Assembly (NCBI RefSeq): GCF_001463745.1
Contig: NZ_BBWJ01000026.1
Coordinates: forward strand, 1-64,000
Direction of reading: 5' to 3'
DNA: 64,000 bases
DNA from: Aureimonas sp. AU22
GTDB lineage: Bacteria; Pseudomonadota; Alphaproteobacteria; Rhizobiales; Rhizobiaceae
The translations under genes were made by a program, and so were the position numbers. Positions 1 through 64,000 of this stretch are shown in pieces. Below the pieces are notes generated by a model. The model made no database searches and had not been told where the DNA came from. It saw nothing but the letters and a program-made list of their open reading frames with translations. The first letter of the stretch is position 1, and every line of letters begins with the position of its first letter.

Positions 1-853
1 CGACGGTGACGGTCGCCCCGCCGTATTCGACGCCGCGCACCTCGCCGGTGAGGGAGCGGGCATCCGGGGCGCCCTCGCCGATCCGCACGCGGTCGGCGCG
101 CACCGAGACCGGGCGGCCGTCGACATGAAGCACGTTGTGGCCGCCCATGAAGCGGGCGACGAAGCCGGTGGCGGGGCGGTGGAAGACGTCCTGCGGCGAC
201 CCCGCCTGCTCGATGCGGCCGTCCTTCATGATCACCACGAGATCGGCGAGCGCCATCGCCTCGTCCTGGCCGTGGGTGACGTGGAGGAACGAGATGCCGA
301 GCTCGCGCTGGAGGCGCTTCAGCTCGGTGCGCACGCGAAGCCGTAGGAACGGGTCGAGGGCGGAGAGCGGCTCGTCGAGAAGGAGGATGCCGGGGTCGGT
401 GACGAGGGCTCTGGCGAGCGCCACGCGCTGCTGCTGGCCCCCCGAGAGCTGCGCCGGCATGCGCGTCTCGAAGCGCGTGAGATCGACGAGCTCCATCACG
501 GCCCGCGCCTTGCGGGTGCGCTCGTCCTTGGATGCGCCCTTCATCTTCAGGGAGAAGGCGACGTTGTCGAGGACGGTGAGATGGGGAAACAGCGCGTAGG
601 ACTGGAACATCATCGCCGTGCCGCGCCGGGCGGGGGCGAGATCCGTGACGTTGTGGGCGCCGAGGATGATGTCGCCGCCCGACACGCTCTCGTGGCCGGC
701 GATCATGCGCATGGTGGAGGACTTGCCGCAGCCCGAAGGCCCGAGGAAGCAGCAATAGGTGCCGGCCGGCACGCGCAGGTCGATCGCGTCCACCGCCACC
801 GTCGCGCCGTAGCGCTTGGTCAGCTTGACGAGTTCGAGGTCACCAGGGGCCAT
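1..853 (-). CDS. ABC transporter ATP-binding protein, PotA/UgpC-like (3' end cut by window)
   Basis: Cytoplasmic ATPase of an ABC importer, closest in layout to the spermidine/putrescine (PotA) and other CUT1/Fe3+-type importers. Reading from the ATG at 853 gives 284 codons with Walker A GPSGCGKSS (about residue 38), signature LSGGQQQRVA (about 137), Walker B ILLLDEP, a D-loop SALD and H-loop region HVTHGQDEA. After about residue 235 a TOBE-type regulatory segment begins and the gene leaves the window before its stop. The rest of the transporter must lie to the left. The gene is divergent from the GntR regulator at 1127, which makes that regulator a plausible controller. Substrate cannot be read from the ATPase alone; polyamine is one possibility. 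Confidence 0.9.
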   Translation of the reverse strand, partial: MAPGDLELVKLTKRYGATVAVDAIDLRVPAGTYCCFLGPSGCGKSSTMRMIAGHESVSGGDIILGAHNVTDLAPARRGTAMMFQSYALFPHLTVLDNVAFSLKMKGASKDERTRKARAVMELVDLTRFETRMPAQLSGGQQQRVALARALVTDPGILLLDEPLSALDPFLRLRVRTELKRLQRELGISFLHVTHGQDEAMALADLVVIMKDGRIEQAGSPQDVFHRPATGFVARFMGGHNVLHVDGRPVSVRADRVRIGEGAPDARSLTGEVRGVEYGGATVTV

Positions 854-1016
854 GCGTCCGTCTCCACTCCGCCTGGGAAGGAGAAAGCAGGAAGCGTGCC
901 ACACCGGAAAACCGCTTGAGAGAGGCGATGACCTCCGGCCTCCGGCCCTCGGGGGTGGACGCAGCCTTGGAGCGAATGCACAGCAAGGATGCGACGGCCG
1001 TCGCCGACTGCCTAAG

Positions 1017-1026
1017 TTGTACACAA
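1017..1026. promoter_or_regulatory. candidate GntR/FCD operator
   Basis: TTGTACACAA is a TTGT-N2-ACAA dyad, followed nine bases after its last ACAA by a second TTGTA half. FCD-type GntR proteins commonly bind TTGTATACAA-like dyads. It sits between the ABC gene and the GntR gene, about 100 bp before the GTG start. Pattern match only. Confidence 0.35.
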
Positions 1027-1126
1027 TCCTTGTATGCGATCGTCACCGCGGCGGGTGGCGTCGCATGGCATTGTTCATGCAAGACGAGACGCGCGACCGA
1101 CGGTCGCCCCGTTGCGGAGATGATGC

Positions 1127-1831
1127 GTGCCGTCCGACCCCGTCCCGGACCATGGGAATGCCGCTTCCTGGCAGCCGATCTACGATGGCGTCCTGAACGC
1201 GATCGCGCGGCACCGGCTGGGGCCCGGTGCCAAGCTCGTGGAAGAGGAGATCGCCGACATCTACGGCATCAGTCGCACGGTCGTGCGCGCGGCGCTCCAG
1301 GCATTGGCGCGCGACGGCGTCGTGGTTCTCCAGCGCAACAAGGGGGCTCGCGTCGCTCATCCGACGCCGGACGAGGCGCGCGAGATCTTCGAGGCGCGGG
1401 CCGTGGTCGAGCCGCCGCTTGCGGCCTTGGCCGCAACGCGCATGCGGCCCGAGGACGCGCGGATGCTGCGCAGGTCGATCGAGGCCGAGCACGGCGCCTG
1501 GCATGCCGACAATCCGCGCGAGGCCGTCTATCACTCCGCCGATTTCCACCGGCAGATCGCGCGCATGTCGGGGCAGGGCGTGCTGGCCGCGATCGTCGAC
1601 GGCCTCCTGTCCCGCTCCTCGCTGGTGATCGCGCTCTACTGGCGCCAGCCGGCGACGCTCTGCGACAACGCCGCTCATCGAGCGCTTCTCGATGCCCTGT
1701 CCCAAGGGGAGCGCGCACGCGCGTCCGATCTCATGCGAAGCCATGTCGAGGCGCTGCTGGCGGGCCTCGATCTCTTCGCCGCGCCGTCATACCCGTCGAA
1801 CCTCGCCAGCACCCTGAGACCGGGCGCCTGA
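1127..1831 (+). CDS. GntR-family transcriptional regulator, FCD subfamily
   Basis: DNA-binding regulator of 234 residues. Residues about 15-80 form the winged helix (LVEEEIADIYGISRTVVRAA is the recognition region) and residues about 90-220 form the all-helical FCD effector domain, with the metal-ligand type pattern D/H spread over ADFHRQIA, DNAAHRALL and RSHVEALL. The GTG start is chosen because GGAGA lies 7 bases upstream and the HTH begins soon after. It is divergent from the PotA-like ABC gene and probably controls it, or itself; the ligand is likely a small organic acid or amine but is not readable from sequence. No neighbour on the plus strand is close enough to form an operon. Confidence 0.88.
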   Translation: MPSDPVPDHGNAASWQPIYDGVLNAIARHRLGPGAKLVEEEIADIYGISRTVVRAALQALARDGVVVLQRNKGARVAHPTPDEAREIFEARAVVEPPLAALAATRMRPEDARMLRRSIEAEHGAWHADNPREAVYHSADFHRQIARMSGQGVLAAIVDGLLSRSSLVIALYWRQPATLCDNAAHRALLDALSQGERARASDLMRSHVEALLAGLDLFAAPSYPSNLASTLRPGA

Positions 1832-2057
1832 CGGGGCGAGGCGGCTTGGCGGGCGACCGCCTGTCGGCGGGGCTCGCCCTGTCCCGGCCATCGCCGCTCC
1901 CCGGCACGTTCGATCCGGGCGACGGCGTCCCGGCGGGCGCGAGAAGCGCCGTGTCCTCGACCTCTGCGCCGGTGCATGGCGGCTGCCAGAGACCCGGCCA
2001 TGCACGGGAACCAGGTCCGTGGACGGCGGCGAAAGCCTCCCTGCCGGGTGGCCGCCT

Positions 2058-2816
2058 TCAAAGGAGCCGGTAATGGGCGGCCCTTGCGATGAGTTGGGCC
2101 CTGTTGCGGGCGCCGAGCTTCCGGGCCGCCGCGTTGAGATGCATGGTCACGGTCGGCACCGAGCGGCTGAGCTTTCCGGAGATGTCCTTGGCGGACAGGC
2201 CGTCGGCGGAGAAGCGCAGGCATTCTCGCTCGCGCGGCGTCAGATGCACGGCGCGCGAGCGGCGCTCGCCTTCGCCGAAGAGGGGCTCCACGCCCGCATG
2301 CAGCGCATGGGCGAGAAGGGTGAAATCGCCGAGCAGCCGTGCGCCCTCCCGATGGAAGTCGTCCCGCGCGTCGTAGCGGATGCCCGTGACGGTCGCGCAG
2401 TCGCCCGACCGGCCATGGATCGGCACCGTCACGCCGCAGGTGATCGCCATGTCGTGGACATAGCTCACCACGGGTTCGTGGCGCTTCTCGAGCGCGGGGT
2501 TCAGCACCGTCCGCCCGTCCCGGCGATAGCTCCACACGAAGGGTCGCGAGCTGTTCAGCGCCAGATGCTGCACGGGATCGATCTGATAGAAGCCGTTCGT
2601 CGACCAGAGTTCGACCATGTCGAGCGGGACGTCGCGCATGCCGAAGAACGACGGGGTGATCAGTTCGCCGTCGTGCGTGTAGGCGACCGGCGCATAATCG
2701 TAGATCAGGGCGCCCAGTCCGAGCGCGTCCATCGCGGCACGGGCGACGTCCAGCTTGCCGTCGATCGTCGCGGCATCGCCCAGCGCGTCGTCCAAGTCCC
2801 AGGCATCCCAAGCCAT
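2058..2816 (-). CDS. LuxR-family regulator with autoinducer-binding-type domain, plant-signal 'solo' type
   Basis: Transcription factor of 252 residues: signal-binding domain about 15-170, LuxR helix-turn-helix about 190-250 (LTPRERECLRFSADGLSAKD). AHL receptors keep W57, Y61, D70, P71 and W85 (TraR numbering). Here D80, P81 and W95 match D70, P71 and W85, but the residues 13 and 9 before the Asp are Met67 and Trp71 instead of Trp and Tyr. That W-to-M and Y-to-W pair is the published signature of the plant-associated LuxR solos (OryR, PsoR, XccR, NesR, PipR). No luxI-type synthase is in the window. The gene is divergent from a proline iminopeptidase and a peptide ABC transporter, the same partners as in PipR loci. 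Function as a plant-compound sensor is inference from these features. Confidence 0.9.
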   Translation of the reverse strand: MAWDAWDLDDALGDAATIDGKLDVARAAMDALGLGALIYDYAPVAYTHDGELITPSFFGMRDVPLDMVELWSTNGFYQIDPVQHLALNSSRPFVWSYRRDGRTVLNPALEKRHEPVVSYVHDMAITCGVTVPIHGRSGDCATVTGIRYDARDDFHREGARLLGDFTLLAHALHAGVEPLFGEGERRSRAVHLTPRERECLRFSADGLSAKDISGKLSRSVPTVTMHLNAAARKLGARNRAQLIARAAHYRLL

Positions 2817-2836
2817 CGCGGCCGTCCACCACTGCC

Positions 2837-2854
2837 GAACATTGAGGCATGTTC
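2837..2854. promoter_or_regulatory. candidate lux-box-like operator between luxR-type gene and pip
   Basis: GAACAT-TGAGGC-ATGTTC is a perfect 6-bp dyad spaced by 6 bp, 18 bp in all, the size of a LuxR-family site. It lies 20 bp upstream of the regulator's ATG and about 125 bp upstream of the pip start, so it could serve both. A second, wider inverted repeat GTTTTG-N16-CAAAAC sits at 2901-2928, nearer pip. The assignment to this LuxR protein is inference. Confidence 0.45.
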
Positions 2855-2977
2855 ACATCTTGTGCGATCGCGGGCAAGCGGGCAGGCTCGGACCCTGGTA
2901 GTTTTGATAGCTTTCGCGCGACCAAAACGCTGTCCTACTCTCGACGCCGGGCAACCGTGGCAAGGCGACAAGCAAGC

Positions 2978-3895
2978 ATGTGGCGTGAGATCGAACCGGA
3001 CGAAACCCGCAGCGTCGAGGTCGAGGGAGGCCGCGTCGTCACCTATTCCTTCGGCGAGGGCGACGACACGGTCCTCCTTCTCAACGGCGGGCCGGGACTG
3101 CCCTGCGACTACCTGCGCGACTCCCATTCGTGCCTCGTGGATCACGGCTACCGGGTCGTCGCCTTCGACCAGCTCGGCACCGGGCGGTCCGACCGGCCGA
3201 CGGATCCGGCGCTCTGGACGATCACCCGCTATGTCGGCGAGGTCGAGGCCGTGCGGCAGGCGCTGGGCCTCGGGCCGGTCCATCTGATCGGCCAATCCTG
3301 GGGCGGCTGGCTGTCGGTGGAATACGCGCTGACCCATCCGGCGGGGCTGCGGACGCTAGTCCTGGAGAACACCGCCGCCGACATTCCGCATCTCGTCGGC
3401 GAACTCGGTCGCCTGCGCGAGGCGCTCGGCTCGGAGACCGTGGCCATGATGCAGCGCCACGAGGCGGAAGGGACGCTCGCTCATCCGGAGTATCAGGCCG
3501 CGATCACGCTCCTGAACCACCGGCATGTCTGCCGCCTGTCCGAATGGCCCGCGCCCGTGCGCCGTTCCCTGGATGACTGGAACATGGGCCCTTACGAGAC
3601 GATCCAGGGCCCGAACGAGTTCACCTACACCGGCAATCTCAAGGACTGGAACCGCATCCCCGACATGCACGCGATCAAGGTTCCGACCCTGATCACGGTG
3701 GGCCAGCACGACGAGCTGACGCCGGCTTGCGCCATGCGCATGAAGCTCGCCCTGCCCGACGCCGAACTGCGCGTCTTTCCCAATTCCAGCCACATGCCCT
3801 TCTTCGAGGAGCCCGACGCCTTCTTCCCCGTCCTTCTGGATTTCCTCCGGCGCCGTGGGGGACGCCGGGCCGCGCCGATGGCGGGAGCCGCCTGA
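2978..3895 (+). CDS. pip: proline iminopeptidase-family alpha/beta hydrolase (peptidase S33)
   Basis: Predicted cytoplasmic serine hydrolase of 305 residues that would release N-terminal proline or hydrolyse an amide of similar shape. The oxyanion motif NGGPGLP is near residue 29, the nucleophile elbow GQSWGGW near 107, the acid in GQHDELTP and the catalytic His in NSSHMPFFE. The frame is open 43 codons further upstream, but that extension has no domain character, so the ATG at 2978 before WREIEPDE is preferred. It is followed after 9 bp by the peptide ABC permease, so it leads the transporter operon, and is divergent from the LuxR-type regulator. In PipR-type loci this enzyme is the regulated target. 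Its true substrate may be a plant-derived amide rather than a peptide. Confidence 0.85.
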   Translation: MWREIEPDETRSVEVEGGRVVTYSFGEGDDTVLLLNGGPGLPCDYLRDSHSCLVDHGYRVVAFDQLGTGRSDRPTDPALWTITRYVGEVEAVRQALGLGPVHLIGQSWGGWLSVEYALTHPAGLRTLVLENTAADIPHLVGELGRLREALGSETVAMMQRHEAEGTLAHPEYQAAITLLNHRHVCRLSEWPAPVRRSLDDWNMGPYETIQGPNEFTYTGNLKDWNRIPDMHAIKVPTLITVGQHDELTPACAMRMKLALPDAELRVFPNSSHMPFFEEPDAFFPVLLDFLRRRGGRRAAPMAGAA

Positions 3896-3904
3896 GGCCG
3901 CTCC

Positions 3905-4843
3905 ATGCACCGCTATCGCTTCGTCCTGTCGCGCCCCTTCCAGTTCATTCCGGTGCTTCTCGGCATCAGCCTCGTCACCTTCGTGCTGGTGCGCGCGATC
4001 CCCGGCGATCCCGCCCGGTTGATCCTCGGCACGCGGGCGACGCCGCAGGCGCTGGAACGCGTGCGCGCGCAGTTCGGCCTCGATGAGCCGCTCTGGCTCC
4101 AGTATCTCTACTTCCTGCGCAACCTCGGGCGCGGCGAGATGGGCCGCTCGATCCTCTACAAGGTCGACGTGCTCGATCTCATTCTCGGGCGCCTGGAGCC
4201 GACGCTGGTCCTCGTGGCGGGTTCGGTCGCGCTGTCGCTCCTCATCTGCGTTCCCCTGGCGATGCTGGCCGCCCGGAGGCAGGGCACGGCGACAGACGGC
4301 GGCGTGCGCCTCGCCTCGACGCTCGGCCTCGGCCTGCCGAACTTCTGGCTGGCCATCATGCTGATCATCCTGTTTTCGGTGACGCTCGGCTGGTTCCCGG
4401 TCTCCGGCTACGGCGACACGCTGGCCGCGAAGCTGCACCACATGGCGCTGCCCTGGCTGACGGTGGCGCTCTCGCTCTCGGCGGTGCTCACCCGCCAGCT
4501 GCGCGCCTCGCTGATCGCCGAGATGCGGTCCGACGTCGCCCTTGCGGCGCGCGCCCGCGGTCTGCCCGAGCGCACCATCTTCCGCCGCCATGTCCTGCCC
4601 AACTCGATCCTGCCGACGCTCAATCTCCTGGCCGTCAACATCGGGTGGCTGATCGGGGGAACGGTGGTGGTGGAGCAGGTCTTCGCCATCCCGGGCATGG
4701 GGCAGCTGCTGGTGCGGGCGATCTTCTCGCGCGACTACATGGTGGTGCAGGGCGTCGCGATGGTGTTCGCCGTCGCGACGGTGCTGGTGAACTTCCTGGC
4801 CGACATCCTCACCGTCACGGCCGACCCGCGGGTGCGCCTGTGA
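3905..4843 (+). CDS. peptide ABC transporter permease, DppB-like
   Basis: Inner-membrane permease of 312 residues with about six membrane spans. The N-terminus has the typical LVTFVLVRAIPGDPA segment of DppB/OppB proteins followed by a periplasmic loop. The cytoplasmic EAA-like loop that docks the ATPase is ARARGLPERTIFRRHVLPNS (about residue 215). The gene is the first transporter gene after pip and its stop overlaps the GTG of the next permease. Substrate by family: di- or oligopeptides, or opine-like compounds. Confidence 0.9.
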   Translation: MHRYRFVLSRPFQFIPVLLGISLVTFVLVRAIPGDPARLILGTRATPQALERVRAQFGLDEPLWLQYLYFLRNLGRGEMGRSILYKVDVLDLILGRLEPTLVLVAGSVALSLLICVPLAMLAARRQGTATDGGVRLASTLGLGLPNFWLAIMLIILFSVTLGWFPVSGYGDTLAAKLHHMALPWLTVALSLSAVLTRQLRASLIAEMRSDVALAARARGLPERTIFRRHVLPNSILPTLNLLAVNIGWLIGGTVVVEQVFAIPGMGQLLVRAIFSRDYMVVQGVAMVFAVATVLVNFLADILTVTADPRVRL

Positions 4844-5700
4844 GCGCGCTTCCCGTCTCGCCTCCGGCGGCGGCACCGCCCCTGGCGCGGCGCTCCGGGG
4901 CGCTGCCGCTGCCGCTTGTCGTCGGGCTCGCGATGCTCGCCGCCTTCCTGCTTCTGGCGCTCCTCGCCCCCGTCGTCGCGCCCTACGACCCGATCTTCCA
5001 GGACGCGGCCGCACGCCTTGCCCCGCCATCGCGCGCCCATCCTTTCGGCACCGACAACTACGGCCGCGACATTCTCTCGCGCATCATCTGGGGCACGCGC
5101 ATCGACCTGCAGCTCGCCGTCCTCGGCGTCGTCTTCCCGTTTCTCATCGGTACCGCGGTGGGCACCGTGTCCGGCTATTTCGGCGGGATCGTCGACGGCA
5201 TCTTCATGCGCATCGTCGACGTCGTCCTGGCCTTCCCGTTCCTCGTGCTGATGCTCTCGGTGATCACGATCCTCGGGCCCGGCCTCCATAGCTTCTTCAT
5301 CGCCATGGCGCTCGTCGGCTGGGTGTCCTACGCCCGGCTCGTGCGGGCCCAGATCCTGGTCCTCAAGGGGAGCGACTTCGCGCTCGCCGCCCGCTCGCTC
5401 GGCTTCTCCCACGCCCGCATCATGTTCCGCCACCTCCTGCCCAACGCGCTGACGGCCTCCGTCGTGTTCGCGATGTCGGACTGCGTCCTCGTGCTCCTGT
5501 CGGGCGCGGCGATCTCCTATCTCGGTCTCGGCGTGCAGCCACCGGCGGCCGAGTGGGGCATCATGGTCGCGGAAGGCCAGGGCTTCCTGGCCCGCGCCTG
5601 GTGGATATCGGCGTTTCCCGGCCTTGCGATCGTGGTCCTCGCCTTCGGCTTCAGCCTCGTCGCGGACGGGCTCGGCGACCTTCTGGGGCAACGCGCATGA
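4840..5700 (+). CDS. peptide ABC transporter permease, DppC-like
   Basis: Second permease, 286 residues, with an N-terminal cytoplasmic stretch, a first span around FLLLALLAPVVAPYDP, the conserved HPFGTDNYGRDILSR loop and an EAA loop ARSLGFSHARIMFRHLLPNA. The frame is open further upstream, but the GTG at 4840 overlapping the DppB stop (GTGA) fits the family length and the coupling seen at every junction of this operon. Forms the transmembrane channel with the DppB-like protein. Confidence 0.9.
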   Translation: MSALPVSPPAAAPPLARRSGALPLPLVVGLAMLAAFLLLALLAPVVAPYDPIFQDAAARLAPPSRAHPFGTDNYGRDILSRIIWGTRIDLQLAVLGVVFPFLIGTAVGTVSGYFGGIVDGIFMRIVDVVLAFPFLVLMLSVITILGPGLHSFFIAMALVGWVSYARLVRAQILVLKGSDFALAARSLGFSHARIMFRHLLPNALTASVVFAMSDCVLVLLSGAAISYLGLGVQPPAAEWGIMVAEGQGFLARAWWISAFPGLAIVVLAFGFSLVADGLGDLLGQRA

Positions 5701-6692
5701 GCGCGGCCGGCGTCGATGCCCTGGAGGTGGCGGGGCTGACGGTGCGCGCCGACGGCGCCTTCGGCGAGCGCCGGATCGTGGACGACCTGTCCTTCCGCCT
5801 CGGGCACGGCGAGATCCTCGGGCTCGTCGGCGAGAGCGGATCGGGAAAGACGGTCGCCTGCCGGGCCCTGATGCGCCTCCTGCCGCCGTCGCTCGCCGTC
5901 TCGGCCAACGCGATCCGTCTCCATGGGCGCGAGATCTCGGGGCTGGGGGACGCCGAGTTCGCGCCGTTGCGGGGCCGCGAGATCGGCATGGTGTTCCAGA
6001 ACCCGGCAAGCCATCTCGACCCCGTGATGCGGATCGGCGAGCAGATCGCCGAGACCGTGCGCCTGACGCGGCGTCTCGGTCGGCGCGAGGCGGAGGCCGA
6101 GAGCGTCGAGCTCCTGCGCCAGGTCGGCATCCCCGATCCCGTGCGCCGCGCGCGCGCCTTCCCGCACGAGTTCTCGGGCGGCATGCGGCAGCGCGCGATG
6201 ATCGCGGTGGCGCTCGCCTCCGACCCGAACGTCCTGATCGCCGACGAGCCCACCACCGCGCTCGACGTCACGGTTCAGGCGCAGATCCTGCGCCTCCTCC
6301 TCGACCTTCGCGACCGTCGCGGACTGGCGATCATCTTCATCACGCACGACCTCGGCGTGGTGTCGCAGCTCTGCGACCGGATCGCCGTACTCTATGCCGG
6401 CCGCCTCTGCGAGATCGGCGCCAAGCGCGATGTCCTCGCGACGCCGCGCCATCCCTATGCCGCGGGGCTCGTCGATTGCCAGCCCGCCCACAGCGCCGGG
6501 GCGCGGCGCCTGCGCACCATCGAGGGACAGCCGCCGGGCGTCGGTGAGATGCCGCCGGGCTGCCGCTTCCATCCGCGCTGTCCGAACGCCGCCGGCGACT
6601 GCCGCAGCCACCAGCCACCTCTGGTCGCGATGGGGCCGCAGCGCTGGGCCGCGTGCCATCATCCGCTCGGCTCCGCGAGGGGCGCGGCATGA
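5697..6692 (+). CDS. peptide ABC transporter ATP-binding protein, DppD-like
   Basis: ATPase of 331 residues. Walker A GESGSGKT, signature FSGGMRQRAMIA, Walker B VLIADEPTTALD and switch His in FITHDLGVV are all present. The C-terminus carries the oligopeptide-transporter extension with the cysteine cluster GCRFHPRCPNA...C, which in this family can bind an Fe-S cluster. ATG overlaps the preceding stop (ATGA). Partners with the DppF-like ATPase that follows. Confidence 0.92.
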   Translation: MSAAGVDALEVAGLTVRADGAFGERRIVDDLSFRLGHGEILGLVGESGSGKTVACRALMRLLPPSLAVSANAIRLHGREISGLGDAEFAPLRGREIGMVFQNPASHLDPVMRIGEQIAETVRLTRRLGRREAEAESVELLRQVGIPDPVRRARAFPHEFSGGMRQRAMIAVALASDPNVLIADEPTTALDVTVQAQILRLLLDLRDRRGLAIIFITHDLGVVSQLCDRIAVLYAGRLCEIGAKRDVLATPRHPYAAGLVDCQPAHSAGARRLRTIEGQPPGVGEMPPGCRFHPRCPNAAGDCRSHQPPLVAMGPQRWAACHHPLGSARGAA

Positions 6693-7735
6693 GCGCGCCC
6701 GACATCATCCTCGAGGCCGACGACGTGGTGGTGCGCTTTCCCGGACCCGGCGCGGGGCCGTTCGGCCTCCGGCGTCGCCACGTCCAGGCCGTGAACGGCG
6801 TCTCGCTCCAGGTGCGGCGCGGCGAGACGATCGGCATCGTCGGCGAATCGGGATCGGGCAAGTCGACGCTCGGCCGTGCGCTGCTCGGGCTCGAGCCGAT
6901 CGCGGCAGGCCATGTCGTGCTCGACGGGCTCGCCGTGTCCGAGGGCCGCCGTGCAGACGTCAGGGCCCTGCGCCGGCGCACGGCCATGGTATTCCAGGAT
7001 CCCGCCAACTCGTTGAACCCGCGACGGACCGTCGGCGACACGCTGGCCGAAGTCCTGCGGGTGCACGGAAAGGCGGAGCGCGGAAGGACGGACCGCCGCG
7101 TCGGCGAGCTCCTGGCGATGGTGGGCCTCGATCCGGCGCTCGCCGGCCGACGCCCGGCCGCCCTTTCGGGCGGTCAGTGCCAGCGCGTCGGGATCGCGCG
7201 TGCGCTCGCGGTCGAGCCCCGCCTCGTGATCGCCGACGAATGCGTCGCCGCGCTCGACGTGTCGATACAGGGACAGGTCATCAACCTTTTCCTCGACCTG
7301 AAGGAGCAGATCGGCCTGACGCTGATCTTCATTGCGCACGACCTCGCCATCGTGCGGCGGCTCTGCGACCGCGTCGCGGTCATGTATCTCGGGCGGATCG
7401 TCGAGGAAGGGCCGACCGAGCGCGTGTTCCGCCAGCCGCGCCACCCCTACACGATGGCGCTGATCGCCTCGATCCCGGAGATCGACCCCGACCTCGCGTT
7501 GCCGCTGGCCCCGATGGTCGGCGAGCCGCCGAGCCCGCTCGAGCCGCCGCCCGGCTGCGCTTTCCACCCGCGCTGCGTCTTCGCGCAGGAGACGTGCCGC
7601 TCCGGTCCGCCTCCGGTTCTGCGCCGCGCCGACGACCACGGCTGGGCTTGCATCCTCGAGCCCGGCGCGCTCGCCGCACCGCTTTCCGACCTCCCACCCC
7701 TTCCTGTCCCCACCGAACGCGAGGCTTTCCCATGA
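6689..7735 (+). CDS. peptide ABC transporter ATP-binding protein, DppF-like
   Basis: Second ATPase, 348 residues, with Walker A GESGSGKST, Q-loop MVFQDPANSLNPR, signature LSGGQCQRVGIA, Walker B LVIADECVAALD and His in FIAHDLAIV. The Walker B region reads DEC rather than DEP, a mild variation. The same C-terminal oligopeptide extension with GCAFHPRC is present. The start at 6689 overlaps the DppD stop by 4 bp; an earlier in-frame ATG would extend it without family support. Confidence 0.92.
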   Translation: MSAPDIILEADDVVVRFPGPGAGPFGLRRRHVQAVNGVSLQVRRGETIGIVGESGSGKSTLGRALLGLEPIAAGHVVLDGLAVSEGRRADVRALRRRTAMVFQDPANSLNPRRTVGDTLAEVLRVHGKAERGRTDRRVGELLAMVGLDPALAGRRPAALSGGQCQRVGIARALAVEPRLVIADECVAALDVSIQGQVINLFLDLKEQIGLTLIFIAHDLAIVRRLCDRVAVMYLGRIVEEGPTERVFRQPRHPYTMALIASIPEIDPDLALPLAPMVGEPPSPLEPPPGCAFHPRCVFAQETCRSGPPPVLRRADDHGWACILEPGALAAPLSDLPPLPVPTEREAFP

Positions 7736-9246
7736 CTCGACCCCGCATGATCCGCCTTCTGGCCGCGACGGCGCTCGCCACCCTCTCGCTCACCGCCTCG
7801 ATCGCCGAGGCCGCCGGGGTGCTCACGATCGGCCGGCGCGAGGACTCCACGACCTTCGACCCCATTGCCTCCGCGCAGAACGTCGACAACTGGGTCTATT
7901 CCAACGTCTTCGACGTGCTCGTGCGCGTCGACAAGACCGGCACCAAGCTGGAGCCGGGACTTGCCGAGACCTGGACCGTCTCGGACGACAAGCTGAGCTA
8001 TACGTTCAAGCTGCGCGAGGCGAAGTTCTCGGACGATGCGCCCGTGACCGCCGAGGACGCGGCCTTCTCGCTCCTGCGCATCCGCGACGATCCCGCCTCG
8101 CTCTGGTCCTCGAGCTATTCCATCATCGACACGGCGGAGGCGAGCGACCCGCGCACGCTAACCGTCAAGCTGAAGGAGCCATCGGTCCCGTTCCTGGCCT
8201 CCCTCGCCCTGCCCAACGCATCGGTTCTGCCGAAAGCGGTGGTGGAGGCGAAGGGCGAGGACTTCGCCTCGGCTCCGATCGGCTCGGGCGCCTTCTCGGT
8301 CAAGGAATGGATCCGCGGCGACCGCGTCATCCTCGAGAAGAACCCGAACTACTGGGAAGCCGACAAGGTCGACCTCGACGGCGTGGAGTGGATCTCGGTA
8401 CCCGACGACAACACCCGAATGCTGAACGTCCAGGCCGGCCAGCTGGACGCCGCGATCTTCGTGCCCTTCTCGCGCGTCGAGCAGTTGAAGCAGGATCCCG
8501 CGCTCAAGGTTTCGCTCGACACGTCGACCCGCGAGGACGCGCTCCTCATCAACCACGAGAAGGGAACGCTCGGCGAGGTCGCTGTCCGCCAGGCGCTCGA
8601 CATGGCGATCGACAAGCAGGCCATCGTCGACGCCGTCACCTTCGGCATCGGCGAGGTCGCCAACTCCTACATTCCGAAGGGCGCCCTCTATTATCACGCC
8701 GACAATCTGCGCCGCCCCTACGACCCGGAGCGCGCCAAGGCGATGCTGGCCGAGGCGGGGGCGTCCGACCTCGCACTCGACTACAACGTCAAGGCCGGCG
8801 ACGAGGTTGACGAGCAGATCGCCGTCCTCATGCAGCAGCAGCTCGGCCTCGCCGGCGTCACGGTCAACATCAACAAGGTCGACGCCGCCTCGCAGTGGGA
8901 CATGTTCATCAACGGCGATTTCGACGTGGCGGTCGGCTATTGGACCAACGATGTCCTCGATCCCGACCAGAAGACCACCTTCGTGCTCGGCCACGACACG
9001 AACATGAACTACATGACGCGCTACAAGAACGACAAGGTAAAGGCCCTCGTGGCCGAGGCGCGAACCGAGGCCGACCCGGCCAAGCGCGAGGCGATGTATG
9101 TCGAGCTTCAGACGATCGCCAAGGACGAGGTCAACTGGATCGACCTCTACTACAGCCCTTACATCAACGTGACGCGCGCCAACATCGACGGCTTCTACCA
9201 GAACCCGCTGGGCCGTTTCTGGTTGGAGGACGTGCGCAAGAACTGA
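7732..9246 (+). CDS. peptide ABC transporter substrate-binding protein, DppA/OppA-like (SBP_bac_5)
   Basis: Periplasmic binding protein of 504 residues that would deliver the ligand to the permeases. A Sec signal peptide covers about residues 1-27 (LLAATALATLSLTASIAEAAG). Family landmarks are TFDPIASAQNVDNWVYSNVF, YTFKLREAKFSDDAPVTAED, GSGAFSVKEW and NPNYWEAD. The start is the ATG overlapping the DppF stop, although the frame stays open far upstream. Being last in the operon with a coupled start is unusual, because binding proteins usually need more copies than permeases. Predicted ligand: a small peptide or, given the LuxR-solo context, a plant-derived amide. Confidence 0.92.
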   Translation: MTRPRMIRLLAATALATLSLTASIAEAAGVLTIGRREDSTTFDPIASAQNVDNWVYSNVFDVLVRVDKTGTKLEPGLAETWTVSDDKLSYTFKLREAKFSDDAPVTAEDAAFSLLRIRDDPASLWSSSYSIIDTAEASDPRTLTVKLKEPSVPFLASLALPNASVLPKAVVEAKGEDFASAPIGSGAFSVKEWIRGDRVILEKNPNYWEADKVDLDGVEWISVPDDNTRMLNVQAGQLDAAIFVPFSRVEQLKQDPALKVSLDTSTREDALLINHEKGTLGEVAVRQALDMAIDKQAIVDAVTFGIGEVANSYIPKGALYYHADNLRRPYDPERAKAMLAEAGASDLALDYNVKAGDEVDEQIAVLMQQQLGLAGVTVNINKVDAASQWDMFINGDFDVAVGYWTNDVLDPDQKTTFVLGHDTNMNYMTRYKNDKVKALVAEARTEADPAKREAMYVELQTIAKDEVNWIDLYYSPYINVTRANIDGFYQNPLGRFWLEDVRKN

Positions 9247-9555
9247 GCATCCCGAAATCAGGCTCCGCCTATCCGGCCGGCGGAGCCTGGAAGATCGACC
9301 GCGAAGGAAGAAGCCGGACGCTCGAGGCGGAGCGGCCGACCGGCCGCTGGAGCTTGACCCCGGGGCGCGCCACCCTCTCGTTCCCCAGGAGTGATAGGCC
9401 TCGCCCATGGCGGTCGCGACCGTCCCGGGCTCGTTCGCCAGAGATCCCCGCAACCATCGCCGCCGACATGCGCCGCGCCCGCCATACCCGGCGAAGCCGC
9501 CGGGGGTCGAGCCGATGCGCCATCGCTCGCCGACCCGGCGTTCGGGAGACATGCA
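9247..9555. other. intergenic gap between peptide ABC operon and SGNH spike-type gene
   Basis: This convergent gap of about 310 bp holds one clear hairpin just after the binding-protein stop. I see no gene, repeat or tRNA in the rest; open frames here are short and compositionally like noise. Confidence 0.6.
9260..9288 (+). terminator. hairpin after peptide ABC operon
   Basis: AGGCTCCGCC and GGCGGAGCCT form a perfect 10-bp stem with a 9-nt loop, starting 13 bp after the stop codon. No T-run follows, so it may be a 3' stabilising or weak termination structure rather than a strong intrinsic terminator. Confidence 0.45.
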
Positions 9556-11106
9556 CTAGGCCGCGATCGGCATCGCCTTGATGCTGTCGACGAGGATGCC
9601 GGCGGTCGCGGTCTGCGCCGTGCCCGTCGAGCGGATGCCGGGATGGCCGGGGGCCGCGATATCCGTATCTGTCGCCGAGATGATCAGGCCGTTGTTGAGA
9701 TAGGCCTGGATCGCGCTGCCGCTCACCCGCAGCCGCAGGAGATGGGCCCCGGCCGAGAACGATCCGGAGACGGTGGCCCCAAGCTGCGTGCTCGCGCCCG
9801 CCACGGTCTTGAACATCTGCCAGCCGCCGGCCGAGGACGAGTAGCGGGCGAAATAGAAGGTGTTCGCCGCAGCGTCCGCCCTCGCCATGATGCCGCGATC
9901 GTTGGTGGCGAGCGGACCGGCGAAGACGAGGACGGCTTCCACGTCGTAATCGGCAGACGGGGCGGCCTTCAGCGATCGGAAGACGTTCAGCGTCGAGGGC
10001 GACACCATCCTGCCGGCACCGATCACGGCCGGCGAGGCCGGCGTGTAGCCCAGCTGCAGCACCCACGACGTGCCGCTTTCCCCGACATGCGCCGTCAGGG
10101 GCGTGCCGTCGGCATCCGTCATCGTATCGTCGAGCCAGGGCGTCGTGCCGACCGGGATGGTGCCGGCCCGCTTCGCCGCGAGGACGCAGGCCGCGATCGC
10201 CGCATGGCCCGCATCGGTCGGGTGGATGTTGTCGGGACCGATCAGCGAAGCGCCGCCGCCATCCCGCATGGCGGCATAAGCGTCCGCGAGATAGGTGTCG
10301 TACTCAGCCGCGAGCGCCTTGACGACGTTGACATAGGCCTCGAAGCCCGCCCGGGTCTGGCCCGAGAATCCGCTGGACCCGGTGCCGAGCCCCGCGTCGC
10401 TGATCCACCAGGGGGTGACGAGCACGATGCGGTCGCGCCGGTAGCCGGCCGCGAGGAGGCCGTCGAGGATCTCGCGGTAGTCGGTCTCGAACTCGCGGAC
10501 GTTGAACGTCGCCGGCGCCCCCACGTAGCGCGCGTCGTTGTAGCCGTAGGCGATGACGAGGGTTTCGCGTTGCGCCGCGGCGCCGGTCAGGGCGCCGGCA
10601 AAGCGATCGCGACCATTGCTCGCCATCGGCGCTCCGCTGGCGTCGGGGCTGTTCTGGAGAACGGTGCCGGAGATCGCCTGGTTGAGGACGAGCCCGCCGG
10701 TCAACGCCGACGCCACGATATTGACGTAGCGCTGCGCCGCGCCGGACGCGCCGGTGCCGAAGGTGTAGCTGTCGCCGAAGGCCGCGAGGTTGACCACGGA
10801 TGCGGGCAGGCCGCTCGCGGACGCGTTGCCGATCGAACCGGAGGCGACGACGCAGTGCGGCGAGGTCACCTCGGCCCGGGCCGTGACCGCCTGTCCGATG
10901 GCCGGCGCCGTTGCGAAGGCGTGGGACCAGGTCCCGGAGGGCGACGCGAAGGCCGTTCCCGCCGCGATGCCGTCCAGAAGCACGGTGACGGTTGCGCCGG
11001 CTGGGGCACGTCCGCTCGCGGTCCGCGTGGCCGCATCGTAGACCGGGCGCGAGGGGAGCGATGCGCTCCGCCCGCCCGACAGGTTGCCGATCCCGAGGCC
11101 CGGCAT
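9556..11106 (-). CDS. three-domain SGNH/GDSL hydrolase, likely head/tail-spike enzyme
   Basis: Protein of 516 residues without a signal peptide. Residues about 20-75 look like a bacterial Ig-like repeat (ASGRAPAGATVTVLLDG). The SGNH hydrolase follows, with block I FGDSYTFGTG near 110, Asn-type block III GYNDARY and block V DNIHPTDAGH. Residues about 330-516 look like a concanavalin/LamG-type beta-sandwich. The ATG at 11106 overlaps the stop of the upstream 90-residue spike-base-like protein (TGATG), so both are made together. Lack of export signal plus the partner suggests a particle-borne spike that de-esterifies surface polysaccharide. That role is inference; a plain polysaccharide esterase remains possible. 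Confidence 0.8.
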   Translation of the reverse strand: MPGLGIGNLSGGRSASLPSRPVYDAATRTASGRAPAGATVTVLLDGIAAGTAFASPSGTWSHAFATAPAIGQAVTARAEVTSPHCVVASGSIGNASASGLPASVVNLAAFGDSYTFGTGASGAAQRYVNIVASALTGGLVLNQAISGTVLQNSPDASGAPMASNGRDRFAGALTGAAAQRETLVIAYGYNDARYVGAPATFNVREFETDYREILDGLLAAGYRRDRIVLVTPWWISDAGLGTGSSGFSGQTRAGFEAYVNVVKALAAEYDTYLADAYAAMRDGGGASLIGPDNIHPTDAGHAAIAACVLAAKRAGTIPVGTTPWLDDTMTDADGTPLTAHVGESGTSWVLQLGYTPASPAVIGAGRMVSPSTLNVFRSLKAAPSADYDVEAVLVFAGPLATNDRGIMARADAAANTFYFARYSSSAGGWQMFKTVAGASTQLGATVSGSFSAGAHLLRLRVSGSAIQAYLNNGLIISATDTDIAAPGHPGIRSTGTAQTATAGILVDSIKAMPIAA

Positions 11107-11378
11107 CACGCCATCCCCACGATGTGGCCGGCGGTGGTGCCCGTCGCCAGGACGCGTGCCACGCGGATGGGAAGGCCCGCACCGTCGCCGACGTTGCGGA
11201 AGACGACGGTGTCGCCCGATACGCGGTCCTGAACGGCGATGTCGCCGCCGAGGCCGACATAGATGCCGGTGGTCACGAACGGCAGGTCGACGCTGTCGCT
11301 CGGCGAGACCGCGAAGACGCGGTTGGCGGGGCCGGCGGCGGTCGTCGCGGCATTGAGATAGGGGTCTTGAGCGGGCAT
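11106..11378 (-). CDS. spike base protein, RCAP_rcc01079-like (gene transfer agent head spike family)
   Basis: Small protein of 90 residues. The core SPSDSVDLPFVTTGIYVG, then GGDIAVQD, then LPIRVARVLATGTTAGHIV follows the pattern I know from the family named for Rhodobacter capsulatus rcc01079, which forms the base of the head spikes of the gene transfer agent RcGTA. A strong ribosome site (AAGGAGG) lies just before the ATG at 11378. It is translationally coupled to the SGNH hydrolase and lies downstream of a glycosyltransferase on the same strand. In R. capsulatus the spike genes also lie apart from the main GTA structural cluster. No capsid, portal or terminase gene is in this window. Family match is by eye. 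Confidence 0.72.
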   Translation of the reverse strand: MPAQDPYLNAATTAAGPANRVFAVSPSDSVDLPFVTTGIYVGLGGDIAVQDRVSGDTVVFRNVGDGAGLPIRVARVLATGTTAGHIVGMA

Positions 11379-11509
11379 CGGGTCCTCCTTCGAGCCCGAT
11401 CAGGCTACCGACGCCGCAAGGGACCGGGGAAAACCGGAGGACGGCTTTTCGGACGAACGCAACCGTGCAGCGCGTGGAGGGCCGCGGAGCCGAACCCGCG
11501 TGACGATCC

Positions 11510-12358
11510 CTAACGGCGCGCCTGCCCGAACGCCTCGATCGCCGTGCGCAGGGCGCCGGCGAAGGCCCGCGGCTTGAGTTCGCCCCGTGCCACGAGAGCC
11601 GAGCCGACGGCCAGCTTGCGCACCAGGGCTCCGCGCAGGGCCGGGACCTGACGGGCGTGACGGGCGATCACCATCAGCCCGGACGGATAGTACTTCGCCC
11701 GGATGGCGGTGTTGCGGTCGCGGTGACCGATGCAGGGAAGGGGTAGGAAGCGGGTGCGCCGCGACAGGGCGAAGGCCCGCAGGGCGTAGTCCGTGTCCTC
11801 GGATCCGTTCAGCCGCGCGCCGACGCCAAGGTCCAGATCGAACTCCCCGACCTGCCGTGCCACCGCGCTTCGGAACACCATCGTGTTGGAGGACGCGCGA
11901 CGCAGGACGTCGTGCACCGAGGCGTCGCGCTCGAGCGCGCCGTCCATCGGCACGGGGCTCGACGCGTAGTCGCAGAACCAGAGGTCGAGGTCGGACCGCG
12001 CCGAGAAGGCGTCGTGGATGTAGGGAAGCGCCCCTTCCGGATACCAGCAGTCGTCGTCCGGGAAGGCGACGATCTCGTCGCCGGCCATCCAACCGAGGCG
12101 CCGTCCCTCGGCGAGCAGGAGATTGCGCGCCGCCGAGAGCGAGACGAGGCCGGGCGCCGTCAGAAGGGTGACGAGGCGCGCCTCCTCCTCCGACAGGAGG
12201 TCCGCCGGCGCACTGTCGCAGCCCTGCAGCAGGATCAGGAGCCGCACGTCGATGTCGGCCCGCGCCCGGGCGGCTGCGGCCACGGAAGCGATCATGCGCG
12301 CCAGGACGTCCGAACGGCCGGACGAGAGATTGGCCGTGCTGAACAGGTTCACGATCAT
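11510..12358 (-). CDS. glycosyltransferase family 2-like
   Basis: Cytoplasmic GT-A fold transferase of 282 residues with no membrane span. The acidic metal/sugar-nucleotide motif is FPDDDCWYP near residue 99, and the second acidic motif is GSEDTDYALRA near 186. It probably adds one sugar to a surface polysaccharide repeat. Upstream on the same strand are an SGNH hydrolase and UDP-glucose dehydrogenase; downstream is the spike-base pair. The start ATG at 12358 is the first Met before the MIVNLFSTANLSSGRSD beginning. Donor and acceptor cannot be told from sequence. Confidence 0.82.
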   Translation of the reverse strand: MIVNLFSTANLSSGRSDVLARMIASVAAAARARADIDVRLLILLQGCDSAPADLLSEEEARLVTLLTAPGLVSLSAARNLLLAEGRRLGWMAGDEIVAFPDDDCWYPEGALPYIHDAFSARSDLDLWFCDYASSPVPMDGALERDASVHDVLRRASSNTMVFRSAVARQVGEFDLDLGVGARLNGSEDTDYALRAFALSRRTRFLPLPCIGHRDRNTAIRAKYYPSGLMVIARHARQVPALRGALVRKLAVGSALVARGELKPRAFAGALRTAIEAFGQARR

Positions 12359-12449
12359 GGATGCGGGGCTCCGGGGCAGGGGAACGCGGCGGTCGCGGCG
12401 GACGGCGCGGCGTTGCGATGGGCGGCGGCGAACGGGCGTTCGGGGCGTC

Positions 12450-13136
12450 TCACCGGTCTTCGGACGCCGAACAGCGCAGCACGCCGTCGTCCACCAGATG
12501 CTTCATGATGTTGGGCACGACGATGGCGGTGGCGCTGCCGGGGGTCGGATGGGCGCCGTCGGCGATGGCGAGATAGAGCGCGTCCGCCCCCATCTTTTCC
12601 CAGTCCGGCCGGTGATCGATGTAGCGAAGTCCGAGTTCCTCGGCGAGGCGCCGATGGGCGTCCTCGTATCGGTCCCGGAACGGACGCGCCCAGAGGCGGC
12701 GGCCGCTGACCGGGTTCATGGACATGACGTAGACGACGACATCCGGGTTCTCGCGGCGGAACGCGCCGATGATCGCGCGCATGTTGTCGACGGACGACGA
12801 GACGGTGATCAAGTTGTTGATCGCGGCGTCGTTGACGGCGAACTCCAGAAACAGGATGTCGGGCCGCGTCGCCGCGACCCTGTCCACGGCCTCGACGCCC
12901 CAGTCGGAGGCGGCGCCCGACCGGCCGTCGTTGCTCACGGCGACCGGCCCCCGGATGCAGGCCTCGATCGCGGCGGCGAGCGGCTTCTGCCAGCCGCCGA
13001 TCGCGGTCAGGCTGGTGCCAAACGTGGCTACCCGCAGCGGGCCGTTCCCGGCACCGGGCGGCGCGGCCTGCGCGCTCGCGATGCCCCATGCCAGGGCCGC
13101 GATCGTCAGACCGCGGCGTGCGCCTGTTGCGTCCAT
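12450..13136 (-). CDS. secreted SGNH/GDSL-type hydrolase
   Basis: Exported esterase-type protein of 228 residues. The signal peptide is about residues 1-24 (ATGARRGLTIAALAWGIASA). Block I is FGTSLTAIGG, block III is EFAVNDAAINN and block V is DGAHPTP with the catalytic Asp-x-x-His pair, so the triad looks complete. Gene position between UDP-glucose dehydrogenase and a glycosyltransferase suggests trimming or acylation control of exopolysaccharide. The frame is open upstream into the antisense of ugd, but only the ATG at 13136 gives a signal peptide. Confidence 0.82.
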   Translation of the reverse strand: MDATGARRGLTIAALAWGIASAQAAPPGAGNGPLRVATFGTSLTAIGGWQKPLAAAIEACIRGPVAVSNDGRSGAASDWGVEAVDRVAATRPDILFLEFAVNDAAINNLITVSSSVDNMRAIIGAFRRENPDVVVYVMSMNPVSGRRLWARPFRDRYEDAHRRLAEELGLRYIDHRPDWEKMGADALYLAIADGAHPTPGSATAIVVPNIMKHLVDDGVLRCSASEDR

Positions 13137-13213
13137 CGGTGAGAGCCTCCGTGCCGAACGCGAAGGCCGGAGGGACCCGCCGATGGCGGGACCCGCGCCC
13201 TCGCTGCGCGAGG

Positions 13214-14596
13214 TCAGGCCGAGCGCGCCAGGGCCTCGGGCGCCGGCGCCTGCACGCTGGTGCGGCCGATCGAGTGGTACTCGAAGCCGGCCTGCGTCAT
13301 CGCCTCCAGCGAGAACACGTTGCGGAAGTCGACCATGATCGGATGGCGCAGCGCCGCGCGGTAGCCGTCCAGCGGGAAGCGGACGAACTCGTCCCATTCG
13401 GTGGCGAGGACGCAGAGGTCGGCGCCGTCGATCGCCTCGGCCATGGTCGCGCAATAGGTGATCGCATCGCCGAGCATCTCGCGCGCGTGCTCGCTGCCCT
13501 TCGGATCGTAGGCCCTGACGATCGCGCCGCGCTGGACGAGCTGTTCGGCAACCAGCACCGCCACGCTGTCGCGCACGTCGTCGGTGTTGGGCTTGAAGGT
13601 CAGGCCGAGGAGGCCGATCGTCCGGCCGTCGACGGAGCCACCGGCCGCCTGGAGAACCTTGGCCACCATGCGGTGCGGGCGCGAGCGGTTCACCGTGATG
13701 ACGGCCTCCACGATCGTCGCGGGGCTCAGCGCCTTCTCGCCGATGTGGACCATGGCCAGCGTGTCCTTCGGGAAGCACGAGCCGCCGTAGCCGGGACCCG
13801 GCTTCAGGAACTCGCGTCCGATGCGCTTGTCCGAGCCCATGCCGCGCGAGATGGCGCCGATGTCGCCGCCCACCTTCTCGCAGATGTCGGCCATCTCGTT
13901 GATGAAGCTCACCTTCGTCGCCAGGAACGTGTTGGCGGCGTACTTGATGAGTTCGGACGAGATGATGTCGGTCGAGATCAGCTCGAAGCCCTGGCTCGTG
14001 AAGGGGCGATAGAGCGCCTCCAGCTGTTCGCGTGCCCGCGCGCTGTCGGTGCCGATCACGATGCGGTCGGGCTTCATGAAGTCGGAGACCGCATTGCCTT
14101 CGCGCAGGAACTCGGGATTGGAGGCGACGTCGAAGTCGAGCGACGGGTTCTCGCGCTCGATGATGCGACGCACCTCGTTGCCGGTGCCGGCGGGAACGGT
14201 CGACTTGGTGACCACCACGGCATAGTGGTCGAGGTTGCGTGCGATGTCGCGGCTTGCGGCGTAGACGTATTGGAGGTCGGCATTGCCGTCGAGCTTGCGG
14301 GTCGGCGTGCCCACCGCGATGATCACGATCTCGGCCGCGCGCAGCGCCTCGGCGATGTCCGTCGTGAAGGTGAGGCGCCCGGCCTCGGCGTTGCGCGCCA
14401 CGACCTCGTCGAGGCCCGGCTCGTAGATCGGGATGATGCCGGCCTTGAGCTTCTCGATCTTCGCCTCGACCTGGTCGACGCAGGCGACGCGCCACCCGGC
14501 CTCGGCAAGACAGGAGCCGCTGACGAGGCCCACGTAGCCCGTCCCGATCACGGCAACCTGGGGCGCCGAGCTTCCGGCAAGCGACATATCCAACAT
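13214..14596 (-). CDS. ugd: UDP-glucose 6-dehydrogenase
   Basis: Makes UDP-glucuronate from UDP-glucose with two NAD+. The 460 residues show the N-terminal NAD fold VAVIGTGYVGLVSGSCLAEAG, the middle-domain substrate motif KYAANTFLATKVSFINE, the catalytic cysteine in GPGYGGSCFPKD and the C-terminal LTFKPNTDDVRDS. An internal ATG four codons in (SLAGSS) is an alternative start. UDP-glucuronate would feed acidic exopolysaccharide built by the neighbouring transferase. About 230 bp of non-coding DNA lies upstream, where its promoter must be. Confidence 0.95.
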   Translation of the reverse strand: MLDMSLAGSSAPQVAVIGTGYVGLVSGSCLAEAGWRVACVDQVEAKIEKLKAGIIPIYEPGLDEVVARNAEAGRLTFTTDIAEALRAAEIVIIAVGTPTRKLDGNADLQYVYAASRDIARNLDHYAVVVTKSTVPAGTGNEVRRIIERENPSLDFDVASNPEFLREGNAVSDFMKPDRIVIGTDSARAREQLEALYRPFTSQGFELISTDIISSELIKYAANTFLATKVSFINEMADICEKVGGDIGAISRGMGSDKRIGREFLKPGPGYGGSCFPKDTLAMVHIGEKALSPATIVEAVITVNRSRPHRMVAKVLQAAGGSVDGRTIGLLGLTFKPNTDDVRDSVAVLVAEQLVQRGAIVRAYDPKGSEHAREMLGDAITYCATMAEAIDGADLCVLATEWDEFVRFPLDGYRAALRHPIMVDFRNVFSLEAMTQAGFEYHSIGRTSVQAPAPEALARSA

Positions 14597-14824
14597 CGGA
14601 CCGTTCCATCACGTTCGAGTTGCAGGACGCCCCCTGAGTTCGCCTCAGGTCATTCTACAACTGCAGGATAACGACCCCATGTTTCACGACATCTCCCGCA
14701 ATGCAAGAAAAGGAACGTGACAGGATTGCCGGCGGACGTTGCGAACGCCCCCGGATCCCCGCGCTATGCGCGCCGGGTGATACGGCTATGTCAGCGGCGC
14801 GTGGCTCATGGCCGCGACCCTCGG

Positions 14825-15235
14825 TCAGACCGCGGTTTCTTCTCCGGCCTCTGGCCGCAGGGCGCGGTCCTGGCGCAGCGAGACGACCATGCCGGCCAGT
14901 CTGCGCAGGGGATCATCGGCGGATGAGGCAGACGGAGCGGCGGCGCTCTCGGTGGCGGGCACGGCGATCACCGATACCGTGTGACGGTCGACGAGGTCCT
15001 GCGCCACGCCGCGGATGCTGTCGAGGTCGCGCTGCAATGCGGCACGCCGGAAGGGGCCGCCCTTCAGGAGACCGCCGACCCCGCCGAAAGCCGACAGGCG
15101 CGCGCTCACCGCCTCGAGGCGCTCCATCTGTTTCCAGAATTCGGCCTCGGCGTTCGGATCGATCCATGTCCGATTCTGAAGCATGCTCAAGTCCCAGCCA
15201 GTCCGGTCGGTATAACTGTATTCAACTTGCGGCAT
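14825..15235 (-). CDS. hypothetical protein
   Basis: I do not recognise this 136-residue protein. It has no signal peptide or membrane span. The first half is charged and helical (PNAEAEFWKQMERLEAVSAR, then FRRAALQRDLDSIRGVAQDL), suggesting a short coiled coil; the rest is Ala/Ser rich and low complexity. A TTG directly precedes the ATG. It lies divergently from the epimerase gene at 15358, and its codon use is like the neighbours, so it is probably expressed. Confidence 0.5.
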   Translation of the reverse strand: MPQVEYSYTDRTGWDLSMLQNRTWIDPNAEAEFWKQMERLEAVSARLSAFGGVGGLLKGGPFRRAALQRDLDSIRGVAQDLVDRHTVSVIAVPATESAAAPSASSADDPLRRLAGMVVSLRQDRALRPEAGEETAV

Positions 15236-15357
15236 CAAGCTTGTTCGGACCTGTGAGGCGAGGCTGCGTGGCGGCGGCGCCCGGGCGCGAACGGAATTGG
15301 TTGATCCTGTCGATGTTGCACTGCATATAACTTGGGCGGATACGGACGGAGGTTGCG

Positions 15358-16329
15358 GTGAAGCAGGCGATGGTTGTGGGCGGGGCCGGTTTCATCGGCA
15401 CCCATCTTCTGGAGCACCTGCGCGCGGCGGGCGGTTACGACCGGCTCGTCAGCGTGGACCTCGTCGCCCCCGCGCGGCCCGTGGCGGGCGTCGACTACGA
15501 ACGCCACGATATCCGCCATCCGTTTCCGGCCCGGCTCGACGGCGCCTATGATGCGATCTTCAATCTCGCCGCCGTGCACAGGACGCCCGGCCACGAGCCG
15601 CACGAATATTACGAGACCAATCTGGGCGGTGCGCTCACCGTGTGCGAGTTCGCCGCGCGCAACGGTGTCCGATCGATCCTGTTCACCAGTTCGATCGCCG
15701 TCTACGGCCCGGGCGAGGACCTGAAGACGGAAAGCTCGACGCCCGAGCCCGTCTCCGACTACGGTCGCTCCAAGCTCCTGTCGGAAGGGGTTCACCGCCA
15801 GTGGCTGGCGGGCGATGCGGCGCGTCGTCTGGTGATCGCGCGTCCCGCGGTGATCTTCGGGCAGGGGGAGGGGGGCAACTTCACGCGCCTCGCCGCCGCG
15901 CTGCGCAAGGGAACCTTCGTGTATCCCGGCCGCAAGGACACGATCAAATGCTGCGGCTATGTCGGCGAGATCGTGCGCTCGATGGAGCATGCCCTGGCGC
16001 TGGGCGAGCGCGAGTTCCTCTACAACTTCTGCTATCCGCAGGCCTACACGATCGAGGAGATCTGCCAGGCGTTCGAGCGCGTGGCGGGCTACCGGCCGCC
16101 GCGCGGCGTCCTGCCCCAGCCCGTGATGAACGCGGCGGCGCTTCCCTTCGAGGTGGTCGACCGCCTCGGCTTGCGGAACGGCATCAACCGCGAGCGCATC
16201 CTGAAGCTCGTGCGCTCGACCAGGGTCGAGCCTGCGGCGCTGATCGGATCGGGGTTCCGCTTCTCGACCGACCTCGAAGGGTCGCTGCGCGACTGGAAGA
16301 GCCGCTCAACGGGCGATCGCATGGTCTGA
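15358..16329 (+). CDS. NAD-dependent epimerase/dehydratase (extended SDR)
   Basis: Nucleotide-sugar modifying enzyme of 323 residues. The Rossmann motif GGAGFIG is at residue 8, the Ser of SSIAVYG and the catalytic pair YGRSK (Tyr-x-x-x-Lys) follow near 125 and 140. The C-terminal part, FRFSTDLEGSLRDW, is of the UDP-glucose 4-epimerase/GDP-mannose dehydratase class. The GTG start is preferred because GGAGG lies 6-7 bases before it and the Rossmann fold starts at once. Flanked by ugd and mannose genes, so a role in exopolysaccharide precursor supply is likely. Exact sugar unknown. Confidence 0.85.
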   Translation: MKQAMVVGGAGFIGTHLLEHLRAAGGYDRLVSVDLVAPARPVAGVDYERHDIRHPFPARLDGAYDAIFNLAAVHRTPGHEPHEYYETNLGGALTVCEFAARNGVRSILFTSSIAVYGPGEDLKTESSTPEPVSDYGRSKLLSEGVHRQWLAGDAARRLVIARPAVIFGQGEGGNFTRLAAALRKGTFVYPGRKDTIKCCGYVGEIVRSMEHALALGEREFLYNFCYPQAYTIEEICQAFERVAGYRPPRGVLPQPVMNAAALPFEVVDRLGLRNGINRERILKLVRSTRVEPAALIGSGFRFSTDLEGSLRDWKSRSTGDRMV

Positions 16330-16401
16330 AGCCTCGCCGACGAGGCGCGGTGGCGAAAGCTCGCGCCTCTTGCCAGCGGCGGCCTCTGCCACGCACGCAA
16401 G

Positions 16402-16440
16402 AAGGGACCGCCGACGCTCCGCCGGCGGTCCCTTTCTCGT
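16402..16440 (+). terminator. intrinsic terminator between epimerase and RTX genes
   Basis: AAGGGACCGCCG pairs perfectly with CGGCGGTCCCTT (12 bp) around a 9-nt loop, followed by TCTCGTTT on the plus strand. The symmetric AAG/CTT ends mean it may serve both convergent genes. Confidence 0.7.
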
Positions 16441-16459
16441 TTCCGATCTGCCCGTTCGA

Positions 16460-17509
16460 TCAGGCCAGTAGGATGTGGGCGTTGTCCATGAAGGCGAGGC
16501 TCTTGCCGATCACGGCGATGTCCTGCGCCGCGCCGGCGCCCGTGCCGTCCGCGTCGTAGGACAGGACACCCGTGGAACGGTTGTAGATCACCTGCGCATG
16601 GTCGGCCGTCGCCTTGGCACCGATCACGAAGTCGGATGCCGCGAGCATGCCGCCGTCGGCGGTCAGGCCCGCGAAGGCCGACTGCGAGAGCTGGATCTTG
16701 TCGTCGGCGCTGAAGTCGAAGATCGTGTCGCGGTTGGCCGTGCCGAACTCGGCGAAGGCGAACGTGTCGGCGCCGCCCTTGCCCCAGAGCTGGTCGTTGC
16801 CAAGTCCGCCGGCGATGACGTTGTTGCCCGCCGAACCGGTGATGACGTTGTTCAGTTCGTTGCCGGTGCCGTCGATGTTGCCGCCCTGGAGGCGCAGGTT
16901 CTCGACATTGGCGTTGTCGCGCAGGTCCACCGAGACGGTGGTCCAGATCGTGTCGATGCCGCCGTTCGCCGTCTCCCCGACGACGCGCTCTCCCGCCGTG
17001 TCGAACACGTAGCCGTCGTTGCCGGCCGAGCCCTGGAACGTGTCGAGGCCGCCCTTGCCGTCCAGCCAGTCGTCGCCCGCGCCGCCGACCAGGACGTCGT
17101 TGTAGGCGCTGGCCTTGATGATGTAGCGCTCGACGCTCTCGCCCGTCAGCGAGCCGGTCGGCAGCCAGCCGAGATAGGACTTGATCGTGACGGCCGGGTT
17201 CTCGGTGTTCCCCTCCGACGACATCACGATGCGGCGGTCGCTCGTAAGTTCCAGCGTGTCGGTTCCCGTGCCGCCGTCGAACTTCGATCCGAAGACGAGG
17301 GTCGTGTTCTCGTTCACGATCAGCCGGTCATCGCCCGCCCCGCCGAAGAAGTCGGAAGAGGTGATGATGCCGCCGGACTCGGGCGTCTGGAACACGTCGT
17401 TGCCGTCCAGTCCGGAAATGCTGGCGGCCGTGTAGAACTTCGACGTGAACACGTCGTCGCTATTGGTGAGACCGGTGCGGCCGAACGTGAGAAGTTTATT
17501 AAAAAGCAT
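16460..17509 (-). CDS. RTX-type calcium-binding secreted protein
   Basis: Extracellular protein of 349 residues, expected to leave by a type I secretion system. Glycine/aspartate nonapeptide-like repeats appear at GLDGNDVF, FFGGAGDDRLIV, LVGGAGDDWLDGKGGLD, ITGSAGNNVIAGGLGNDQLWG and KGGADTF. The last 90 residues (TIFDFSADDKIQLS to the end) have the usual hydrophobic, uncleaved C-terminal export signal. There is no N-terminal signal peptide and no catalytic domain that I recognise. The type I exporter is not in the window. AGGGGGAT precedes the ATG and a promoter is visible upstream. Function could be adhesion or matrix organisation in the exopolysaccharide layer. Confidence 0.85.
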   Translation of the reverse strand: MLFNKLLTFGRTGLTNSDDVFTSKFYTAASISGLDGNDVFQTPESGGIITSSDFFGGAGDDRLIVNENTTLVFGSKFDGGTGTDTLELTSDRRIVMSSEGNTENPAVTIKSYLGWLPTGSLTGESVERYIIKASAYNDVLVGGAGDDWLDGKGGLDTFQGSAGNDGYVFDTAGERVVGETANGGIDTIWTTVSVDLRDNANVENLRLQGGNIDGTGNELNNVITGSAGNNVIAGGLGNDQLWGKGGADTFAFAEFGTANRDTIFDFSADDKIQLSQSAFAGLTADGGMLAASDFVIGAKATADHAQVIYNRSTGVLSYDADGTGAGAAQDIAVIGKSLAFMDNAHILLA

Positions 17510-17537
17510 TTCATCCCCCTGCTGTTGATGAACAATT

Positions 17538-17566
17538 CGTTAATGAAGCAGGCCGTCTTGAGTCAA
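17538..17566 (-). promoter_or_regulatory. sigma-70 type promoter for the RTX gene
   Basis: On the minus strand TTGACT (-35) is followed after 17 bp by TTAACG (-10), ending about 29 bp before the ATG. The surrounding AT-rich stretch is unusual for this GC-rich window. Confidence 0.5.
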
Positions 17567-17794
17567 CTGGATGAATAATTATAAGTTAATGACGACACTT
17601 CGATCGATGCAAGCAAAGGTTGTCGGCGCCGTTGCGGCAGGTCCCGCCTTGCGTGCGGCATGACGCCAAGCGCGACCGCCTGCGCGCCTGGCGGCGGCGC
17701 GCAACACGGCTCAGCAGGGGTAGGGGGTGGAAGCGCCGAAGGGTCGGGTATCGCGGAAAGCGTCCGCGAAAGGGGCAGCCGACCGGTCGGCGGA

Positions 17795-18151
17795 TCAGCG
17801 CAGGTCGATCCGGCGCGTGCGGCAGATGTCGATGTCGCGCAGGACCCGGAACGGCTTGGCGCGGGTGCGGTTTGTGCGCCCCGCGCGCTTGGGCGCATTG
17901 AAGTTCACCGTGAAGGTGAAGATGCACTTGTTGTAGTCGTCGAAGATCGTGACGGTGCGCGTCGAGCCGCCGGACAGCGGGATCCGGGTCAGGTTGCGGT
18001 TGTTGGCGACGAGTTCGCTCGCGAAGGCGGTGACCGTGTAGATCGTGTCGGTGGTGCGGTTGCGAAGCTCCACGCTCACGGTGGCCGCGGCGGCGGGCGC
18101 GGCGGGCGCGAGGGCGAGGATGGCCAGAAGGCATCCGGTCAGTTTGCGCAT
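17795..18151 (-). CDS. small secreted protein of unknown function
   Basis: I do not recognise a family. The ATG at 18151 is preferred over an upstream one because it starts a clean signal peptide (RKLTGCLLAILALAP, then an Ala-rich cleavage zone) and GGAAGG lies just before it. The mature part of about 93 residues is beta-rich at first (ATVSVELRNRTTDTIYTVTA) and ends in a basic tail with two cysteines, CIFTFTVNF and DIDICRTRR, that could form a disulfide. It is divergent from manC in the polysaccharide region; a periplasmic or surface role is likely. Confidence 0.65.
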   Translation of the reverse strand: MRKLTGCLLAILALAPAAPAAAATVSVELRNRTTDTIYTVTAFASELVANNRNLTRIPLSGGSTRTVTIFDDYNKCIFTFTVNFNAPKRAGRTNRTRAKPFRVLRDIDICRTRRIDLR

Positions 18152-18388
18152 CGAGACGACCTTCCGGCGGTTGCGCGCCAGAACCTGGGGCACCGCGTTT
18201 CCTTTGGCAAGCACGCTGGGCCTCCGCGACGGCGTCCGCGCGAACGCGCCGCTCCATGGTCGTTAAGACCAATTGGAATGCTTTCTAGACAATCACGGAC
18301 CTTTCTCGTCTATAGCTCCTTGTGCAATGCGGCCGCACGCGTGCGGTGCATCGCTCGAATTTGGTCGGACGAAGGAAGAGTGGGGCGC

Positions 18389-19822
18389 ATGATGGTACCC
18401 AGCAGCAATCGGCTCGTTCATCCGGTCGTGATCGCCGGTGGATCCGGAACGCGGCTCTGGCCGGTGTCGCGCGATACGATGCCCAAGCAGTTCGTCTCCC
18501 TTTTGGATTCGGGTCGTTCGACCTTCGAGGAAACGATCCTCCGGGTGTCGGGCGAAGGGTTCGGGCGCCCGATCGTGGTGACCCATTCGGACTTCCGCTT
18601 CGTGGTGGCCGAGCAGTTGGCGGGCCTCGGCATCGCCGCGGACATCGTGCTGGAGCCCGAGCGGCGCGACTCGGCGGCCGCGATCGCGGTCGGCGCGCTG
18701 ATGGCGGCCCGGCGCGACGAGGACGCGGTGTGCCTCGTGCTGGCGGCCGACCACCTGATCCCCGACGGCCAGCTCTTCACCGCCGATTGCCAGCAGGCCG
18801 CCGAGGCGGCGGCCCGGCACGACCGGATCATGCTGCTCGGCATCGAGCCGACCAGCCCCTCCACCGCCTACGGCTACATCGCGCCCGGCGCCCCCCTCGA
18901 CGACGCGGGTGCCTTCACTGTGGATCGCTTCGCCGAAAAGCCCGATCGCGAGACGGCCGAGACCTATGTGGCCGAGGGCTACCGCTGGAACTCGGGCAAC
19001 TTCGTCTTCCCCGCCCGGCTGATGCAGGAGGAGCTGTCCAGCTTCGCGCCGGCGGTTCTCGACGCCGCGCGCGGCGCCCTCGATGCGGCTGTCGCCGACC
19101 TCGACTTCCTGCGCCTCGACGCCGAAGCCTTCGCGGCGGCACCGCGCATCTCCATCGACTACGCGGTCATGGAGAAGACCCGGCGGGCCGGGGTCCTGAA
19201 GACGCGCTTCCGGTGGTCCGACATCGGCTCCTGGGATGCCATGTTCGACGTCAAGCGCAAGGACCCGGCCGGCAACGTCCTCGAAGGCGCGGTCAGCGTT
19301 CTCGACACGCGCTCGTCCTTCGTGCGCTCCGACGAGGTCCTGACCACCGTGGTCGGGCTCGACGACGTCGTCGTGGTGACGACCCCCGACGCGGTGCTCG
19401 TGACCTCGCGCGAGAAGGCGGGCGACGTGAAGACGCTGGTCGCCAAGCTCCATGCCGAGAACCGGTCCGAAGCGGGCCAGCACCACCGCATCCACCGGCC
19501 CTGGGGCTGGTACCAGCGCATCGACATCGGCGACCGGTTCCAGGTCAAGCATATCTGCGTCAAGCCGGGCGGCATCCTCAGCCTCCAGCGCCACTACCAC
19601 CGCGCCGAGCACTGGGTCGTGGTCCACGGCACGGCGGAGGTGACGGTGGACGACACGGTGAAGCTCTTCCACGAGAACGAGGCGGCCTACCTGCCGATCG
19701 GCTGCACCCACCGCCTGCACAACCCCGGCAAGATTCCGCTCAAGCTCATCGAGGTCCAGGTCGGCTCCTATACCGGCGAAGACGACATCGTGCGCCTCGA
19801 GGACATCTACGCCCGGAACTGA
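18389..19822 (+). CDS. manC: mannose-1-phosphate guanylyltransferase / mannose-6-phosphate isomerase
   Basis: Bifunctional enzyme of 477 residues that makes GDP-mannose and can also isomerise fructose-6-P to mannose-6-P. The N-terminal pyrophosphorylase has GGSGTRLWPVSRDTMPKQF; the substrate region is FAEKPDRETAETY and WNSGNFVF. The C-terminal type II isomerase cupin begins at HRPWGWYQRID and has the metal-ligand run LQRHYHRAEHWVVVHG. The ATG at 18389 is chosen because the fold starts eleven residues later; the frame is open upstream without domain character. A phosphomannomutase follows, giving a mannose activation pair. Confidence 0.95.
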   Translation: MMVPSSNRLVHPVVIAGGSGTRLWPVSRDTMPKQFVSLLDSGRSTFEETILRVSGEGFGRPIVVTHSDFRFVVAEQLAGLGIAADIVLEPERRDSAAAIAVGALMAARRDEDAVCLVLAADHLIPDGQLFTADCQQAAEAAARHDRIMLLGIEPTSPSTAYGYIAPGAPLDDAGAFTVDRFAEKPDRETAETYVAEGYRWNSGNFVFPARLMQEELSSFAPAVLDAARGALDAAVADLDFLRLDAEAFAAAPRISIDYAVMEKTRRAGVLKTRFRWSDIGSWDAMFDVKRKDPAGNVLEGAVSVLDTRSSFVRSDEVLTTVVGLDDVVVVTTPDAVLVTSREKAGDVKTLVAKLHAENRSEAGQHHRIHRPWGWYQRIDIGDRFQVKHICVKPGGILSLQRHYHRAEHWVVVHGTAEVTVDDTVKLFHENEAAYLPIGCTHRLHNPGKIPLKLIEVQVGSYTGEDDIVRLEDIYARN

Positions 19823-19864
19823 AGCGCCCCGTCCCCCGACGACGCAACGAGGCGAGGAGCAGCC

Positions 19865-21286
19865 ATGAGCAGCCTGAAGTTCGGAACCAGCGGCCTGCGC
19901 GGTCTCGTGGTGGATCTCGTCGGTCGCCCGGCCGCCGACTGGACGGGCGCGTTTCTCGCCCATCTCGATCGTGCCGGGCTCGCCCCCGCCTCGCGCGAGG
20001 TTCTGGTGGGACGCGATCTTCGCTCGTCCAGTCCGCAGATCGCCGACGATTGCCTCCGCGCGGCCGCCGGCCTCGGCTGGCACGCCCTCGATGCCGGCGC
20101 CCTGCCGACGCCGGCGCTGGCCCTCGAGGCCATGCGCCGGGGCGCGGCCGCCGTGATGGTGACGGGTAGCCATATTCCCGACGACCGCAACGGCCTGAAG
20201 TTCTACCGGCCGGACGGCGAGATCACCAAGGGCGACGAAGCGGGGATCCGCGCCGCCTTCGAGGCGCGGACCGCTGCCGCCGCCGATCGGGTCGAGGGTT
20301 CGGTCGCGCCGCTCGGGGGACTGGCGGAGGCCTATATCGAGCGCATCGCCGGCTTCTTCGGCTCCGATGCGCTGGCCGGCCTTCGCGTCGGCGTCTACCA
20401 GCAGAGCTCGGTCGCCCGCGACATCCTCGTGGAAGCGCTCACGCGTCTCGGCGCTGCGTCTGAGCCGCTCGGCCGGGCCGACCGGTTCATTCCCGTCGAC
20501 ACGGAGGCGCACCGTCCCGAGGACCTGGAGCTCCTGGCCGGCTGGGCCGCAGGCGGGCGCTTCGACGCGATCGTCTCCACCGACGGCGACGCCGACCGCC
20601 CGCTCCTTGCCGACGAGCAGGGCCGCGTGGTGCGCGGCGATCTCCTCGGCCTCCTGACGGCGCGCCAGCTCGGCGCGCGCACGGTGGTGACGCCGGTCAC
20701 CTCCTCGTCCAGCCTCGAGCGTGCCTCCTTCCTCGGCAAGGTCGTCCGCACCCGGGTCGGCTCGCCCTTCGTGATCGAGGGGATGGAGGGCGAAGCCGCG
20801 GCCGGCGACGTCGTCGTCGGCTTCGAGGCGAACGGGGGCGTGCTCCTCGGCTCCGCGGTCGCACGCGGCGGCCGCACGCTGTCCGCCATGAAGACGCGCG
20901 ACGCGCTCCTGCCGATCGTGGCGACGCTGGCGGAAGCGAAGGCTGCCGGCCTGCCGGTGTCGCGCCTCGTCGCCGATCTGAAGGCGGGTGCGGCCATGGC
21001 CGATCGCCTGCCGGAGATCGCGGCGACGCAGAGCACCCCGTTCCTCGCGATGCTGGCGGCGGGCGGCGAGGAGGCGGCCGCCTTCTTCGCCGAGCGGGGC
21101 GGCGCGCGAGGCGTCGACGCGTTCGACGGCGTGCGCACCACGCTTCGGGACGGCTCCACCGTCCATTATCGCGCTTCGGGCAACGCGCCCGAGCTGCGCT
21201 GCTACGTCGAGGCCGCCGACGAGACCGCGGCCGCCGCGCTTCTCCAGTGGGGGCTCGACGCCGCCAAGCGGCGCCTTCGGGCCTGA
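19865..21286 (+). CDS. manB: phosphomannomutase
   Basis: Converts mannose-6-P to mannose-1-P for the ManC enzyme encoded 42 bp upstream. The 473 residues are short for the alpha-D-phosphohexomutase family but all four domains are visible: phosphoserine loop VMVTGSHIPDDRNG, metal loop STDGDADRP, sugar-binding loop GFEANGG and phosphate-binding loop RASGNAPELRCYVEA. The active-site loop reads TGSHIP rather than the common TASHNP, a variant known in some rhizobial enzymes. The GGCGAGGAGCAGCC ribosome site precedes the ATG. Confidence 0.92.
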   Translation: MSSLKFGTSGLRGLVVDLVGRPAADWTGAFLAHLDRAGLAPASREVLVGRDLRSSSPQIADDCLRAAAGLGWHALDAGALPTPALALEAMRRGAAAVMVTGSHIPDDRNGLKFYRPDGEITKGDEAGIRAAFEARTAAAADRVEGSVAPLGGLAEAYIERIAGFFGSDALAGLRVGVYQQSSVARDILVEALTRLGAASEPLGRADRFIPVDTEAHRPEDLELLAGWAAGGRFDAIVSTDGDADRPLLADEQGRVVRGDLLGLLTARQLGARTVVTPVTSSSSLERASFLGKVVRTRVGSPFVIEGMEGEAAAGDVVVGFEANGGVLLGSAVARGGRTLSAMKTRDALLPIVATLAEAKAAGLPVSRLVADLKAGAAMADRLPEIAATQSTPFLAMLAAGGEEAAAFFAERGGARGVDAFDGVRTTLRDGSTVHYRASGNAPELRCYVEAADETAAAALLQWGLDAAKRRLRA

Positions 21287-21290
21287 CCCC

Positions 21291-22166
21291 TTACAGGAGC
21301 CGGTCGAGCACGACCTTGGCGGAGACGCGCCAGTCGGGCAGCGCGATGCCGTAGGTCCGTGCGAGCTTGTCGCCGGACAGGCGGGAATTGGCGGGGCGAC
21401 GGGCCGGCGTCGGATAGTCCGCCGTGCCGATGCGCCCGACCGTGACGGCGCTGGCCCCGCGGGCCTCTCGTTCCGCGAAGATCGCCTCGGCAAAATCCGC
21501 CCAGGTCGCCTTGCCCGAGCCGGTGAGGTGGAACACGCCGCGCAAGGCGGGATTGGGGTCTGCGACGAGACGACGGGCCACCGCGATCGCGGCGTCGGCG
21601 ATGTCGAGGGCGCTGGTCGGGGTGCCGTGCTGGTCGGCGACGACGTTCACCGCGTCGCGCGTCTCGGCAAGGCCCAGCATGGTCTTCATGAAGTTGGCGC
21701 CGAAGGGCGAATAGACCCAGGCCGTGCGCAGGATCGCATGGTCGGGCTGGGCCGTCGCCACGCGCCGCTCGCCCTCGAGCTTCGTGTGCCCGTAGACCGA
21801 GACCGGGCCGGTCGGGTCCGCCTCCGTGTAGGGTGCAGTCTTGTCGCCGGCGAAGACGTAGTCGGTGGACAGATGAACCACCGGCACGCCGAGTTCGGCG
21901 GCGACAGCGGCGATCGCGCCGGGCCCCTCGGCATTGACCGCGAAGGCGAGGTCGGCCTCGCTCTCCGCCTTGTCCACCGCCGTATAGGCGGCCGCCGAGA
22001 CGACCGCATGGGGCTTCGCGCCCAGGATCGCCCGGCGGATCGAGGCGGGGTCGGTGAGGTCGAGGTCCGGCCGCCCGAGGGCGATGATCTCGACGCCCGA
22101 AAGGGGGCCGCGCTCAAGAAGCGCCGAGACGACCTGTCCTTCTTTCCCCGTCACCGCGATGCGCAT
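21291..22166 (-). CDS. rfbD: dTDP-4-dehydrorhamnose reductase
   Basis: Last step of dTDP-L-rhamnose synthesis, NADPH-dependent, 291 residues. The N-terminal motif TGKEGQVV is the RfbD form of the Rossmann loop; STDYVFAGDKTAPYTEAD, YGHTKLEGE (Tyr-x-x-x-Lys) and the Thr/Ser catalytic triad are intact. It converges on manB with 4 bp between stops. RfbA, RfbB and RfbC are not in the window, so the rest of the pathway must be elsewhere. Confidence 0.93.
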   Translation of the reverse strand: MRIAVTGKEGQVVSALLERGPLSGVEIIALGRPDLDLTDPASIRRAILGAKPHAVVSAAAYTAVDKAESEADLAFAVNAEGPGAIAAVAAELGVPVVHLSTDYVFAGDKTAPYTEADPTGPVSVYGHTKLEGERRVATAQPDHAILRTAWVYSPFGANFMKTMLGLAETRDAVNVVADQHGTPTSALDIADAAIAVARRLVADPNPALRGVFHLTGSGKATWADFAEAIFAEREARGASAVTVGRIGTADYPTPARRPANSRLSGDKLARTYGIALPDWRVSAKVVLDRLL

Positions 22167-22205
22167 CGTTACCCGTCCTTCAGCCTGCCGAAGCCTTTGC
22201 CCCTC

Positions 22206-23135
22206 TTACGGCGAGAGCGGTTCGACTTCGAGGGAAAACGTCGGGGCGGCGGACGGCGGCGCCCGTGCCGCGACCGCGTCCGTCCACGTGCGGAACGCCG
22301 TCATGGCCGCCGTCTCGGGCCGCGACAGGAGCCGCGTCAGCCAGTAGTTCCCGAGATCGACGCCGGTCTCGAACGGCTGGACCAGCGCGCCGGACCGCAG
22401 GTGCCGCTCGAAGAGCGCGGGCGGAGCGAGCGCCACCCCGGCGCCGCCGAGCGCCGCCTCCACCATGGCGAGCGAGGAATCGAAGGTGATGCCGGCGGGA
22501 AGGCGCGGGTCGTCGCCAAGGCCCGCCTCGGCGAACCACCGCGGCCATTCGTCCGCGCGGTAGGAGCGCAGCAGCGTCTGCCCAAGAAGGCTTTCGGGCC
22601 CCGTCAATCGGGCGGCGACGTCGGGCGGGCAGAGGGGCGAGAGGGGCGCGGCGAGGATGGCTTGCGCCCACGTGCCGTGCCAGGCGCCGTCGCCGAAGCG
22701 GATGGCGAAGTCGAGCCCCTCGGCCGCCGGATCGACGCGGTTGTTGTGGGTCGACAGGCGCAGGTCCACGAACGGGTGGCGCTCGGCGAAGTCGGGAAGG
22801 CGCGGCAGCAGCCAGCCGACCGCGAAGGTGCCGACCGCGCCGATCCGCAGCGTCTCGCGCATCTGCCCCTTCTCGAAGCGCGTCAGCGTTCCCGCGATAC
22901 GGTCGAAGGCGTCGCGCACGCCCGGCAAGAGCATCTCGCCCTCGCGCGTCAGCATGAGCCCGCGGGGCAGGCGCTCGAAGAGCGTCGCACCGAGCGTCCG
23001 TTCCAGCGCCTTGACCTGATGGCTGACCGCTCCTTGCGTGACGCAGAGCTCGATCGCCGCGCGGGTGAAGGACAGGTGCCGGGCGGAAGCCTCGAAGGCG
23101 CGCAGGGCCGTCAGCGGCAGATAGGGCCTGACCAA
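22206..23135 (-). CDS. ampR: LysR-family regulator AmpR
   Basis: Activator/repressor of the divergent beta-lactamase gene. The 309-residue protein opens VRPYLPLTALRAFEASARHL, very close to the start of known AmpR/GcvA proteins, with helix-turn-helix AAIELCVTQGAVSHQVKALE and a periplasmic-binding-like effector domain from about residue 95. The start is a TTG: AmpR alignment and GAGGT a few bases upstream both support it, and no ATG fits. In known systems AmpR senses muropeptides from wall recycling; that is family knowledge, not shown here. Confidence 0.85.
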   Translation of the reverse strand: MVRPYLPLTALRAFEASARHLSFTRAAIELCVTQGAVSHQVKALERTLGATLFERLPRGLMLTREGEMLLPGVRDAFDRIAGTLTRFEKGQMRETLRIGAVGTFAVGWLLPRLPDFAERHPFVDLRLSTHNNRVDPAAEGLDFAIRFGDGAWHGTWAQAILAAPLSPLCPPDVAARLTGPESLLGQTLLRSYRADEWPRWFAEAGLGDDPRLPAGITFDSSLAMVEAALGGAGVALAPPALFERHLRSGALVQPFETGVDLGNYWLTRLLSRPETAAMTAFRTWTDAVAARAPPSAAPTFSLEVEPLSP

Positions 23136-23147
23136 GGCGACACCTCA

Positions 23148-23173
23148 ATTCGTTTCATGGCTCGGACGAGAAT
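23148..23173. promoter_or_regulatory. candidate AmpR operator
   Basis: ATTCGT and ACGAGAAT form an imperfect dyad with a 12-bp spacer in the 114-bp gap between ampR and ampC. LysR proteins bind such T-N11-A-like interrupted dyads between divergent genes. Confidence 0.35.
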
Positions 23174-23249
23174 TCGTGCTTTGCGCCGTGTCCGGCTTCT
23201 GCCCCACATGCGGGTCCGCCACCCTCGCAACCCATAGGACGAGACCGCC

Positions 23250-24416
23250 ATGATTGCCATCCCATCGCTTCGATCCGTGGCCTCCGGGCTCCTGTCCCTC
23301 GGGCTTTGCGCCGCCTCTGCGGGCGCCGCGTCGGCGGCGGACGAAGCAGCCGTGCGGGGCGTCGTCGAGGCCGCCATCGCGCCGGTGATGAAGGCGCAAG
23401 GCATTCCCGGCCTTGCGGTCGTGGTTCTCGAGGGCGGCCGGCGCCATCACTTCAATTTCGGGATGGATGCCCCGAGGGACGGCAAGCCGGTGAGCGAGGA
23501 TACGCTGTTCGAGCTCGGTTCGGTGTCCAAGACCTTCGCCGCGACGCTCGGCGCCTATGCGCAGGCCCGAGGGCAGCTGTCCCTCGCCGATCCGGCGGAA
23601 CGGCACTGGCCGGCGCTGGCGGGGCACCCGCTCGGCGGCGCGACGCTCCTCGATCTCGCGACCTACACCGCCGGCGGCCTGCCGCTGCAGTTTCCCGACG
23701 ACGTGTCGGGGGAGGCGGGAACGCTCCGCTACTTCCAGGACTTCCGGCCGGACGGCGAGTTCGGCAACCTGCGGCTCTACTCCAACCCCTCGATCGGCCT
23801 TTTCGGCCATCTGGCGGGCCGGGCGATGGGGCAGGGCTTCGAGGCCGCGATGACGCACGACATCCTGCCGGGCTTCGGCCTGTCGAGCACGTTCATCCGG
23901 GTGCCCGAGACGGCCATGGCGCGCTATGCCTTCGGCACGTCGCGGAGCGGCGAGGCCGTCCGGGTGAATCCGGGCCCCTTGGATGCCGAGGCCTACGGGC
24001 TGAAGTCCACGGCCGCCGACATGGCGCGTTTCGTGGAAGCGCAGATCGATCCGTCGGCCCTCGGTCCCGATCTGCGTGCGGCCGTCGAGGCGACGCATCT
24101 CGGGCACATCCGTGTCGGCCCGATGGTGCAGGGGCTCGGCTGGGAGCAGTATCCCTATCCCGTCGCCCTCGACACGCTGATCTCCGGCAATTCGAGCGAC
24201 ATGGCGCTCGAACCGCAAGCCGTTGTCCGCCTCGACCCGCGCCAGCCGCCAGAGGGCGCCGTCCTGTTCAACAAGACGGGATCGACCGGTGGCTTCGGCG
24301 CCTATGTCGCCTTCGTGCCGGAGCGGCGCATCGGCGTCGTCATCCTGTCGAACCGCAACTGGCCGAACGCCGAGCGCGTGCGCGCGGCCCATGCCATCCT
24401 CGCGGCGATCGACTGA
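23250..24416 (+). CDS. ampC: class C beta-lactamase
   Basis: Periplasmic serine beta-lactamase of 388 residues. Signal peptide about 1-29, ending ASAGAASA. The three class C motifs are present: Ser91-Val-Ser-Lys94 (S-x-x-K), Tyr177-Ser-Asn179 (Y-x-N) and Lys342-Thr-Gly344. Further family marks are GWEQYPYP, LFNKTGSTGGFG and the C-terminal ILSNRNWPNAERV. All catalytic residues are intact, so activity is expected. It is divergent from ampR, the arrangement of inducible chromosomal AmpC systems. It converges with the response-regulator gene, with 3 bp between stops. Confidence 0.93.
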   Translation: MIAIPSLRSVASGLLSLGLCAASAGAASAADEAAVRGVVEAAIAPVMKAQGIPGLAVVVLEGGRRHHFNFGMDAPRDGKPVSEDTLFELGSVSKTFAATLGAYAQARGQLSLADPAERHWPALAGHPLGGATLLDLATYTAGGLPLQFPDDVSGEAGTLRYFQDFRPDGEFGNLRLYSNPSIGLFGHLAGRAMGQGFEAAMTHDILPGFGLSSTFIRVPETAMARYAFGTSRSGEAVRVNPGPLDAEAYGLKSTAADMARFVEAQIDPSALGPDLRAAVEATHLGHIRVGPMVQGLGWEQYPYPVALDTLISGNSSDMALEPQAVVRLDPRQPPEGAVLFNKTGSTGGFGAYVAFVPERRIGVVILSNRNWPNAERVRAAHAILAAID

Positions 24417-24419
24417 CGC

Positions 24420-24794
24420 TCACGAGCGTTCGAACAGGAGGCGCACGACGTTGTCGGGGTCGGCGGGTTTGCGAAACACCGGCACGTCGTCGTATTCCTG
24501 GGGAATGATCCAGTCGTCGTAGCCGGTGACGAACACGATGGGAACGGCGTGTCGGCGCAGCGCGACGGCGACGGGGAACACCTTGTCGCCCCCCAGATTG
24601 ACGTCGAGGATCGCGGCGTCCAGCACCTCGCCGCCTTCCAGAAGGACGAGGGCCTCCTCGACGCTGGCGACCGGGCCGACGACCTTGCCGCCCCCGGCGG
24701 TCACCGCTTGCCGCAGGGCTTCGGCGGCGAAGTACTCGTCTTCCACGATCAGCACACGCTGGCCGGAAAGGTCGAGGGGGGCGGTGGTGAACAT
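24420..24794 (-). CDS. single-domain response regulator
   Basis: Receiver domain only, 124 residues from the ATG before FTTAPLDLSGQ (a longer frame starts nine codons upstream). The phospho-acceptor is Asp64 in AAILDVNLGG, with acidic pair EDE at 18-20, Thr in FVTGYDD and Lys in FRKPAD. No output domain. This receiver type commonly pairs with HWE/HisKA2 kinases in Rhizobiales, and one such kinase is encoded divergently about 230 bp away. Partnership is inference. Confidence 0.88.
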   Translation of the reverse strand: MFTTAPLDLSGQRVLIVEDEYFAAEALRQAVTAGGGKVVGPVASVEEALVLLEGGEVLDAAILDVNLGGDKVFPVAVALRRHAVPIVFVTGYDDWIIPQEYDDVPVFRKPADPDNVVRLLFERS

Positions 24795-25024
24795 GGCGCA
24801 AGTCCGTTCGCGCGCGATCAATTCATCCAGATGTAAGGGCTTTGCCCGCGCTTGGCGAATGAATTGCCGTTCATAAACGTGTCTTGCCTACCGATGCGAC
24901 GCGAGCTTGGCCGTCGCGGGATGCCTTCCCGACGCCGACCGGCTTGCCAGCACGCGGCAGCTGGATCTAAGCCAAAGGATGATGCTTTCGCGGCAGCGCG
25001 GCGGATCGACCGATGGGAGCCCGG

Positions 25025-26740
25025 ATGGTTGCGGAGCCTTTCGACCCACTTCCCGCAAGCCTCCTCGAAGGCTTCGCCGACTGCCTGTGGCGGATGGACG
25101 ACGATGCCGTCGTGATCGCCGGCGGTCCGCTGGGGAACGGCGGGGCGGCCGCCGCAGGGGACTGGGTCGGCCGCCGCTGGCCCACCATCCCCGATCCGTC
25201 GGACCAGCCGAGCGCCGAACGACTCTGGCGCGAGGCGACGACGTCGGGACGCCCGGTCGTCGGGCTGGTGCGCCTGCGGCTGGGGGAGGGCGACCCCGAC
25301 CTCGTCCACCTGCGCCTCGCTCCGTCGGGGGGCGGCGGCTGGCACGCCATCGGCCGGCGCATGTCCCTCGCGGAGGCCGACGCGCAGGCCCACCGCCAGC
25401 TGATCGAGACGATCGACGACGGCTTCTGCACGCTGGAGCTTCTTCTGGACGGCGACGGGCGGCCCTACGACTACCGTTTCCTCACGGTGAACTCGGCGTT
25501 CGAGCGCCAGAGCGGGCTGCACGACGCGGCGGGGCGGACCGCGCTGGAGCTCGTGCCCGATCTTCCGCGCAAGTGGCTCGACATCTACGGCCGCATCGCC
25601 CGCAGCGGGCTGGCCGAGCGGTTCGAGGAGGTACAGGAGGCGCCCCATCGCTTCTTCGAGGTCTATGCGACGCCGATCGGCGGCGCCGGGGCCGTGCGGC
25701 TGGCGGTGTTGTTCCGGGACATCCTGCCCCGTCGGTATGCCGAAGAGCGGCTCTCGGCCAGCGAGCGCCGGCTGACGACCCTCGTCCAGGGGATGCCGCA
25801 GCTGGTGTGGCGCGCGAGCGAGACGGGCCGCTGGACATGGGCGAGCCTGCAATGGAGCGCCTATACCGGCCAGACGGAAGCCGAGGCCGGCGGCTTCGGC
25901 TGGCTCCGGGCCGTTCATCCCGACGATCGGGCGCTCGCCCTCGCCAACTGGCGCGAGGCGGGCGGGCGCGGCGAGTTCCAGGCGGAGCTTCGCATCCGCG
26001 GCGGCGAAGACCGTCGCGACCGCTGGTTCCAGGTACGCGCGCTCCCCGTTCGCGACGAGAAGGGCGCCGTGTCGGAATGGATCGGAACCTGCACCGACAT
26101 CGACGAGATGCGCCAGTTGCGCGGTCGCCAGGAGGTCCTTCTCGCCGAGCTGCAGCATCGCACGCGCAATCTCCTGGGCGTCGTCACCTCGGTGGCCGAG
26201 CGCACCGCCCACGGCGCGCCGTCCGTCGCCGACTTCCTGCCGCGCTTTCGCGAGCGACTGCTCGCCCTGTCGCGCATCAACGGCCTTCTGTCGCAGCTCG
26301 ACCGGGGGCAGCGGGTGACCTTTGCCGAGATGGTCCGCGCCGAACTCGGCGCGCGCGGCGTCCTCGACCCTGCGGGACGGCAGCGCGTGGTGCTGGACGG
26401 ACCGGAGGACGTCAAGCTGCGCTCCGCCACCGTCCAGACCTTCGCGCTCGCCATTCACGAGCTCGCCACCAACGCCGTGAAGTACGGCGCGCTGTCGGGC
26501 GATGCCGGTCGACTGGACGTGCGCTGGCGGCTGCACGAGGCGGCGGACGGCGGGCGGCGTCTCACCGTCGAATGGACGGAACGCGATGTCCCGGCGCAGG
26601 CGTCGTCGCAGGCGCTTCCGGGCGGGGGCTACGGCCGCGAACTCATCGAAAAGGCGCTGCCCTACCAGCTCAAGGCGCAGACGCGCTATGAGATCGCTCC
26701 GGACGGCGTGCGCTGCACCATCGACCTGCCCGTGGACTGA
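25025..26740 (+). CDS. PAS-containing HWE-family sensor histidine kinase
   Basis: Cytoplasmic kinase of about 571 residues with no membrane span. Two PAS folds are visible: about 115-240 (IETIDDGFCTLELLLDGDGR) and about 255-370 (LVQGMPQLVWRASETGRWTW through WIGTCTDIDEMRQL). The HWE transmitter follows: phospho-His in LLAELQHRTRNLLGVV, N-box HELATNAVKYGAL, the diagnostic WTE in TVEWTERD and GGGYGRELIEKALPYQL. The ATG at 25025 has GGGAG five bases before it; an ATG four codons upstream is the alternative. It is divergent from the receiver-only regulator. A flavin-type Cys for light sensing is not evident, so the signal is unknown. Confidence 0.88.
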   Translation: MVAEPFDPLPASLLEGFADCLWRMDDDAVVIAGGPLGNGGAAAAGDWVGRRWPTIPDPSDQPSAERLWREATTSGRPVVGLVRLRLGEGDPDLVHLRLAPSGGGGWHAIGRRMSLAEADAQAHRQLIETIDDGFCTLELLLDGDGRPYDYRFLTVNSAFERQSGLHDAAGRTALELVPDLPRKWLDIYGRIARSGLAERFEEVQEAPHRFFEVYATPIGGAGAVRLAVLFRDILPRRYAEERLSASERRLTTLVQGMPQLVWRASETGRWTWASLQWSAYTGQTEAEAGGFGWLRAVHPDDRALALANWREAGGRGEFQAELRIRGGEDRRDRWFQVRALPVRDEKGAVSEWIGTCTDIDEMRQLRGRQEVLLAELQHRTRNLLGVVTSVAERTAHGAPSVADFLPRFRERLLALSRINGLLSQLDRGQRVTFAEMVRAELGARGVLDPAGRQRVVLDGPEDVKLRSATVQTFALAIHELATNAVKYGALSGDAGRLDVRWRLHEAADGGRRLTVEWTERDVPAQASSQALPGGGYGRELIEKALPYQLKAQTRYEIAPDGVRCTIDLPVD

Positions 26741-26821
26741 CGGCGCCCGCCGCCGTCCCCGCCGCGACCGGTGCCCGCGACCCTGACGCCGCACGTCGAT
26801 CGCGGTCGAGGCGCCCGAAGA

Positions 26822-27442
26822 TCAGGCGAGGGCCCCGATCAGGAGCGAGGCGGCGAGCGTCAGCATGACGAGGCCGACGACCGCGTCGAGAAGCCGCCAG
26901 GCCTCGGGCCGGGCAAAGAGCGGACGCAGCGCCCGGGCACCGAAACCGAGGGCGGAGAACCAGGCGAAGCTCGCGCTCGCCGCCCCGAGGACGAAGACGG
27001 GGCGCAGCGCCGCCGGCTGCGCCGACCCGGCGACGCCCATCAGCAGGACCGTGTCGAGATAGACATGGGGGTTCAGGAGGGTGAAGGCAGCCGTGGCGCC
27101 CAGCGCCTGGCCCAGCGACAGGCCGCCCGACGCTTCCGCCGCGAGGGCGTCCGGCCGGGCCATGCGCCGGAGGGCCGCCACGCCGTACCAGGCCAGGAAG
27201 GCCGCGCCGCCGAGGGCCAGGGCTCGGGAAATCTGCGGAGCGGCCTCCAGCATCGCTCCCGCGCCGCCGACGCCGACCACGATCAGCGCGGCATCCGCCG
27301 CCCCGCAGAACAGGACGATGGGCCCGACGTGCTGTCGCAGAAGACCCTGCCGCAGCACGAAGAGGTTCTGGGCGCCGATCGCCATGATCAGCGCGGCCGA
27401 CAGCGCGAAGCCGGACAGGAAGGCGGGAAGGATGTCGCTCAT
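26822..27442 (-). CDS. argO: LysE/ArgO-family amino acid exporter
   Basis: Inner-membrane exporter of 206 residues, probably for arginine or lysine and toxic analogues. About six spans; family motif GAQNLFVLRQGL near residue 24 and NPHVYLDTVLLMG near 125. The ATG at 27442 fits the family; an upstream in-frame ATG would add 24 non-hydrophobic residues. It is divergent from an ArgP-type regulator 74 bp away, the classic argP-argO arrangement. Confidence 0.9.
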   Translation of the reverse strand: MSDILPAFLSGFALSAALIMAIGAQNLFVLRQGLLRQHVGPIVLFCGAADAALIVVGVGGAGAMLEAAPQISRALALGGAAFLAWYGVAALRRMARPDALAAEASGGLSLGQALGATAAFTLLNPHVYLDTVLLMGVAGSAQPAALRPVFVLGAASASFAWFSALGFGARALRPLFARPEAWRLLDAVVGLVMLTLAASLLIGALA

Positions 27443-27496
27443 GCCCCTTCCCATGCCCGTTGCCGGGAATGCAGCCAAACTTGTTTTTCTGTTCCC

Positions 27497-27515
27497 GATG
27501 AAGCACGGCTTCATC
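27497..27515. promoter_or_regulatory. perfect inverted repeat just before argP
   Basis: GATGAAGC-ACG-GCTTCATC is an 8-bp perfect dyad with a 3-nt spacer that ends one base before the argP ATG. It could be an operator for ArgP autoregulation, or an mRNA hairpin that hides the start codon region. Confidence 0.45.
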
Positions 27516-27516
27516 C

Positions 27517-28410
27517 ATGCTCGATTATCCCGCTCTCCAGGCGCTCGCCACGGTCGTTCGCGAAGGCAGCTTCGAGCGCGCCGCGGCGTCCCTGCGCATC
27601 ACGCCCTCGGCCGTGTCCCAGCGGGTGCGCGGGCTGGAGGAGCGTCTGGGCGCCATCCTGGTGGTGCGGGGCGCCCCCTGCCGGCCGACCGACCTCGGCC
27701 GGACCCTTTGCGCCCATGCCGAGCGCGTTCGCCTCCTGGAGGCCGATCTCGGCCTTCGCGCAGAAGGCGCCGGCTTGCCGAGCGTTCTGAAGGTCGCGGT
27801 GAACGCCGACAGCCTTGCGACCTGGTTTCCCCGGGCGCTTTCCGGCTTCGCCACGACGCCGGACGTCGCGCTCGACCTCGTGCTCGATGACGAAGCGCAC
27901 ACGGCCGGGCGCCTGCGCTCGGGCGAAGTGGTGGCCGCCGTCACAGCCGATCCCGAACCGGTGCCGGGCTGCCGTACCCTTCCGCTCGGCGCCCTGCATT
28001 ACGCGGCCTGCGCCAGCCCGGACTTCGCCGCACGGTTCTTCGGCGGGGGCATCGACGCGTCGGCGCTCGCCCGCGCGCCGCAACTGCGCTTCGACCGCCG
28101 CGACGGGCTTCAGCGGCGCTGGCTGCACGACGCGCACGCCTGTGCTCCCGACGCGCCGACCCACTGGGTTCCCTCGACCCACGGGTTCCTGGACTTCGCG
28201 CTGGCCGGCCTTGCCTGGGGCCTCCAGCCCGTGTCCCTCGCCGACGTGCACTTGGCGGCCGGGCGGCTGGTCGAGCTGCCGCCGGCGCTGCGGATCTCCG
28301 TACCGCTGTTCTGGACCGTCGCCCGCCTGCCGTCCGCCTCGCTGCTGCGCCTGACCGAGTCCGTGCGGGGGGGGGCCCGAGCCGCCCTCGGCCCGGCGAA
28401 CGCGGACTGA
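27517..28410 (+). CDS. argP: LysR-family regulator ArgP (IciA)
   Basis: Regulator of the divergent amino acid exporter, 297 residues. The start LDYPALQALATVVREGSFERA and helix-turn-helix ITPSAVSQRVRGLEERLG are typical of ArgP/LysG, which keep the exporter off until lysine or arginine accumulates. The effector domain from about residue 90 contains WVPSTHGFLDFALAGLAWG, a segment characteristic of ArgP. ATG at 27517 is used; no strong ribosome site is seen, only a hairpin. Confidence 0.88.
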   Translation: MLDYPALQALATVVREGSFERAAASLRITPSAVSQRVRGLEERLGAILVVRGAPCRPTDLGRTLCAHAERVRLLEADLGLRAEGAGLPSVLKVAVNADSLATWFPRALSGFATTPDVALDLVLDDEAHTAGRLRSGEVVAAVTADPEPVPGCRTLPLGALHYAACASPDFAARFFGGGIDASALARAPQLRFDRRDGLQRRWLHDAHACAPDAPTHWVPSTHGFLDFALAGLAWGLQPVSLADVHLAAGRLVELPPALRISVPLFWTVARLPSASLLRLTESVRGGARAALGPANAD

Positions 28411-28430
28411 CGGCGCCGCGGGCGCGGTCC

Positions 28431-29921
28431 TCAGCGTCCCATGCGCCGGCGCAGGCGCGCCAGAAGGTTTCGCCGCCGGCTGAAGGGCTCGAACATTTCC
28501 TCCGGCCCCTCGGGGTCGAGAACCTTGTTGTCGGCGAGCCAGGCCTCGATGTCGTTCAGCTCGGGCGCTTCGTAGGGAACGAGCGAGCGTCCGGCGCCAC
28601 GAAGCGTCTCGATCGTCTCGATCAGCGAGCCGGTGCGCGCCAGGGTCTCGGTGACGCGGGTTGGCTCCAGCCCCAGATGCTCGGCGAGGAGATCGTCGCG
28701 GATCGCGGTGATCTGCTCGCGCGTACCCGAAGGAGCGAGCGCGGCGTCCACCGTCACGTCGCATTCGGTGTCGAGCCGCATGGAACGGTTGTTCATGTTG
28801 GACGATCCGACGCGCAGGAAGTTGTCGTCCACCACCAGGATCTTGGCGTGGACGTAGATCGCCTCGCCGCCGGAGTTCACGGGATGATAGAGGCGGAAGC
28901 GGCCTTGCCGGTCGATGCGGCGCAGCGCCTCGGCAAGGCGCGCCCGCGCCGTGTCCATGGCCATCGGCTCCAGCCACCCTTGCGCCGAAACCGGATTGAC
29001 CACCACGATCTCCGGCCCGTCCGCCTCCTCCAGCCGGTGCGCGATCGCCTCGGCGATGCGGCGCGAGGCGAAATACTGGCTCTCGGCATAGATGAAGCGC
29101 CGTGCGGCGCGGATGTGGTCGACATAGAGCGTCTCGATCTCGCGCACCGGGTCGCGGCCCCCGTATGCGGGCGCCGAACGGGACACGGCGATGTCGAGGT
29201 GCCGGAAATGGGTCCAGAGCCCCTCCGGCCAGGTCGTTTCGGGCCCGTCGAGCGGCTTGGGATCGGGGCTGCCGCCAGCGCGCAGCCATCGCTCGCGGGA
29301 GATCTGGCCGAGCGCGGCGGCGGCGGGGCCGGAGAAGGCGGTGGATGCGTCGTGCCAGGGCTTGTAGCGCCGCCGCGTGAAGGGACGCCGCCGCCGCTCG
29401 TCCTGGAACGCGTGCTCGCGCGTGTCCCATCGATCGGCGGTCATGTCGATGCCGCCGCAGAAGGCGAGGCCGTCGTCGATCACCACGATCTTCTGATGGT
29501 GCGAGGAGCCGGCCGGATGGGCGCCGTCGAGCTTGGTGTGGATGCGCGGATGCGCCATCCACTTCAGGAGCGTGAAGAAGGTGGAGCCGCGCGTCAGCGT
29601 CTTCAGCGCGCCGACGTCCCAGCGCAGGAGGAAGATCTCGAGGTCGGGATTGCGCTCCACCAGCCAGTGGACGAAGTCGCCGAGCTTCTCGGGGCCATCG
29701 ACGCCCTGCTCGTGGCCGAGCACGATGCGGCCATCGAAATCCCAGCCGATCAGCATGATGCGCCGCTTGGCCGCCATCATCGCGCGGCGGGCGAAGCGGA
29801 AGTAGTCGTCCGCATCGACGATCACCGACAGGCGTTCGGCCCGCTCCAGCGCCATGCAGTTGCGACCGGGCTCCAGGATCGTCGGCCCGGCCTCGGCCGT
29901 CGCCTCGTTCACTGCGTCCAA
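28431..29921 (-). CDS. phospholipase D-like protein (two HKD motifs)
   Basis: Member of the PLD superfamily, 496 residues, without a signal peptide or membrane span. The first HKD motif is in SHHQKIVVIDDGLAFCGGID and the second in YVHAKILVVDDNFLRVGSSN, both complete. It differs from classical cardiolipin synthases by lacking N-terminal spans, so phospholipid hydrolysis or transphosphatidylation are both possible. The start is TTG at 29921, supported by GAGAGG eight bases upstream; an internal ATG 22 codons in is the fallback. Confidence 0.85.
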   Translation of the reverse strand: MDAVNEATAEAGPTILEPGRNCMALERAERLSVIVDADDYFRFARRAMMAAKRRIMLIGWDFDGRIVLGHEQGVDGPEKLGDFVHWLVERNPDLEIFLLRWDVGALKTLTRGSTFFTLLKWMAHPRIHTKLDGAHPAGSSHHQKIVVIDDGLAFCGGIDMTADRWDTREHAFQDERRRRPFTRRRYKPWHDASTAFSGPAAAALGQISRERWLRAGGSPDPKPLDGPETTWPEGLWTHFRHLDIAVSRSAPAYGGRDPVREIETLYVDHIRAARRFIYAESQYFASRRIAEAIAHRLEEADGPEIVVVNPVSAQGWLEPMAMDTARARLAEALRRIDRQGRFRLYHPVNSGGEAIYVHAKILVVDDNFLRVGSSNMNNRSMRLDTECDVTVDAALAPSGTREQITAIRDDLLAEHLGLEPTRVTETLARTGSLIETIETLRGAGRSLVPYEAPELNDIEAWLADNKVLDPEGPEEMFEPFSRRRNLLARLRRRMGR

Positions 29922-30057
29922 GATCGTATCCTCTCTTCATGCTGCGCCGAAGCGCGGTGACGAATCTCCCGCACGGCCCGCGTCCCACCCGTCCATAGCA
30001 GACCGAGCGCACGAAGCGATGACGCCATGCCCGGCCGCCCGTCCGCGGCGCTGCCCC

Positions 30058-31848
30058 TCACCGGGTTTCCCCGGCCGCCTCGCGTCGGCGCAACTCCAGT
30101 TCCTCGCTGTAGCGGCGCAGCGTGTGGCTTTCGGTGAGGAGGCCGACGACCCCGCGCGTCTTCGGCCCGTCGACCACCGCCAGCGCCTCGCTCTCGGCGC
30201 TGTCGAAGAGGCCGGCCGCCTCGCGCGCGCTCATCTGCGGCAGAAGCACGGCGTCCTGCCAGCGCAGGAGGTCGTCGATCTTCGCCTCCAGATCGGTCAC
30301 CGCGTCGGAATAGGCGTCGGCGACGAGGACGATGCCGGCATAGGCGCCCGTCTCGTCCACCACCACGACGCGCTGGGCGGAGCCGAGCGGGAAGTCGCGG
30401 CGGAAGGTCTTGAGGCTCGTGCCGAGCGTCGCCGTTCGCACGTCCGTTCGCATCATGCGGCCGACCGAAAGATTGCGGATCCAGCCGATGTCGTGGGCGC
30501 TGCGGATGGTCTCGCCGCGCAGGTGAAAGCGCCAGGTGGCGAAGGAGTAGCCGAAGGTCTTGCGGGCCGTCAGCGAGGCGGTGACGACGGCGGCGAGCGC
30601 CAGTGCCGTGATCGGGAAATCGCCCGTCATCTCCAGCGCCAGGAAGGTCATGGTCATCGGCCCGCCGACCACGGTGACGGCGAGCGAGCTCATGCCGACC
30701 ACCGCGAAGGTGACCGGTGTCAGCGCCGAGGTGGCGAAGACGAGGGGGACCACGGCGGCGAAGAGCTTGCCGAGGAGCGCGCCCATGAAGAGCGAGGCGA
30801 AGAACAGGCCGCCGCGAAAGCCGCTGCCGATCGAGACCGCGGAGGCGAAGGCCTTGAGCGCGAGGACGAGGAGGAGCGCCGAGAGGGAGACGGGCAGGTC
30901 GAGCTGGAGATGCAGCGCGCCGTGGCCGGACGAGAGAACCTGGGGGGTGAGGAGGGCGAGCGCGCCGACCACGAGCCCGCCCGCGATGGGCCGCAACGGG
31001 GCCGGCAGCCCCGAGCCGCGCACGCCGCGCTCGACCGCGGTCACGCCCTGCATGATCGCGATGCCGAGCCCGGCGGCCAGGATCGCGAGAAGGAGCGCCG
31101 GTGGATAGTCGAGCGCCGTGATCGTGCCGGGGTCGCCGAGGTCGATCAGGAACGGCGTCGCGCCCAGGCGCTGCGCGACGAAGGTGCCGCAGAGCGCGGC
31201 CGCGACCACGGGCGCGAGCGAGACGACCGAATAGGTCCCGATGATGAGTTCGAAGGCGTAGAAGGCACCGGTCAGCGGCGCGTTGAAGGCGGCCGCGATC
31301 GCACCGGCCGCGCCGCAGCCGACCAGCATGCGCAGGTCGCCGCGCCGCATCTCGAAGGCCGTGCCGATGCGCGAGGCAAGGCCGCCCGCCATCTGGGTAT
31401 AGGCCGCCTCGAGCCCGACGGACGCGCCGAACCCGTTGGACACGAGGTTCTGCACCACCACGACCACGCTGTCGCGAATGGACATGCGCCCGCCATGCAG
31501 GGCGTTGGCCTCGATCGGATCCACCAGCGGACGCGCCTTGCGGTTTCTCATCCACAGGAGATAGGCGCCGAGGAGCGCCCCGCCGCAGGCGGGGAGGGCG
31601 GCGTGCCAGGGCGAGAGGAGCGCGGACATCGAGCTCAAGTGCCCGTCGTCCGCTCCGAACAGGACCACATGCAGCGCCTCGGCGGTGCGGCCGATGGCGG
31701 TGACGACGAGGCCCGCCAGCACGCCGACGATCGCCGCCACGAGGACGAGGCCGATCTCGTTGCCGCGCACCCACGTGCGGAAGCGGCTCGGTGCCTTGAC
31801 CGGGACCGTCGTCGCGGGCGTTTCGGGGGGAGCCTTGCCTCCATCCAT
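30058..31848 (-). CDS. ClC-family chloride channel/antiporter with C-terminal CBS region
   Basis: Inner-membrane anion transporter of 596 residues: about ten or more spans (residues 30-435) followed by CBS-like repeats from about 460 (NLSVGRMMRTDVRTATLG, VLLPQMSAREAAGLF). The gating glutamate survives in SVGLEAAYTQ, but the usual GREGP reads GLEAA, and the chloride-binding GSGIP loop appears as DPIEANALHGG. The later pore motif is GSGFRGGLFFA. The same variant is, as I recall, usual in a rhizobial subfamily. Retention of Glu favours H+/Cl- exchange over a channel, but this is inference. It stands alone between the PLD gene and the formate dehydrogenase block. Confidence 0.85.
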   Translation of the reverse strand: MDGGKAPPETPATTVPVKAPSRFRTWVRGNEIGLVLVAAIVGVLAGLVVTAIGRTAEALHVVLFGADDGHLSSMSALLSPWHAALPACGGALLGAYLLWMRNRKARPLVDPIEANALHGGRMSIRDSVVVVVQNLVSNGFGASVGLEAAYTQMAGGLASRIGTAFEMRRGDLRMLVGCGAAGAIAAAFNAPLTGAFYAFELIIGTYSVVSLAPVVAAALCGTFVAQRLGATPFLIDLGDPGTITALDYPPALLLAILAAGLGIAIMQGVTAVERGVRGSGLPAPLRPIAGGLVVGALALLTPQVLSSGHGALHLQLDLPVSLSALLLVLALKAFASAVSIGSGFRGGLFFASLFMGALLGKLFAAVVPLVFATSALTPVTFAVVGMSSLAVTVVGGPMTMTFLALEMTGDFPITALALAAVVTASLTARKTFGYSFATWRFHLRGETIRSAHDIGWIRNLSVGRMMRTDVRTATLGTSLKTFRRDFPLGSAQRVVVVDETGAYAGIVLVADAYSDAVTDLEAKIDDLLRWQDAVLLPQMSAREAAGLFDSAESEALAVVDGPKTRGVVGLLTESHTLRRYSEELELRRREAAGETR

Positions 31849-31964
31849 CGTCGCGATGCCGTCTTGCCCGTTTCAGCCCCACCGCATGATGAGATAGGCC
31901 ACGACGGCAAAAGGGCTCGCGGGCAGGCGCAACATTCGGGCGCGATGGCCGTCGCCGGCCCGTC

Positions 31965-32282
31965 TTATCCCGCGTCCGACCCCGGCGTGGTGCCGACGGA
32001 AATGCCGCCGGCCGCTTCCAGCCGCCGCCGCGCGGCCTTGGGCGGGCGGGCGCGCAAGCTTTCCAGCCCTTCCCTCGCCAGTGGCCGGAGCCCCTCAGCC
32101 CCGTCGTCCATGTGCCGGAAGATCATCTCGCGCATGCGCGGCGTCCAGAAGGCCGCGACATGGTCGGCGACGCCGAGGACGCCCGGCTCGTGCGCCTGGC
32201 TCTCGAAGAAGCGCGCGACCTGGTTGACCATGGTGACGAGGCGGTCGGTCTCGCCGCCATGCATTCCCTCCGCGGCGCTCAT
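31965..32282 (-). CDS. fdsD: formate dehydrogenase delta subunit
   Basis: Small accessory subunit of 105 residues found only with NAD-dependent molybdenum formate dehydrogenases. Family marks: DRLVTMVNQVARFFES, then VADHVAAFWTPRMREMI. It ends with an Ala/Arg-rich tail. The ATG overlaps the FdsA stop (ATGA), so it is translationally coupled and last in the operon. In characterised systems this subunit helps maturation or stability of the alpha subunit. Confidence 0.9.
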   Translation of the reverse strand: MSAAEGMHGGETDRLVTMVNQVARFFESQAHEPGVLGVADHVAAFWTPRMREMIFRHMDDGAEGLRPLAREGLESLRARPPKAARRRLEAAGGISVGTTPGSDAG

Positions 32283-35152
32283 TCGGCGGGCTCGGCTTGT
32301 GCCACGCGCCGCGAGGTGGCGGCGAACGAGTTGTAGCTTTCCTGCCAGTCGGTCGGGCCGTTCGAGGGCGAGACCTGCACCGCCGTGACCTTGTATTCCG
32401 GGCAGTTGGTGGCCCAGTCGGAATAGTCGGTGGTGACGACGTTGGCCTGCGTCAGCGGGTGGTGGAAGGTCGTGTAGACGACGCCGGGCGCAACGCGGGT
32501 CGTGATCGTCGCACGCAGCGTCGTGTCGCCCGCCCGGCTCGCCACCTTGACGAAGGCGCCCTCGCGGATGCCCCGCTCGTCGGCGTCGTGCGGGTGGATC
32601 TCGAGCACGTCCTCCTCGTGCCACAGCGTGTTGTCGGTGCGACGGGTCTGCGCGCCGACATTGTACTGCGACAGGATGCGGCCCGTGGTGAGAAGCAGCG
32701 GGAAGCGCGGGCCGACCTTCTCGTCCGTCGGCACGTATTCGGTGACGACGAAGAGGCCCTTGCCGCGCACGAAGCCCTCGAGATGCATCAGCGGCGTGCC
32801 GAGCGGGGCCTTGTCGGTGACGGGCCACTGCAGCGTCTCGGTCTCCAGTCGCTCGTAGGACACGCCCGCAAAGGTCGGGGTGAGCGCTGCGATCTCGGCC
32901 ATGATCTCGGAAGGGTGCCCGTAGTTCATGGGCAAGCCGAGGGCGTTGGCGAGAAGCTGCGTCACCTCCCAGTCGGCATAGCCGTTCTTCGGCGTCATCA
33001 CGCGGCGAACGCGCTGGATGCGCCGCTCGGCATTGGTGAAGGTGCCGTCCTTCTCGAGGAAGGTCGAGCCCGGCAGGAAGACATGGGCGTGGACGGCGGT
33101 CTCGTTGAGGAAGAGGTCCTGCACCACGACGCATTCCATCGCGGCGAGACCCGCCGTGACGTGGCGCGTGTTGGGGTCGGACTGGAGGATGTCCTCGCCC
33201 TGGATGTAGATGCCCTTGAACTCGCCGGCGACGGCCGCATCCAGCATGTTGGGGATGCGCATGCCCGGCTCGTCGTCGAGCTCGACGCCCCACATGGTCT
33301 CGAACAGCGCCCGTGCCGTGTCGTCGGAGACATGGCGGTAGCCCGAAAGCTCGTGCGGGAAGGAGCCCATGTCGCAGGCGCCCTGCACGTTGTTCTGGCC
33401 GCGCAGCGGGTTCACACCGGCGCCGCGCACCCCGATGTTGCCGGTCGCCATGGCGAGGTTGGCGATCGCCATCACAGTGGTGGACCCTTGAGAGTGCTCC
33501 GTGACGCCGAGCCCGTAGTAGATCGCCGAGCGCCCGCCGGTGGCGTAGAGGCGGGCCGCGGCGCGAAGCTCGTCCGCCGGCACGCGCGTCATCGGCTCGA
33601 CGGCTTCGGGCGAGCGCGAGGCGTCGGAGACGAACTCGGCCCAGGCCCCGAAGGCCTCGAGGTCGCAGCGCTCGCGGATATAGGTCTCGTCGACGAGGCC
33701 TTCGGTCACGATCACATGCGCCATGGCGGTGAGCACGGCGACGTTGGTGCCGGGGCGCAGCGGCAGATGGTGCGCGGCCTCGACGTGGGGCGTCTTCACG
33801 AGGTCGATGCGGCGGGGATCGACCACGATCAGCTGCGCGCCCTCGCGCAGGCGCTTCTTCATCCGGCTGGCGAAGACCGGGTGGCCGTCGGTCGGGTTGG
33901 CGCCGATCACGAGGATGACATCGGCGTCTTCGACCGAGTCGAAGTCCTGCGTGCCGGCCGAGGTGCCGAGCGTGGTCTTCAGGCCGTAGCCGGTCGGCGA
34001 GTGACAGACGCGGGCGCAGGTGTCGACGTTGTTGTTGCCAAAGCCGGCGCGGATCAGCTTCTGGACGAGGAACGTCTCCTCGTTGGTGCAGCGCGAGGAG
34101 GTGATGCCGCCGACCGAGTTGCGCCCGTATTTCGCCTGGATGCGCTTGAACTCGGCGGCCGTGTGGGCGATCGCCTCCTCCCACGACACTTCCTGCCAGG
34201 GATCGGAGGTAGAGGCGCGGATCATCGGCGAGGTGATGCGCTCGCGATGGTTGGCATAGCCGTAGGCGAAGCGGCCTTTCACGCAGCTATGGCCGTGGTT
34301 CGCCTTGCCGTCCTTCCACGGCACCATGCGCACGAGTTCCTCGCCCCGCATCTCGGCCTTGAACGAGCAGCCGACGCCGCAATAGGCGCAGGTCGTGACC
34401 TTGGAGTGCTCGGGGACGCCGAGCGCCACCACGGACTTCTCCATCAGGGTCGCGGTCGGGCAGGCCTGGACGCAGGCGCCGCAGGACACGCATTCCGACG
34501 AGAAGAAGTCCTCTCCCTGGCTAGGTGACACACGTGAATCGAAGCCGCGCCCCGCGATCGTCAGCGCGAACGTGCCCTGCACCTCCTCGCAGGCCCGCAC
34601 GCAACGCGAGCAGACGATGCACTTGGAGGGATCATACTGGAAGTACGGGTTGGAGAGGTCCTTCTCCATGAAGAGCGGGTTCGGGGCGCCGTGCTCGTGG
34701 GCGTGGACATGGTTCTCGCCATGTTGGCCGTAGCGCACCTCGCGAAGGCCGACCTCTCCAGCCGTGTCCTGCAGCTCGCAGTCGCCGTTGGCGGAGCACG
34801 TCAGGCAGTCCAGCGGATGGTCGGAGATGTAGAGCTCCATCACGCCGCGGCGAAGCTTGGCGATCCGGTCGGTCTGCGTCTTCACCACCATGCCGTCCGC
34901 TGCCAGCGTCGTGCAGGAGGCCGGCGTGCCGCGCATGCCCTCGACTTCCACGAGGCACATGCGGCAGGAGCCGAAGGGCTCGAGACTGTCCGTCGCGCAG
35001 AGCTTCGGGATCTTGGTGCCCATCTCGGCGGCCGCGCGCATCAGCGAGGTGCCGGCGGGGACGGTGATCGTCTCGCCGTCGATCGTGAGCGTGACGAGCT
35101 TGTCGGCGCGGCGTTCGGGGGTGCCGAAGTCGGTTTCGGGAACGAGAGACAT
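32279..35152 (-). CDS. fdsA: NAD-dependent formate dehydrogenase alpha subunit (Mo-bis-MGD catalytic)
   Basis: Catalytic subunit of 957 residues oxidising formate to CO2 in the cytoplasm. In order: N-terminal [2Fe-2S] domain (CATDSLEPFGSCRMC), His/Cys cluster ligands SDHPLDCLTCSANGDC, two [4Fe-4S] motifs CIVCSRCVRAC and CVSCGACVQACP, a further [4Fe-4S] motif CAYCGVGC, then the molybdopterin domains. The metal-ligand Cys is in VDTCARVCHSPTGYG followed by the conserved His. Complete; length fits the family. It lies 13 bp after fdsB and overlaps fdsD. Cofactor-insertion genes (fdhD, mob) are not in the window. Confidence 0.96.
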   Translation of the reverse strand: MSLVPETDFGTPERRADKLVTLTIDGETITVPAGTSLMRAAAEMGTKIPKLCATDSLEPFGSCRMCLVEVEGMRGTPASCTTLAADGMVVKTQTDRIAKLRRGVMELYISDHPLDCLTCSANGDCELQDTAGEVGLREVRYGQHGENHVHAHEHGAPNPLFMEKDLSNPYFQYDPSKCIVCSRCVRACEEVQGTFALTIAGRGFDSRVSPSQGEDFFSSECVSCGACVQACPTATLMEKSVVALGVPEHSKVTTCAYCGVGCSFKAEMRGEELVRMVPWKDGKANHGHSCVKGRFAYGYANHRERITSPMIRASTSDPWQEVSWEEAIAHTAAEFKRIQAKYGRNSVGGITSSRCTNEETFLVQKLIRAGFGNNNVDTCARVCHSPTGYGLKTTLGTSAGTQDFDSVEDADVILVIGANPTDGHPVFASRMKKRLREGAQLIVVDPRRIDLVKTPHVEAAHHLPLRPGTNVAVLTAMAHVIVTEGLVDETYIRERCDLEAFGAWAEFVSDASRSPEAVEPMTRVPADELRAAARLYATGGRSAIYYGLGVTEHSQGSTTVMAIANLAMATGNIGVRGAGVNPLRGQNNVQGACDMGSFPHELSGYRHVSDDTARALFETMWGVELDDEPGMRIPNMLDAAVAGEFKGIYIQGEDILQSDPNTRHVTAGLAAMECVVVQDLFLNETAVHAHVFLPGSTFLEKDGTFTNAERRIQRVRRVMTPKNGYADWEVTQLLANALGLPMNYGHPSEIMAEIAALTPTFAGVSYERLETETLQWPVTDKAPLGTPLMHLEGFVRGKGLFVVTEYVPTDEKVGPRFPLLLTTGRILSQYNVGAQTRRTDNTLWHEEDVLEIHPHDADERGIREGAFVKVASRAGDTTLRATITTRVAPGVVYTTFHHPLTQANVVTTDYSDWATNCPEYKVTAVQVSPSNGPTDWQESYNSFAATSRRVAQAEPAE

Positions 35153-35165
35153 AGGCGTGTCCTCC

Positions 35166-36743
35166 TTATTCCGCCGCCTGGAGCCCGGCCGGAAGGCGAC
35201 GGGCGTCGAGGTCGAAATCTTCGGGGAAATGGGTCATCGCTGACGTCACGGGATAGGGCGTGAAGCCGCCGAGCGCGCAGAGCGAGCCGAACTTCATCGT
35301 GTCGCAGAGGTCGGCGAGCAGCGTCAGCTCCTGCGCCACCGGCTGGCGGGCCTCGCGTTTGGCAAGGATGCGGTCCACCGTCTCGACGCCGCGCACGGCG
35401 CCGATGCGGCAGGGCGTGCACTTGCCGCAGCTTTCCGCCGCGCAGAACTCCATGGCAAAGCGCGCCATGTGGGCCATGTCCACGGTGTCGTCGAAGACGG
35501 TGATGCCGCCGTGGCCGATCAGGCCGTCCTTCGCCGTGAAGGCCTCGTAGTCGAAGGGCGTGTCGAAGAGGGACGGCGGGAAGTAGGCGCCGAGCGGACC
35601 GCCGACCTGCACCGCGCGGACGGGACGTCCCGACGCCGTGCCGCCGCCGATCTCGTTGACCAGCTCTCCGAGCGTGATGCCGAAGGGCACCTCGACGAGG
35701 CCGCCGTACTTGACGTTGCCGGCGAGCTGCACCGGCATCGTGCCGCGCGAGCGCCCGAGGCCGAGCCGCTCGTAGGCCTCCGGCCCCTCGGCGAAGATCG
35801 CGGGGATCGCGGCGAGCGACAGGACGTTGTTGACCACCGTCGGCTTGCCGAAGAGGCCCTGGAGCGCCGGCAGCGGCGGCTTGGCGCGCACGATGCCGCG
35901 CTTGCCCTCGATGGAATTCAAAAGCGAGGTCTCCTCGCCGCAGACATAGGCGCCTGCGCCGACGCGCACCTCCATGTCGAAGGCGAGACCCGAGCCGCCG
36001 ACGGACGCGCCCAGCCACCCGGCACGGCGGGCGCCGAGGATGGCCTCTTCCATCGCCTCGATCGCGTGCGGGTATTCCGAGCGGATATAGATGTAGCCGT
36101 AGGTCGCGCCGACCGAGACGCCGGCAACGGTCATGCCCTCGACGAGGCGATACGGATCGCCTTCCATGGTCATCCGGTCGGCGAAGGTGCCGGAATCCCC
36201 CTCGTCGGCGTTGCAGACGATGTATTTCTGGCTGGCGACCGCCTTGCGGACGGTTTCCCACTTGATGCCGGTCGGGAAGCCCGCGCCGCCGCGGCCGCGA
36301 AGCCCGGACGCCGCGACGGTCTTCACCCGCGTCTCGGCGTCCATGCCCAGCGCCGCCCGGAGCCCGCGCCAGCCGCCATGGGCGGCGTAGTCGCTTTCCG
36401 AACGCGGATCGACGATCCCGCACAGCGCCATGGTGGAACGCGTCTGGCGGGCGAGGAACGGGTGCTCCTCCGGCCGGCCGATGCAGAGCGGATGCGCGCC
36501 GCCTTCCAGGATGCCGGCGGCCACGAGTCCGGACACGTCGTCCGGCGCCACGGGGCCGTAGCCGATGCGGCCCTCGGCCGTCTCGACCTCGACCAGCGGC
36601 TCCAGCCAGTGCATGCCGCGCGAGCCGGTTCGCACGATCTCCAGCGCGTGGCCGGATGCGGCGAAGGCTCGCGCCACCTCGTCGGCGCCGACCGCGACGG
36701 CGGCCGCGTCGCGTGGCACGAAGATGCGGGTCGTCTGGCTCAT
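35166..36743 (-). CDS. fdsB: formate dehydrogenase beta subunit, NuoF-like (NADH-forming)
   Basis: Flavoprotein of 525 residues that passes formate electrons to NAD+. N-terminal thioredoxin-like [2Fe-2S]-type domain about 1-110, then the FMN/NAD region with GLRGRGGAGFPTGIKW, NADEGDSGTFADR and GAGAYVCGEETSLLNS, and the [4Fe-4S] ligands ESCGKCTPCRIG. The ATG at 36743 overlaps the FdsG stop by 4 bp; the frame is open upstream but only in antisense of fdsG. Confidence 0.95.
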   Translation of the reverse strand: MSQTTRIFVPRDAAAVAVGADEVARAFAASGHALEIVRTGSRGMHWLEPLVEVETAEGRIGYGPVAPDDVSGLVAAGILEGGAHPLCIGRPEEHPFLARQTRSTMALCGIVDPRSESDYAAHGGWRGLRAALGMDAETRVKTVAASGLRGRGGAGFPTGIKWETVRKAVASQKYIVCNADEGDSGTFADRMTMEGDPYRLVEGMTVAGVSVGATYGYIYIRSEYPHAIEAMEEAILGARRAGWLGASVGGSGLAFDMEVRVGAGAYVCGEETSLLNSIEGKRGIVRAKPPLPALQGLFGKPTVVNNVLSLAAIPAIFAEGPEAYERLGLGRSRGTMPVQLAGNVKYGGLVEVPFGITLGELVNEIGGGTASGRPVRAVQVGGPLGAYFPPSLFDTPFDYEAFTAKDGLIGHGGITVFDDTVDMAHMARFAMEFCAAESCGKCTPCRIGAVRGVETVDRILAKREARQPVAQELTLLADLCDTMKFGSLCALGGFTPYPVTSAMTHFPEDFDLDARRLPAGLQAAE

Positions 36744-37225
36744 CGGATCGCCTCCTCGATGATGGCGGTGAGCCGCGCTTCCGTCAGGCGGCCGTGGATC
36801 CGGCCATCCACCATGGCGGCGGGCGCGACGGAGCAGAGGCCGAGGCAGTAGACCGGCTCCAGCGTCGCCGCGCCGTCGCCCGTGGTGGCGTTCATGGGGA
36901 CGCCGAGCAGCCGCTCGGCTGCCGCCTGCAGCCCGCGTCCGCCCGCCGCCTGGCAAGCCTCGGCGGCGCAGATCTTGACCACGGTCCGGCCTGCCGGCTG
37001 GCGACGGAAGTCGTGATAGAAGGTCAGGACGCCGTGGACGTCGGCACGCGACAGGTTCAGCGCCTCCGCGATCACCGGGACGGCGGCGTCGTCCACCATG
37101 CCGAACTCGCCCTGGATGTCGTGCAGGATCGGCAGGAGCGCGCCCGGCCGGCCCTTGTGGGCGTCGAGGATCTCGTCCAGCCGTTCGCGGTCGAAGGGGG
37201 CGGCGCGTTGCGCGGAATCGAGCAT
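36740..37225 (-). CDS. fdsG: formate dehydrogenase gamma subunit, NuoE-like
   Basis: [2Fe-2S] protein of 161 residues, first gene of the formate dehydrogenase operon. Thioredoxin-like fold with cluster ligands CAAEAC and CLGLC. FTFGRFA precedes the ATG in the open frame but the start at 37225 (LDSAQRAAPFDRERL) gives the normal family length. It works as an electron relay to the FMN subunit FdsB. Confidence 0.92.
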   Translation of the reverse strand: MLDSAQRAAPFDRERLDEILDAHKGRPGALLPILHDIQGEFGMVDDAAVPVIAEALNLSRADVHGVLTFYHDFRRQPAGRTVVKICAAEACQAAGGRGLQAAAERLLGVPMNATTGDGAATLEPVYCLGLCSVAPAAMVDGRIHGRLTEARLTAIIEEAIR

Positions 37226-37290
37226 GGCGAATCTCCCGAAGGTGAAACCGGACCGGCGCGCGAGCCGAGGCGCGCCGGTCTGGAATTGTT

Positions 37291-38943
37291 CTAGAACAGT
37301 GCGGCAGCCTTGAGGAGCGTGATGTAGACGCCCCACAGAAGCGGCAGGCCGACGGCGATCCAGGCGAGGATCGCCGGGCCGTTGAAGCCGCCGCGACCGA
37401 TGCCGTGGTCGCCGACGGCGGGCGCGGCGGCTGTCGCGGCCTTGGACGAGGCGGCGGCCTTCGCCTCCGCCCGCATCTGGTACTTCTCGGCCACCGGCCG
37501 GACCAGGAGGTTCGCCACGAAGCCGACCGCCAGAAGCGCCGCCACCGTGAAGAAGATCGGCTGGTAGACGGCCTCGCGCGGCAGGCCGGCCGCGATCTGC
37601 GTGTCGCGGATGGTGCCGGTGATGAGGCCACCGAAGATGCCAGCGAGCGACCAGGCGGTGAGGAGCCGTCCGTGGATCGCGCCCACGAACTTCGTGCCGA
37701 AGACGTCGGCGAGATAGGCCGGCACGGTGGCGAAGCCGCCGCCGTACATGGAGGCGATCACGCAGAACGAGGCGACGAACAGGAACACGAAGCCCGACGA
37801 CGCCGAGAACGGCACGAGCGCGGCATAGAGCGCGATCCCGAGCGCGAGGATCACGGCATACATGGTCTTGCGGCCGAGCCGGTCGGAGAAGGACGCCCAG
37901 AAGAAGCGGCCGCCGATGTTGAACAGCGAGACGAGGCCGACGAAGCCGGCGCCCACGGCCGCGGCCGCCGTGCGCTGCTCGGGGGTGAAGTCGAGGAAGC
38001 CGACGCCGTCCGCGCCGATCAGGCGGCCGCCGAAGATCTCCTGCAGCATCGGCGAAGCGACGCCGATGAGGCCGATCGAGGCGGTGACGTTGGTGAGGAG
38101 CACGATCCAGATCAGCCAGAACTGCGGGGTCTTGTGCGCGTCCTTGAGGTGCACGTCGCCCGTCGCGATCAGTCGGTTGCCGCTGGCGGCAGGCGGCGTC
38201 CATCCGGACGGGCGCCAGTTCTCGGGCGGCACGCGGTAGCCGAGCGCGCCGGCCACCATGAAGACGAAGTAGCCGGCGGCGAGCACCAGGAAGGTCTGCC
38301 AGACGCCGACGCCGTCAGCGCTCGCGAAGCTGCGCATCAGGATGTCGGCGAGCGGCGAGCCGATCATGGCGCCGCCGCCAAAGCCCATGATGGCCATGCC
38401 GGTCGCCATGCCGCGCCGGTCGGGGAACCACTTGATGAGGGTCGAGACGGGCGAGATGTAGCCGAGCCCGAGACCGATGCCGCCGATGACGCCCGATCCG
38501 AGCCACATCAGCCAGAGCTGATGGAGGTAGATGCCCAGTGCCGATATCACCATGCCGCCGCACCAGCACACGGCCGAGACGAGGCCGGCCTTGCGCGGAC
38601 CGGCCCGCTCCAGCCAGCCGCCCCAGATCGCCGCCGCGCCGCCGAGCACCACGAAGAACAGCGTGTACATCCAGAGAAGGTCCGACACGCGCCAGTCACA
38701 CGTTGTCGTGAACAGGGCCGTCATCAGGGTCATGCCCTCGCAGGCGACCGGTTGGGCAACGCCGATGGCGCGCGACAAGGGCAGCCAGAACACGGAGAAT
38801 CCGTAGGCCATGCCGATGCACAGGTGGATCGCCAGCGCGCAGGGCGGGATCAGCCAGCGGTTGAAACCGGCCCTGGCGACCGTGTTTTCCCGGTCGAGAA
38901 AGCCTATTCCTGGCGCACGTACGGCATCGGCTGCAGAACTCAT
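37291..38943 (-). CDS. MFS transporter, oxalate/formate antiporter (OFA) family
   Basis: Inner-membrane carrier of 550 residues with about twelve to fourteen spans, beginning near LIPPCALAIHLCIGMAYGFS. Family marks include GGIGLGLGYISPVSTLIKWF, PDRRGMATGMAIMGFGGGA and the second-half repeat GRFFWASFSDRLGRK. The ATG at 38943 is chosen over one eight codons upstream because GGGAGG lies four to five bases before it. It is 65 bp upstream of fdsG on the same strand, so formate or oxalate uptake for the formate dehydrogenase is a reasonable inference. Relatives also carry pyruvate or acetate. Confidence 0.85.
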   Translation of the reverse strand: MSSAADAVRAPGIGFLDRENTVARAGFNRWLIPPCALAIHLCIGMAYGFSVFWLPLSRAIGVAQPVACEGMTLMTALFTTTCDWRVSDLLWMYTLFFVVLGGAAAIWGGWLERAGPRKAGLVSAVCWCGGMVISALGIYLHQLWLMWLGSGVIGGIGLGLGYISPVSTLIKWFPDRRGMATGMAIMGFGGGAMIGSPLADILMRSFASADGVGVWQTFLVLAAGYFVFMVAGALGYRVPPENWRPSGWTPPAASGNRLIATGDVHLKDAHKTPQFWLIWIVLLTNVTASIGLIGVASPMLQEIFGGRLIGADGVGFLDFTPEQRTAAAAVGAGFVGLVSLFNIGGRFFWASFSDRLGRKTMYAVILALGIALYAALVPFSASSGFVFLFVASFCVIASMYGGGFATVPAYLADVFGTKFVGAIHGRLLTAWSLAGIFGGLITGTIRDTQIAAGLPREAVYQPIFFTVAALLAVGFVANLLVRPVAEKYQMRAEAKAAASSKAATAAAPAVGDHGIGRGGFNGPAILAWIAVGLPLLWGVYITLLKAAALF

Positions 38944-39065
38944 CGAACCTCCCGGCATTCCAGGCATCGGCCTCCCCGCCGTGCCTTTGTTTCAGGCGGG
39001 AAGGGTCGCGCCCAATTTAGAATGCGTCAAATGTTGCCGGGACGATCGATGATAGACGTTCTCGA

Positions 39066-39995
39066 TCACGCTGGCACTTGGTCGTCGCCGCGCAGGGGCT
39101 CGATCCGCCTGCGAAACTCGGCCGAACGCGCACAGGTGAGGATCGCCCGGCTCTGCGCCGACATGGGATGGCGATCGAGAACCACGAGCCCGACGGCCTG
39201 GGGCGGCGAGGGGTCGTCGAAGGGCAGGATGAGGATCGCCGGGTCGCGCTCGGCGGTGCCGGCGTGGCTGTGGGGCAGGATCGAGGACATCTCGCCCATG
39301 CGCACCATGGACAGGAGCGCGGTGTAGGAATTGGCCGTGGCGCGGGGCAGGACGTCCATGCCGATGCTCGTCATCTGCGCGTCGAGGATGCGGCGGTTCT
39401 GCATGTCGCGGGTGAGAAGGCAGAGCGGCGAGGCGGCGGCTTCCGCCCAGGAGACCGCCTGGCGTCCCGCGAAGGGGCCCTCGGCGGGCGTCGCGAAGCG
39501 GTAGCGCTCCTCGTAGAAGGTCCAGGCGATGACGCCGGTCAGCGGCTCGTTCTCGAGATAGGTGACGCCGCCGTCGATGTCGTGGGCGTGGAGCGCGCGC
39601 TCGATCTCGCGCGATGTCATCGACAGGATCACGAGCTGAAGATCTGGATGGTCGCCTGCCAGCACCGGCGCGAGGGCGCCGACCGCCGGCATGGCGGCGG
39701 GGATGACGCCGAGCCGGAGGCGTCCGGTGAGACCGATGCCGGGCTTGCCCGCCGCCCGCAGCATCCCGTCGCAGTCGGACAGCATCTGCTGCGCCCAGGG
39801 CAGCGCCGCCTCGCCCTCGACTGTCAGCCCGACATAGCGTCGATCCCGGCGCACGAGCCCGACGCCGAGCGCGGTCTCGAGCGACGCGATGCCGGCCGAC
39901 AGCGTCGGCTGCGTGACGCCGCAGCTTTCCGCCGCGCGCCGGAAATGGCCGAGGCGGGCGAGCGTCACGAAATATCGGAGATGTCGGATCTGCAT
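39066..39995 (-). CDS. LysR-family regulator, FdsR-like
   Basis: LysR protein of 309 residues, helix-turn-helix [21 protein letters not shown], effector domain from about 95 ([20 protein letters not shown]). It lies directly upstream of the MFS and formate dehydrogenase genes on the same strand, as FdsR does in other proteobacteria, where it activates fds operons. It could equally act on eutBC just upstream. The ATG at 39995 is the first with a fold start right after it. Confidence 0.82.
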
Positions 39996-40105
39996 CGGGC
40001 CTCCGCGCCACGCCGGATCGCCGCGCGGCGGCGGGCGTCCCGCCGAGAGGTAGCGGGCCGGGGGCGCGCGGGCAACGCCGGCCCGTGCGGGGAGGGCCGG
40101 GCGGA

Positions 40106-40924
40106 TCAGCCGCCTTCGGTCAGGAAGTTGCCGCCGTCGCCGGCCTCCAGCCCCGCATCGGCCTCCTCCTCGTCCTTCAGCGCGACGCCTGACAGGTTGC
40201 GCCGGAACGCCTCGGCGAGGAGGTAGGCGGCTTTCTGCGCGGCGCGCGCCGGAGCCAGGCCCTCCGCCCGGATGTTGGAGATGCAGTTGCGCGATTCGTC
40301 CGTGAGGCCGGGACGGGGCGCGAGCGTCAGGTAGAGCCCGAGGCTGTCCGGCGAGGACAGGCCCGGCCGCTCGCCGATCAGCACCACCACCGCGCGCGCG
40401 CCGAACGCCTCGCCGATCTCGTCGCCGATCGCGACGCGCGCCTGGCCAACCACCGCGATCGGCGCGAGCGTCCAGCCCCGGGCCTCGAGGAGGGGCAGCA
40501 GCGCCTGAAGAAAGGGCACGGCGTTGGTTTCGACGGCGAGGGCCGACAGGCCGTCGCCGATCACCAGCGCGACGTCGACGCCGTCCAAGCCTGCCGCCGC
40601 CTGCCGAAGACGCACGCGGGACGGCTCGTCGAGGACGCGCCCGGCGTCCGGCCGCTGCAGATAGGTCGGGCGATCGGCGGCCTGGGAGTGGAGCGCCACG
40701 CAGGTTTGTCCGAGGCGGGCGACGGCATCGCTCAAGCCTTGCGCGTCGAGGGCGCGATGCACGGCGCTGCGCGCCTGCGCATGGGCGAACTGGAACTCGA
40801 GATGCGGGGCGGTCGGCAGGCTGGTGCCGGCGCGCCCGAGGGCGATGCGCGCCGACGTATGCCGGCGCAGCGCGGCCCAGGGATTGGCGACGACCGCCGG
40901 CGCGGGCTTGTCTTCCTCGGCCAT
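40106..40924 (-). CDS. eutC: ethanolamine ammonia-lyase small subunit
   Basis: Light chain of the adenosylcobalamin-dependent lyase that splits ethanolamine to acetaldehyde and ammonia; 272 residues. Family signature [20 protein letters not shown], then [20 protein letters not shown] and the cobalamin-side [12 protein letters not shown]. Follows eutB by 5 bp. The C-terminal tail is extended and acidic. Confidence 0.93.
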
Positions 40925-40929
40925 CGCGC

Positions 40930-42321
40930 TCAGGCCCCGCCCATGCCGATCGCGCGCTCGAAGGATGCCGGCATGGCGCTGCCGAGCCGCAGCGTCTCGC
41001 CGCGCTCGAAGATGCCGGCCTCCTCCAGCCAGCGCTCGAACTCGGGTGCCGGCCGCAGGCCCAGCACCTTTCGGGCATAGAGCGCGTCGTGGAACGAGGT
41101 CGTCTGGTAGTTCAGCATGATGTCGTCGGAGCCGGGAATGCCCATGATGAAGCTGACGCCCGCCACGCCCAGAAGCGTCAGAAGCGTGTCCATGTCGTTC
41201 TGGTCGGCCTCGGCATGGTTGGTGTAGCAGATGTCGCAGCCCATCTGCAGGCCCATCAGCTTGCCGCAGAAATGGTCCTCCAGCCCGGCGCGGATGATCT
41301 GGCGGCCGTCGTAGAGGTATTCCGGGCCGATGAAGCCGACCACGGTGTTGACGAGAAGCGGACGGAAGGGGCGGGCCACGGCGTAGGCACGCGCCTCCAG
41401 CGTCTGCTGGTCGACGCCGTGGTGGGCGCCGGCCGAGAGGCACGACCCCTGGCCGGTCTCGAAATACATCGCGTTGTCGCCGATCGTGCCGCGCCGCAGG
41501 CTCGCCGCCGCCTCGTAGCCTTCGCGAAGTGTCGAGAGCGAGACGCCGAAGGAGCGGTTGGCGCCCTGCGTGCCGGCGATCGACTGGAACACGAGGTCCA
41601 CCGGCACGCCGCGCCCGATCAGATCGATCGCCGTCGTCACATGCGTCAGGACGCAGGACTGCGTCGGGATCTGGTAGCGCTCGATGATTTCGCCGAGCAT
41701 ATGGACGAGCCGGGTCACCGCGGGCACGCTGTCGGTGGCCGGGTTGACGCCGATCGTGGCGTCGCCGGATCCATACATCAGCCCGTCAAGGATCGATGCG
41801 GCGATCCCGGCCGCCGAATCCGTCGGGTGGTTGGGCTGGAGCCGCGTCGAGAGGCGACCGGGCAGGCCGATCGTGCTGCGGAACCGGGTGACCACCCGGC
41901 ACTTGCGGGCCACGAGGACGAGATCCTGGTTGCGGCAGATCTTGGATACGCCCGCCACCATCTCGGGCGTCAGCCCCGCGGCAAGGCTTGCCAGCGCCGC
42001 GGCGTCCGCCGCGTCCGACAGGAGCCAGTTCCGGAAGTCGCCGACGGTCATGTGCGAAACCGGCGCGAAGGCTGCCGCGTCGTGGGTGTCGAGGATGAGC
42101 CGCGTCACCTCGTCCGCCTCGTAGGGCACGACCGCTTCCCGGAGGAAGGTCTTGAGGGGCAGGTCGGCCAGCACGAGCTGGGCCGCGGCGCGCTCCTGAC
42201 TGTCGGCCGCGGCGACGCCCGCCAGCACGTCTCCCGAGCGCTCGGGCGAGGCCTTGGCGAGAAGCGTGCGGAGATCGGCAAAGACGAACCGCCTCCCGCC
42301 GCGATCGAGTTGATAGGCCAT
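40930..42321 (-). CDS. eutB: ethanolamine ammonia-lyase large subunit
   Basis: Catalytic chain, 463 residues, a TIM barrel that binds ethanolamine and the cobalamin with EutC. Recognised by [45 protein letters not shown] [10 protein letters not shown] and [18 protein letters not shown]. Length and motifs are normal. AGGAAAGG precedes the ATG. No microcompartment shell genes, EutA reactivase, acetaldehyde dehydrogenase or ethanolamine permease is adjacent, so this is the stand-alone form. No cobalamin riboswitch was seen upstream. Confidence 0.96.
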
Positions 42322-42632
42322 CGGCGCCTTTCCTGGACCGGAGGGCTCGGGTGTCGACTGCGCCCCCGGAGGGGCGGACGGCGATCGCGGGACGCAGGAA
42401 GGCGAAGGGGCGGAAGACGAGGGGCCCAGGGCCTTGCGAGGTCGCGATCAGGATGGAAAGCTCAGCCTTGTCCGTCAAGCGCGTTCGGATGTTCCCGAGG
42501 CGCACGATGCCGGGGTCACCGAGGCTTGGGGGCTGCCCGCTAGGCCCAGGCGACGCCGGTGCCAGCCTCCCGCCGATCGGCTCGCGCGGGCGGGGGCGGG
42601 GGCGAGACGAGAACGCCGGCGTCGCGGCGTCG
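42322..42632. other. intergenic gap upstream of eutB
   Basis: About 310 bp between the Cdh stop and eutB. On the minus strand TTGACG at 42473-42478 and CATCCT at 42450-42455, 17 bp apart, make a weak candidate eutB promoter. No gene, tRNA or clear terminator is visible. Confidence 0.45.
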
Positions 42633-43397
42633 TCAAAGCCGCGAGCAGGACGGATCGAGAAGCGACTCGACGGAATAGAAGTGGCGCGCCCCCGGCGGGA
42701 CGAAGTTGGTGAGAAGCACGAAGGTCGATCTGCCGTCGGGGAGTCGCTGTTTCGTGGCGATCAGGTAATGGCTGCCCATCGCCGCGTCCGCGCCGGGCAT
42801 CCTCGCGGCGAGGAGATCCAGCGGATTGAAGCTGGCCGCGTCGTCCGTATCCACCCGCATCGCCCAGATCACCCGACCTCGCAAGCGGATGCCGAGATCG
42901 GTGAAGCGTTGCGGGCTGATCGAGGCGATCCGCTGCGCGAGCGGTGTCTGAACCTTCGGCGAAAGGCACGCGATATGGACGTGCAGACGATCCTGCGAGC
43001 GCGCCTTCTCCGGGTTCATCGCGAGCGCGAACCCGTCCGGGATGGGCTCATCTGCCGTGTCGCCCAGAACCCACCGGCGCTCCCCCCAGGCGAGCGCGAA
43101 GAAGTCGGGAGCACCGGACCGCAGGAGCCGCCGATCTTCGATGCCCGAGATGTCCGCAAGCGGCGCGAGGATCGTGCGTTGCTTCTGGAGCGGCTCCCGC
43201 AGGACGGCATAGGCGGAGAGATCGGCCGTCGGGGCTTCGACCTTCAGGCACGGCAGGGGCGAGGACACGTATTGCCACGACGCGCGGCAAGCGGTCAGGA
43301 CGAGTGCGAGCGCGGATCGATCGAAAGCATGGGCTGCGATCACGCCGATCGCCGAAAGGGCGAGCGCAGCGAGGGTCGCAAGGGTCCGTCGACGCAT
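42633..43397 (-). CDS. cdh: CDP-diacylglycerol pyrophosphatase
   Basis: Membrane-anchored or secreted enzyme of 254 residues hydrolysing CDP-diacylglycerol to phosphatidate and CMP. N-terminal hydrophobic signal/anchor RTLATLAALALSAIGVIAAH. The family core carries GFALAMNPEKARSQDRLHVH with the HIT-like His-x-His, then YLIATKQRLPDGRSTFVLL. Isolated, with no phospholipid genes nearby. Confidence 0.8.
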   Translation of the reverse strand: MRRRTLATLAALALSAIGVIAAHAFDRSALALVLTACRASWQYVSSPLPCLKVEAPTADLSAYAVLREPLQKQRTILAPLADISGIEDRRLLRSGAPDFFALAWGERRWVLGDTADEPIPDGFALAMNPEKARSQDRLHVHIACLSPKVQTPLAQRIASISPQRFTDLGIRLRGRVIWAMRVDTDDAASFNPLDLLAARMPGADAAMGSHYLIATKQRLPDGRSTFVLLTNFVPPGARHFYSVESLLDPSCSRL

Positions 43398-43587
43398 GAG
43401 GCAAGTCCGAATACCGAAAACGCGAGGCGTTCCTTAAACAGCTATGAGGCGCCCATTGCGAGCCCAAAGCGCCGCCTCCCGGCCGGTGCGAAGGCGCCTT
43501 GCCCCCCATCGCCGCCCCGTCGCCCGCAAGGGGCCATCGTCCGGGCGGAGCCCGACCTTCCCGGGCATGGCAGCTGGCCGGCCGTCG

Positions 43588-43821
43588 TCATCCGCCTTGC
43601 GACGAGGAGCGCGGCTGCGGTCGCTCCAGCGCCGCCTCCAGGGCTTGGCACTCGAACGTCTTGTATTGCCACTGGCCCCTTCGATGCCGCCGGCGGTAGA
43701 CCCGGCTCAACCACAGGCGGCGGAACGGGCGATCCGGATCGCCGCTGAATGCCATTACCGGACGCCAGGCGAACCAGAGCGCCCAGTGGTTCACCGACCA
43801 CGATGTCGATTGCAAGAGCAT
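43588..43821 (-). CDS. small basic protein of unknown function
   Basis: A 77-residue protein rich in Trp, Arg and Phe: NHWALWFAWRPVMAFSG near the start, then WLSRVYRRRHRRGQWQYK. The WFAWRPV-type segment is one I associate with small conserved proteins of alphaproteobacteria and their phages, function unknown. It sits in a 700-bp stretch otherwise without genes between cdh and the tRNA. A longer start 14 codons upstream exists. Confidence 0.5.
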   Translation of the reverse strand: MLLQSTSWSVNHWALWFAWRPVMAFSGDPDRPFRRLWLSRVYRRRHRRGQWQYKTFECQALEAALERPQPRSSSQGG

Positions 43822-44102
43822 GGCGTGGCACAGCCTGTCCGTTGATTGCGACAGACAATGCATCCGATCATGGATCGGGCAATGGCTCCCGACGCCCTAT
43901 GGTTAACGCGGTCGCGCCGGTCGTGCGATCAGGCCGTGGCCTCTTCGAGAATCGCGCTTCGCCTGGAACGCGAGCACGACCGCCCAGATCCTATCGAGCG
44001 GCACCCATCGCGATGAGGGTGCGGGTCATTCTGAGAGGAAGGCCTTGGCTCGCCGAGGCAGGCGTGAATTTCGTGAGGACGGAACGAAATTCAGGGATCG
44101 AA
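43822..44102. other. gap between small basic protein and tRNA-Val
   Basis: Nothing recognisable: no repeat, integrase remnant or second tRNA. This is the natural attachment-site neighbourhood for a tRNA-targeting island, but no direct repeat of the tRNA 3' end is visible. Confidence 0.5.
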
Positions 44103-44177
44103 TGGTGGGCGCGACAGGGATTGAACCTGTGACCCCTGCAATGTCAATGCAGTGCTCTCCCGCTGAGCTACGCGCCC
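44103..44177 (-). tRNA. tRNA-Val (anticodon GAC)
   Basis: Minus-strand cloverleaf: acceptor GGGCGCG pairs with CGCGCCC, D-arm region GCTCAGCGGGAGAGC, anticodon stem CTGCA/TGCAG closing loop TTGACAT (anticodon GAC), T-arm CAGGTTCAATCCCTG. The CCA end is encoded in the DNA. Confidence 0.95.
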
Positions 44178-44260
44178 ATTCGATGAAGCGGCTTACACCA
44201 TATGAGGCGCGGGGCGGTCAAGACCGTTTGCGCCGCTCGTGACCGCCGGAGCCAAAAAAA

Positions 44261-44626
44261 TCAGGCGGCGTCCTGGAGCATCTTGCCGACCTCCTCCACC
44301 AGCTCGCGCAGGTGGAAGGGCTTCGACAGGATCTTGGCGTCCTTCGGAGCCTTGGAATCCGGGTTCAGCGCCACGGCGGCAAAGCCCGTGATGAACATCA
44401 CCTTGAGGTCGGGATCGAGCTCGGTCGCGCGGCGCGCCAGCTCGATGCCGTCCATCTCCGGCATCACGATGTCGGTCAGGAGCAACGAGAACGGCTCCTC
44501 GCGAAGACGCTCGTAGGCGCTGCCGCCGTTGTCGTAGGCGGTCACCTCGTAGCCGGCCTTCTCCAGGGCCTTGGCCAGGAAGCGGCGCATGTCGTTGTCG
44601 TCTTCGGCCAGAAGGATCTTATACAT
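44261..44626 (-). CDS. cpdR: response regulator CpdR
   Basis: Receiver-only protein of 121 residues that, unphosphorylated, recruits ClpXP to its targets at the cell pole in alphaproteobacteria. YKILLAEDDNDMRRFLAKAL at the start, Asp52 in LLTDIVMPEMDGIELA, Thr in FITGFAAVAL and Lys in ILSKPFHLRELVEEV. The short stem after the switch Thr (PDSKAPKDAKI) is typical of CpdR. Phosphorylation normally comes from CckA-ChpT, not encoded here. Confidence 0.95.
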   Translation of the reverse strand: MYKILLAEDDNDMRRFLAKALEKAGYEVTAYDNGGSAYERLREEPFSLLLTDIVMPEMDGIELARRATELDPDLKVMFITGFAAVALNPDSKAPKDAKILSKPFHLRELVEEVGKMLQDAA

Positions 44627-44783
44627 CTCGTAACCTGATTGTCGCGGCCCATGCCGGACGTGAAGCCTGTGCTGCAGTGAACCTTTTAGCAGATTGCTTA
44701 AGCAAGAGCTAAATGGAATGTTCGTGGGCGGGGACAGCCCTATCTCCTCGCCAACGCGGTTTGCGAAAGGGAAATGAAGGGGA

Positions 44784-45692
44784 GTGCATTTGGACGTCGC
44801 AGCCCCGCACCTGGAAACCGCCGCAGGCCCGTGCCCCGCCTTCGAAGTGATCGAGCCGACGCGCCAGACGAGCCCTTTCGTGTTCTCGTCGCCCCATAGC
44901 GGCCGGGCCTATCCATCCGCCTTCCTCGCCCAGAGCCGCCTCGGCCCCTCGGCGATCCGCCGGTCCGAGGACCTCTTCGTCGACCAGCTCTTCGACTTCG
45001 TGCCCGCGCTCGGCGCGCCGATGCTGGTCGCGCGCTTTCCCAGGGCCTATCTCGACGTCAACCGCGAGCCCTACGAGCTCGACCCGGCGATGTTCTCGGA
45101 GGCGCTTCCCGCGAAGGTGAACTCGGCATCCGTGCGCGTCGCCGGCGGGCTCGGCACGATCCCGCGCATCGTCGCAGAGCGCGAGGAGATCTACGCCGGG
45201 CGCATTCCGGTCGCCGATGCGCTGGCGCGGATCGAGACGATCTACATGCCCTTCCACCAGACGCTGGAGCGCCTCGTGGAGACGACGCGCCGCACCTTCG
45301 GCTTCGCGATCCTGATCGACTGCCATTCGATGCCGTCCTCCGTGCGCCCGATGCCGGGCGGCCCGAAGGCCGACATCGTGGTGGGCGACCGCTTCGGCAC
45401 GAGCGCCGCGCACCATTACGTGGCGATGGCGACCCAGCGCCTCTCTGCGCTCGGGCTGGATGTGACGCGCAACAAGCCCTATGCCGGCGGCTACATCACC
45501 GAGCGCTACGGACGCCCGCGCGCCGGGGTCCATGCCATCCAGCTCGAGATCAACCGGGCGCTCTATGCCGACGAGCGCAACTTCGTGCCCCACGCCGCCT
45601 TCGGCCATTTCCGGCGCATCCTCTGGGAGTTCGTGTCCTGCTTCACGGCCGAGGTCGAGGCGGAGCTCCATCGGCCCGCCGCCGCCGAGTAG
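44784..45692 (+). CDS. N-formylglutamate amidohydrolase
   Basis: Zinc-type hydrolase of 302 residues (FGase family, HutG-like) releasing formate and glutamate from N-formylglutamate, the last step of one histidine degradation route. Motifs: FVFSSPHSGRAYP, RSEDLFVDQLFDFV, DVNREPYELDPAMF, ILIDCHSMPSS and GYITERYGRP. The GTG start follows GAAGGGGA closely. Other hut genes are not in the window, so another amide substrate is possible. Confidence 0.87.
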   Translation: MHLDVAAPHLETAAGPCPAFEVIEPTRQTSPFVFSSPHSGRAYPSAFLAQSRLGPSAIRRSEDLFVDQLFDFVPALGAPMLVARFPRAYLDVNREPYELDPAMFSEALPAKVNSASVRVAGGLGTIPRIVAEREEIYAGRIPVADALARIETIYMPFHQTLERLVETTRRTFGFAILIDCHSMPSSVRPMPGGPKADIVVGDRFGTSAAHHYVAMATQRLSALGLDVTRNKPYAGGYITERYGRPRAGVHAIQLEINRALYADERNFVPHAAFGHFRRILWEFVSCFTAEVEAELHRPAAAE

Positions 45693-45754
45693 CGCGGTCT
45701 CGCCAGGTCGGAGCGATCATCCTATAGACGGGGCCCCCGCCAGGAGACCCGCCG

Positions 45755-46537
45755 ATGACCACCCTTCCCGATGCCGCCTTCCTGTTCCGCCTGGCGGACG
45801 CCGCCGCCAGGGAAACGCTGCCGCGCTTCCGCACCGCGCTTCACATCGAGTCCAAGCCCAAGGAAGGCTACACGTTCGACCCGGTGACGGAGGCCGACCG
45901 CGAGGCGGAGAAGGCGATCCGCGCGCTGATCGAGGCCGAGTATCCCGCCCATGCGATCCTCGGCGAGGAATTCGGCCTCTCGGGCTCGGGCGACCACCTC
46001 TGGGTGATCGATCCGGTGGACGGCACGCGCCCCTTCATCTGCGGCGTGCCGGTCTGGGGCACGCTGATCGGGCTGACGGTCGCCGGGCGTGCCGAAATCG
46101 GCATCATGAGCCAGCCCTACACGCGCGAGCGGTTCTGGGCGACGCCGGACGGGGCCTTCGGTGACGGGCCGCTGGGGCAGAAGCCGCTGCGGGTGCGCGA
46201 CGTCGGGGGCCTTGCCCATGCCACCCTGTTCTCCTCGGCGCCCGAACTCTTCAAGGGCGGGCTGAAGGACCGCTTCCAGAGCCTCGTCGACCAGGTTCGG
46301 CTGACCCGCTTCGGAGCGGACTGCTACGCCTTCGCGATGCTCGCCGCCGGCCATGTCGACATCTGCGTCGAGCCGGGGCTCCAGCCCTACGACATCGTGG
46401 CGCTGACGCCGATCGTGGAGCGGGCGGGCGGGGTGATCACCACCTTCTCCGGCGAGCGGCCGGAAAACGGCGGCGACGTGGTGGCGGCCGCAACGCCGGC
46501 CCTTCACGAGGCGGCGCTGCGCATCCTCAACGGCTGA
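45755..46537 (+). CDS. hisN: histidinol-phosphatase, inositol-monophosphatase fold (HisN)
   Basis: Mg2+-dependent phosphatase of 260 residues. Metal sites: EADREAEKAIR, GEEFG, WVIDPVDGTRPF and the second Asp in ADCYAFAMLAAGHVDI. The DGTRPFICG form and GLQPYDIVALTPIVE are HisN-like and distinct from classical inositol phosphatase. CAGGAG precedes the ATG. Role in histidine synthesis is family inference. Its stop overlaps the convergent hydrolase gene by about 11 bp. Confidence 0.88.
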   Translation: MTTLPDAAFLFRLADAAARETLPRFRTALHIESKPKEGYTFDPVTEADREAEKAIRALIEAEYPAHAILGEEFGLSGSGDHLWVIDPVDGTRPFICGVPVWGTLIGLTVAGRAEIGIMSQPYTRERFWATPDGAFGDGPLGQKPLRVRDVGGLAHATLFSSAPELFKGGLKDRFQSLVDQVRLTRFGADCYAFAMLAAGHVDICVEPGLQPYDIVALTPIVERAGGVITTFSGERPENGGDVVAAATPALHEAALRILNG

Positions 46538-47615
46538 CGGGCGCGGCCTCGGTCGCCGCGACGGGTTCGCTCGCGCCCGGGGGCTCGGTCGCCGCCTCGG
46601 CGACCACCGCCGCGCCGATCAGCGCCTCGTCGATCGGGGGCAGGGGCATGGATCTCGGCAGTGCTTCGGCCAGGAAGGCCTCGATCGCGGCCAGCGCCGG
46701 CTCGCGGAACCGGTCGGCCTCCTGCAGGAGTTCGTGCCGGGCGCCCGCGACGCGGATCGAATGGCCCGAACGCATGCGCCAGGCGAGGCGCTCGGCCGCC
46801 GCCGTCGAGACGACGCGGTCGTCGCCCGGCAGAAGGAACAGGGTCGGAAGGTCGAGGCGCGCGATGCGGTCGGAATCGTCCAGGCGACGTGCGGCGCGCA
46901 GCACCGCCCACAGCCAGGAGGCCGAGAGACCCTCGACGAACAGCCAGGGCGCGGCGGTCTGCAGGGCGCGGTTGCGCTCGGATCGTCTGGCGTCGCTCGA
47001 CAGGACGTTGCCGGCGATCGGCGCGGCCGCATCGAGCCGGCGCACGCGGCGCAGCGGCACGAAACCGAGCCCGCACCCGTGAAGCAGGCCGGCGACGGCG
47101 CTCCTCAGGCGCCGCAGGCCCGCCGATCCCGGCAGGGCCACGAGCGGGGCCGTCAGCACCATGCGCTGGACAAGGGGCGAGAGGCGCTCCGTGGCCGACA
47201 GCGCCACCAGCCCGCCCATGGAATGGGCGAGGATCGCATAGGGCGGCGGACACCGGTCCATCACCACCTCGCGCAGGAAGCGCTCGAGATCGTCCACGTA
47301 ATGCGACAGGCGGCCGACATGGCCGATGCCCGGCAGAAAGGTCTCGCGCCCCGAGCCACCCTGGCCGCGCCAGTCGAAGCTCGCCACGGTGAAGCCCTGG
47401 CGGTTCAGGTCGGCGATCGTCTCGTAGTACTTCTCGACCGCCTCGTTGCGCCCCTGCAGCACGAGGACGGTGCCGCGGCTCGTCATCTCGGCAGGCCCCC
47501 GGCCGATCGCGTAGCGCAGGCGCACGCCCCGCCCGAGGTCGTGATGCCCGGTCTCGAGCCCCGCCGGCGCGGGGTTGAGGTCGTGGGTGACGAAGGCGTC
47601 GGGGGATTCGGGCAC
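46527..47615 (-). CDS. alpha/beta hydrolase, lysophospholipase (PldB) type
   Basis: Serine hydrolase of 362 residues with no signal peptide. Oxyanion region TVLVLQGRNE, nucleophile elbow LAHSMGGLVAL, acid in LLPGDDRVVS and His in AGARHELLQEAD. SFDWRGQGGSGRE is typical of the PldB/monoacylglycerol lipase group. The C-terminus ends in an Ala/Glu-rich tail. The GTG at 47615 has GGAG upstream; the only longer option is a TTG. Confidence 0.82.
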   Translation of the reverse strand: MPESPDAFVTHDLNPAPAGLETGHHDLGRGVRLRYAIGRGPAEMTSRGTVLVLQGRNEAVEKYYETIADLNRQGFTVASFDWRGQGGSGRETFLPGIGHVGRLSHYVDDLERFLREVVMDRCPPPYAILAHSMGGLVALSATERLSPLVQRMVLTAPLVALPGSAGLRRLRSAVAGLLHGCGLGFVPLRRVRRLDAAAPIAGNVLSSDARRSERNRALQTAAPWLFVEGLSASWLWAVLRAARRLDDSDRIARLDLPTLFLLPGDDRVVSTAAAERLAWRMRSGHSIRVAGARHELLQEADRFREPALAAIEAFLAEALPRSMPLPPIDEALIGAAVVAEAATEPPGASEPVAATEAAPVSR

Positions 47616-48028
47616 GGCGGCTCCGTCGCGGCATAGGGGCGGCGCCCGTCGGCGGGGCCGTTCCAAGGCTCTATCGCAGAGCGGCGGCCGGTTGAAGGCA
47701 ACTCGCCACCCGTCGGACGAAAAGAGCGGGGTCGAGAGCCATCTCGGACTCTCGACCCCTGGCGACCGGGACGGAAGGGACGGGACGCCCCGATCGTTCG
47801 CGTGAAGGGAAGCCGGGCTGTCCGTTTCGGGCCGCCGGGCGCGCGGTGCCTCGTGAGCCTTGCGCGCCGGGAGGGGACGCGATCCCGCTCTCCGGTGATC
47901 GGCGTTCTAGGGGAGCCGAGGTGAACGACTGCCGAAGGGCGCGTTCATCCGCCGTTCAGCCGTGACGCAGGTGTTAAACCGTTGAGATGGCTTCCGGAAA
48001 AAATCTGATCGCGAGGCTGGCGCGATCT
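47616..48028. other. intergenic region upstream of hsp20
   Basis: About 410 bp with no open frame that looks coding. It holds a strong hairpin at 47728-47759 oriented like a minus-strand terminator, and pyrimidine-rich stretches on the minus strand (CCCCTCCC, GTCCCTTCC) resembling anti-ribosome-site motifs of alphaproteobacterial small RNAs. A minus-strand small RNA is possible but unproved. Confidence 0.35.
47721..47759 (-). terminator. orphan intrinsic terminator facing left
   Basis: GGGGTCGAGAG and CTCTCGACCCC form a perfect 11-bp stem with a 10-nt loop. On the minus strand the stem is followed by GCTCTTTTCG, a terminator-like T-run; on the plus strand no T-run follows. No annotated minus-strand gene ends here. 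Confidence 0.5.
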
Positions 48029-48057
48029 CTTGAAGGCGCTTTTCGGCCCTCCCATGT
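48029..48057 (+). promoter_or_regulatory. RpoH (sigma-32) promoter of hsp20
   Basis: CTTGAA at 48029-48034 and CTCCCATGT at 48049-48057, 14 bp apart, match the heat-shock consensus CTTGAA...CCCCATNT almost perfectly. Transcription would begin near 48065. Confidence 0.75.
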
Positions 48058-48064
48058 TTGCCTC

Positions 48065-48178
48065 AGCGATCGCCCGATAGCGGGATCGCTGGCCCGGACG
48101 GACCGGCCGCCGCTCATCCGCGGGGCCTCATGGTCGACGGGTCAAACACGCAAAACCGTTGCTCAATGGAGAACACCC
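48065..48178 (+). promoter_or_regulatory. ROSE-like RNA thermometer in the hsp20 leader
   Basis: The predicted 5' leader of about 114 nt ends in GTTGCTC-AAT-GGAGAAC, six to ten bases before the ATG. In ROSE elements a UUGCU-type stretch folds on the Shine-Dalgarno with non-canonical pairs; here GTTGCTC faces GGAGAAC with matches at both ends and mismatches in the centre. This would hide GGAGA until heat melts it. Upstream hairpins of ROSE were not folded by me. Confidence 0.55.
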
Positions 48179-48643
48179 ATGCGTCAGTTCGACTTTGCCC
48201 CTCTCTACCGCTCCACCGTCGGTTTCGACCGGCTCTTCTCCATGCTCGACGCGGCCGGCAACGCCGAGACCGCCCAGAGCTATCCGCCCTACAACATCGA
48301 GCGGACCGGCGAGACCACCTACCGCATCACCATGGCGGTGGCAGGCTTCTCCGATGCCGAACTCTCGATCGAGTCGCGTGAGAACACGCTGACCGTGAAG
48401 GGCGAGAAGGGCGAGGACGCCGCCGGCGGTTCGGAGTTCCTGTATCGCGGCATCGCGGGCCGCGCCTTCGAGCGCCGCTTCCAGCTGGCCGAGCATGTCG
48501 AGGTGAAGGGTGCGAGCCTCAAGAACGGGCTCCTCCACATCGACCTCGCCCGCATCGTGCCGGAAGCGCTGAAGCCGCGCCGGATCGCCATCACGACCGC
48601 CAACGGCAACGAGGCCAAGGCGATCGAGGCGACCGCCGCCTGA
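48179..48643 (+). CDS. small heat shock protein Hsp20/IbpA-type
   Basis: ATP-independent chaperone of 154 residues. N-terminal RQFDFAPLYRSTVGFDRLFS matches rhizobial class A Hsp20 starts. The alpha-crystallin domain runs about 38-130, from YNIERTGETTYRITMAVAGF to the conserved ASLKNGLLHIDLAR, followed by PEALKPRRIAI. Expression is probably doubly heat-controlled by the RpoH promoter and leader described above. An in-frame upstream extension lies inside that leader and is rejected. Confidence 0.93.
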   Translation: MRQFDFAPLYRSTVGFDRLFSMLDAAGNAETAQSYPPYNIERTGETTYRITMAVAGFSDAELSIESRENTLTVKGEKGEDAAGGSEFLYRGIAGRAFERRFQLAEHVEVKGASLKNGLLHIDLARIVPEALKPRRIAITTANGNEAKAIEATAA

Positions 48644-48669
48644 TCCGGGACACGGATGACGACAGACGG

Positions 48670-48695
48670 ACGGCGCCCCTCGGGGCGCCGTTTTC
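48670..48695 (+). terminator. intrinsic terminator after hsp20
   Basis: ACGGCGCCCC and GGGGCGCCGT pair around a two-base loop (the innermost pairs must open) and are followed by TTTCG. It lies between convergent hsp20 and the threonine aldolase gene. Confidence 0.75.
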
Positions 48696-48699
48696 GTAT

Positions 48700-49749
48700 T
48701 CAGGCGATCAGCGCACAGAAGCGGTCGACGTCCGCCCGTTCGGTGGACCAGCTGGTGACGAGGCGGTAGAGGCCTTCGCCTGTCGCCATCAGCCCCGGCA
48801 TGTCGTGCGGCGGGTTCCAGTCGTAGAAGGTCGCGCCCTCCGCCCGCAGCCGCTCGGCCGTGGCAAGCTCGATGACGGCGAAGATCTCGTTGGAGCGCGT
48901 GTCCCAGGCTTGGCGCGCATGGGTGGAGCGCGCGATGCCGGCCCGCAGGGCATCGGCCATCGCATTGGCGTGGGCGGCGAGCTCCAGCCACAGGCTGCCG
49001 TCGAGATAGGCCGCGAACTGGGCCGCCATGAAGCGCGTCTTGGAGAAGAGCTGCGCCCCGCGCTTGCGGATATAGGGGAACTGCTCCGCCTGTTTCGGAT
49101 CGAAGAACACGACGGCTTCCGCGCACCAGCAGCCGTTCTTGGTGGCCCCGAAGGAGAGGATGTCGACGCCGGCGCGCCAGGTCATCTCGGCCGGCGAGGC
49201 GTTGGAGGCGGCGAGCGCGTTGGCGAAGCGCGCCCCGTCCATGTGGAGCGCGAGGCCGCGTTCATGGGCGATCTCGCCGATCGCCGCGATCTCGCCCGTG
49301 GAATAGAGCGTGCCGGCTTCGGTGGCCTGGGAGAGCGAGATCGCCATCGGCTGGCCCGCATGCACGAAGCCCGGCCGGAAGCGCGCGAGCTCGGAGACGA
49401 GGTGGCCGGGGTCCATGCGCCCGAGGGCGCCCTCCACCGGCACCATGCGCGCGCCGTGGGTGAAGAATTCCGGCGCGCCGCACTCGTCCTGCGCCACATG
49501 CGCCTCGCGGTGACACATGACGACGCCGCCCGGCCGGTTGACGGCGGCAAAGGACAAGGAGTTCGCCGCCGTGCCCGTGCCGACGAAATAGACGGCGACC
49601 TCGCGCTCGAAGATCTCGTTGAAGCGCCGCTCCACCGCCTTGTCGATGTCGCTCGCCCCGTAGGCCGCGGCCATGCCCGCGCCGTGCGTGGCCAGCGATT
49701 GCGTGACGGCGGGATGGGCGCCGGACCAGTTGTCGGATGCAAAGATCAT
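48700..49749 (-). CDS. ltaE: low-specificity L-threonine aldolase
   Basis: PLP enzyme of 349 residues cleaving threonine to glycine and acetaldehyde. FASDNWSGAHPAV at the start, ISLSQATEAGTLYS, ALHMDGARFANAL for the PLP-Asp, and the Schiff-base Lys in SFGATKNGCWCAEAVV. Fold type I, complete, expected cytoplasmic tetramer. It could supply glycine or dispose of threonine; nearby genes give no further hint. Confidence 0.92.
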   Translation of the reverse strand: MIFASDNWSGAHPAVTQSLATHGAGMAAAYGASDIDKAVERRFNEIFEREVAVYFVGTGTAANSLSFAAVNRPGGVVMCHREAHVAQDECGAPEFFTHGARMVPVEGALGRMDPGHLVSELARFRPGFVHAGQPMAISLSQATEAGTLYSTGEIAAIGEIAHERGLALHMDGARFANALAASNASPAEMTWRAGVDILSFGATKNGCWCAEAVVFFDPKQAEQFPYIRKRGAQLFSKTRFMAAQFAAYLDGSLWLELAAHANAMADALRAGIARSTHARQAWDTRSNEIFAVIELATAERLRAEGATFYDWNPPHDMPGLMATGEGLYRLVTSWSTERADVDRFCALIA

Positions 49750-50075
49750 GCGGGCTGACTAACGCGCGCGTGGCGCGTCGTCAAAGCCCCTCCGGCCCGG
49801 CCGCTTTGCATGGAAAGCTCGAGGACGTTAGAACCGCTCTTGCCGCTCGGGCTTAACTCTGGCATAAGCGGGAAATAGGTCAGCAATGCTGCCCTATATG
49901 GGGCGGCCGTCTCCGGGACGACGCCGCTGGCGGGCGCCGGGAGAGCGGGCGCTTCGATTGATCCATGGGCATGCGCGGCGCGCGGTGGCAAAAGGGCCGT
50001 CCGGGCGCCGAAGTCCTGCCCGAAGAACCAAGGTTGCTCCAGCCTCTGGGCGACGACGAGACAGGGAGACACGCG
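49750..50075. other. gltB promoter and leader region
   Basis: About 325 bp without a gene. TTGCCG at 49840-49845 and CATAAG at 49863-49868, 17 bp apart, make a candidate promoter, implying an unusually long leader of about 200 nt before gltB. I see no clear riboswitch. Confidence 0.45.
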
Positions 50076-54794
<4,719 letters not shown>

Positions 54795-54803
54795 GGCCGC
54801 GGC

Positions 54804-54965
54804 TTGTCCTGGAACGGGTTCCACGGGGTGGCGGCGGTGCTGATCGCCGTCGCCGTCCCGGCAGGGGTCTGGCTGGTGAACGGCGTCCTGCCGGTGCCGG
54901 TCCTCGTCCTTGGGGCGGTTCTGGGAATGTCATACTGGTACTGGCGTCCGTTCCCGGGCATCTGA
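54804..54965 (+). CDS. small membrane peptide between gltB and gltD
   Basis: A 53-residue open frame with TTG start (GTG eight codons later is an alternative). It begins SWNGFHGVAAVLIAVAVPAG, continues with a short GVLPVP turn and a second hydrophobic run VLVLGAVLGMS, and ends YWYWRPFPGI. The pattern is two membrane spans with an aromatic C-terminal tail. It fills the space right after gltB on the same strand, so it may be cotranscribed with glutamate synthase. I do not recognise a family. Start choice is uncertain because the ribosome site is weak. Confidence 0.5.
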   Translation: MSWNGFHGVAAVLIAVAVPAGVWLVNGVLPVPVLVLGAVLGMSYWYWRPFPGI

Positions 54966-55163
54966 CGCCGCGCCGGCGACCCTTGCGGGGTCGAAGCGCA
55001 GCTCTCTTCGGGACGGTGCGGCGGTCCGTCGCTCGCGAAGTCTGGACGCGTTCTATTCTCGCGGAAATTGGTGTAAGGCGAGCCCGGTCGGCAAGGGATC
55101 CGATCGCTCGCGCATGGGGGCACGCGCGCTGAACGCAGCGCCGCCGCCCGGACGGAGGGGCAT

Positions 55164-56618
55164 ATGGGCAAGGTCACGGGCTTTCTCGAGATCGACAGGC
55201 AGACGGCGAAGTATCAGCCGGCCTCCGATCGCATCCGGCATTTTCGCGAGTTCACGCTGCCGATGTCCGACGAGGAGGTCGGCAAGCAGGCGGCGCGCTG
55301 CATGGATTGCGGCATTCCCTTCTGCCACGGGCCGACGGGCTGCCCGGTCCACAACCAGATCCCGGACTGGAACGACCTCGTCTACGCCAACGACTGGGAG
55401 GGTGCGATCCGCAACCTCCATTCCACCAACAACTTTCCCGAGTTCACCGGCCGCATCTGCCCCGCGCCCTGCGAGGAGGCCTGCACGCTGAACCTCGAGG
55501 ACACGCCCGTCGCCATCAAGACGGTGGAACAGGCGATCGCCGACAAGGCCTACAAGCTCGGCCTCATCAAGCCGCAGCCGGCCAAGACGAAGACCGGCAA
55601 GCGCGTCGCCGTCATCGGCTCGGGGCCGGCGGGTCTCGCGAGCGCCCAGCAGCTCGGCCGCGCCGGCCACGAGGTCCACGTCTTCGAGCGCGAGAGCCGC
55701 GCCGGCGGGCTCCTGCGCTACGGCATTCCCGACTTCAAGATGGAGAAGCACTTCATCGACAAGCGCGTCGAGCAGATGGAAGGCGAGGGCGTCACGTTCC
55801 ACTACGGCGTCAACGTCGGCAAGACGAAGCCGCTGGAGGAACTGCGCGCCGAGTTCGACGCGGTGCTCTACTGCGGCGGCGCGGAGCGCCCGCGCGAGGC
55901 CGGCATCCCGACCAACGGCCTCGACGGCATCCACGACGCCATGCCCTACCTCGTGCAGCAGAACCGCCGCGTCGGCGGTGAGCCGGTGGCGAGCGCCGGC
56001 TGGAACGCGGGCGAGATCTGGGCCGGCGGCAAGCATGTCGTCGTCGTCGGCGGCGGCGACACGGCGTCCGACTGCGTCGGCACCGCCTTCCGACAGGGCG
56101 CCGTCAAGGTCACCCAGCTCGACATCCGCCCGCAGCCGCCGAAGATGGAGAACAAGCTCGAGGTCTGGCCCTACTGGGCGACCAAGATGCGCGTCTCCTC
56201 CTCCCAGGCCGAAGGGGCGATGCGCGAGTTCCAGGTCGCGACGCTGGAGTTCATCGGCGAGGACGGCCAGCTGACCGGCGTCAAGTGCGCCGAGGTGGAC
56301 GAGCGCCGCAAGCCCATTCCGGGCACCGAGTTCGTGATCCGTGCCGACCTCGCCTTCATCGCCATCGGCTTCGCCGGTCCCTTCACCGATGGCGTTCTGG
56401 CGGAAGCCGGCGAGGCGCTCGCGCTCAAGCGCGACGCGCGCGGCAACGTCTCCGTCCAGGCGGATGACCGATCCTATGCGACCTCGATCGAGGGTCTCTA
56501 CACCGCCGGCGACGTGCGTCGCGGCCAGTCGCTGGTGGTCTGGGCGATCCGCGAGGGCCGCCAGGCCGCCCGTGCGATCGACCTCGCGCTCACCGGCCAG
56601 ACGACGCTGCCGCTCTGA
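55164..56618 (+). CDS. gltD: glutamate synthase (NADPH) small subunit
   Basis: 484-residue FAD and 4Fe-4S protein that feeds NADPH electrons to GltB. N-terminal cysteine clusters [19 protein letters not shown] and [15 protein letters not shown] fold [26 protein letters not shown] fold [12 protein letters not shown] and C-terminal [27 protein letters not shown] precedes the ATG. Complete and normal in length. Confidence 0.97.
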
Positions 56619-56638
56619 CGACGGCGTCCGCCGGGGCT

Positions 56639-56658
56639 CCAGCCGGACGTTCGGCTGG
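56639..56658 (+). terminator. weak hairpin after gltD
   Basis: CCAGCCG-GACGTT-CGGCTGG is a perfect 7-bp stem 20 bp after the stop. It lacks a T-run. Confidence 0.3.
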
Positions 56659-56708
56659 CTGACCCGGCGCGGGGGCCACTCGGCTTTCGCGGCAGATCCT
56701 CTAGTTCG

Positions 56709-56731
56709 CCTCCCGGATCCCTTTCCGGAGG
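56709..56731 (+). promoter_or_regulatory. hairpin over the ribosome site of the ceramidase-family gene
   Basis: CCTCCCGGA pairs with TCCGGAGG (one bulge, 6-nt loop). The 3' arm contains the GGAGG that sits five bases before the ATG, so folding would hide it. Confidence 0.4.
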
Positions 56732-56735
56732 CGGC

Positions 56736-57383
56736 ATGGACTGGTTCGCACCGATCGACGCCTATTGCGAGCGTTTGGACGCGGCCTTCTGGGCCGAGCC
56801 TGTGAACGCGATCACGAATGTCGCCTTCCCGATCGGCGCCGCCTTCGCCTTGGCGCAGTGGCGACGGAGCCCGGCGCGCGACGGCATCACGCTCGCCTTC
56901 ATCCTGCTCGTGGCGGTGATCGGCGCCGGCTCCTTCCTGTTTCATACCTTTGCCAACGGCTGGTCGGTTCTGGCCGACGTCCTGCCGATCGCGGTCTTCA
57001 TCTACGGCTACTTCGCGCTTGCCCTGTTCCGGTTCGTGGGACTTCGTCCGGCCGCCGCCATCGCGGGAACGATCGGCTTTGCGGTGGCGGCGCAGGTCGT
57101 GGAGCGGCTCGCCGCCCCGTTCCTCGGCTCCTCCGCCTCCTACCTGCCGGCTCTCCTCGCGCTCGCAGGGATCGGCGCGCTGCTTCGGCTTGGCGGCCAC
57201 GGGGCAGGGCGATGGCTTCTCCTTGCCGCCGGCACGTTCACGCTGTCCCTGACCTTCCGCACGCTCGACGGACCGCTCTGTCCCATATGGGGCCTCGGCA
57301 CCCATTTCCTCTGGCACATGCTCAACGCCCTGACGCTGACGCTCTGCCTCCTGGCCGCGATCCGATACCCTCGCGGCGCATGA
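56736..57383 (+). CDS. ceramidase-domain membrane protein
   Basis: Integral membrane hydrolase of 215 residues with about seven spans, alkaline ceramidase/CREST-like. Family residues: [20 protein letters not shown] at the start, [12 protein letters not shown] with the zinc-ligand His, and [14 protein letters not shown] with two further His. Bacterial members are poorly studied; substrate may be a sphingolipid or another amide lipid. No sphingolipid genes are nearby. Confidence 0.8.
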
Positions 57384-57419
57384 AAAAGGGCCGGGCGCTT
57401 CCCCCGAAGCACCCGGCCC
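57383..57419 (-). terminator. intrinsic terminator of the L,D-transpeptidase gene
   Basis: On the minus strand GGGCCGGG-T-GCTTC / GAAGC-G-CCCGGCCC (13 paired bases, one mismatch, 4-nt loop) is followed by TTTTTC. It overlaps the ceramidase-family stop codon on the other strand. Confidence 0.85.
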
Positions 57420-57447
57420 GCGGCGTCCCCCGCCGTGAAAGGTTTGA

Positions 57448-58212
57448 TCAGCTCTGCGGCGCGGTGCGGCGCCGGTCGGCCAGGCGCTCTTTGCCCTGCA
57501 GAACCACCACGCGCGCGTTCATCGGCACGCGCTCGTACAGATCGACGATGTCCTGGTTCATCAGGCGGATGCAGCCCGACGAGACCGACTTGCCGATCGA
57601 CCACCACTCCGGCGTGCCGTGGAGGCGATACAGCGTGTCCTTGTTGCCCTGGTAGAGGTAGAGGGCGCGCGCGCCGAGCGGGTTCATCAGGCCCGGCTCC
57701 ATGCCGACCTCGTTGCCGTAGGGCTTGAGCTCGGGACGGCGCTGGATCATCTCGGCCGGCGGAAACCACTTCGGCCAGTGCTGCTTGTCCTTGATGTCGG
57801 CCTCGCCGGCCCAGGAGAAGCCGGCCTTGCCGACGCCGATGCCGTAGCGCATGGCGGTGCCGCGCGGCTCGACGACGTAGAGGAAATGATTAGCGGTATC
57901 GACCACCACGGTGCCCGGCTCCATGCCCTCGCTCGCGTAGAACACGCGCTGGCGACGGTACTTCTCGTCCACCTTGGAGATCGGGATGGCCGGCAGCTTG
58001 AAGCCGCCGTCTTCCATCGCGCCGTAGGCGGTGAGTTCCACCGGCCCGAGCGGTCCGCCGGAGATGACAGTCTCGGCCGGCGCCACATAGGCCTGCGCCA
58101 TCGGCACGCCGACGGGATTGATGGACGCGCGATTCTGCGTGGTGCAGGCGCCGAGCGTGGCCAGGGCGGCGAGCGAAACGCCGAGCAGAAGGGGATTCGA
58201 GCGGGTCTTCAT
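57448..58212 (-). CDS. L,D-transpeptidase (YkuD), lipoprotein
   Basis: Envelope peptidoglycan cross-linker or protein-anchoring enzyme, 254 residues. Type II signal LGVSLAALATLGAC with the lipid-bearing Cys23, then YkuD domain about 95-245. The catalytic motif is HGTPEWWSIGKSVSSGCIRL with the nucleophile Cys. The ATG at 58212 is preferred since the lipobox fits; longer frames add no sense. In rhizobia such enzymes make 3-3 cross-links and attach outer-membrane proteins. Confidence 0.92.
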   Translation of the reverse strand: MKTRSNPLLLGVSLAALATLGACTTQNRASINPVGVPMAQAYVAPAETVISGGPLGPVELTAYGAMEDGGFKLPAIPISKVDEKYRRQRVFYASEGMEPGTVVVDTANHFLYVVEPRGTAMRYGIGVGKAGFSWAGEADIKDKQHWPKWFPPAEMIQRRPELKPYGNEVGMEPGLMNPLGARALYLYQGNKDTLYRLHGTPEWWSIGKSVSSGCIRLMNQDIVDLYERVPMNARVVVLQGKERLADRRRTAPQS

Positions 58213-58450
58213 GGGGCGTCCGGTGCGGCTGCGAGGGCTTGACGGCCAGGCGTGACGGGCTCCCAGGACAGGCAGTCCTCGTCGGAGGCCTCCTTCTGGT
58301 ACGCCGCGGCGAACCGCCTGGCAACGCATCTGAGTAGACCCCGACATGGTTAAGATTGTCTTTGTTGCCGCCCCACAACAGTTGACGCCCGGAACAGCCG
58401 TTCCACATCTTGGATCAGGGACGAAGTTCGAAGGATTACGGGGACTTCGG

Positions 58451-58861
58451 ATGAATATCGGGGAAGCGGCACGCCGCTCCGGACTGCCGGCCAAGACGAT
58501 CCGGCACTACGAGGATTTGGGGCTGGTGGCGCCGGCGCGCGCGGCCAACGGCTATCGCGACTATGCGGAACGGGACGTCCATATCCTGCGCTTCCTGCAG
58601 CGATCGGTTTCGCTCGGCTTCTCGGTCGACGAGACGCGGCGGCTCCTGGCCCTCTACGCACCGGGCACCCGGCGCGACGAGGCCCGACGCGTGGCGCAGC
58701 GGCGCGCGAGCGAGATCGACCGCAAGATCCTCGAGCTCCACACGCTGCGCCGGGCGCTGGCCGTGTTGATCGACGAGACCACCGAGCCCGCTGCGCGCAG
58801 CTGGCCGGTGCTGGACGAGGTGCCGAACGAGGGTGCCCGGATGCCGCGACCGGCGTTCTGA
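58451..58861 (+). CDS. MerR-family regulator, CueR/HmrR-like without metal cysteines
   Basis: 136 residues. N-terminal winged helix NIGEAARRSGLPAKTIRHYE with GYRDYAERDVHILRFLQ, followed by the long dimer helix and the short effector tail. In CueR/HmrR the tail contains the Cys pair C112 and C120 that bind Cu+. Here the corresponding stretch is LIDETTEPAARSWPVLDE: Trp118 replaces the second Cys and Thr110 is near the first. No cysteine occurs in the whole protein, so it probably does not sense copper. A longer frame starts 35 codons upstream but lacks sense. Confidence 0.82.
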   Translation: MNIGEAARRSGLPAKTIRHYEDLGLVAPARAANGYRDYAERDVHILRFLQRSVSLGFSVDETRRLLALYAPGTRRDEARRVAQRRASEIDRKILELHTLRRALAVLIDETTEPAARSWPVLDEVPNEGARMPRPAF

Positions 58862-58891
58862 CGCGCGAAGGCCCCCGCCGGCCAGCGGCAT

Positions 58892-58906
58892 GTTGCCGAT
58901 TCGTTT
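58892..58906 (+). promoter_or_regulatory. degenerate LexA-type box upstream of mmcB
   Basis: GTTG-N7-GTTT resembles the alphaproteobacterial LexA site GTTC-N7-GTTC with two mismatches, 47 bp before the mmcB ATG. mmcB is damage-inducible in Caulobacter. Confidence 0.35.
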
Positions 58907-58953
58907 CGCAGGGCGCCTTGATTCGGCTGGAGTTTCCCGGCTAGTCCAGACCC

Positions 58954-59451
58954 ATGCCGATCGTCTCTCCCTTTCGCCGCGATCCCCTGGTCGACGGCCG
59001 CCAGTCCGAGCGGGCCATGCTGGTCCGGCGCGGCGTGCAGCGCCTGATGATCCAGATGCGCGTCTCCGTCCTGCCCGAGATCCCGCTGGTGTCCGGCCGC
59101 CGCGCCGACCTCCTTTGCCTGTCGGAAAAGGGGGAGTTCTCCATCGTCGAGATCAAGTCCTCGATCGAGGACTTCCGGGTCGATCGCAAGTGGCCGGACT
59201 ACCGCCTCCATTGCGACCGGCTTTATTTCGCCACGCATCCCGGCGTGCCCACCGAGATCTTTCCCGAGGACTGCGGTCTGATCCTGTCGGACGGCTACGG
59301 CGCGGAGATCCTGCGCGAGGCGCCGGAGACGAAGATGCCACCGGCCACGCGCAAGGCGTTGACCCTGCGCTTCGCGCGCCTGGCCTCCGATCGCCTTCTG
59401 CAGGCGGAATGGGTCGCCAACCCCTACCTGACCGGCGAGGCCGGCGACTGA
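58954..59451 (+). CDS. mmcB: MmcB family DNA repair protein
   Basis: 165-residue protein of the MmcB family (formerly DUF1052), with a PD-(D/E)xK nuclease-like core: GRRADLLCLSEKGEFSIVEI followed by KSS gives the Asp-x(n)-Glu-x-Lys pattern, then WPDYRLHCDRLYFATHPGVP. Begins PIVSPFRRDPLVDGRQSERA as in other members. No ribosome site is visible before the ATG, so translation may be leaderless or the start slightly different. Confidence 0.9.
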   Translation: MPIVSPFRRDPLVDGRQSERAMLVRRGVQRLMIQMRVSVLPEIPLVSGRRADLLCLSEKGEFSIVEIKSSIEDFRVDRKWPDYRLHCDRLYFATHPGVPTEIFPEDCGLILSDGYGAEILREAPETKMPPATRKALTLRFARLASDRLLQAEWVANPYLTGEAGD

Positions 59452-59494
59452 TCCCGTCCGGGGCCCGGCGCGCGCTTCGTCAGCGCGAACCTCG

Positions 59495-60055
59495 TCAGCG
59501 CGGGGCGCGCTTGGCGAGGATGCGCTGGAGCGTGCGGCGGTGCATGGAGAGGCGGCGTGCCGTCTCGGACACGTTGCGGTCGCACATCTCGTAGATCCGC
59601 TGGATGTGCTCCCAGCGGATGCGGTCGGCCGACATCGGGTTCTCCGGCGGCTCCGCCTTCATCTCGGGGTCGCGCGTCAGGGCGGCGATCACCTCGTCGG
59701 CATCCGCGGGCTTGGCGAGGTAGTCGATCGCCCCGAGCTTCACCGCGTTGACGGCGGTCGCGATGTTGCCGTAGCCGGTCAGCACCACGGCGCGCGCGCC
59801 CGGGCGCTGTCGGCGCAGGGCCTCGATCACGTCGAGCCCGTTGCCGAGCCCGAGCCTCAGGTCCACCACCGCATAGGCGGGTGCCCCGGACTTCAGCGCC
59901 GCGAGGCCCTCGGACACCGTCTCGGCGGTCCGCACCTCGAAGCCGCGCTGCTCCATCGCACGGGCCAGGCGGCCGACGAAAGGGCGATCGTCGTCGACGA
60001 GAAGCATCGTGCGGTCGTCGCCCTGTGGGGATATTCCGGTCTGATCATTGAGCAT
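59495..60055 (-). CDS. regA: redox response regulator RegA/ActR/PrrA
   Basis: 186-residue transcription factor of the global redox system. Receiver with Asp65 in AVVDLRLGLGNGLDVIEAL, then a proline-containing linker and Fis-type HTH NVSETARRLSMHRRTLQRIL at the C-terminus, nearly identical in pattern to RegA/ActR. Downstream of regB on the same strand with about 100 bp between, so it may also have its own promoter. Confidence 0.95.
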   Translation of the reverse strand: MLNDQTGISPQGDDRTMLLVDDDRPFVGRLARAMEQRGFEVRTAETVSEGLAALKSGAPAYAVVDLRLGLGNGLDVIEALRRQRPGARAVVLTGYGNIATAVNAVKLGAIDYLAKPADADEVIAALTRDPEMKAEPPENPMSADRIRWEHIQRIYEMCDRNVSETARRLSMHRRTLQRILAKRAPR

Positions 60056-60154
60056 GGGATCGTTCCTTCCTTGCGGGAAAAGATACGGCGTCCTGACGTC
60101 ATATCAACGGCCGAGCGAGACAATAGGTCGCGCGCTAGGCAACGATTCGCGGGT

Positions 60155-61543
60155 TCAACCGAGCGGTGGCGGCAGATCGAAGCCGCCGGGCTCCGCCGGC
60201 CGGGCCACCGTCAGACGACCGAAGCTTTCCGACGGCCACGACACGGTGACGCGGGCGCCCGACACGTCGCGCCCCGGCCGGTTGTCGAAGCGGATGCGCG
60301 CGCCCGAGCGCTCGATCAGCGTCTTCGCGATGAAGAGACCGAGGCCGAGGCCGCCGCCCGACTGCCGCTGTTCGGCCGCGCGCACGGACATGTAGGGGTC
60401 GCCGATCCGCGCGAGGACCTCCGCCGGGAAGCCGGGGCCGTCGTCGCTGATCTCGATCGCGATGCCAGCCCCGTTCCAGGACAGGCCGATCGCCACCTCG
60501 CCGCGCGCGAAGTCCACCGCGTTCTCGATGAGGTTGCCGAGCCCGTAGATCACGCCGGCGTTTCGGCGCAGCACCGGCTCGGGGCCGGAGGCTTCCAGGA
60601 CCCGCACCCCGATCTCCACCCCGAAGTCGCGATGCGGGGCCACCGCCTCCTCGATCAGCGACGACAGGGGGAGCTTGGCCAGATGCTCCTCCGACACGCT
60701 GGAGAGGCTTGCGAGCTGCCCGAGAATCGCCCGGCAGCGCTCGGACTGGCTGACGAGGAGGTCGATGTCCTCGCGAAGGTTGTGATCCGCCGCCACCGCT
60801 CGGCTCATCTCCTTGGCGACCAGCGATATGGTGGCCAGCGGCGTGCCGAGCTCGTGTGCGGCGGCCGCCGCGAGGCCGTCGAGCGCCGAGAGATGCTGCT
60901 CGCGCTGGAGCATCAGCTCGGTGGCCGCCAGCGCGTCGGAGAGAGCCCGCGCCTCGGCCGCCACGCGGTAGACGTAGAAGGTCGAGAACACCAGCGTCGT
61001 CACCAGCGCGAACCACATGCCGCCGAGATACGGGAAGGGGAGGTCGAGGCTGTGGCCCGCCGGCCAGGGGATCGGCTGGTGGATGAAGGCGATGGCCGTG
61101 GCGCAGAGAACCGCGAGCACGCCGATCCCGACGGAGATGCGCGCCGGCTGCGTCGCCGCCGCGATCATCGCCGGCACCACCAGGAACACGGCGAACGGGT
61201 TCTGGATGCCGCCGGTCAGCACCAGGAGCCCGGTCGGCTGCACGACGTCGAAGACGAGGATCAGCGCGGTGCGGCGCTCCGACAGGCGCTCCGCCTTGGA
61301 GTAGCGCGAGGAGAGCCAGACGTTGAGGCAAACGGAAACGCCGATCAGCGCGAAGCAGAGCCAGACGGGATAGGGATACCAGAGGCCCCAGGCGACGAAG
61401 ACGCAGGCCGCCGCCTGGCCCGCGATCGACAGCCAGCGCAGGCGCGTGAGCGTGGCGAGGCGCACGCGCTGGCCTTCGCGCGACAGGCGGCGCTCGGGGG
61501 GAAGGTCGGCTTCGAGGTCGAGGCCCTTGGCGATCGTCATCAT
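60155..61543 (-). CDS. regB: redox sensor kinase RegB/ActS/PrrB
   Basis: 462-residue membrane kinase with about six spans (residues 35-195). The quinone-binding loop GGIQNPF is at 111-117. Phospho-His230 is in AAAAHELGTPLATISLV. The redox-sensing Cys270 in LVSQSERCRAIL, which forms an intermolecular disulfide in RegB, is conserved, followed by the usual catalytic core with SDDGPGFP and GGGLGLGLFIA. Both redox inputs known for RegB are thus intact. Confidence 0.95.
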   Translation of the reverse strand: MMTIAKGLDLEADLPPERRLSREGQRVRLATLTRLRWLSIAGQAAACVFVAWGLWYPYPVWLCFALIGVSVCLNVWLSSRYSKAERLSERRTALILVFDVVQPTGLLVLTGGIQNPFAVFLVVPAMIAAATQPARISVGIGVLAVLCATAIAFIHQPIPWPAGHSLDLPFPYLGGMWFALVTTLVFSTFYVYRVAAEARALSDALAATELMLQREQHLSALDGLAAAAAHELGTPLATISLVAKEMSRAVAADHNLREDIDLLVSQSERCRAILGQLASLSSVSEEHLAKLPLSSLIEEAVAPHRDFGVEIGVRVLEASGPEPVLRRNAGVIYGLGNLIENAVDFARGEVAIGLSWNGAGIAIEISDDGPGFPAEVLARIGDPYMSVRAAEQRQSGGGLGLGLFIAKTLIERSGARIRFDNRPGRDVSGARVTVSWPSESFGRLTVARPAEPGGFDLPPPLG

Positions 61544-61604
61544 GGTAAGCGAAGTAGGTGCGCCGGGAGCCGCGCATAGATGCGTCGCGGTAGCGCAGCG
61601 TCGG

Positions 61605-64000
61605 TCAGCCCCGTGGCTTGGCGCGGTTGGTGGCAGGTGCGCTCGCGGGGTCCTCCGGCCAGGGGTGGCGCGGGTAGCGGCCGCGCAGGTCCGCCCGGAC
61701 GTCGGCCCAGGAGCCGCGCCAGAACCCCGGCAGGTCGCGCGTGATCTGGATCGGGCGATGGGCCGGCGACAGGAGTTCCAGGATCAGCGGCAGGCGGCCA
61801 CCGGCGATCGCGGGGTGGCGGGCGAGGCCGAAGAGCTCCTGCACCCGCACGGCGAGCACCGGTCCCTCCGCCTCGTAGCGGATCGGCAGGTGCGAGCCGG
61901 TCGGCGCGGTGAAGTGGGATGGCGCGAGCTCGTCCAGCTTGCGCGCCTCGCCGGGCGGCAGGCGGGCGAGAAGCGCCTCGCGCAGCGCCGCTTCGCCGAT
62001 CTGCGACAGCGCGGACGCGCCCGGCGCGAACGGCAGGAGCCATTCCTCCAGCGTCGCCAGCAGCGTCTCGTCGTCCGCGTCCGGCCAACCGGCCTCGGCA
62101 CCATAGGCGGGCTGGAGGAAGCGCAGCCGCGCCAGGAGCCGTTCGCCGTCCTTGCCCCAGGGCAGCCTGCTGAGGCCGAGCTCGCGGATGCCGGCCATCA
62201 GGGCGCGCGCCGTGGCCTCGCCCGCTGGTGTCGGCAGGGGGGCCTCGGCCAGCACCGCGCGGCCGAGGCGGCGTACCCGCCGGGCGCGCACGGAACGGCT
62301 GGCGGGATCGAAGGACAGGGTTTCCTCCTCCACGATGCGTTGCGCGAGAAGCTGGTCGAGCCGCGCCTTGTCGATCGCGGCCGCCGCGCGGATGCGCCCC
62401 GTCCGCTGGCTCGCGCCCGTCGACACGCCCCCGAGATCGGCCACCACCAGCGCCGGCTCGCGCGACAGGGCGTGCGACGCCTCCAGCACGCCGCCGCGCC
62501 CGTTGGACAGGAGGAACGAGCCGGGCGCGCCGCGCGCGAGCGCCACCCGGTCGGGATAGGCGAGCGACAGGAGCGCGCCGGCATCGTCGTCGTCCAATGG
62601 GTCGGCAAGCGGCAGCAGGGCAAGCGCGGCGATGCGCCCGGCCAGGGCCTCCGCCGAACGGGCGCGGGGGCTGCGGTCGGCGCGCCAGCCGCGCAGCCGC
62701 TCGGCAAGATCCACCGAGGGGCCGCCGAGGCCGGGCTCGGTGAGAAGGACGGCGAGGCGCGCCGCCTCGCGACGCGCGCTTCCTGCGGCCGCGCCCGCGA
62801 CCATGCAGCCCAAGCGCGGCGGCAGGGGCAGGGCGCGCATCGCCTCGCCGACCGGGGTCATCAGGCCTTCGCCATCGAGGGCGCCGAGTTCGCGCAGCAG
62901 CGCACGGGCCTCCCCGACCGCCGGAGCCGGCGGCGGGTCGAGGAAGCGGAGCGTCGCGGGCTCGCGGACGCCGAAGGCGAGGGCATCCAGAACCAGAGCC
63001 GACAGGTCGCTCGACAGGATCTCGGGCCGGTCGAACGGCTCGAGCGCCGCGGTCTGCTCGGCCCGCCACAGGCGGATCGCCTCGCCCGGCGCGGTGCGCC
63101 CCGCACGGCCCGCCCGCTGCTCGGCGGAGGCACGCGAGACGCGCACCGTTTCCAGCCGCTGCAACCCGGTCGCCGGCTCGAACACCGGCTGGCGCTTGAG
63201 GCCGGAATCCACCACCGTCGTCACGCCGTCGATGGTGATCGAGGTTTCCGCGATCGTGGTGGCGAGCACGACCTTGCGGCGGCCCGCCGGTGCCGGGCGG
63301 ATGGCGAGGTCCTGGGCGGCCCCCTCCAGGCGGCCGAAGAGCGGGGCGAGGACGACGTCCGCCGGAAGCCGGCCCTCCAGCCGCTCGGCGGTGCGCTCGA
63401 TCTCGCGCTGGCCGGGCAGGAAGGCGAGGATCGACCCGGAGCCGGCGGCGATCTCCTCGCGCACGCAGGCAGCCACCGCGTCCTCCACCGTCTCCGTCGG
63501 TCCCCGGTCGCGGTGGCGCACGGCGACGGGAAAGGCGCGTCCCTGGCTTTCCACCACCGGCGCCTGCCCGAGGAGCCTGGCCACGCGCGCGCCGTCCAGC
63601 GTCGCCGACATGACGAGGAGCTTGAGGTCGGGCCGCAGCGCCTCACGCACGTCGAGCGCGAGCGCGAGCGCGAAATCGCCGTCGAGCGAGCGCTCGTGGA
63701 ACTCGTCGAAGAGGATCGCGGCAACGCCGGAGAGCTCCGGGTCCGACAGGATCATGCGGGTGGCGACACCCTCCGTCACGACCTCGATCCGCGTGGCGGC
63801 CGAGACGCGCGTGTCGAGGCGCATGCGCCAGCCGACCGTGGCGCCGGGCTGCTCGCCCAGGATGTCGGCCATGCGCGAGGCCGCCGCGCGCGCGGCGAGC
63901 CGGCGCGGCTCGACGAGGATGATGCGCCCTTGCGGCAGATCGCCGAGAAGGTGCAGCGGCACCAGCGTCGTCTTGCCGGCGCCGGGCGGCGCGACGAGGA
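61605..64000 (-). CDS. hrpB: ATP-dependent helicase HrpB (5' end cut by window)
   Basis: DEAH-type helicase; about 798 residues visible, beginning inside the Walker A motif APPGAGKTT at the window edge. Motif II DEFHERSL, motif III SATLDG, motif VI QRAGRAGR and the C-terminal HrpB domain (from about 560 to the end, LARHPAIAGGRLPLILELLS) are present. Only the first residues are missing. Substrate is unknown in the family; a role in RNA processing is assumed. Confidence 0.93.
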   Translation of the reverse strand, partial: LVAPPGAGKTTLVPLHLLGDLPQGRIILVEPRRLAARAAASRMADILGEQPGATVGWRMRLDTRVSAATRIEVVTEGVATRMILSDPELSGVAAILFDEFHERSLDGDFALALALDVREALRPDLKLLVMSATLDGARVARLLGQAPVVESQGRAFPVAVRHRDRGPTETVEDAVAACVREEIAAGSGSILAFLPGQREIERTAERLEGRLPADVVLAPLFGRLEGAAQDLAIRPAPAGRRKVVLATTIAETSITIDGVTTVVDSGLKRQPVFEPATGLQRLETVRVSRASAEQRAGRAGRTAPGEAIRLWRAEQTAALEPFDRPEILSSDLSALVLDALAFGVREPATLRFLDPPPAPAVGEARALLRELGALDGEGLMTPVGEAMRALPLPPRLGCMVAGAAAGSARREAARLAVLLTEPGLGGPSVDLAERLRGWRADRSPRARSAEALAGRIAALALLPLADPLDDDDAGALLSLAYPDRVALARGAPGSFLLSNGRGGVLEASHALSREPALVVADLGGVSTGASQRTGRIRAAAAIDKARLDQLLAQRIVEEETLSFDPASRSVRARRVRRLGRAVLAEAPLPTPAGEATARALMAGIRELGLSRLPWGKDGERLLARLRFLQPAYGAEAGWPDADDETLLATLEEWLLPFAPGASALSQIGEAALREALLARLPPGEARKLDELAPSHFTAPTGSHLPIRYEAEGPVLAVRVQELFGLARHPAIAGGRLPLILELLSPAHRPIQITRDLPGFWRGSWADVRADLRGRYPRHPWPEDPASAPATNRAKPRG

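Follow-up and report, generated by a model that had tools for sequence, protein, structure and literature searches.

The locus described here, located in a window of 64,000 nucleotides (the whole stretch of DNA that was analysed), carries a LuxR protein whose sequence identifies it as a LuxR solo of the PipR/OryR (PAB) family. Our preferred reading, to which we give a probability of about two in three, is that in this Aureimonas PAB LuxR solo locus an imported ligand acts together with the LuxR protein to activate the aapA-F uptake and peptidase operon. The locus was classified in this way because its LuxR protein groups with pip-linked solos and its binding protein shares 66% identity with AapF, and it probably serves to take up and perceive a small compound of plant origin. 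What we observed directly is the gene content, the orthology of the products, the clade of the receptor, the absence of luxI and of a PipA-type gene, and the conservation of the box.

The window lies on contig C26 of a genome of 4.63 Mb that is 99.83% complete, and the features of the locus are collected in Table 1. As the earlier note had described, luxR, on the minus strand, faces a pip-family gene and a complete importer of the DppBCDFA type. Pfam and NCBIfam searches returned, in this order, a divergent TIGR01250 peptidase, two permeases, two ATPases and one binding protein. The start of the peptidase gene was assigned by conservation to the ATG at 2978 and not to position 2849. Since the gene ends overlap or nearly abut, the sequence suggests that the aapA-F genes probably constitute one operon.

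Table 1. Features of the luxR-aapA-F locus, in window coordinates.
Feature	Position	Strand	Basis
luxR solo, PipR/OryR (PAB) family, M67/W71	2058..2816	-	Pfam domains, residues, tree
Inverted repeat GAACAT-N6-ATGTTC, 20 bases upstream of luxR	2837..2854		Identical in 5/7 Aureimonas regions
Putative LuxR box CCTGGTAGTTTTGATAGCT, CT(N12)AG core at 2895-2910, left arm degenerate	2894..2912	+	Conserved pattern
aapA-type pip-family aminopeptidase	2978..3895	+	TIGR01250; AapA-type clade in pip tree
ABC permease, AapB-like	3905..4843	+	BPD_transp_1; synteny
ABC permease, AapC-like; GTG start overlaps preceding stop	4840..5700	+	BPD_transp_1; synteny
ABC ATPase, AapD-like	5697..6692	+	ABC_tran and oligo_HPY; synteny
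ABC ATPase, AapE-like; start may be 6689	6653..7735	+	ABC_tran and oligo_HPY; synteny
Substrate-binding protein, AapF orthologue	7732..9246	+	7kz8/7kz9 AapF, E 1.7e-214; 66% identity over 479 residues

The best solved relative of the binding protein was AapF of the PipR system (7kz8/7kz9), which scored 716 bits, the next solved protein reaching 179. The AapF row was compared by tblastn with the window, giving the identity listed in Table 1, and with the other loci, resulting in values of 67-68% for five other Aureimonas loci, 69-76% for rhizobial, Pannonibacter, Phyllobacterium, Rahnella and related loci, and 94-95% for L065-L067. Because AapF in these last three loci is that close to AapF of Pseudomonas sp. 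GM79, they were taken as stand-ins for GM79 PipR. An AapF-type transporter adjoins luxR in 20 of the 26 other loci with a pip-type LuxR (L041, one of the 20, was fetched through the transporter and the remaining 25 loci through LuxR), and the arrangement is therefore not due to chance. The six loci without it are L004 (at a contig end), L029 and L034 (another transporter), L037, L064 and L070; as L004 stops at the contig end and L063 begins near luxR, absent genes are uninformative in both. In GM79 a mutant of the aapB transporter gene gave no response, according to passages of PMC4981722. The nearest LuxR loci in named records all belonged to Aureimonas (72-85% identical), and 12 of the 398 genomes of the phylum sample, the window's own genome counted, had a LuxR match at E <= 1e-25.

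The LuxR protein, of 252 residues, matched the Pfam domains Autoind_bind (1.3e-22) and GerE (1.9e-13). Alignment with other LuxRs returned the key residues M67, W71, D80, P81, W95 and G128, the first five exactly as the earlier note had listed them and the last one kept as well. In TraR numbering the protein thus carries W57M and Y61W and retains four of the six key residues of the AHL domain. A tree of LuxR solos, which had been proposed as a check, was calculated on 47 rows. In it a branch with 100/100 support separated 27 pip-type LuxRs, the window protein included, from the LuxRs paired with luxI. The opposite side comprised 11 luxI-paired rows, used as outgroup and derived from ten luxI-holding loci, the two other LuxRs of the genome and 7 further rows. 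The tree was rooted at the midpoint, with very long branches on some outgroup rows, and contained no named OryR or GM79 PipR sequence, the latter being represented by L065-L067. L021, a second entry for the L037 gene, and an open frame of L069 with GerE alone were removed before the calculation, and the short loci L010-L020 and L042-L052 received no row of their own wherever a longer locus already covered that place.

The absence of luxI was likewise borne out, as no match to PF00765 occurred in the genome of the window or in 14 control genomes; the search was able to detect luxI, since 26 of 190 genomes of the class gave matches. An AHL receptor devoid of its own synthase and eavesdropping on its neighbours would share with the window protein the LuxR fold and the four retained residues of the AHL domain. 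Such a receptor is highly improbable here, considering the W57M/Y61W pattern, the clade separate from luxI-paired LuxRs, the fact that AHLs need no dedicated importer, and the lack of AHL response reported in excerpts on OryR (PMC4471428) and PipR (PMC4981722).

The M/W pair had also been taken to define the plant-associated solos, PipR among them, and for PipR this claim failed. PipR retains Trp at the first position, being W/W in the passages of PMC4981722 and PMC7301841, and the PipR-like L065-L067 show the same W/W pair together with the T and H given for PipR in the literature; M/W was then discarded as diagnostic of PipR. The published pocket positions K96, T100, W104 and H105 of PipR (excerpts of PMC7301841) correspond to G59, V63, M67 and V68 of the window protein, although position 59 is E and not K in L065-L067, which makes its register or conservation less sure. 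Residues V63 and M67 equal V62 and M66 of Kosakonia PsrR, an M/W protein that gave no response to HEHEAA, the PipR ligand, in the test described in part of PMC7301841. Because the pocket differs from that of PipR at further published positions and shares two residues with the unresponsive PsrR, the sequence does not support HEHEAA as the ligand of the window receptor.

A circuit sensing the same ligand as GM79 PipR, which the earlier note had put forward as an ethanolamine-derived compound, is accordingly quite unlikely. It would agree with the AapF orthologue at 66% identity and with an operon that is the same as in GM79, but the residues of the pocket (position 59 being the less sure one) and the behaviour of PsrR argue against it, and a review (PMC10134790, in part) reports no binding of HEHEAA by a close homologue of the transporter protein. 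That some members of the family did not respond to plant extracts, according to passages of PMC7301841, counts against our preferred reading.

The window peptidase scored 274 bits against NCBIfam TIGR01250 (proline iminopeptidase-family hydrolase, cut-off 168). The pip-family tree, from which L037 was dropped, as L021, resolved two deep groups (each 100/100), namely 20 transporter-linked AapA-type and 18 luxR-linked PipA-type rows, and the window peptidase fell within the former. The two types, both of which carry the annotation 'proline iminopeptidase', can now be told apart, with scores of 485-713 against 164-191. Both occur together in twelve loci; AapA alone was found in the window and in L004-L009, and also in L063, where the other side is cut off, and PipA alone in L029, L031, L034, L037, L068 and L070.

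No PipA-type gene was found at the window locus, and a Rhizobium PipA-type query returned from the window's genome a sole match, the AapA-type gene itself, at 35%. Among 21 Aureimonas genomes the PipA-type query gave a match of 35-37% alone in seven, a match of 65-66% to a true PipA-type gene in two (AU20 type) and no match at E <= 1e-30 in the other 12; by this search a PipA-type gene is absent from the window's genome and from six Aureimonas relatives. At the thresholds used, a pip-type LuxR and a pip-family gene occurred in the same 9 of the 21 genomes and neither in the remaining 12, the LuxR match of G017 being weak and outside the pip-type clade. The window gene as an equivalent of PipA was ruled out by its placement in the AapA-type clade and by the 35% match to the PipA query. 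The pip neighbour of the earlier note was thus correct as to family, the gene being of AapA type and not the strongly PipR-controlled PipA. In GM79 pipA is strongly and aapA just slightly controlled by PipR (passages of PMC4981722), and this slight dependence of aapA counts against our preferred reading.

A putative LuxR box was located between luxR and aapA, with its centre at -75.5 relative to the start of aapA. When CTAT-N8-ATAG was first scanned for, 19 of 20 luxR-aapA regions reached at least 7/8, a score also reached in 215 of 4000 shuffled regions, and the window, with 6/8, was the exception. The pattern CCT-N11-TAG[CG]T, which was composed after the sequences were seen, was present in all 20 regions (65 of 10,000 shuffled regions), centred between -72.5 and -93.5 relative to the start of aapA, and its loose form had four occurrences across the 64 kb window. 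On the PipA side, at least 7/8 was obtained in 13 of 18 regions by the first scan, and the second pattern was present in 13 of 18, L066 and L067 being among these at another sequence. The core of the putative window box is in line with the CT(N12)AG that part of PMC4471428 gives for pip and las boxes; the 'PIP box' of PMC3826837 is, from the extract available, an unrelated HrpX motif. The left arm of the window box is degenerate (CCTGGTA versus CCTATCA in the best relatives), and three of eight pairs match between its arms, versus 5 or 6 in most relatives. This poor left arm, a first-scan score that is the sole one of the 20 below 7/8, and the second pattern's having been composed afterwards, with four loose occurrences in the window, count against the preferred reading.

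Two runs were invariant in all seven Aureimonas regions, the 13-base TGATAGCTTTCGC at 2905-2917 and GCATGTTCACAT at 2847-2858. A search of the genome with the 19-mer Aureimonas consensus, allowing up to 3 mismatches (<=3), returned one match, the window box itself with 3 mismatches, and none with the backward control; the inverted repeat GAACAT-N6-ATGTTC also had one copy at <=3 mismatches and none in its backward control. A wider regulon was explored with a gapped 16-mer at <=2 mismatches and rejected, with 16 forward-strand matches against 15 in the control and the window box not among the matches listed. A promoter scan of 2700-3100 found no sigma-70-like promoter; this result and the lack of an excess in the 16-mer scan also count against the preferred reading. 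On the basis of the conserved putative box, aapA is a plausible LuxR-responsive target.

In the preferred reading, AapF and AapBCDE would carry into the cell a small compound, dipeptide-like or an amide and probably of plant origin, as the orthology of AapF suggests. The compound would bind LuxR in a pocket whose residues are altered at the AHL head-group positions, and the LuxR dimer would then bind the putative CT(N12)AG box and activate the aapA-F operon. Activation would raise both uptake and AapA peptidase, which by analogy with GM79 may clear the signal or use the compound as food. The transporter operon would be the sole recognisable target, because the Aureimonas form has the AapA-type peptidase alone, unlike GM79. 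An ordinary nutrient regulator, whose LuxR would sense an imported peptide or amino amide as food from any source and with no plant-specific signalling, appears to us somewhat unlikely. The single close box match in the genome, at an uptake and peptidase operon, would suit such a function, as would the response of GM79 PipR to peptone and a tripeptide (passages of PMC4981722) and the occurrence of the same locus in Pannonibacter from slag soil and a clinical isolate. However, a leaf isolate and A. phyllosphaerae are among the named Aureimonas that carry the locus, and members of subgroup 0 come from plant or terrestrial sites, as given in part of PMC10134790.

The PipR-type circuit announced by the earlier note therefore stands in its family, its AapF-type importer, its divergent pip-family gene and its lack of luxI, but not in M/W as a marker of PipR, the identity of the peptidase with PipA, or the ligand. 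The observation is sound and the family call mostly right, yet that call was already published for the genus: a 2023 review (PMC10134790, in part), the sole match of a literature search for LuxR solos and Aureimonas, places Aureimonas in its subgroup 0, the pip-linked PAB solos. The W57M/Y61W group was reported in Rhizobium, Mesorhizobium, Rahnella and others by a 2015 survey (excerpts of PMC4338825). New here are the presence of AapA alone, a pocket that stands apart and the candidate box; a search not aimed specifically at the AapA-only form returned no mention of it in the literature extracts.

We tentatively propose that Aureimonas may possess two complementary half-circuits. The window and six relatives would combine LuxR and AapA-F without PipA and with a pocket of their own (G59, V63, M67, V68 or A68, S72), forming a self-contained uptake loop for a non-HEHEAA compound with the importer operon as sole direct target, and the AU20 type would combine LuxR and PipA with an unrelated transporter. 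The circuit of this leaf-associated genus is of PipR type in reduced form, with a single peptidase and, at the stringency used, a single recognisable box. It offers a simple setting in which to examine the specificity of the transporter and that of the receptor, and to ask whether such a circuit requires PipA.

Set beside the known systems, the locus represents a documented family in pared-down form; it is of use for comparison and is not a new kind of system. It shares with the PipR-AapA-F-PipA locus of Pseudomonas sp. GM79 a luxR divergent from an aapA-type gene, two permeases, two ATPases and AapF, a CT(N12)AG box between luxR and aapA (putative in the window) and no luxI at the locus. It differs in having no PipA, a receptor that is M/W and not W/W and that diverges at other published pocket positions too, and a box whose left arm is poor and which lies closer to the start of aapA (-75.5 versus the published -91.5). 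The NesR-type loci of Sinorhizobium and Rhizobium (L041 and L030; the identity of L041 with NesR is inferred from species and context) also present an M/W LuxR and a divergent operon of pip, two permeases, ATPase and binding protein, the last 74% identical to that of the window; unlike the window, they carry a PipA-type gene with its own box downstream of luxR, and their ATPases are annotated as one fused gene. OryR and XccR of Xanthomonas and PsrR of Kosakonia, compared by description, have the same M/W pair and a pip-family neighbour, whereas no ABC importer is linked to the Xanthomonas loci in the passages of PMC4981722. Finally, the Aureimonas sp. AU20 locus on plasmid pAU20c (L029) resembles the window in its M/W LuxR of the same clade, its pip-family neighbour and its ABC genes, but its LuxR is 51% identical, its peptidase is of PipA type and its transporter is unrelated to AapF (25%).

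Upstream of luxR the window carries an inverted repeat, GAACATTGAGGCATGTTC, which has the same sequence in five of the seven Aureimonas regions and was returned as a single copy by a scan of the window's own genome. This element is possibly a second operator, or it may serve luxR autoregulation. Inspection by eye of the interval between the putative LuxR box and aapA revealed a second palindrome, TGCTCAA-N3-TTGAGCA, in the rhizobial loci L030, L032, L033, L041 and L061, imperfect in some copies, and none in Aureimonas.

The two further LuxR proteins of the window's own genome both fell outside the group of pip-linked proteins (pip clade) in the LuxR tree, and the alignment returned W/Y/D/G at the first four key positions in one and F/F/S/P in the other. 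The M/W LuxR of L064, a locus of another genome (G414), is a member of the pip clade, and neither a pip-family gene nor an AapF-type transporter was found around it within the 19.9 kb of the locus.

As a homologue of the window's GntR/FCD regulator is sited past the binding-protein gene in locus L005, the neighbourhood of this regulator is rearranged. The genes encoded within 9556-22166 likely constitute a surface polysaccharide region.

Coordinates of the features discussed
Feature	Position	Strand	Remark
GntR/FCD regulator	window 1127-1831	+	convergent with luxR
Inverted repeat	window 2837-2854		immediately upstream of luxR
GDSL-type hydrolase	within window 9556-22166
UDP-glucose/GDP-mannose dehydrogenase	within window 9556-22166
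RTX-repeat protein	within window 9556-22166
Mannose-1-phosphate guanylyltransferase/isomerase	within window 9556-22166
Phosphomannomutase	within window 9556-22166
RmlD-type reductase	within window 9556-22166
LuxR protein	G000:C12:59712-60140		autoinducer-binding domain; own genome
LuxR protein	G000:C53:39979-40413		autoinducer-binding domain; own genome
M/W LuxR	L064 9482-10237
Second-type locus	L029 8886-16589		Aureimonas sp. AU20, plasmid pAU20c

L029 and L034 represent a second kind of PipR-family locus within the genus of the window. Its LuxR shares about 50% identity with that of the window, its peptidase is PipA-type, and the binding protein of its transporter is nearest, among solved proteins, to 8upi and not to AapF, the binding protein of the PipR system.
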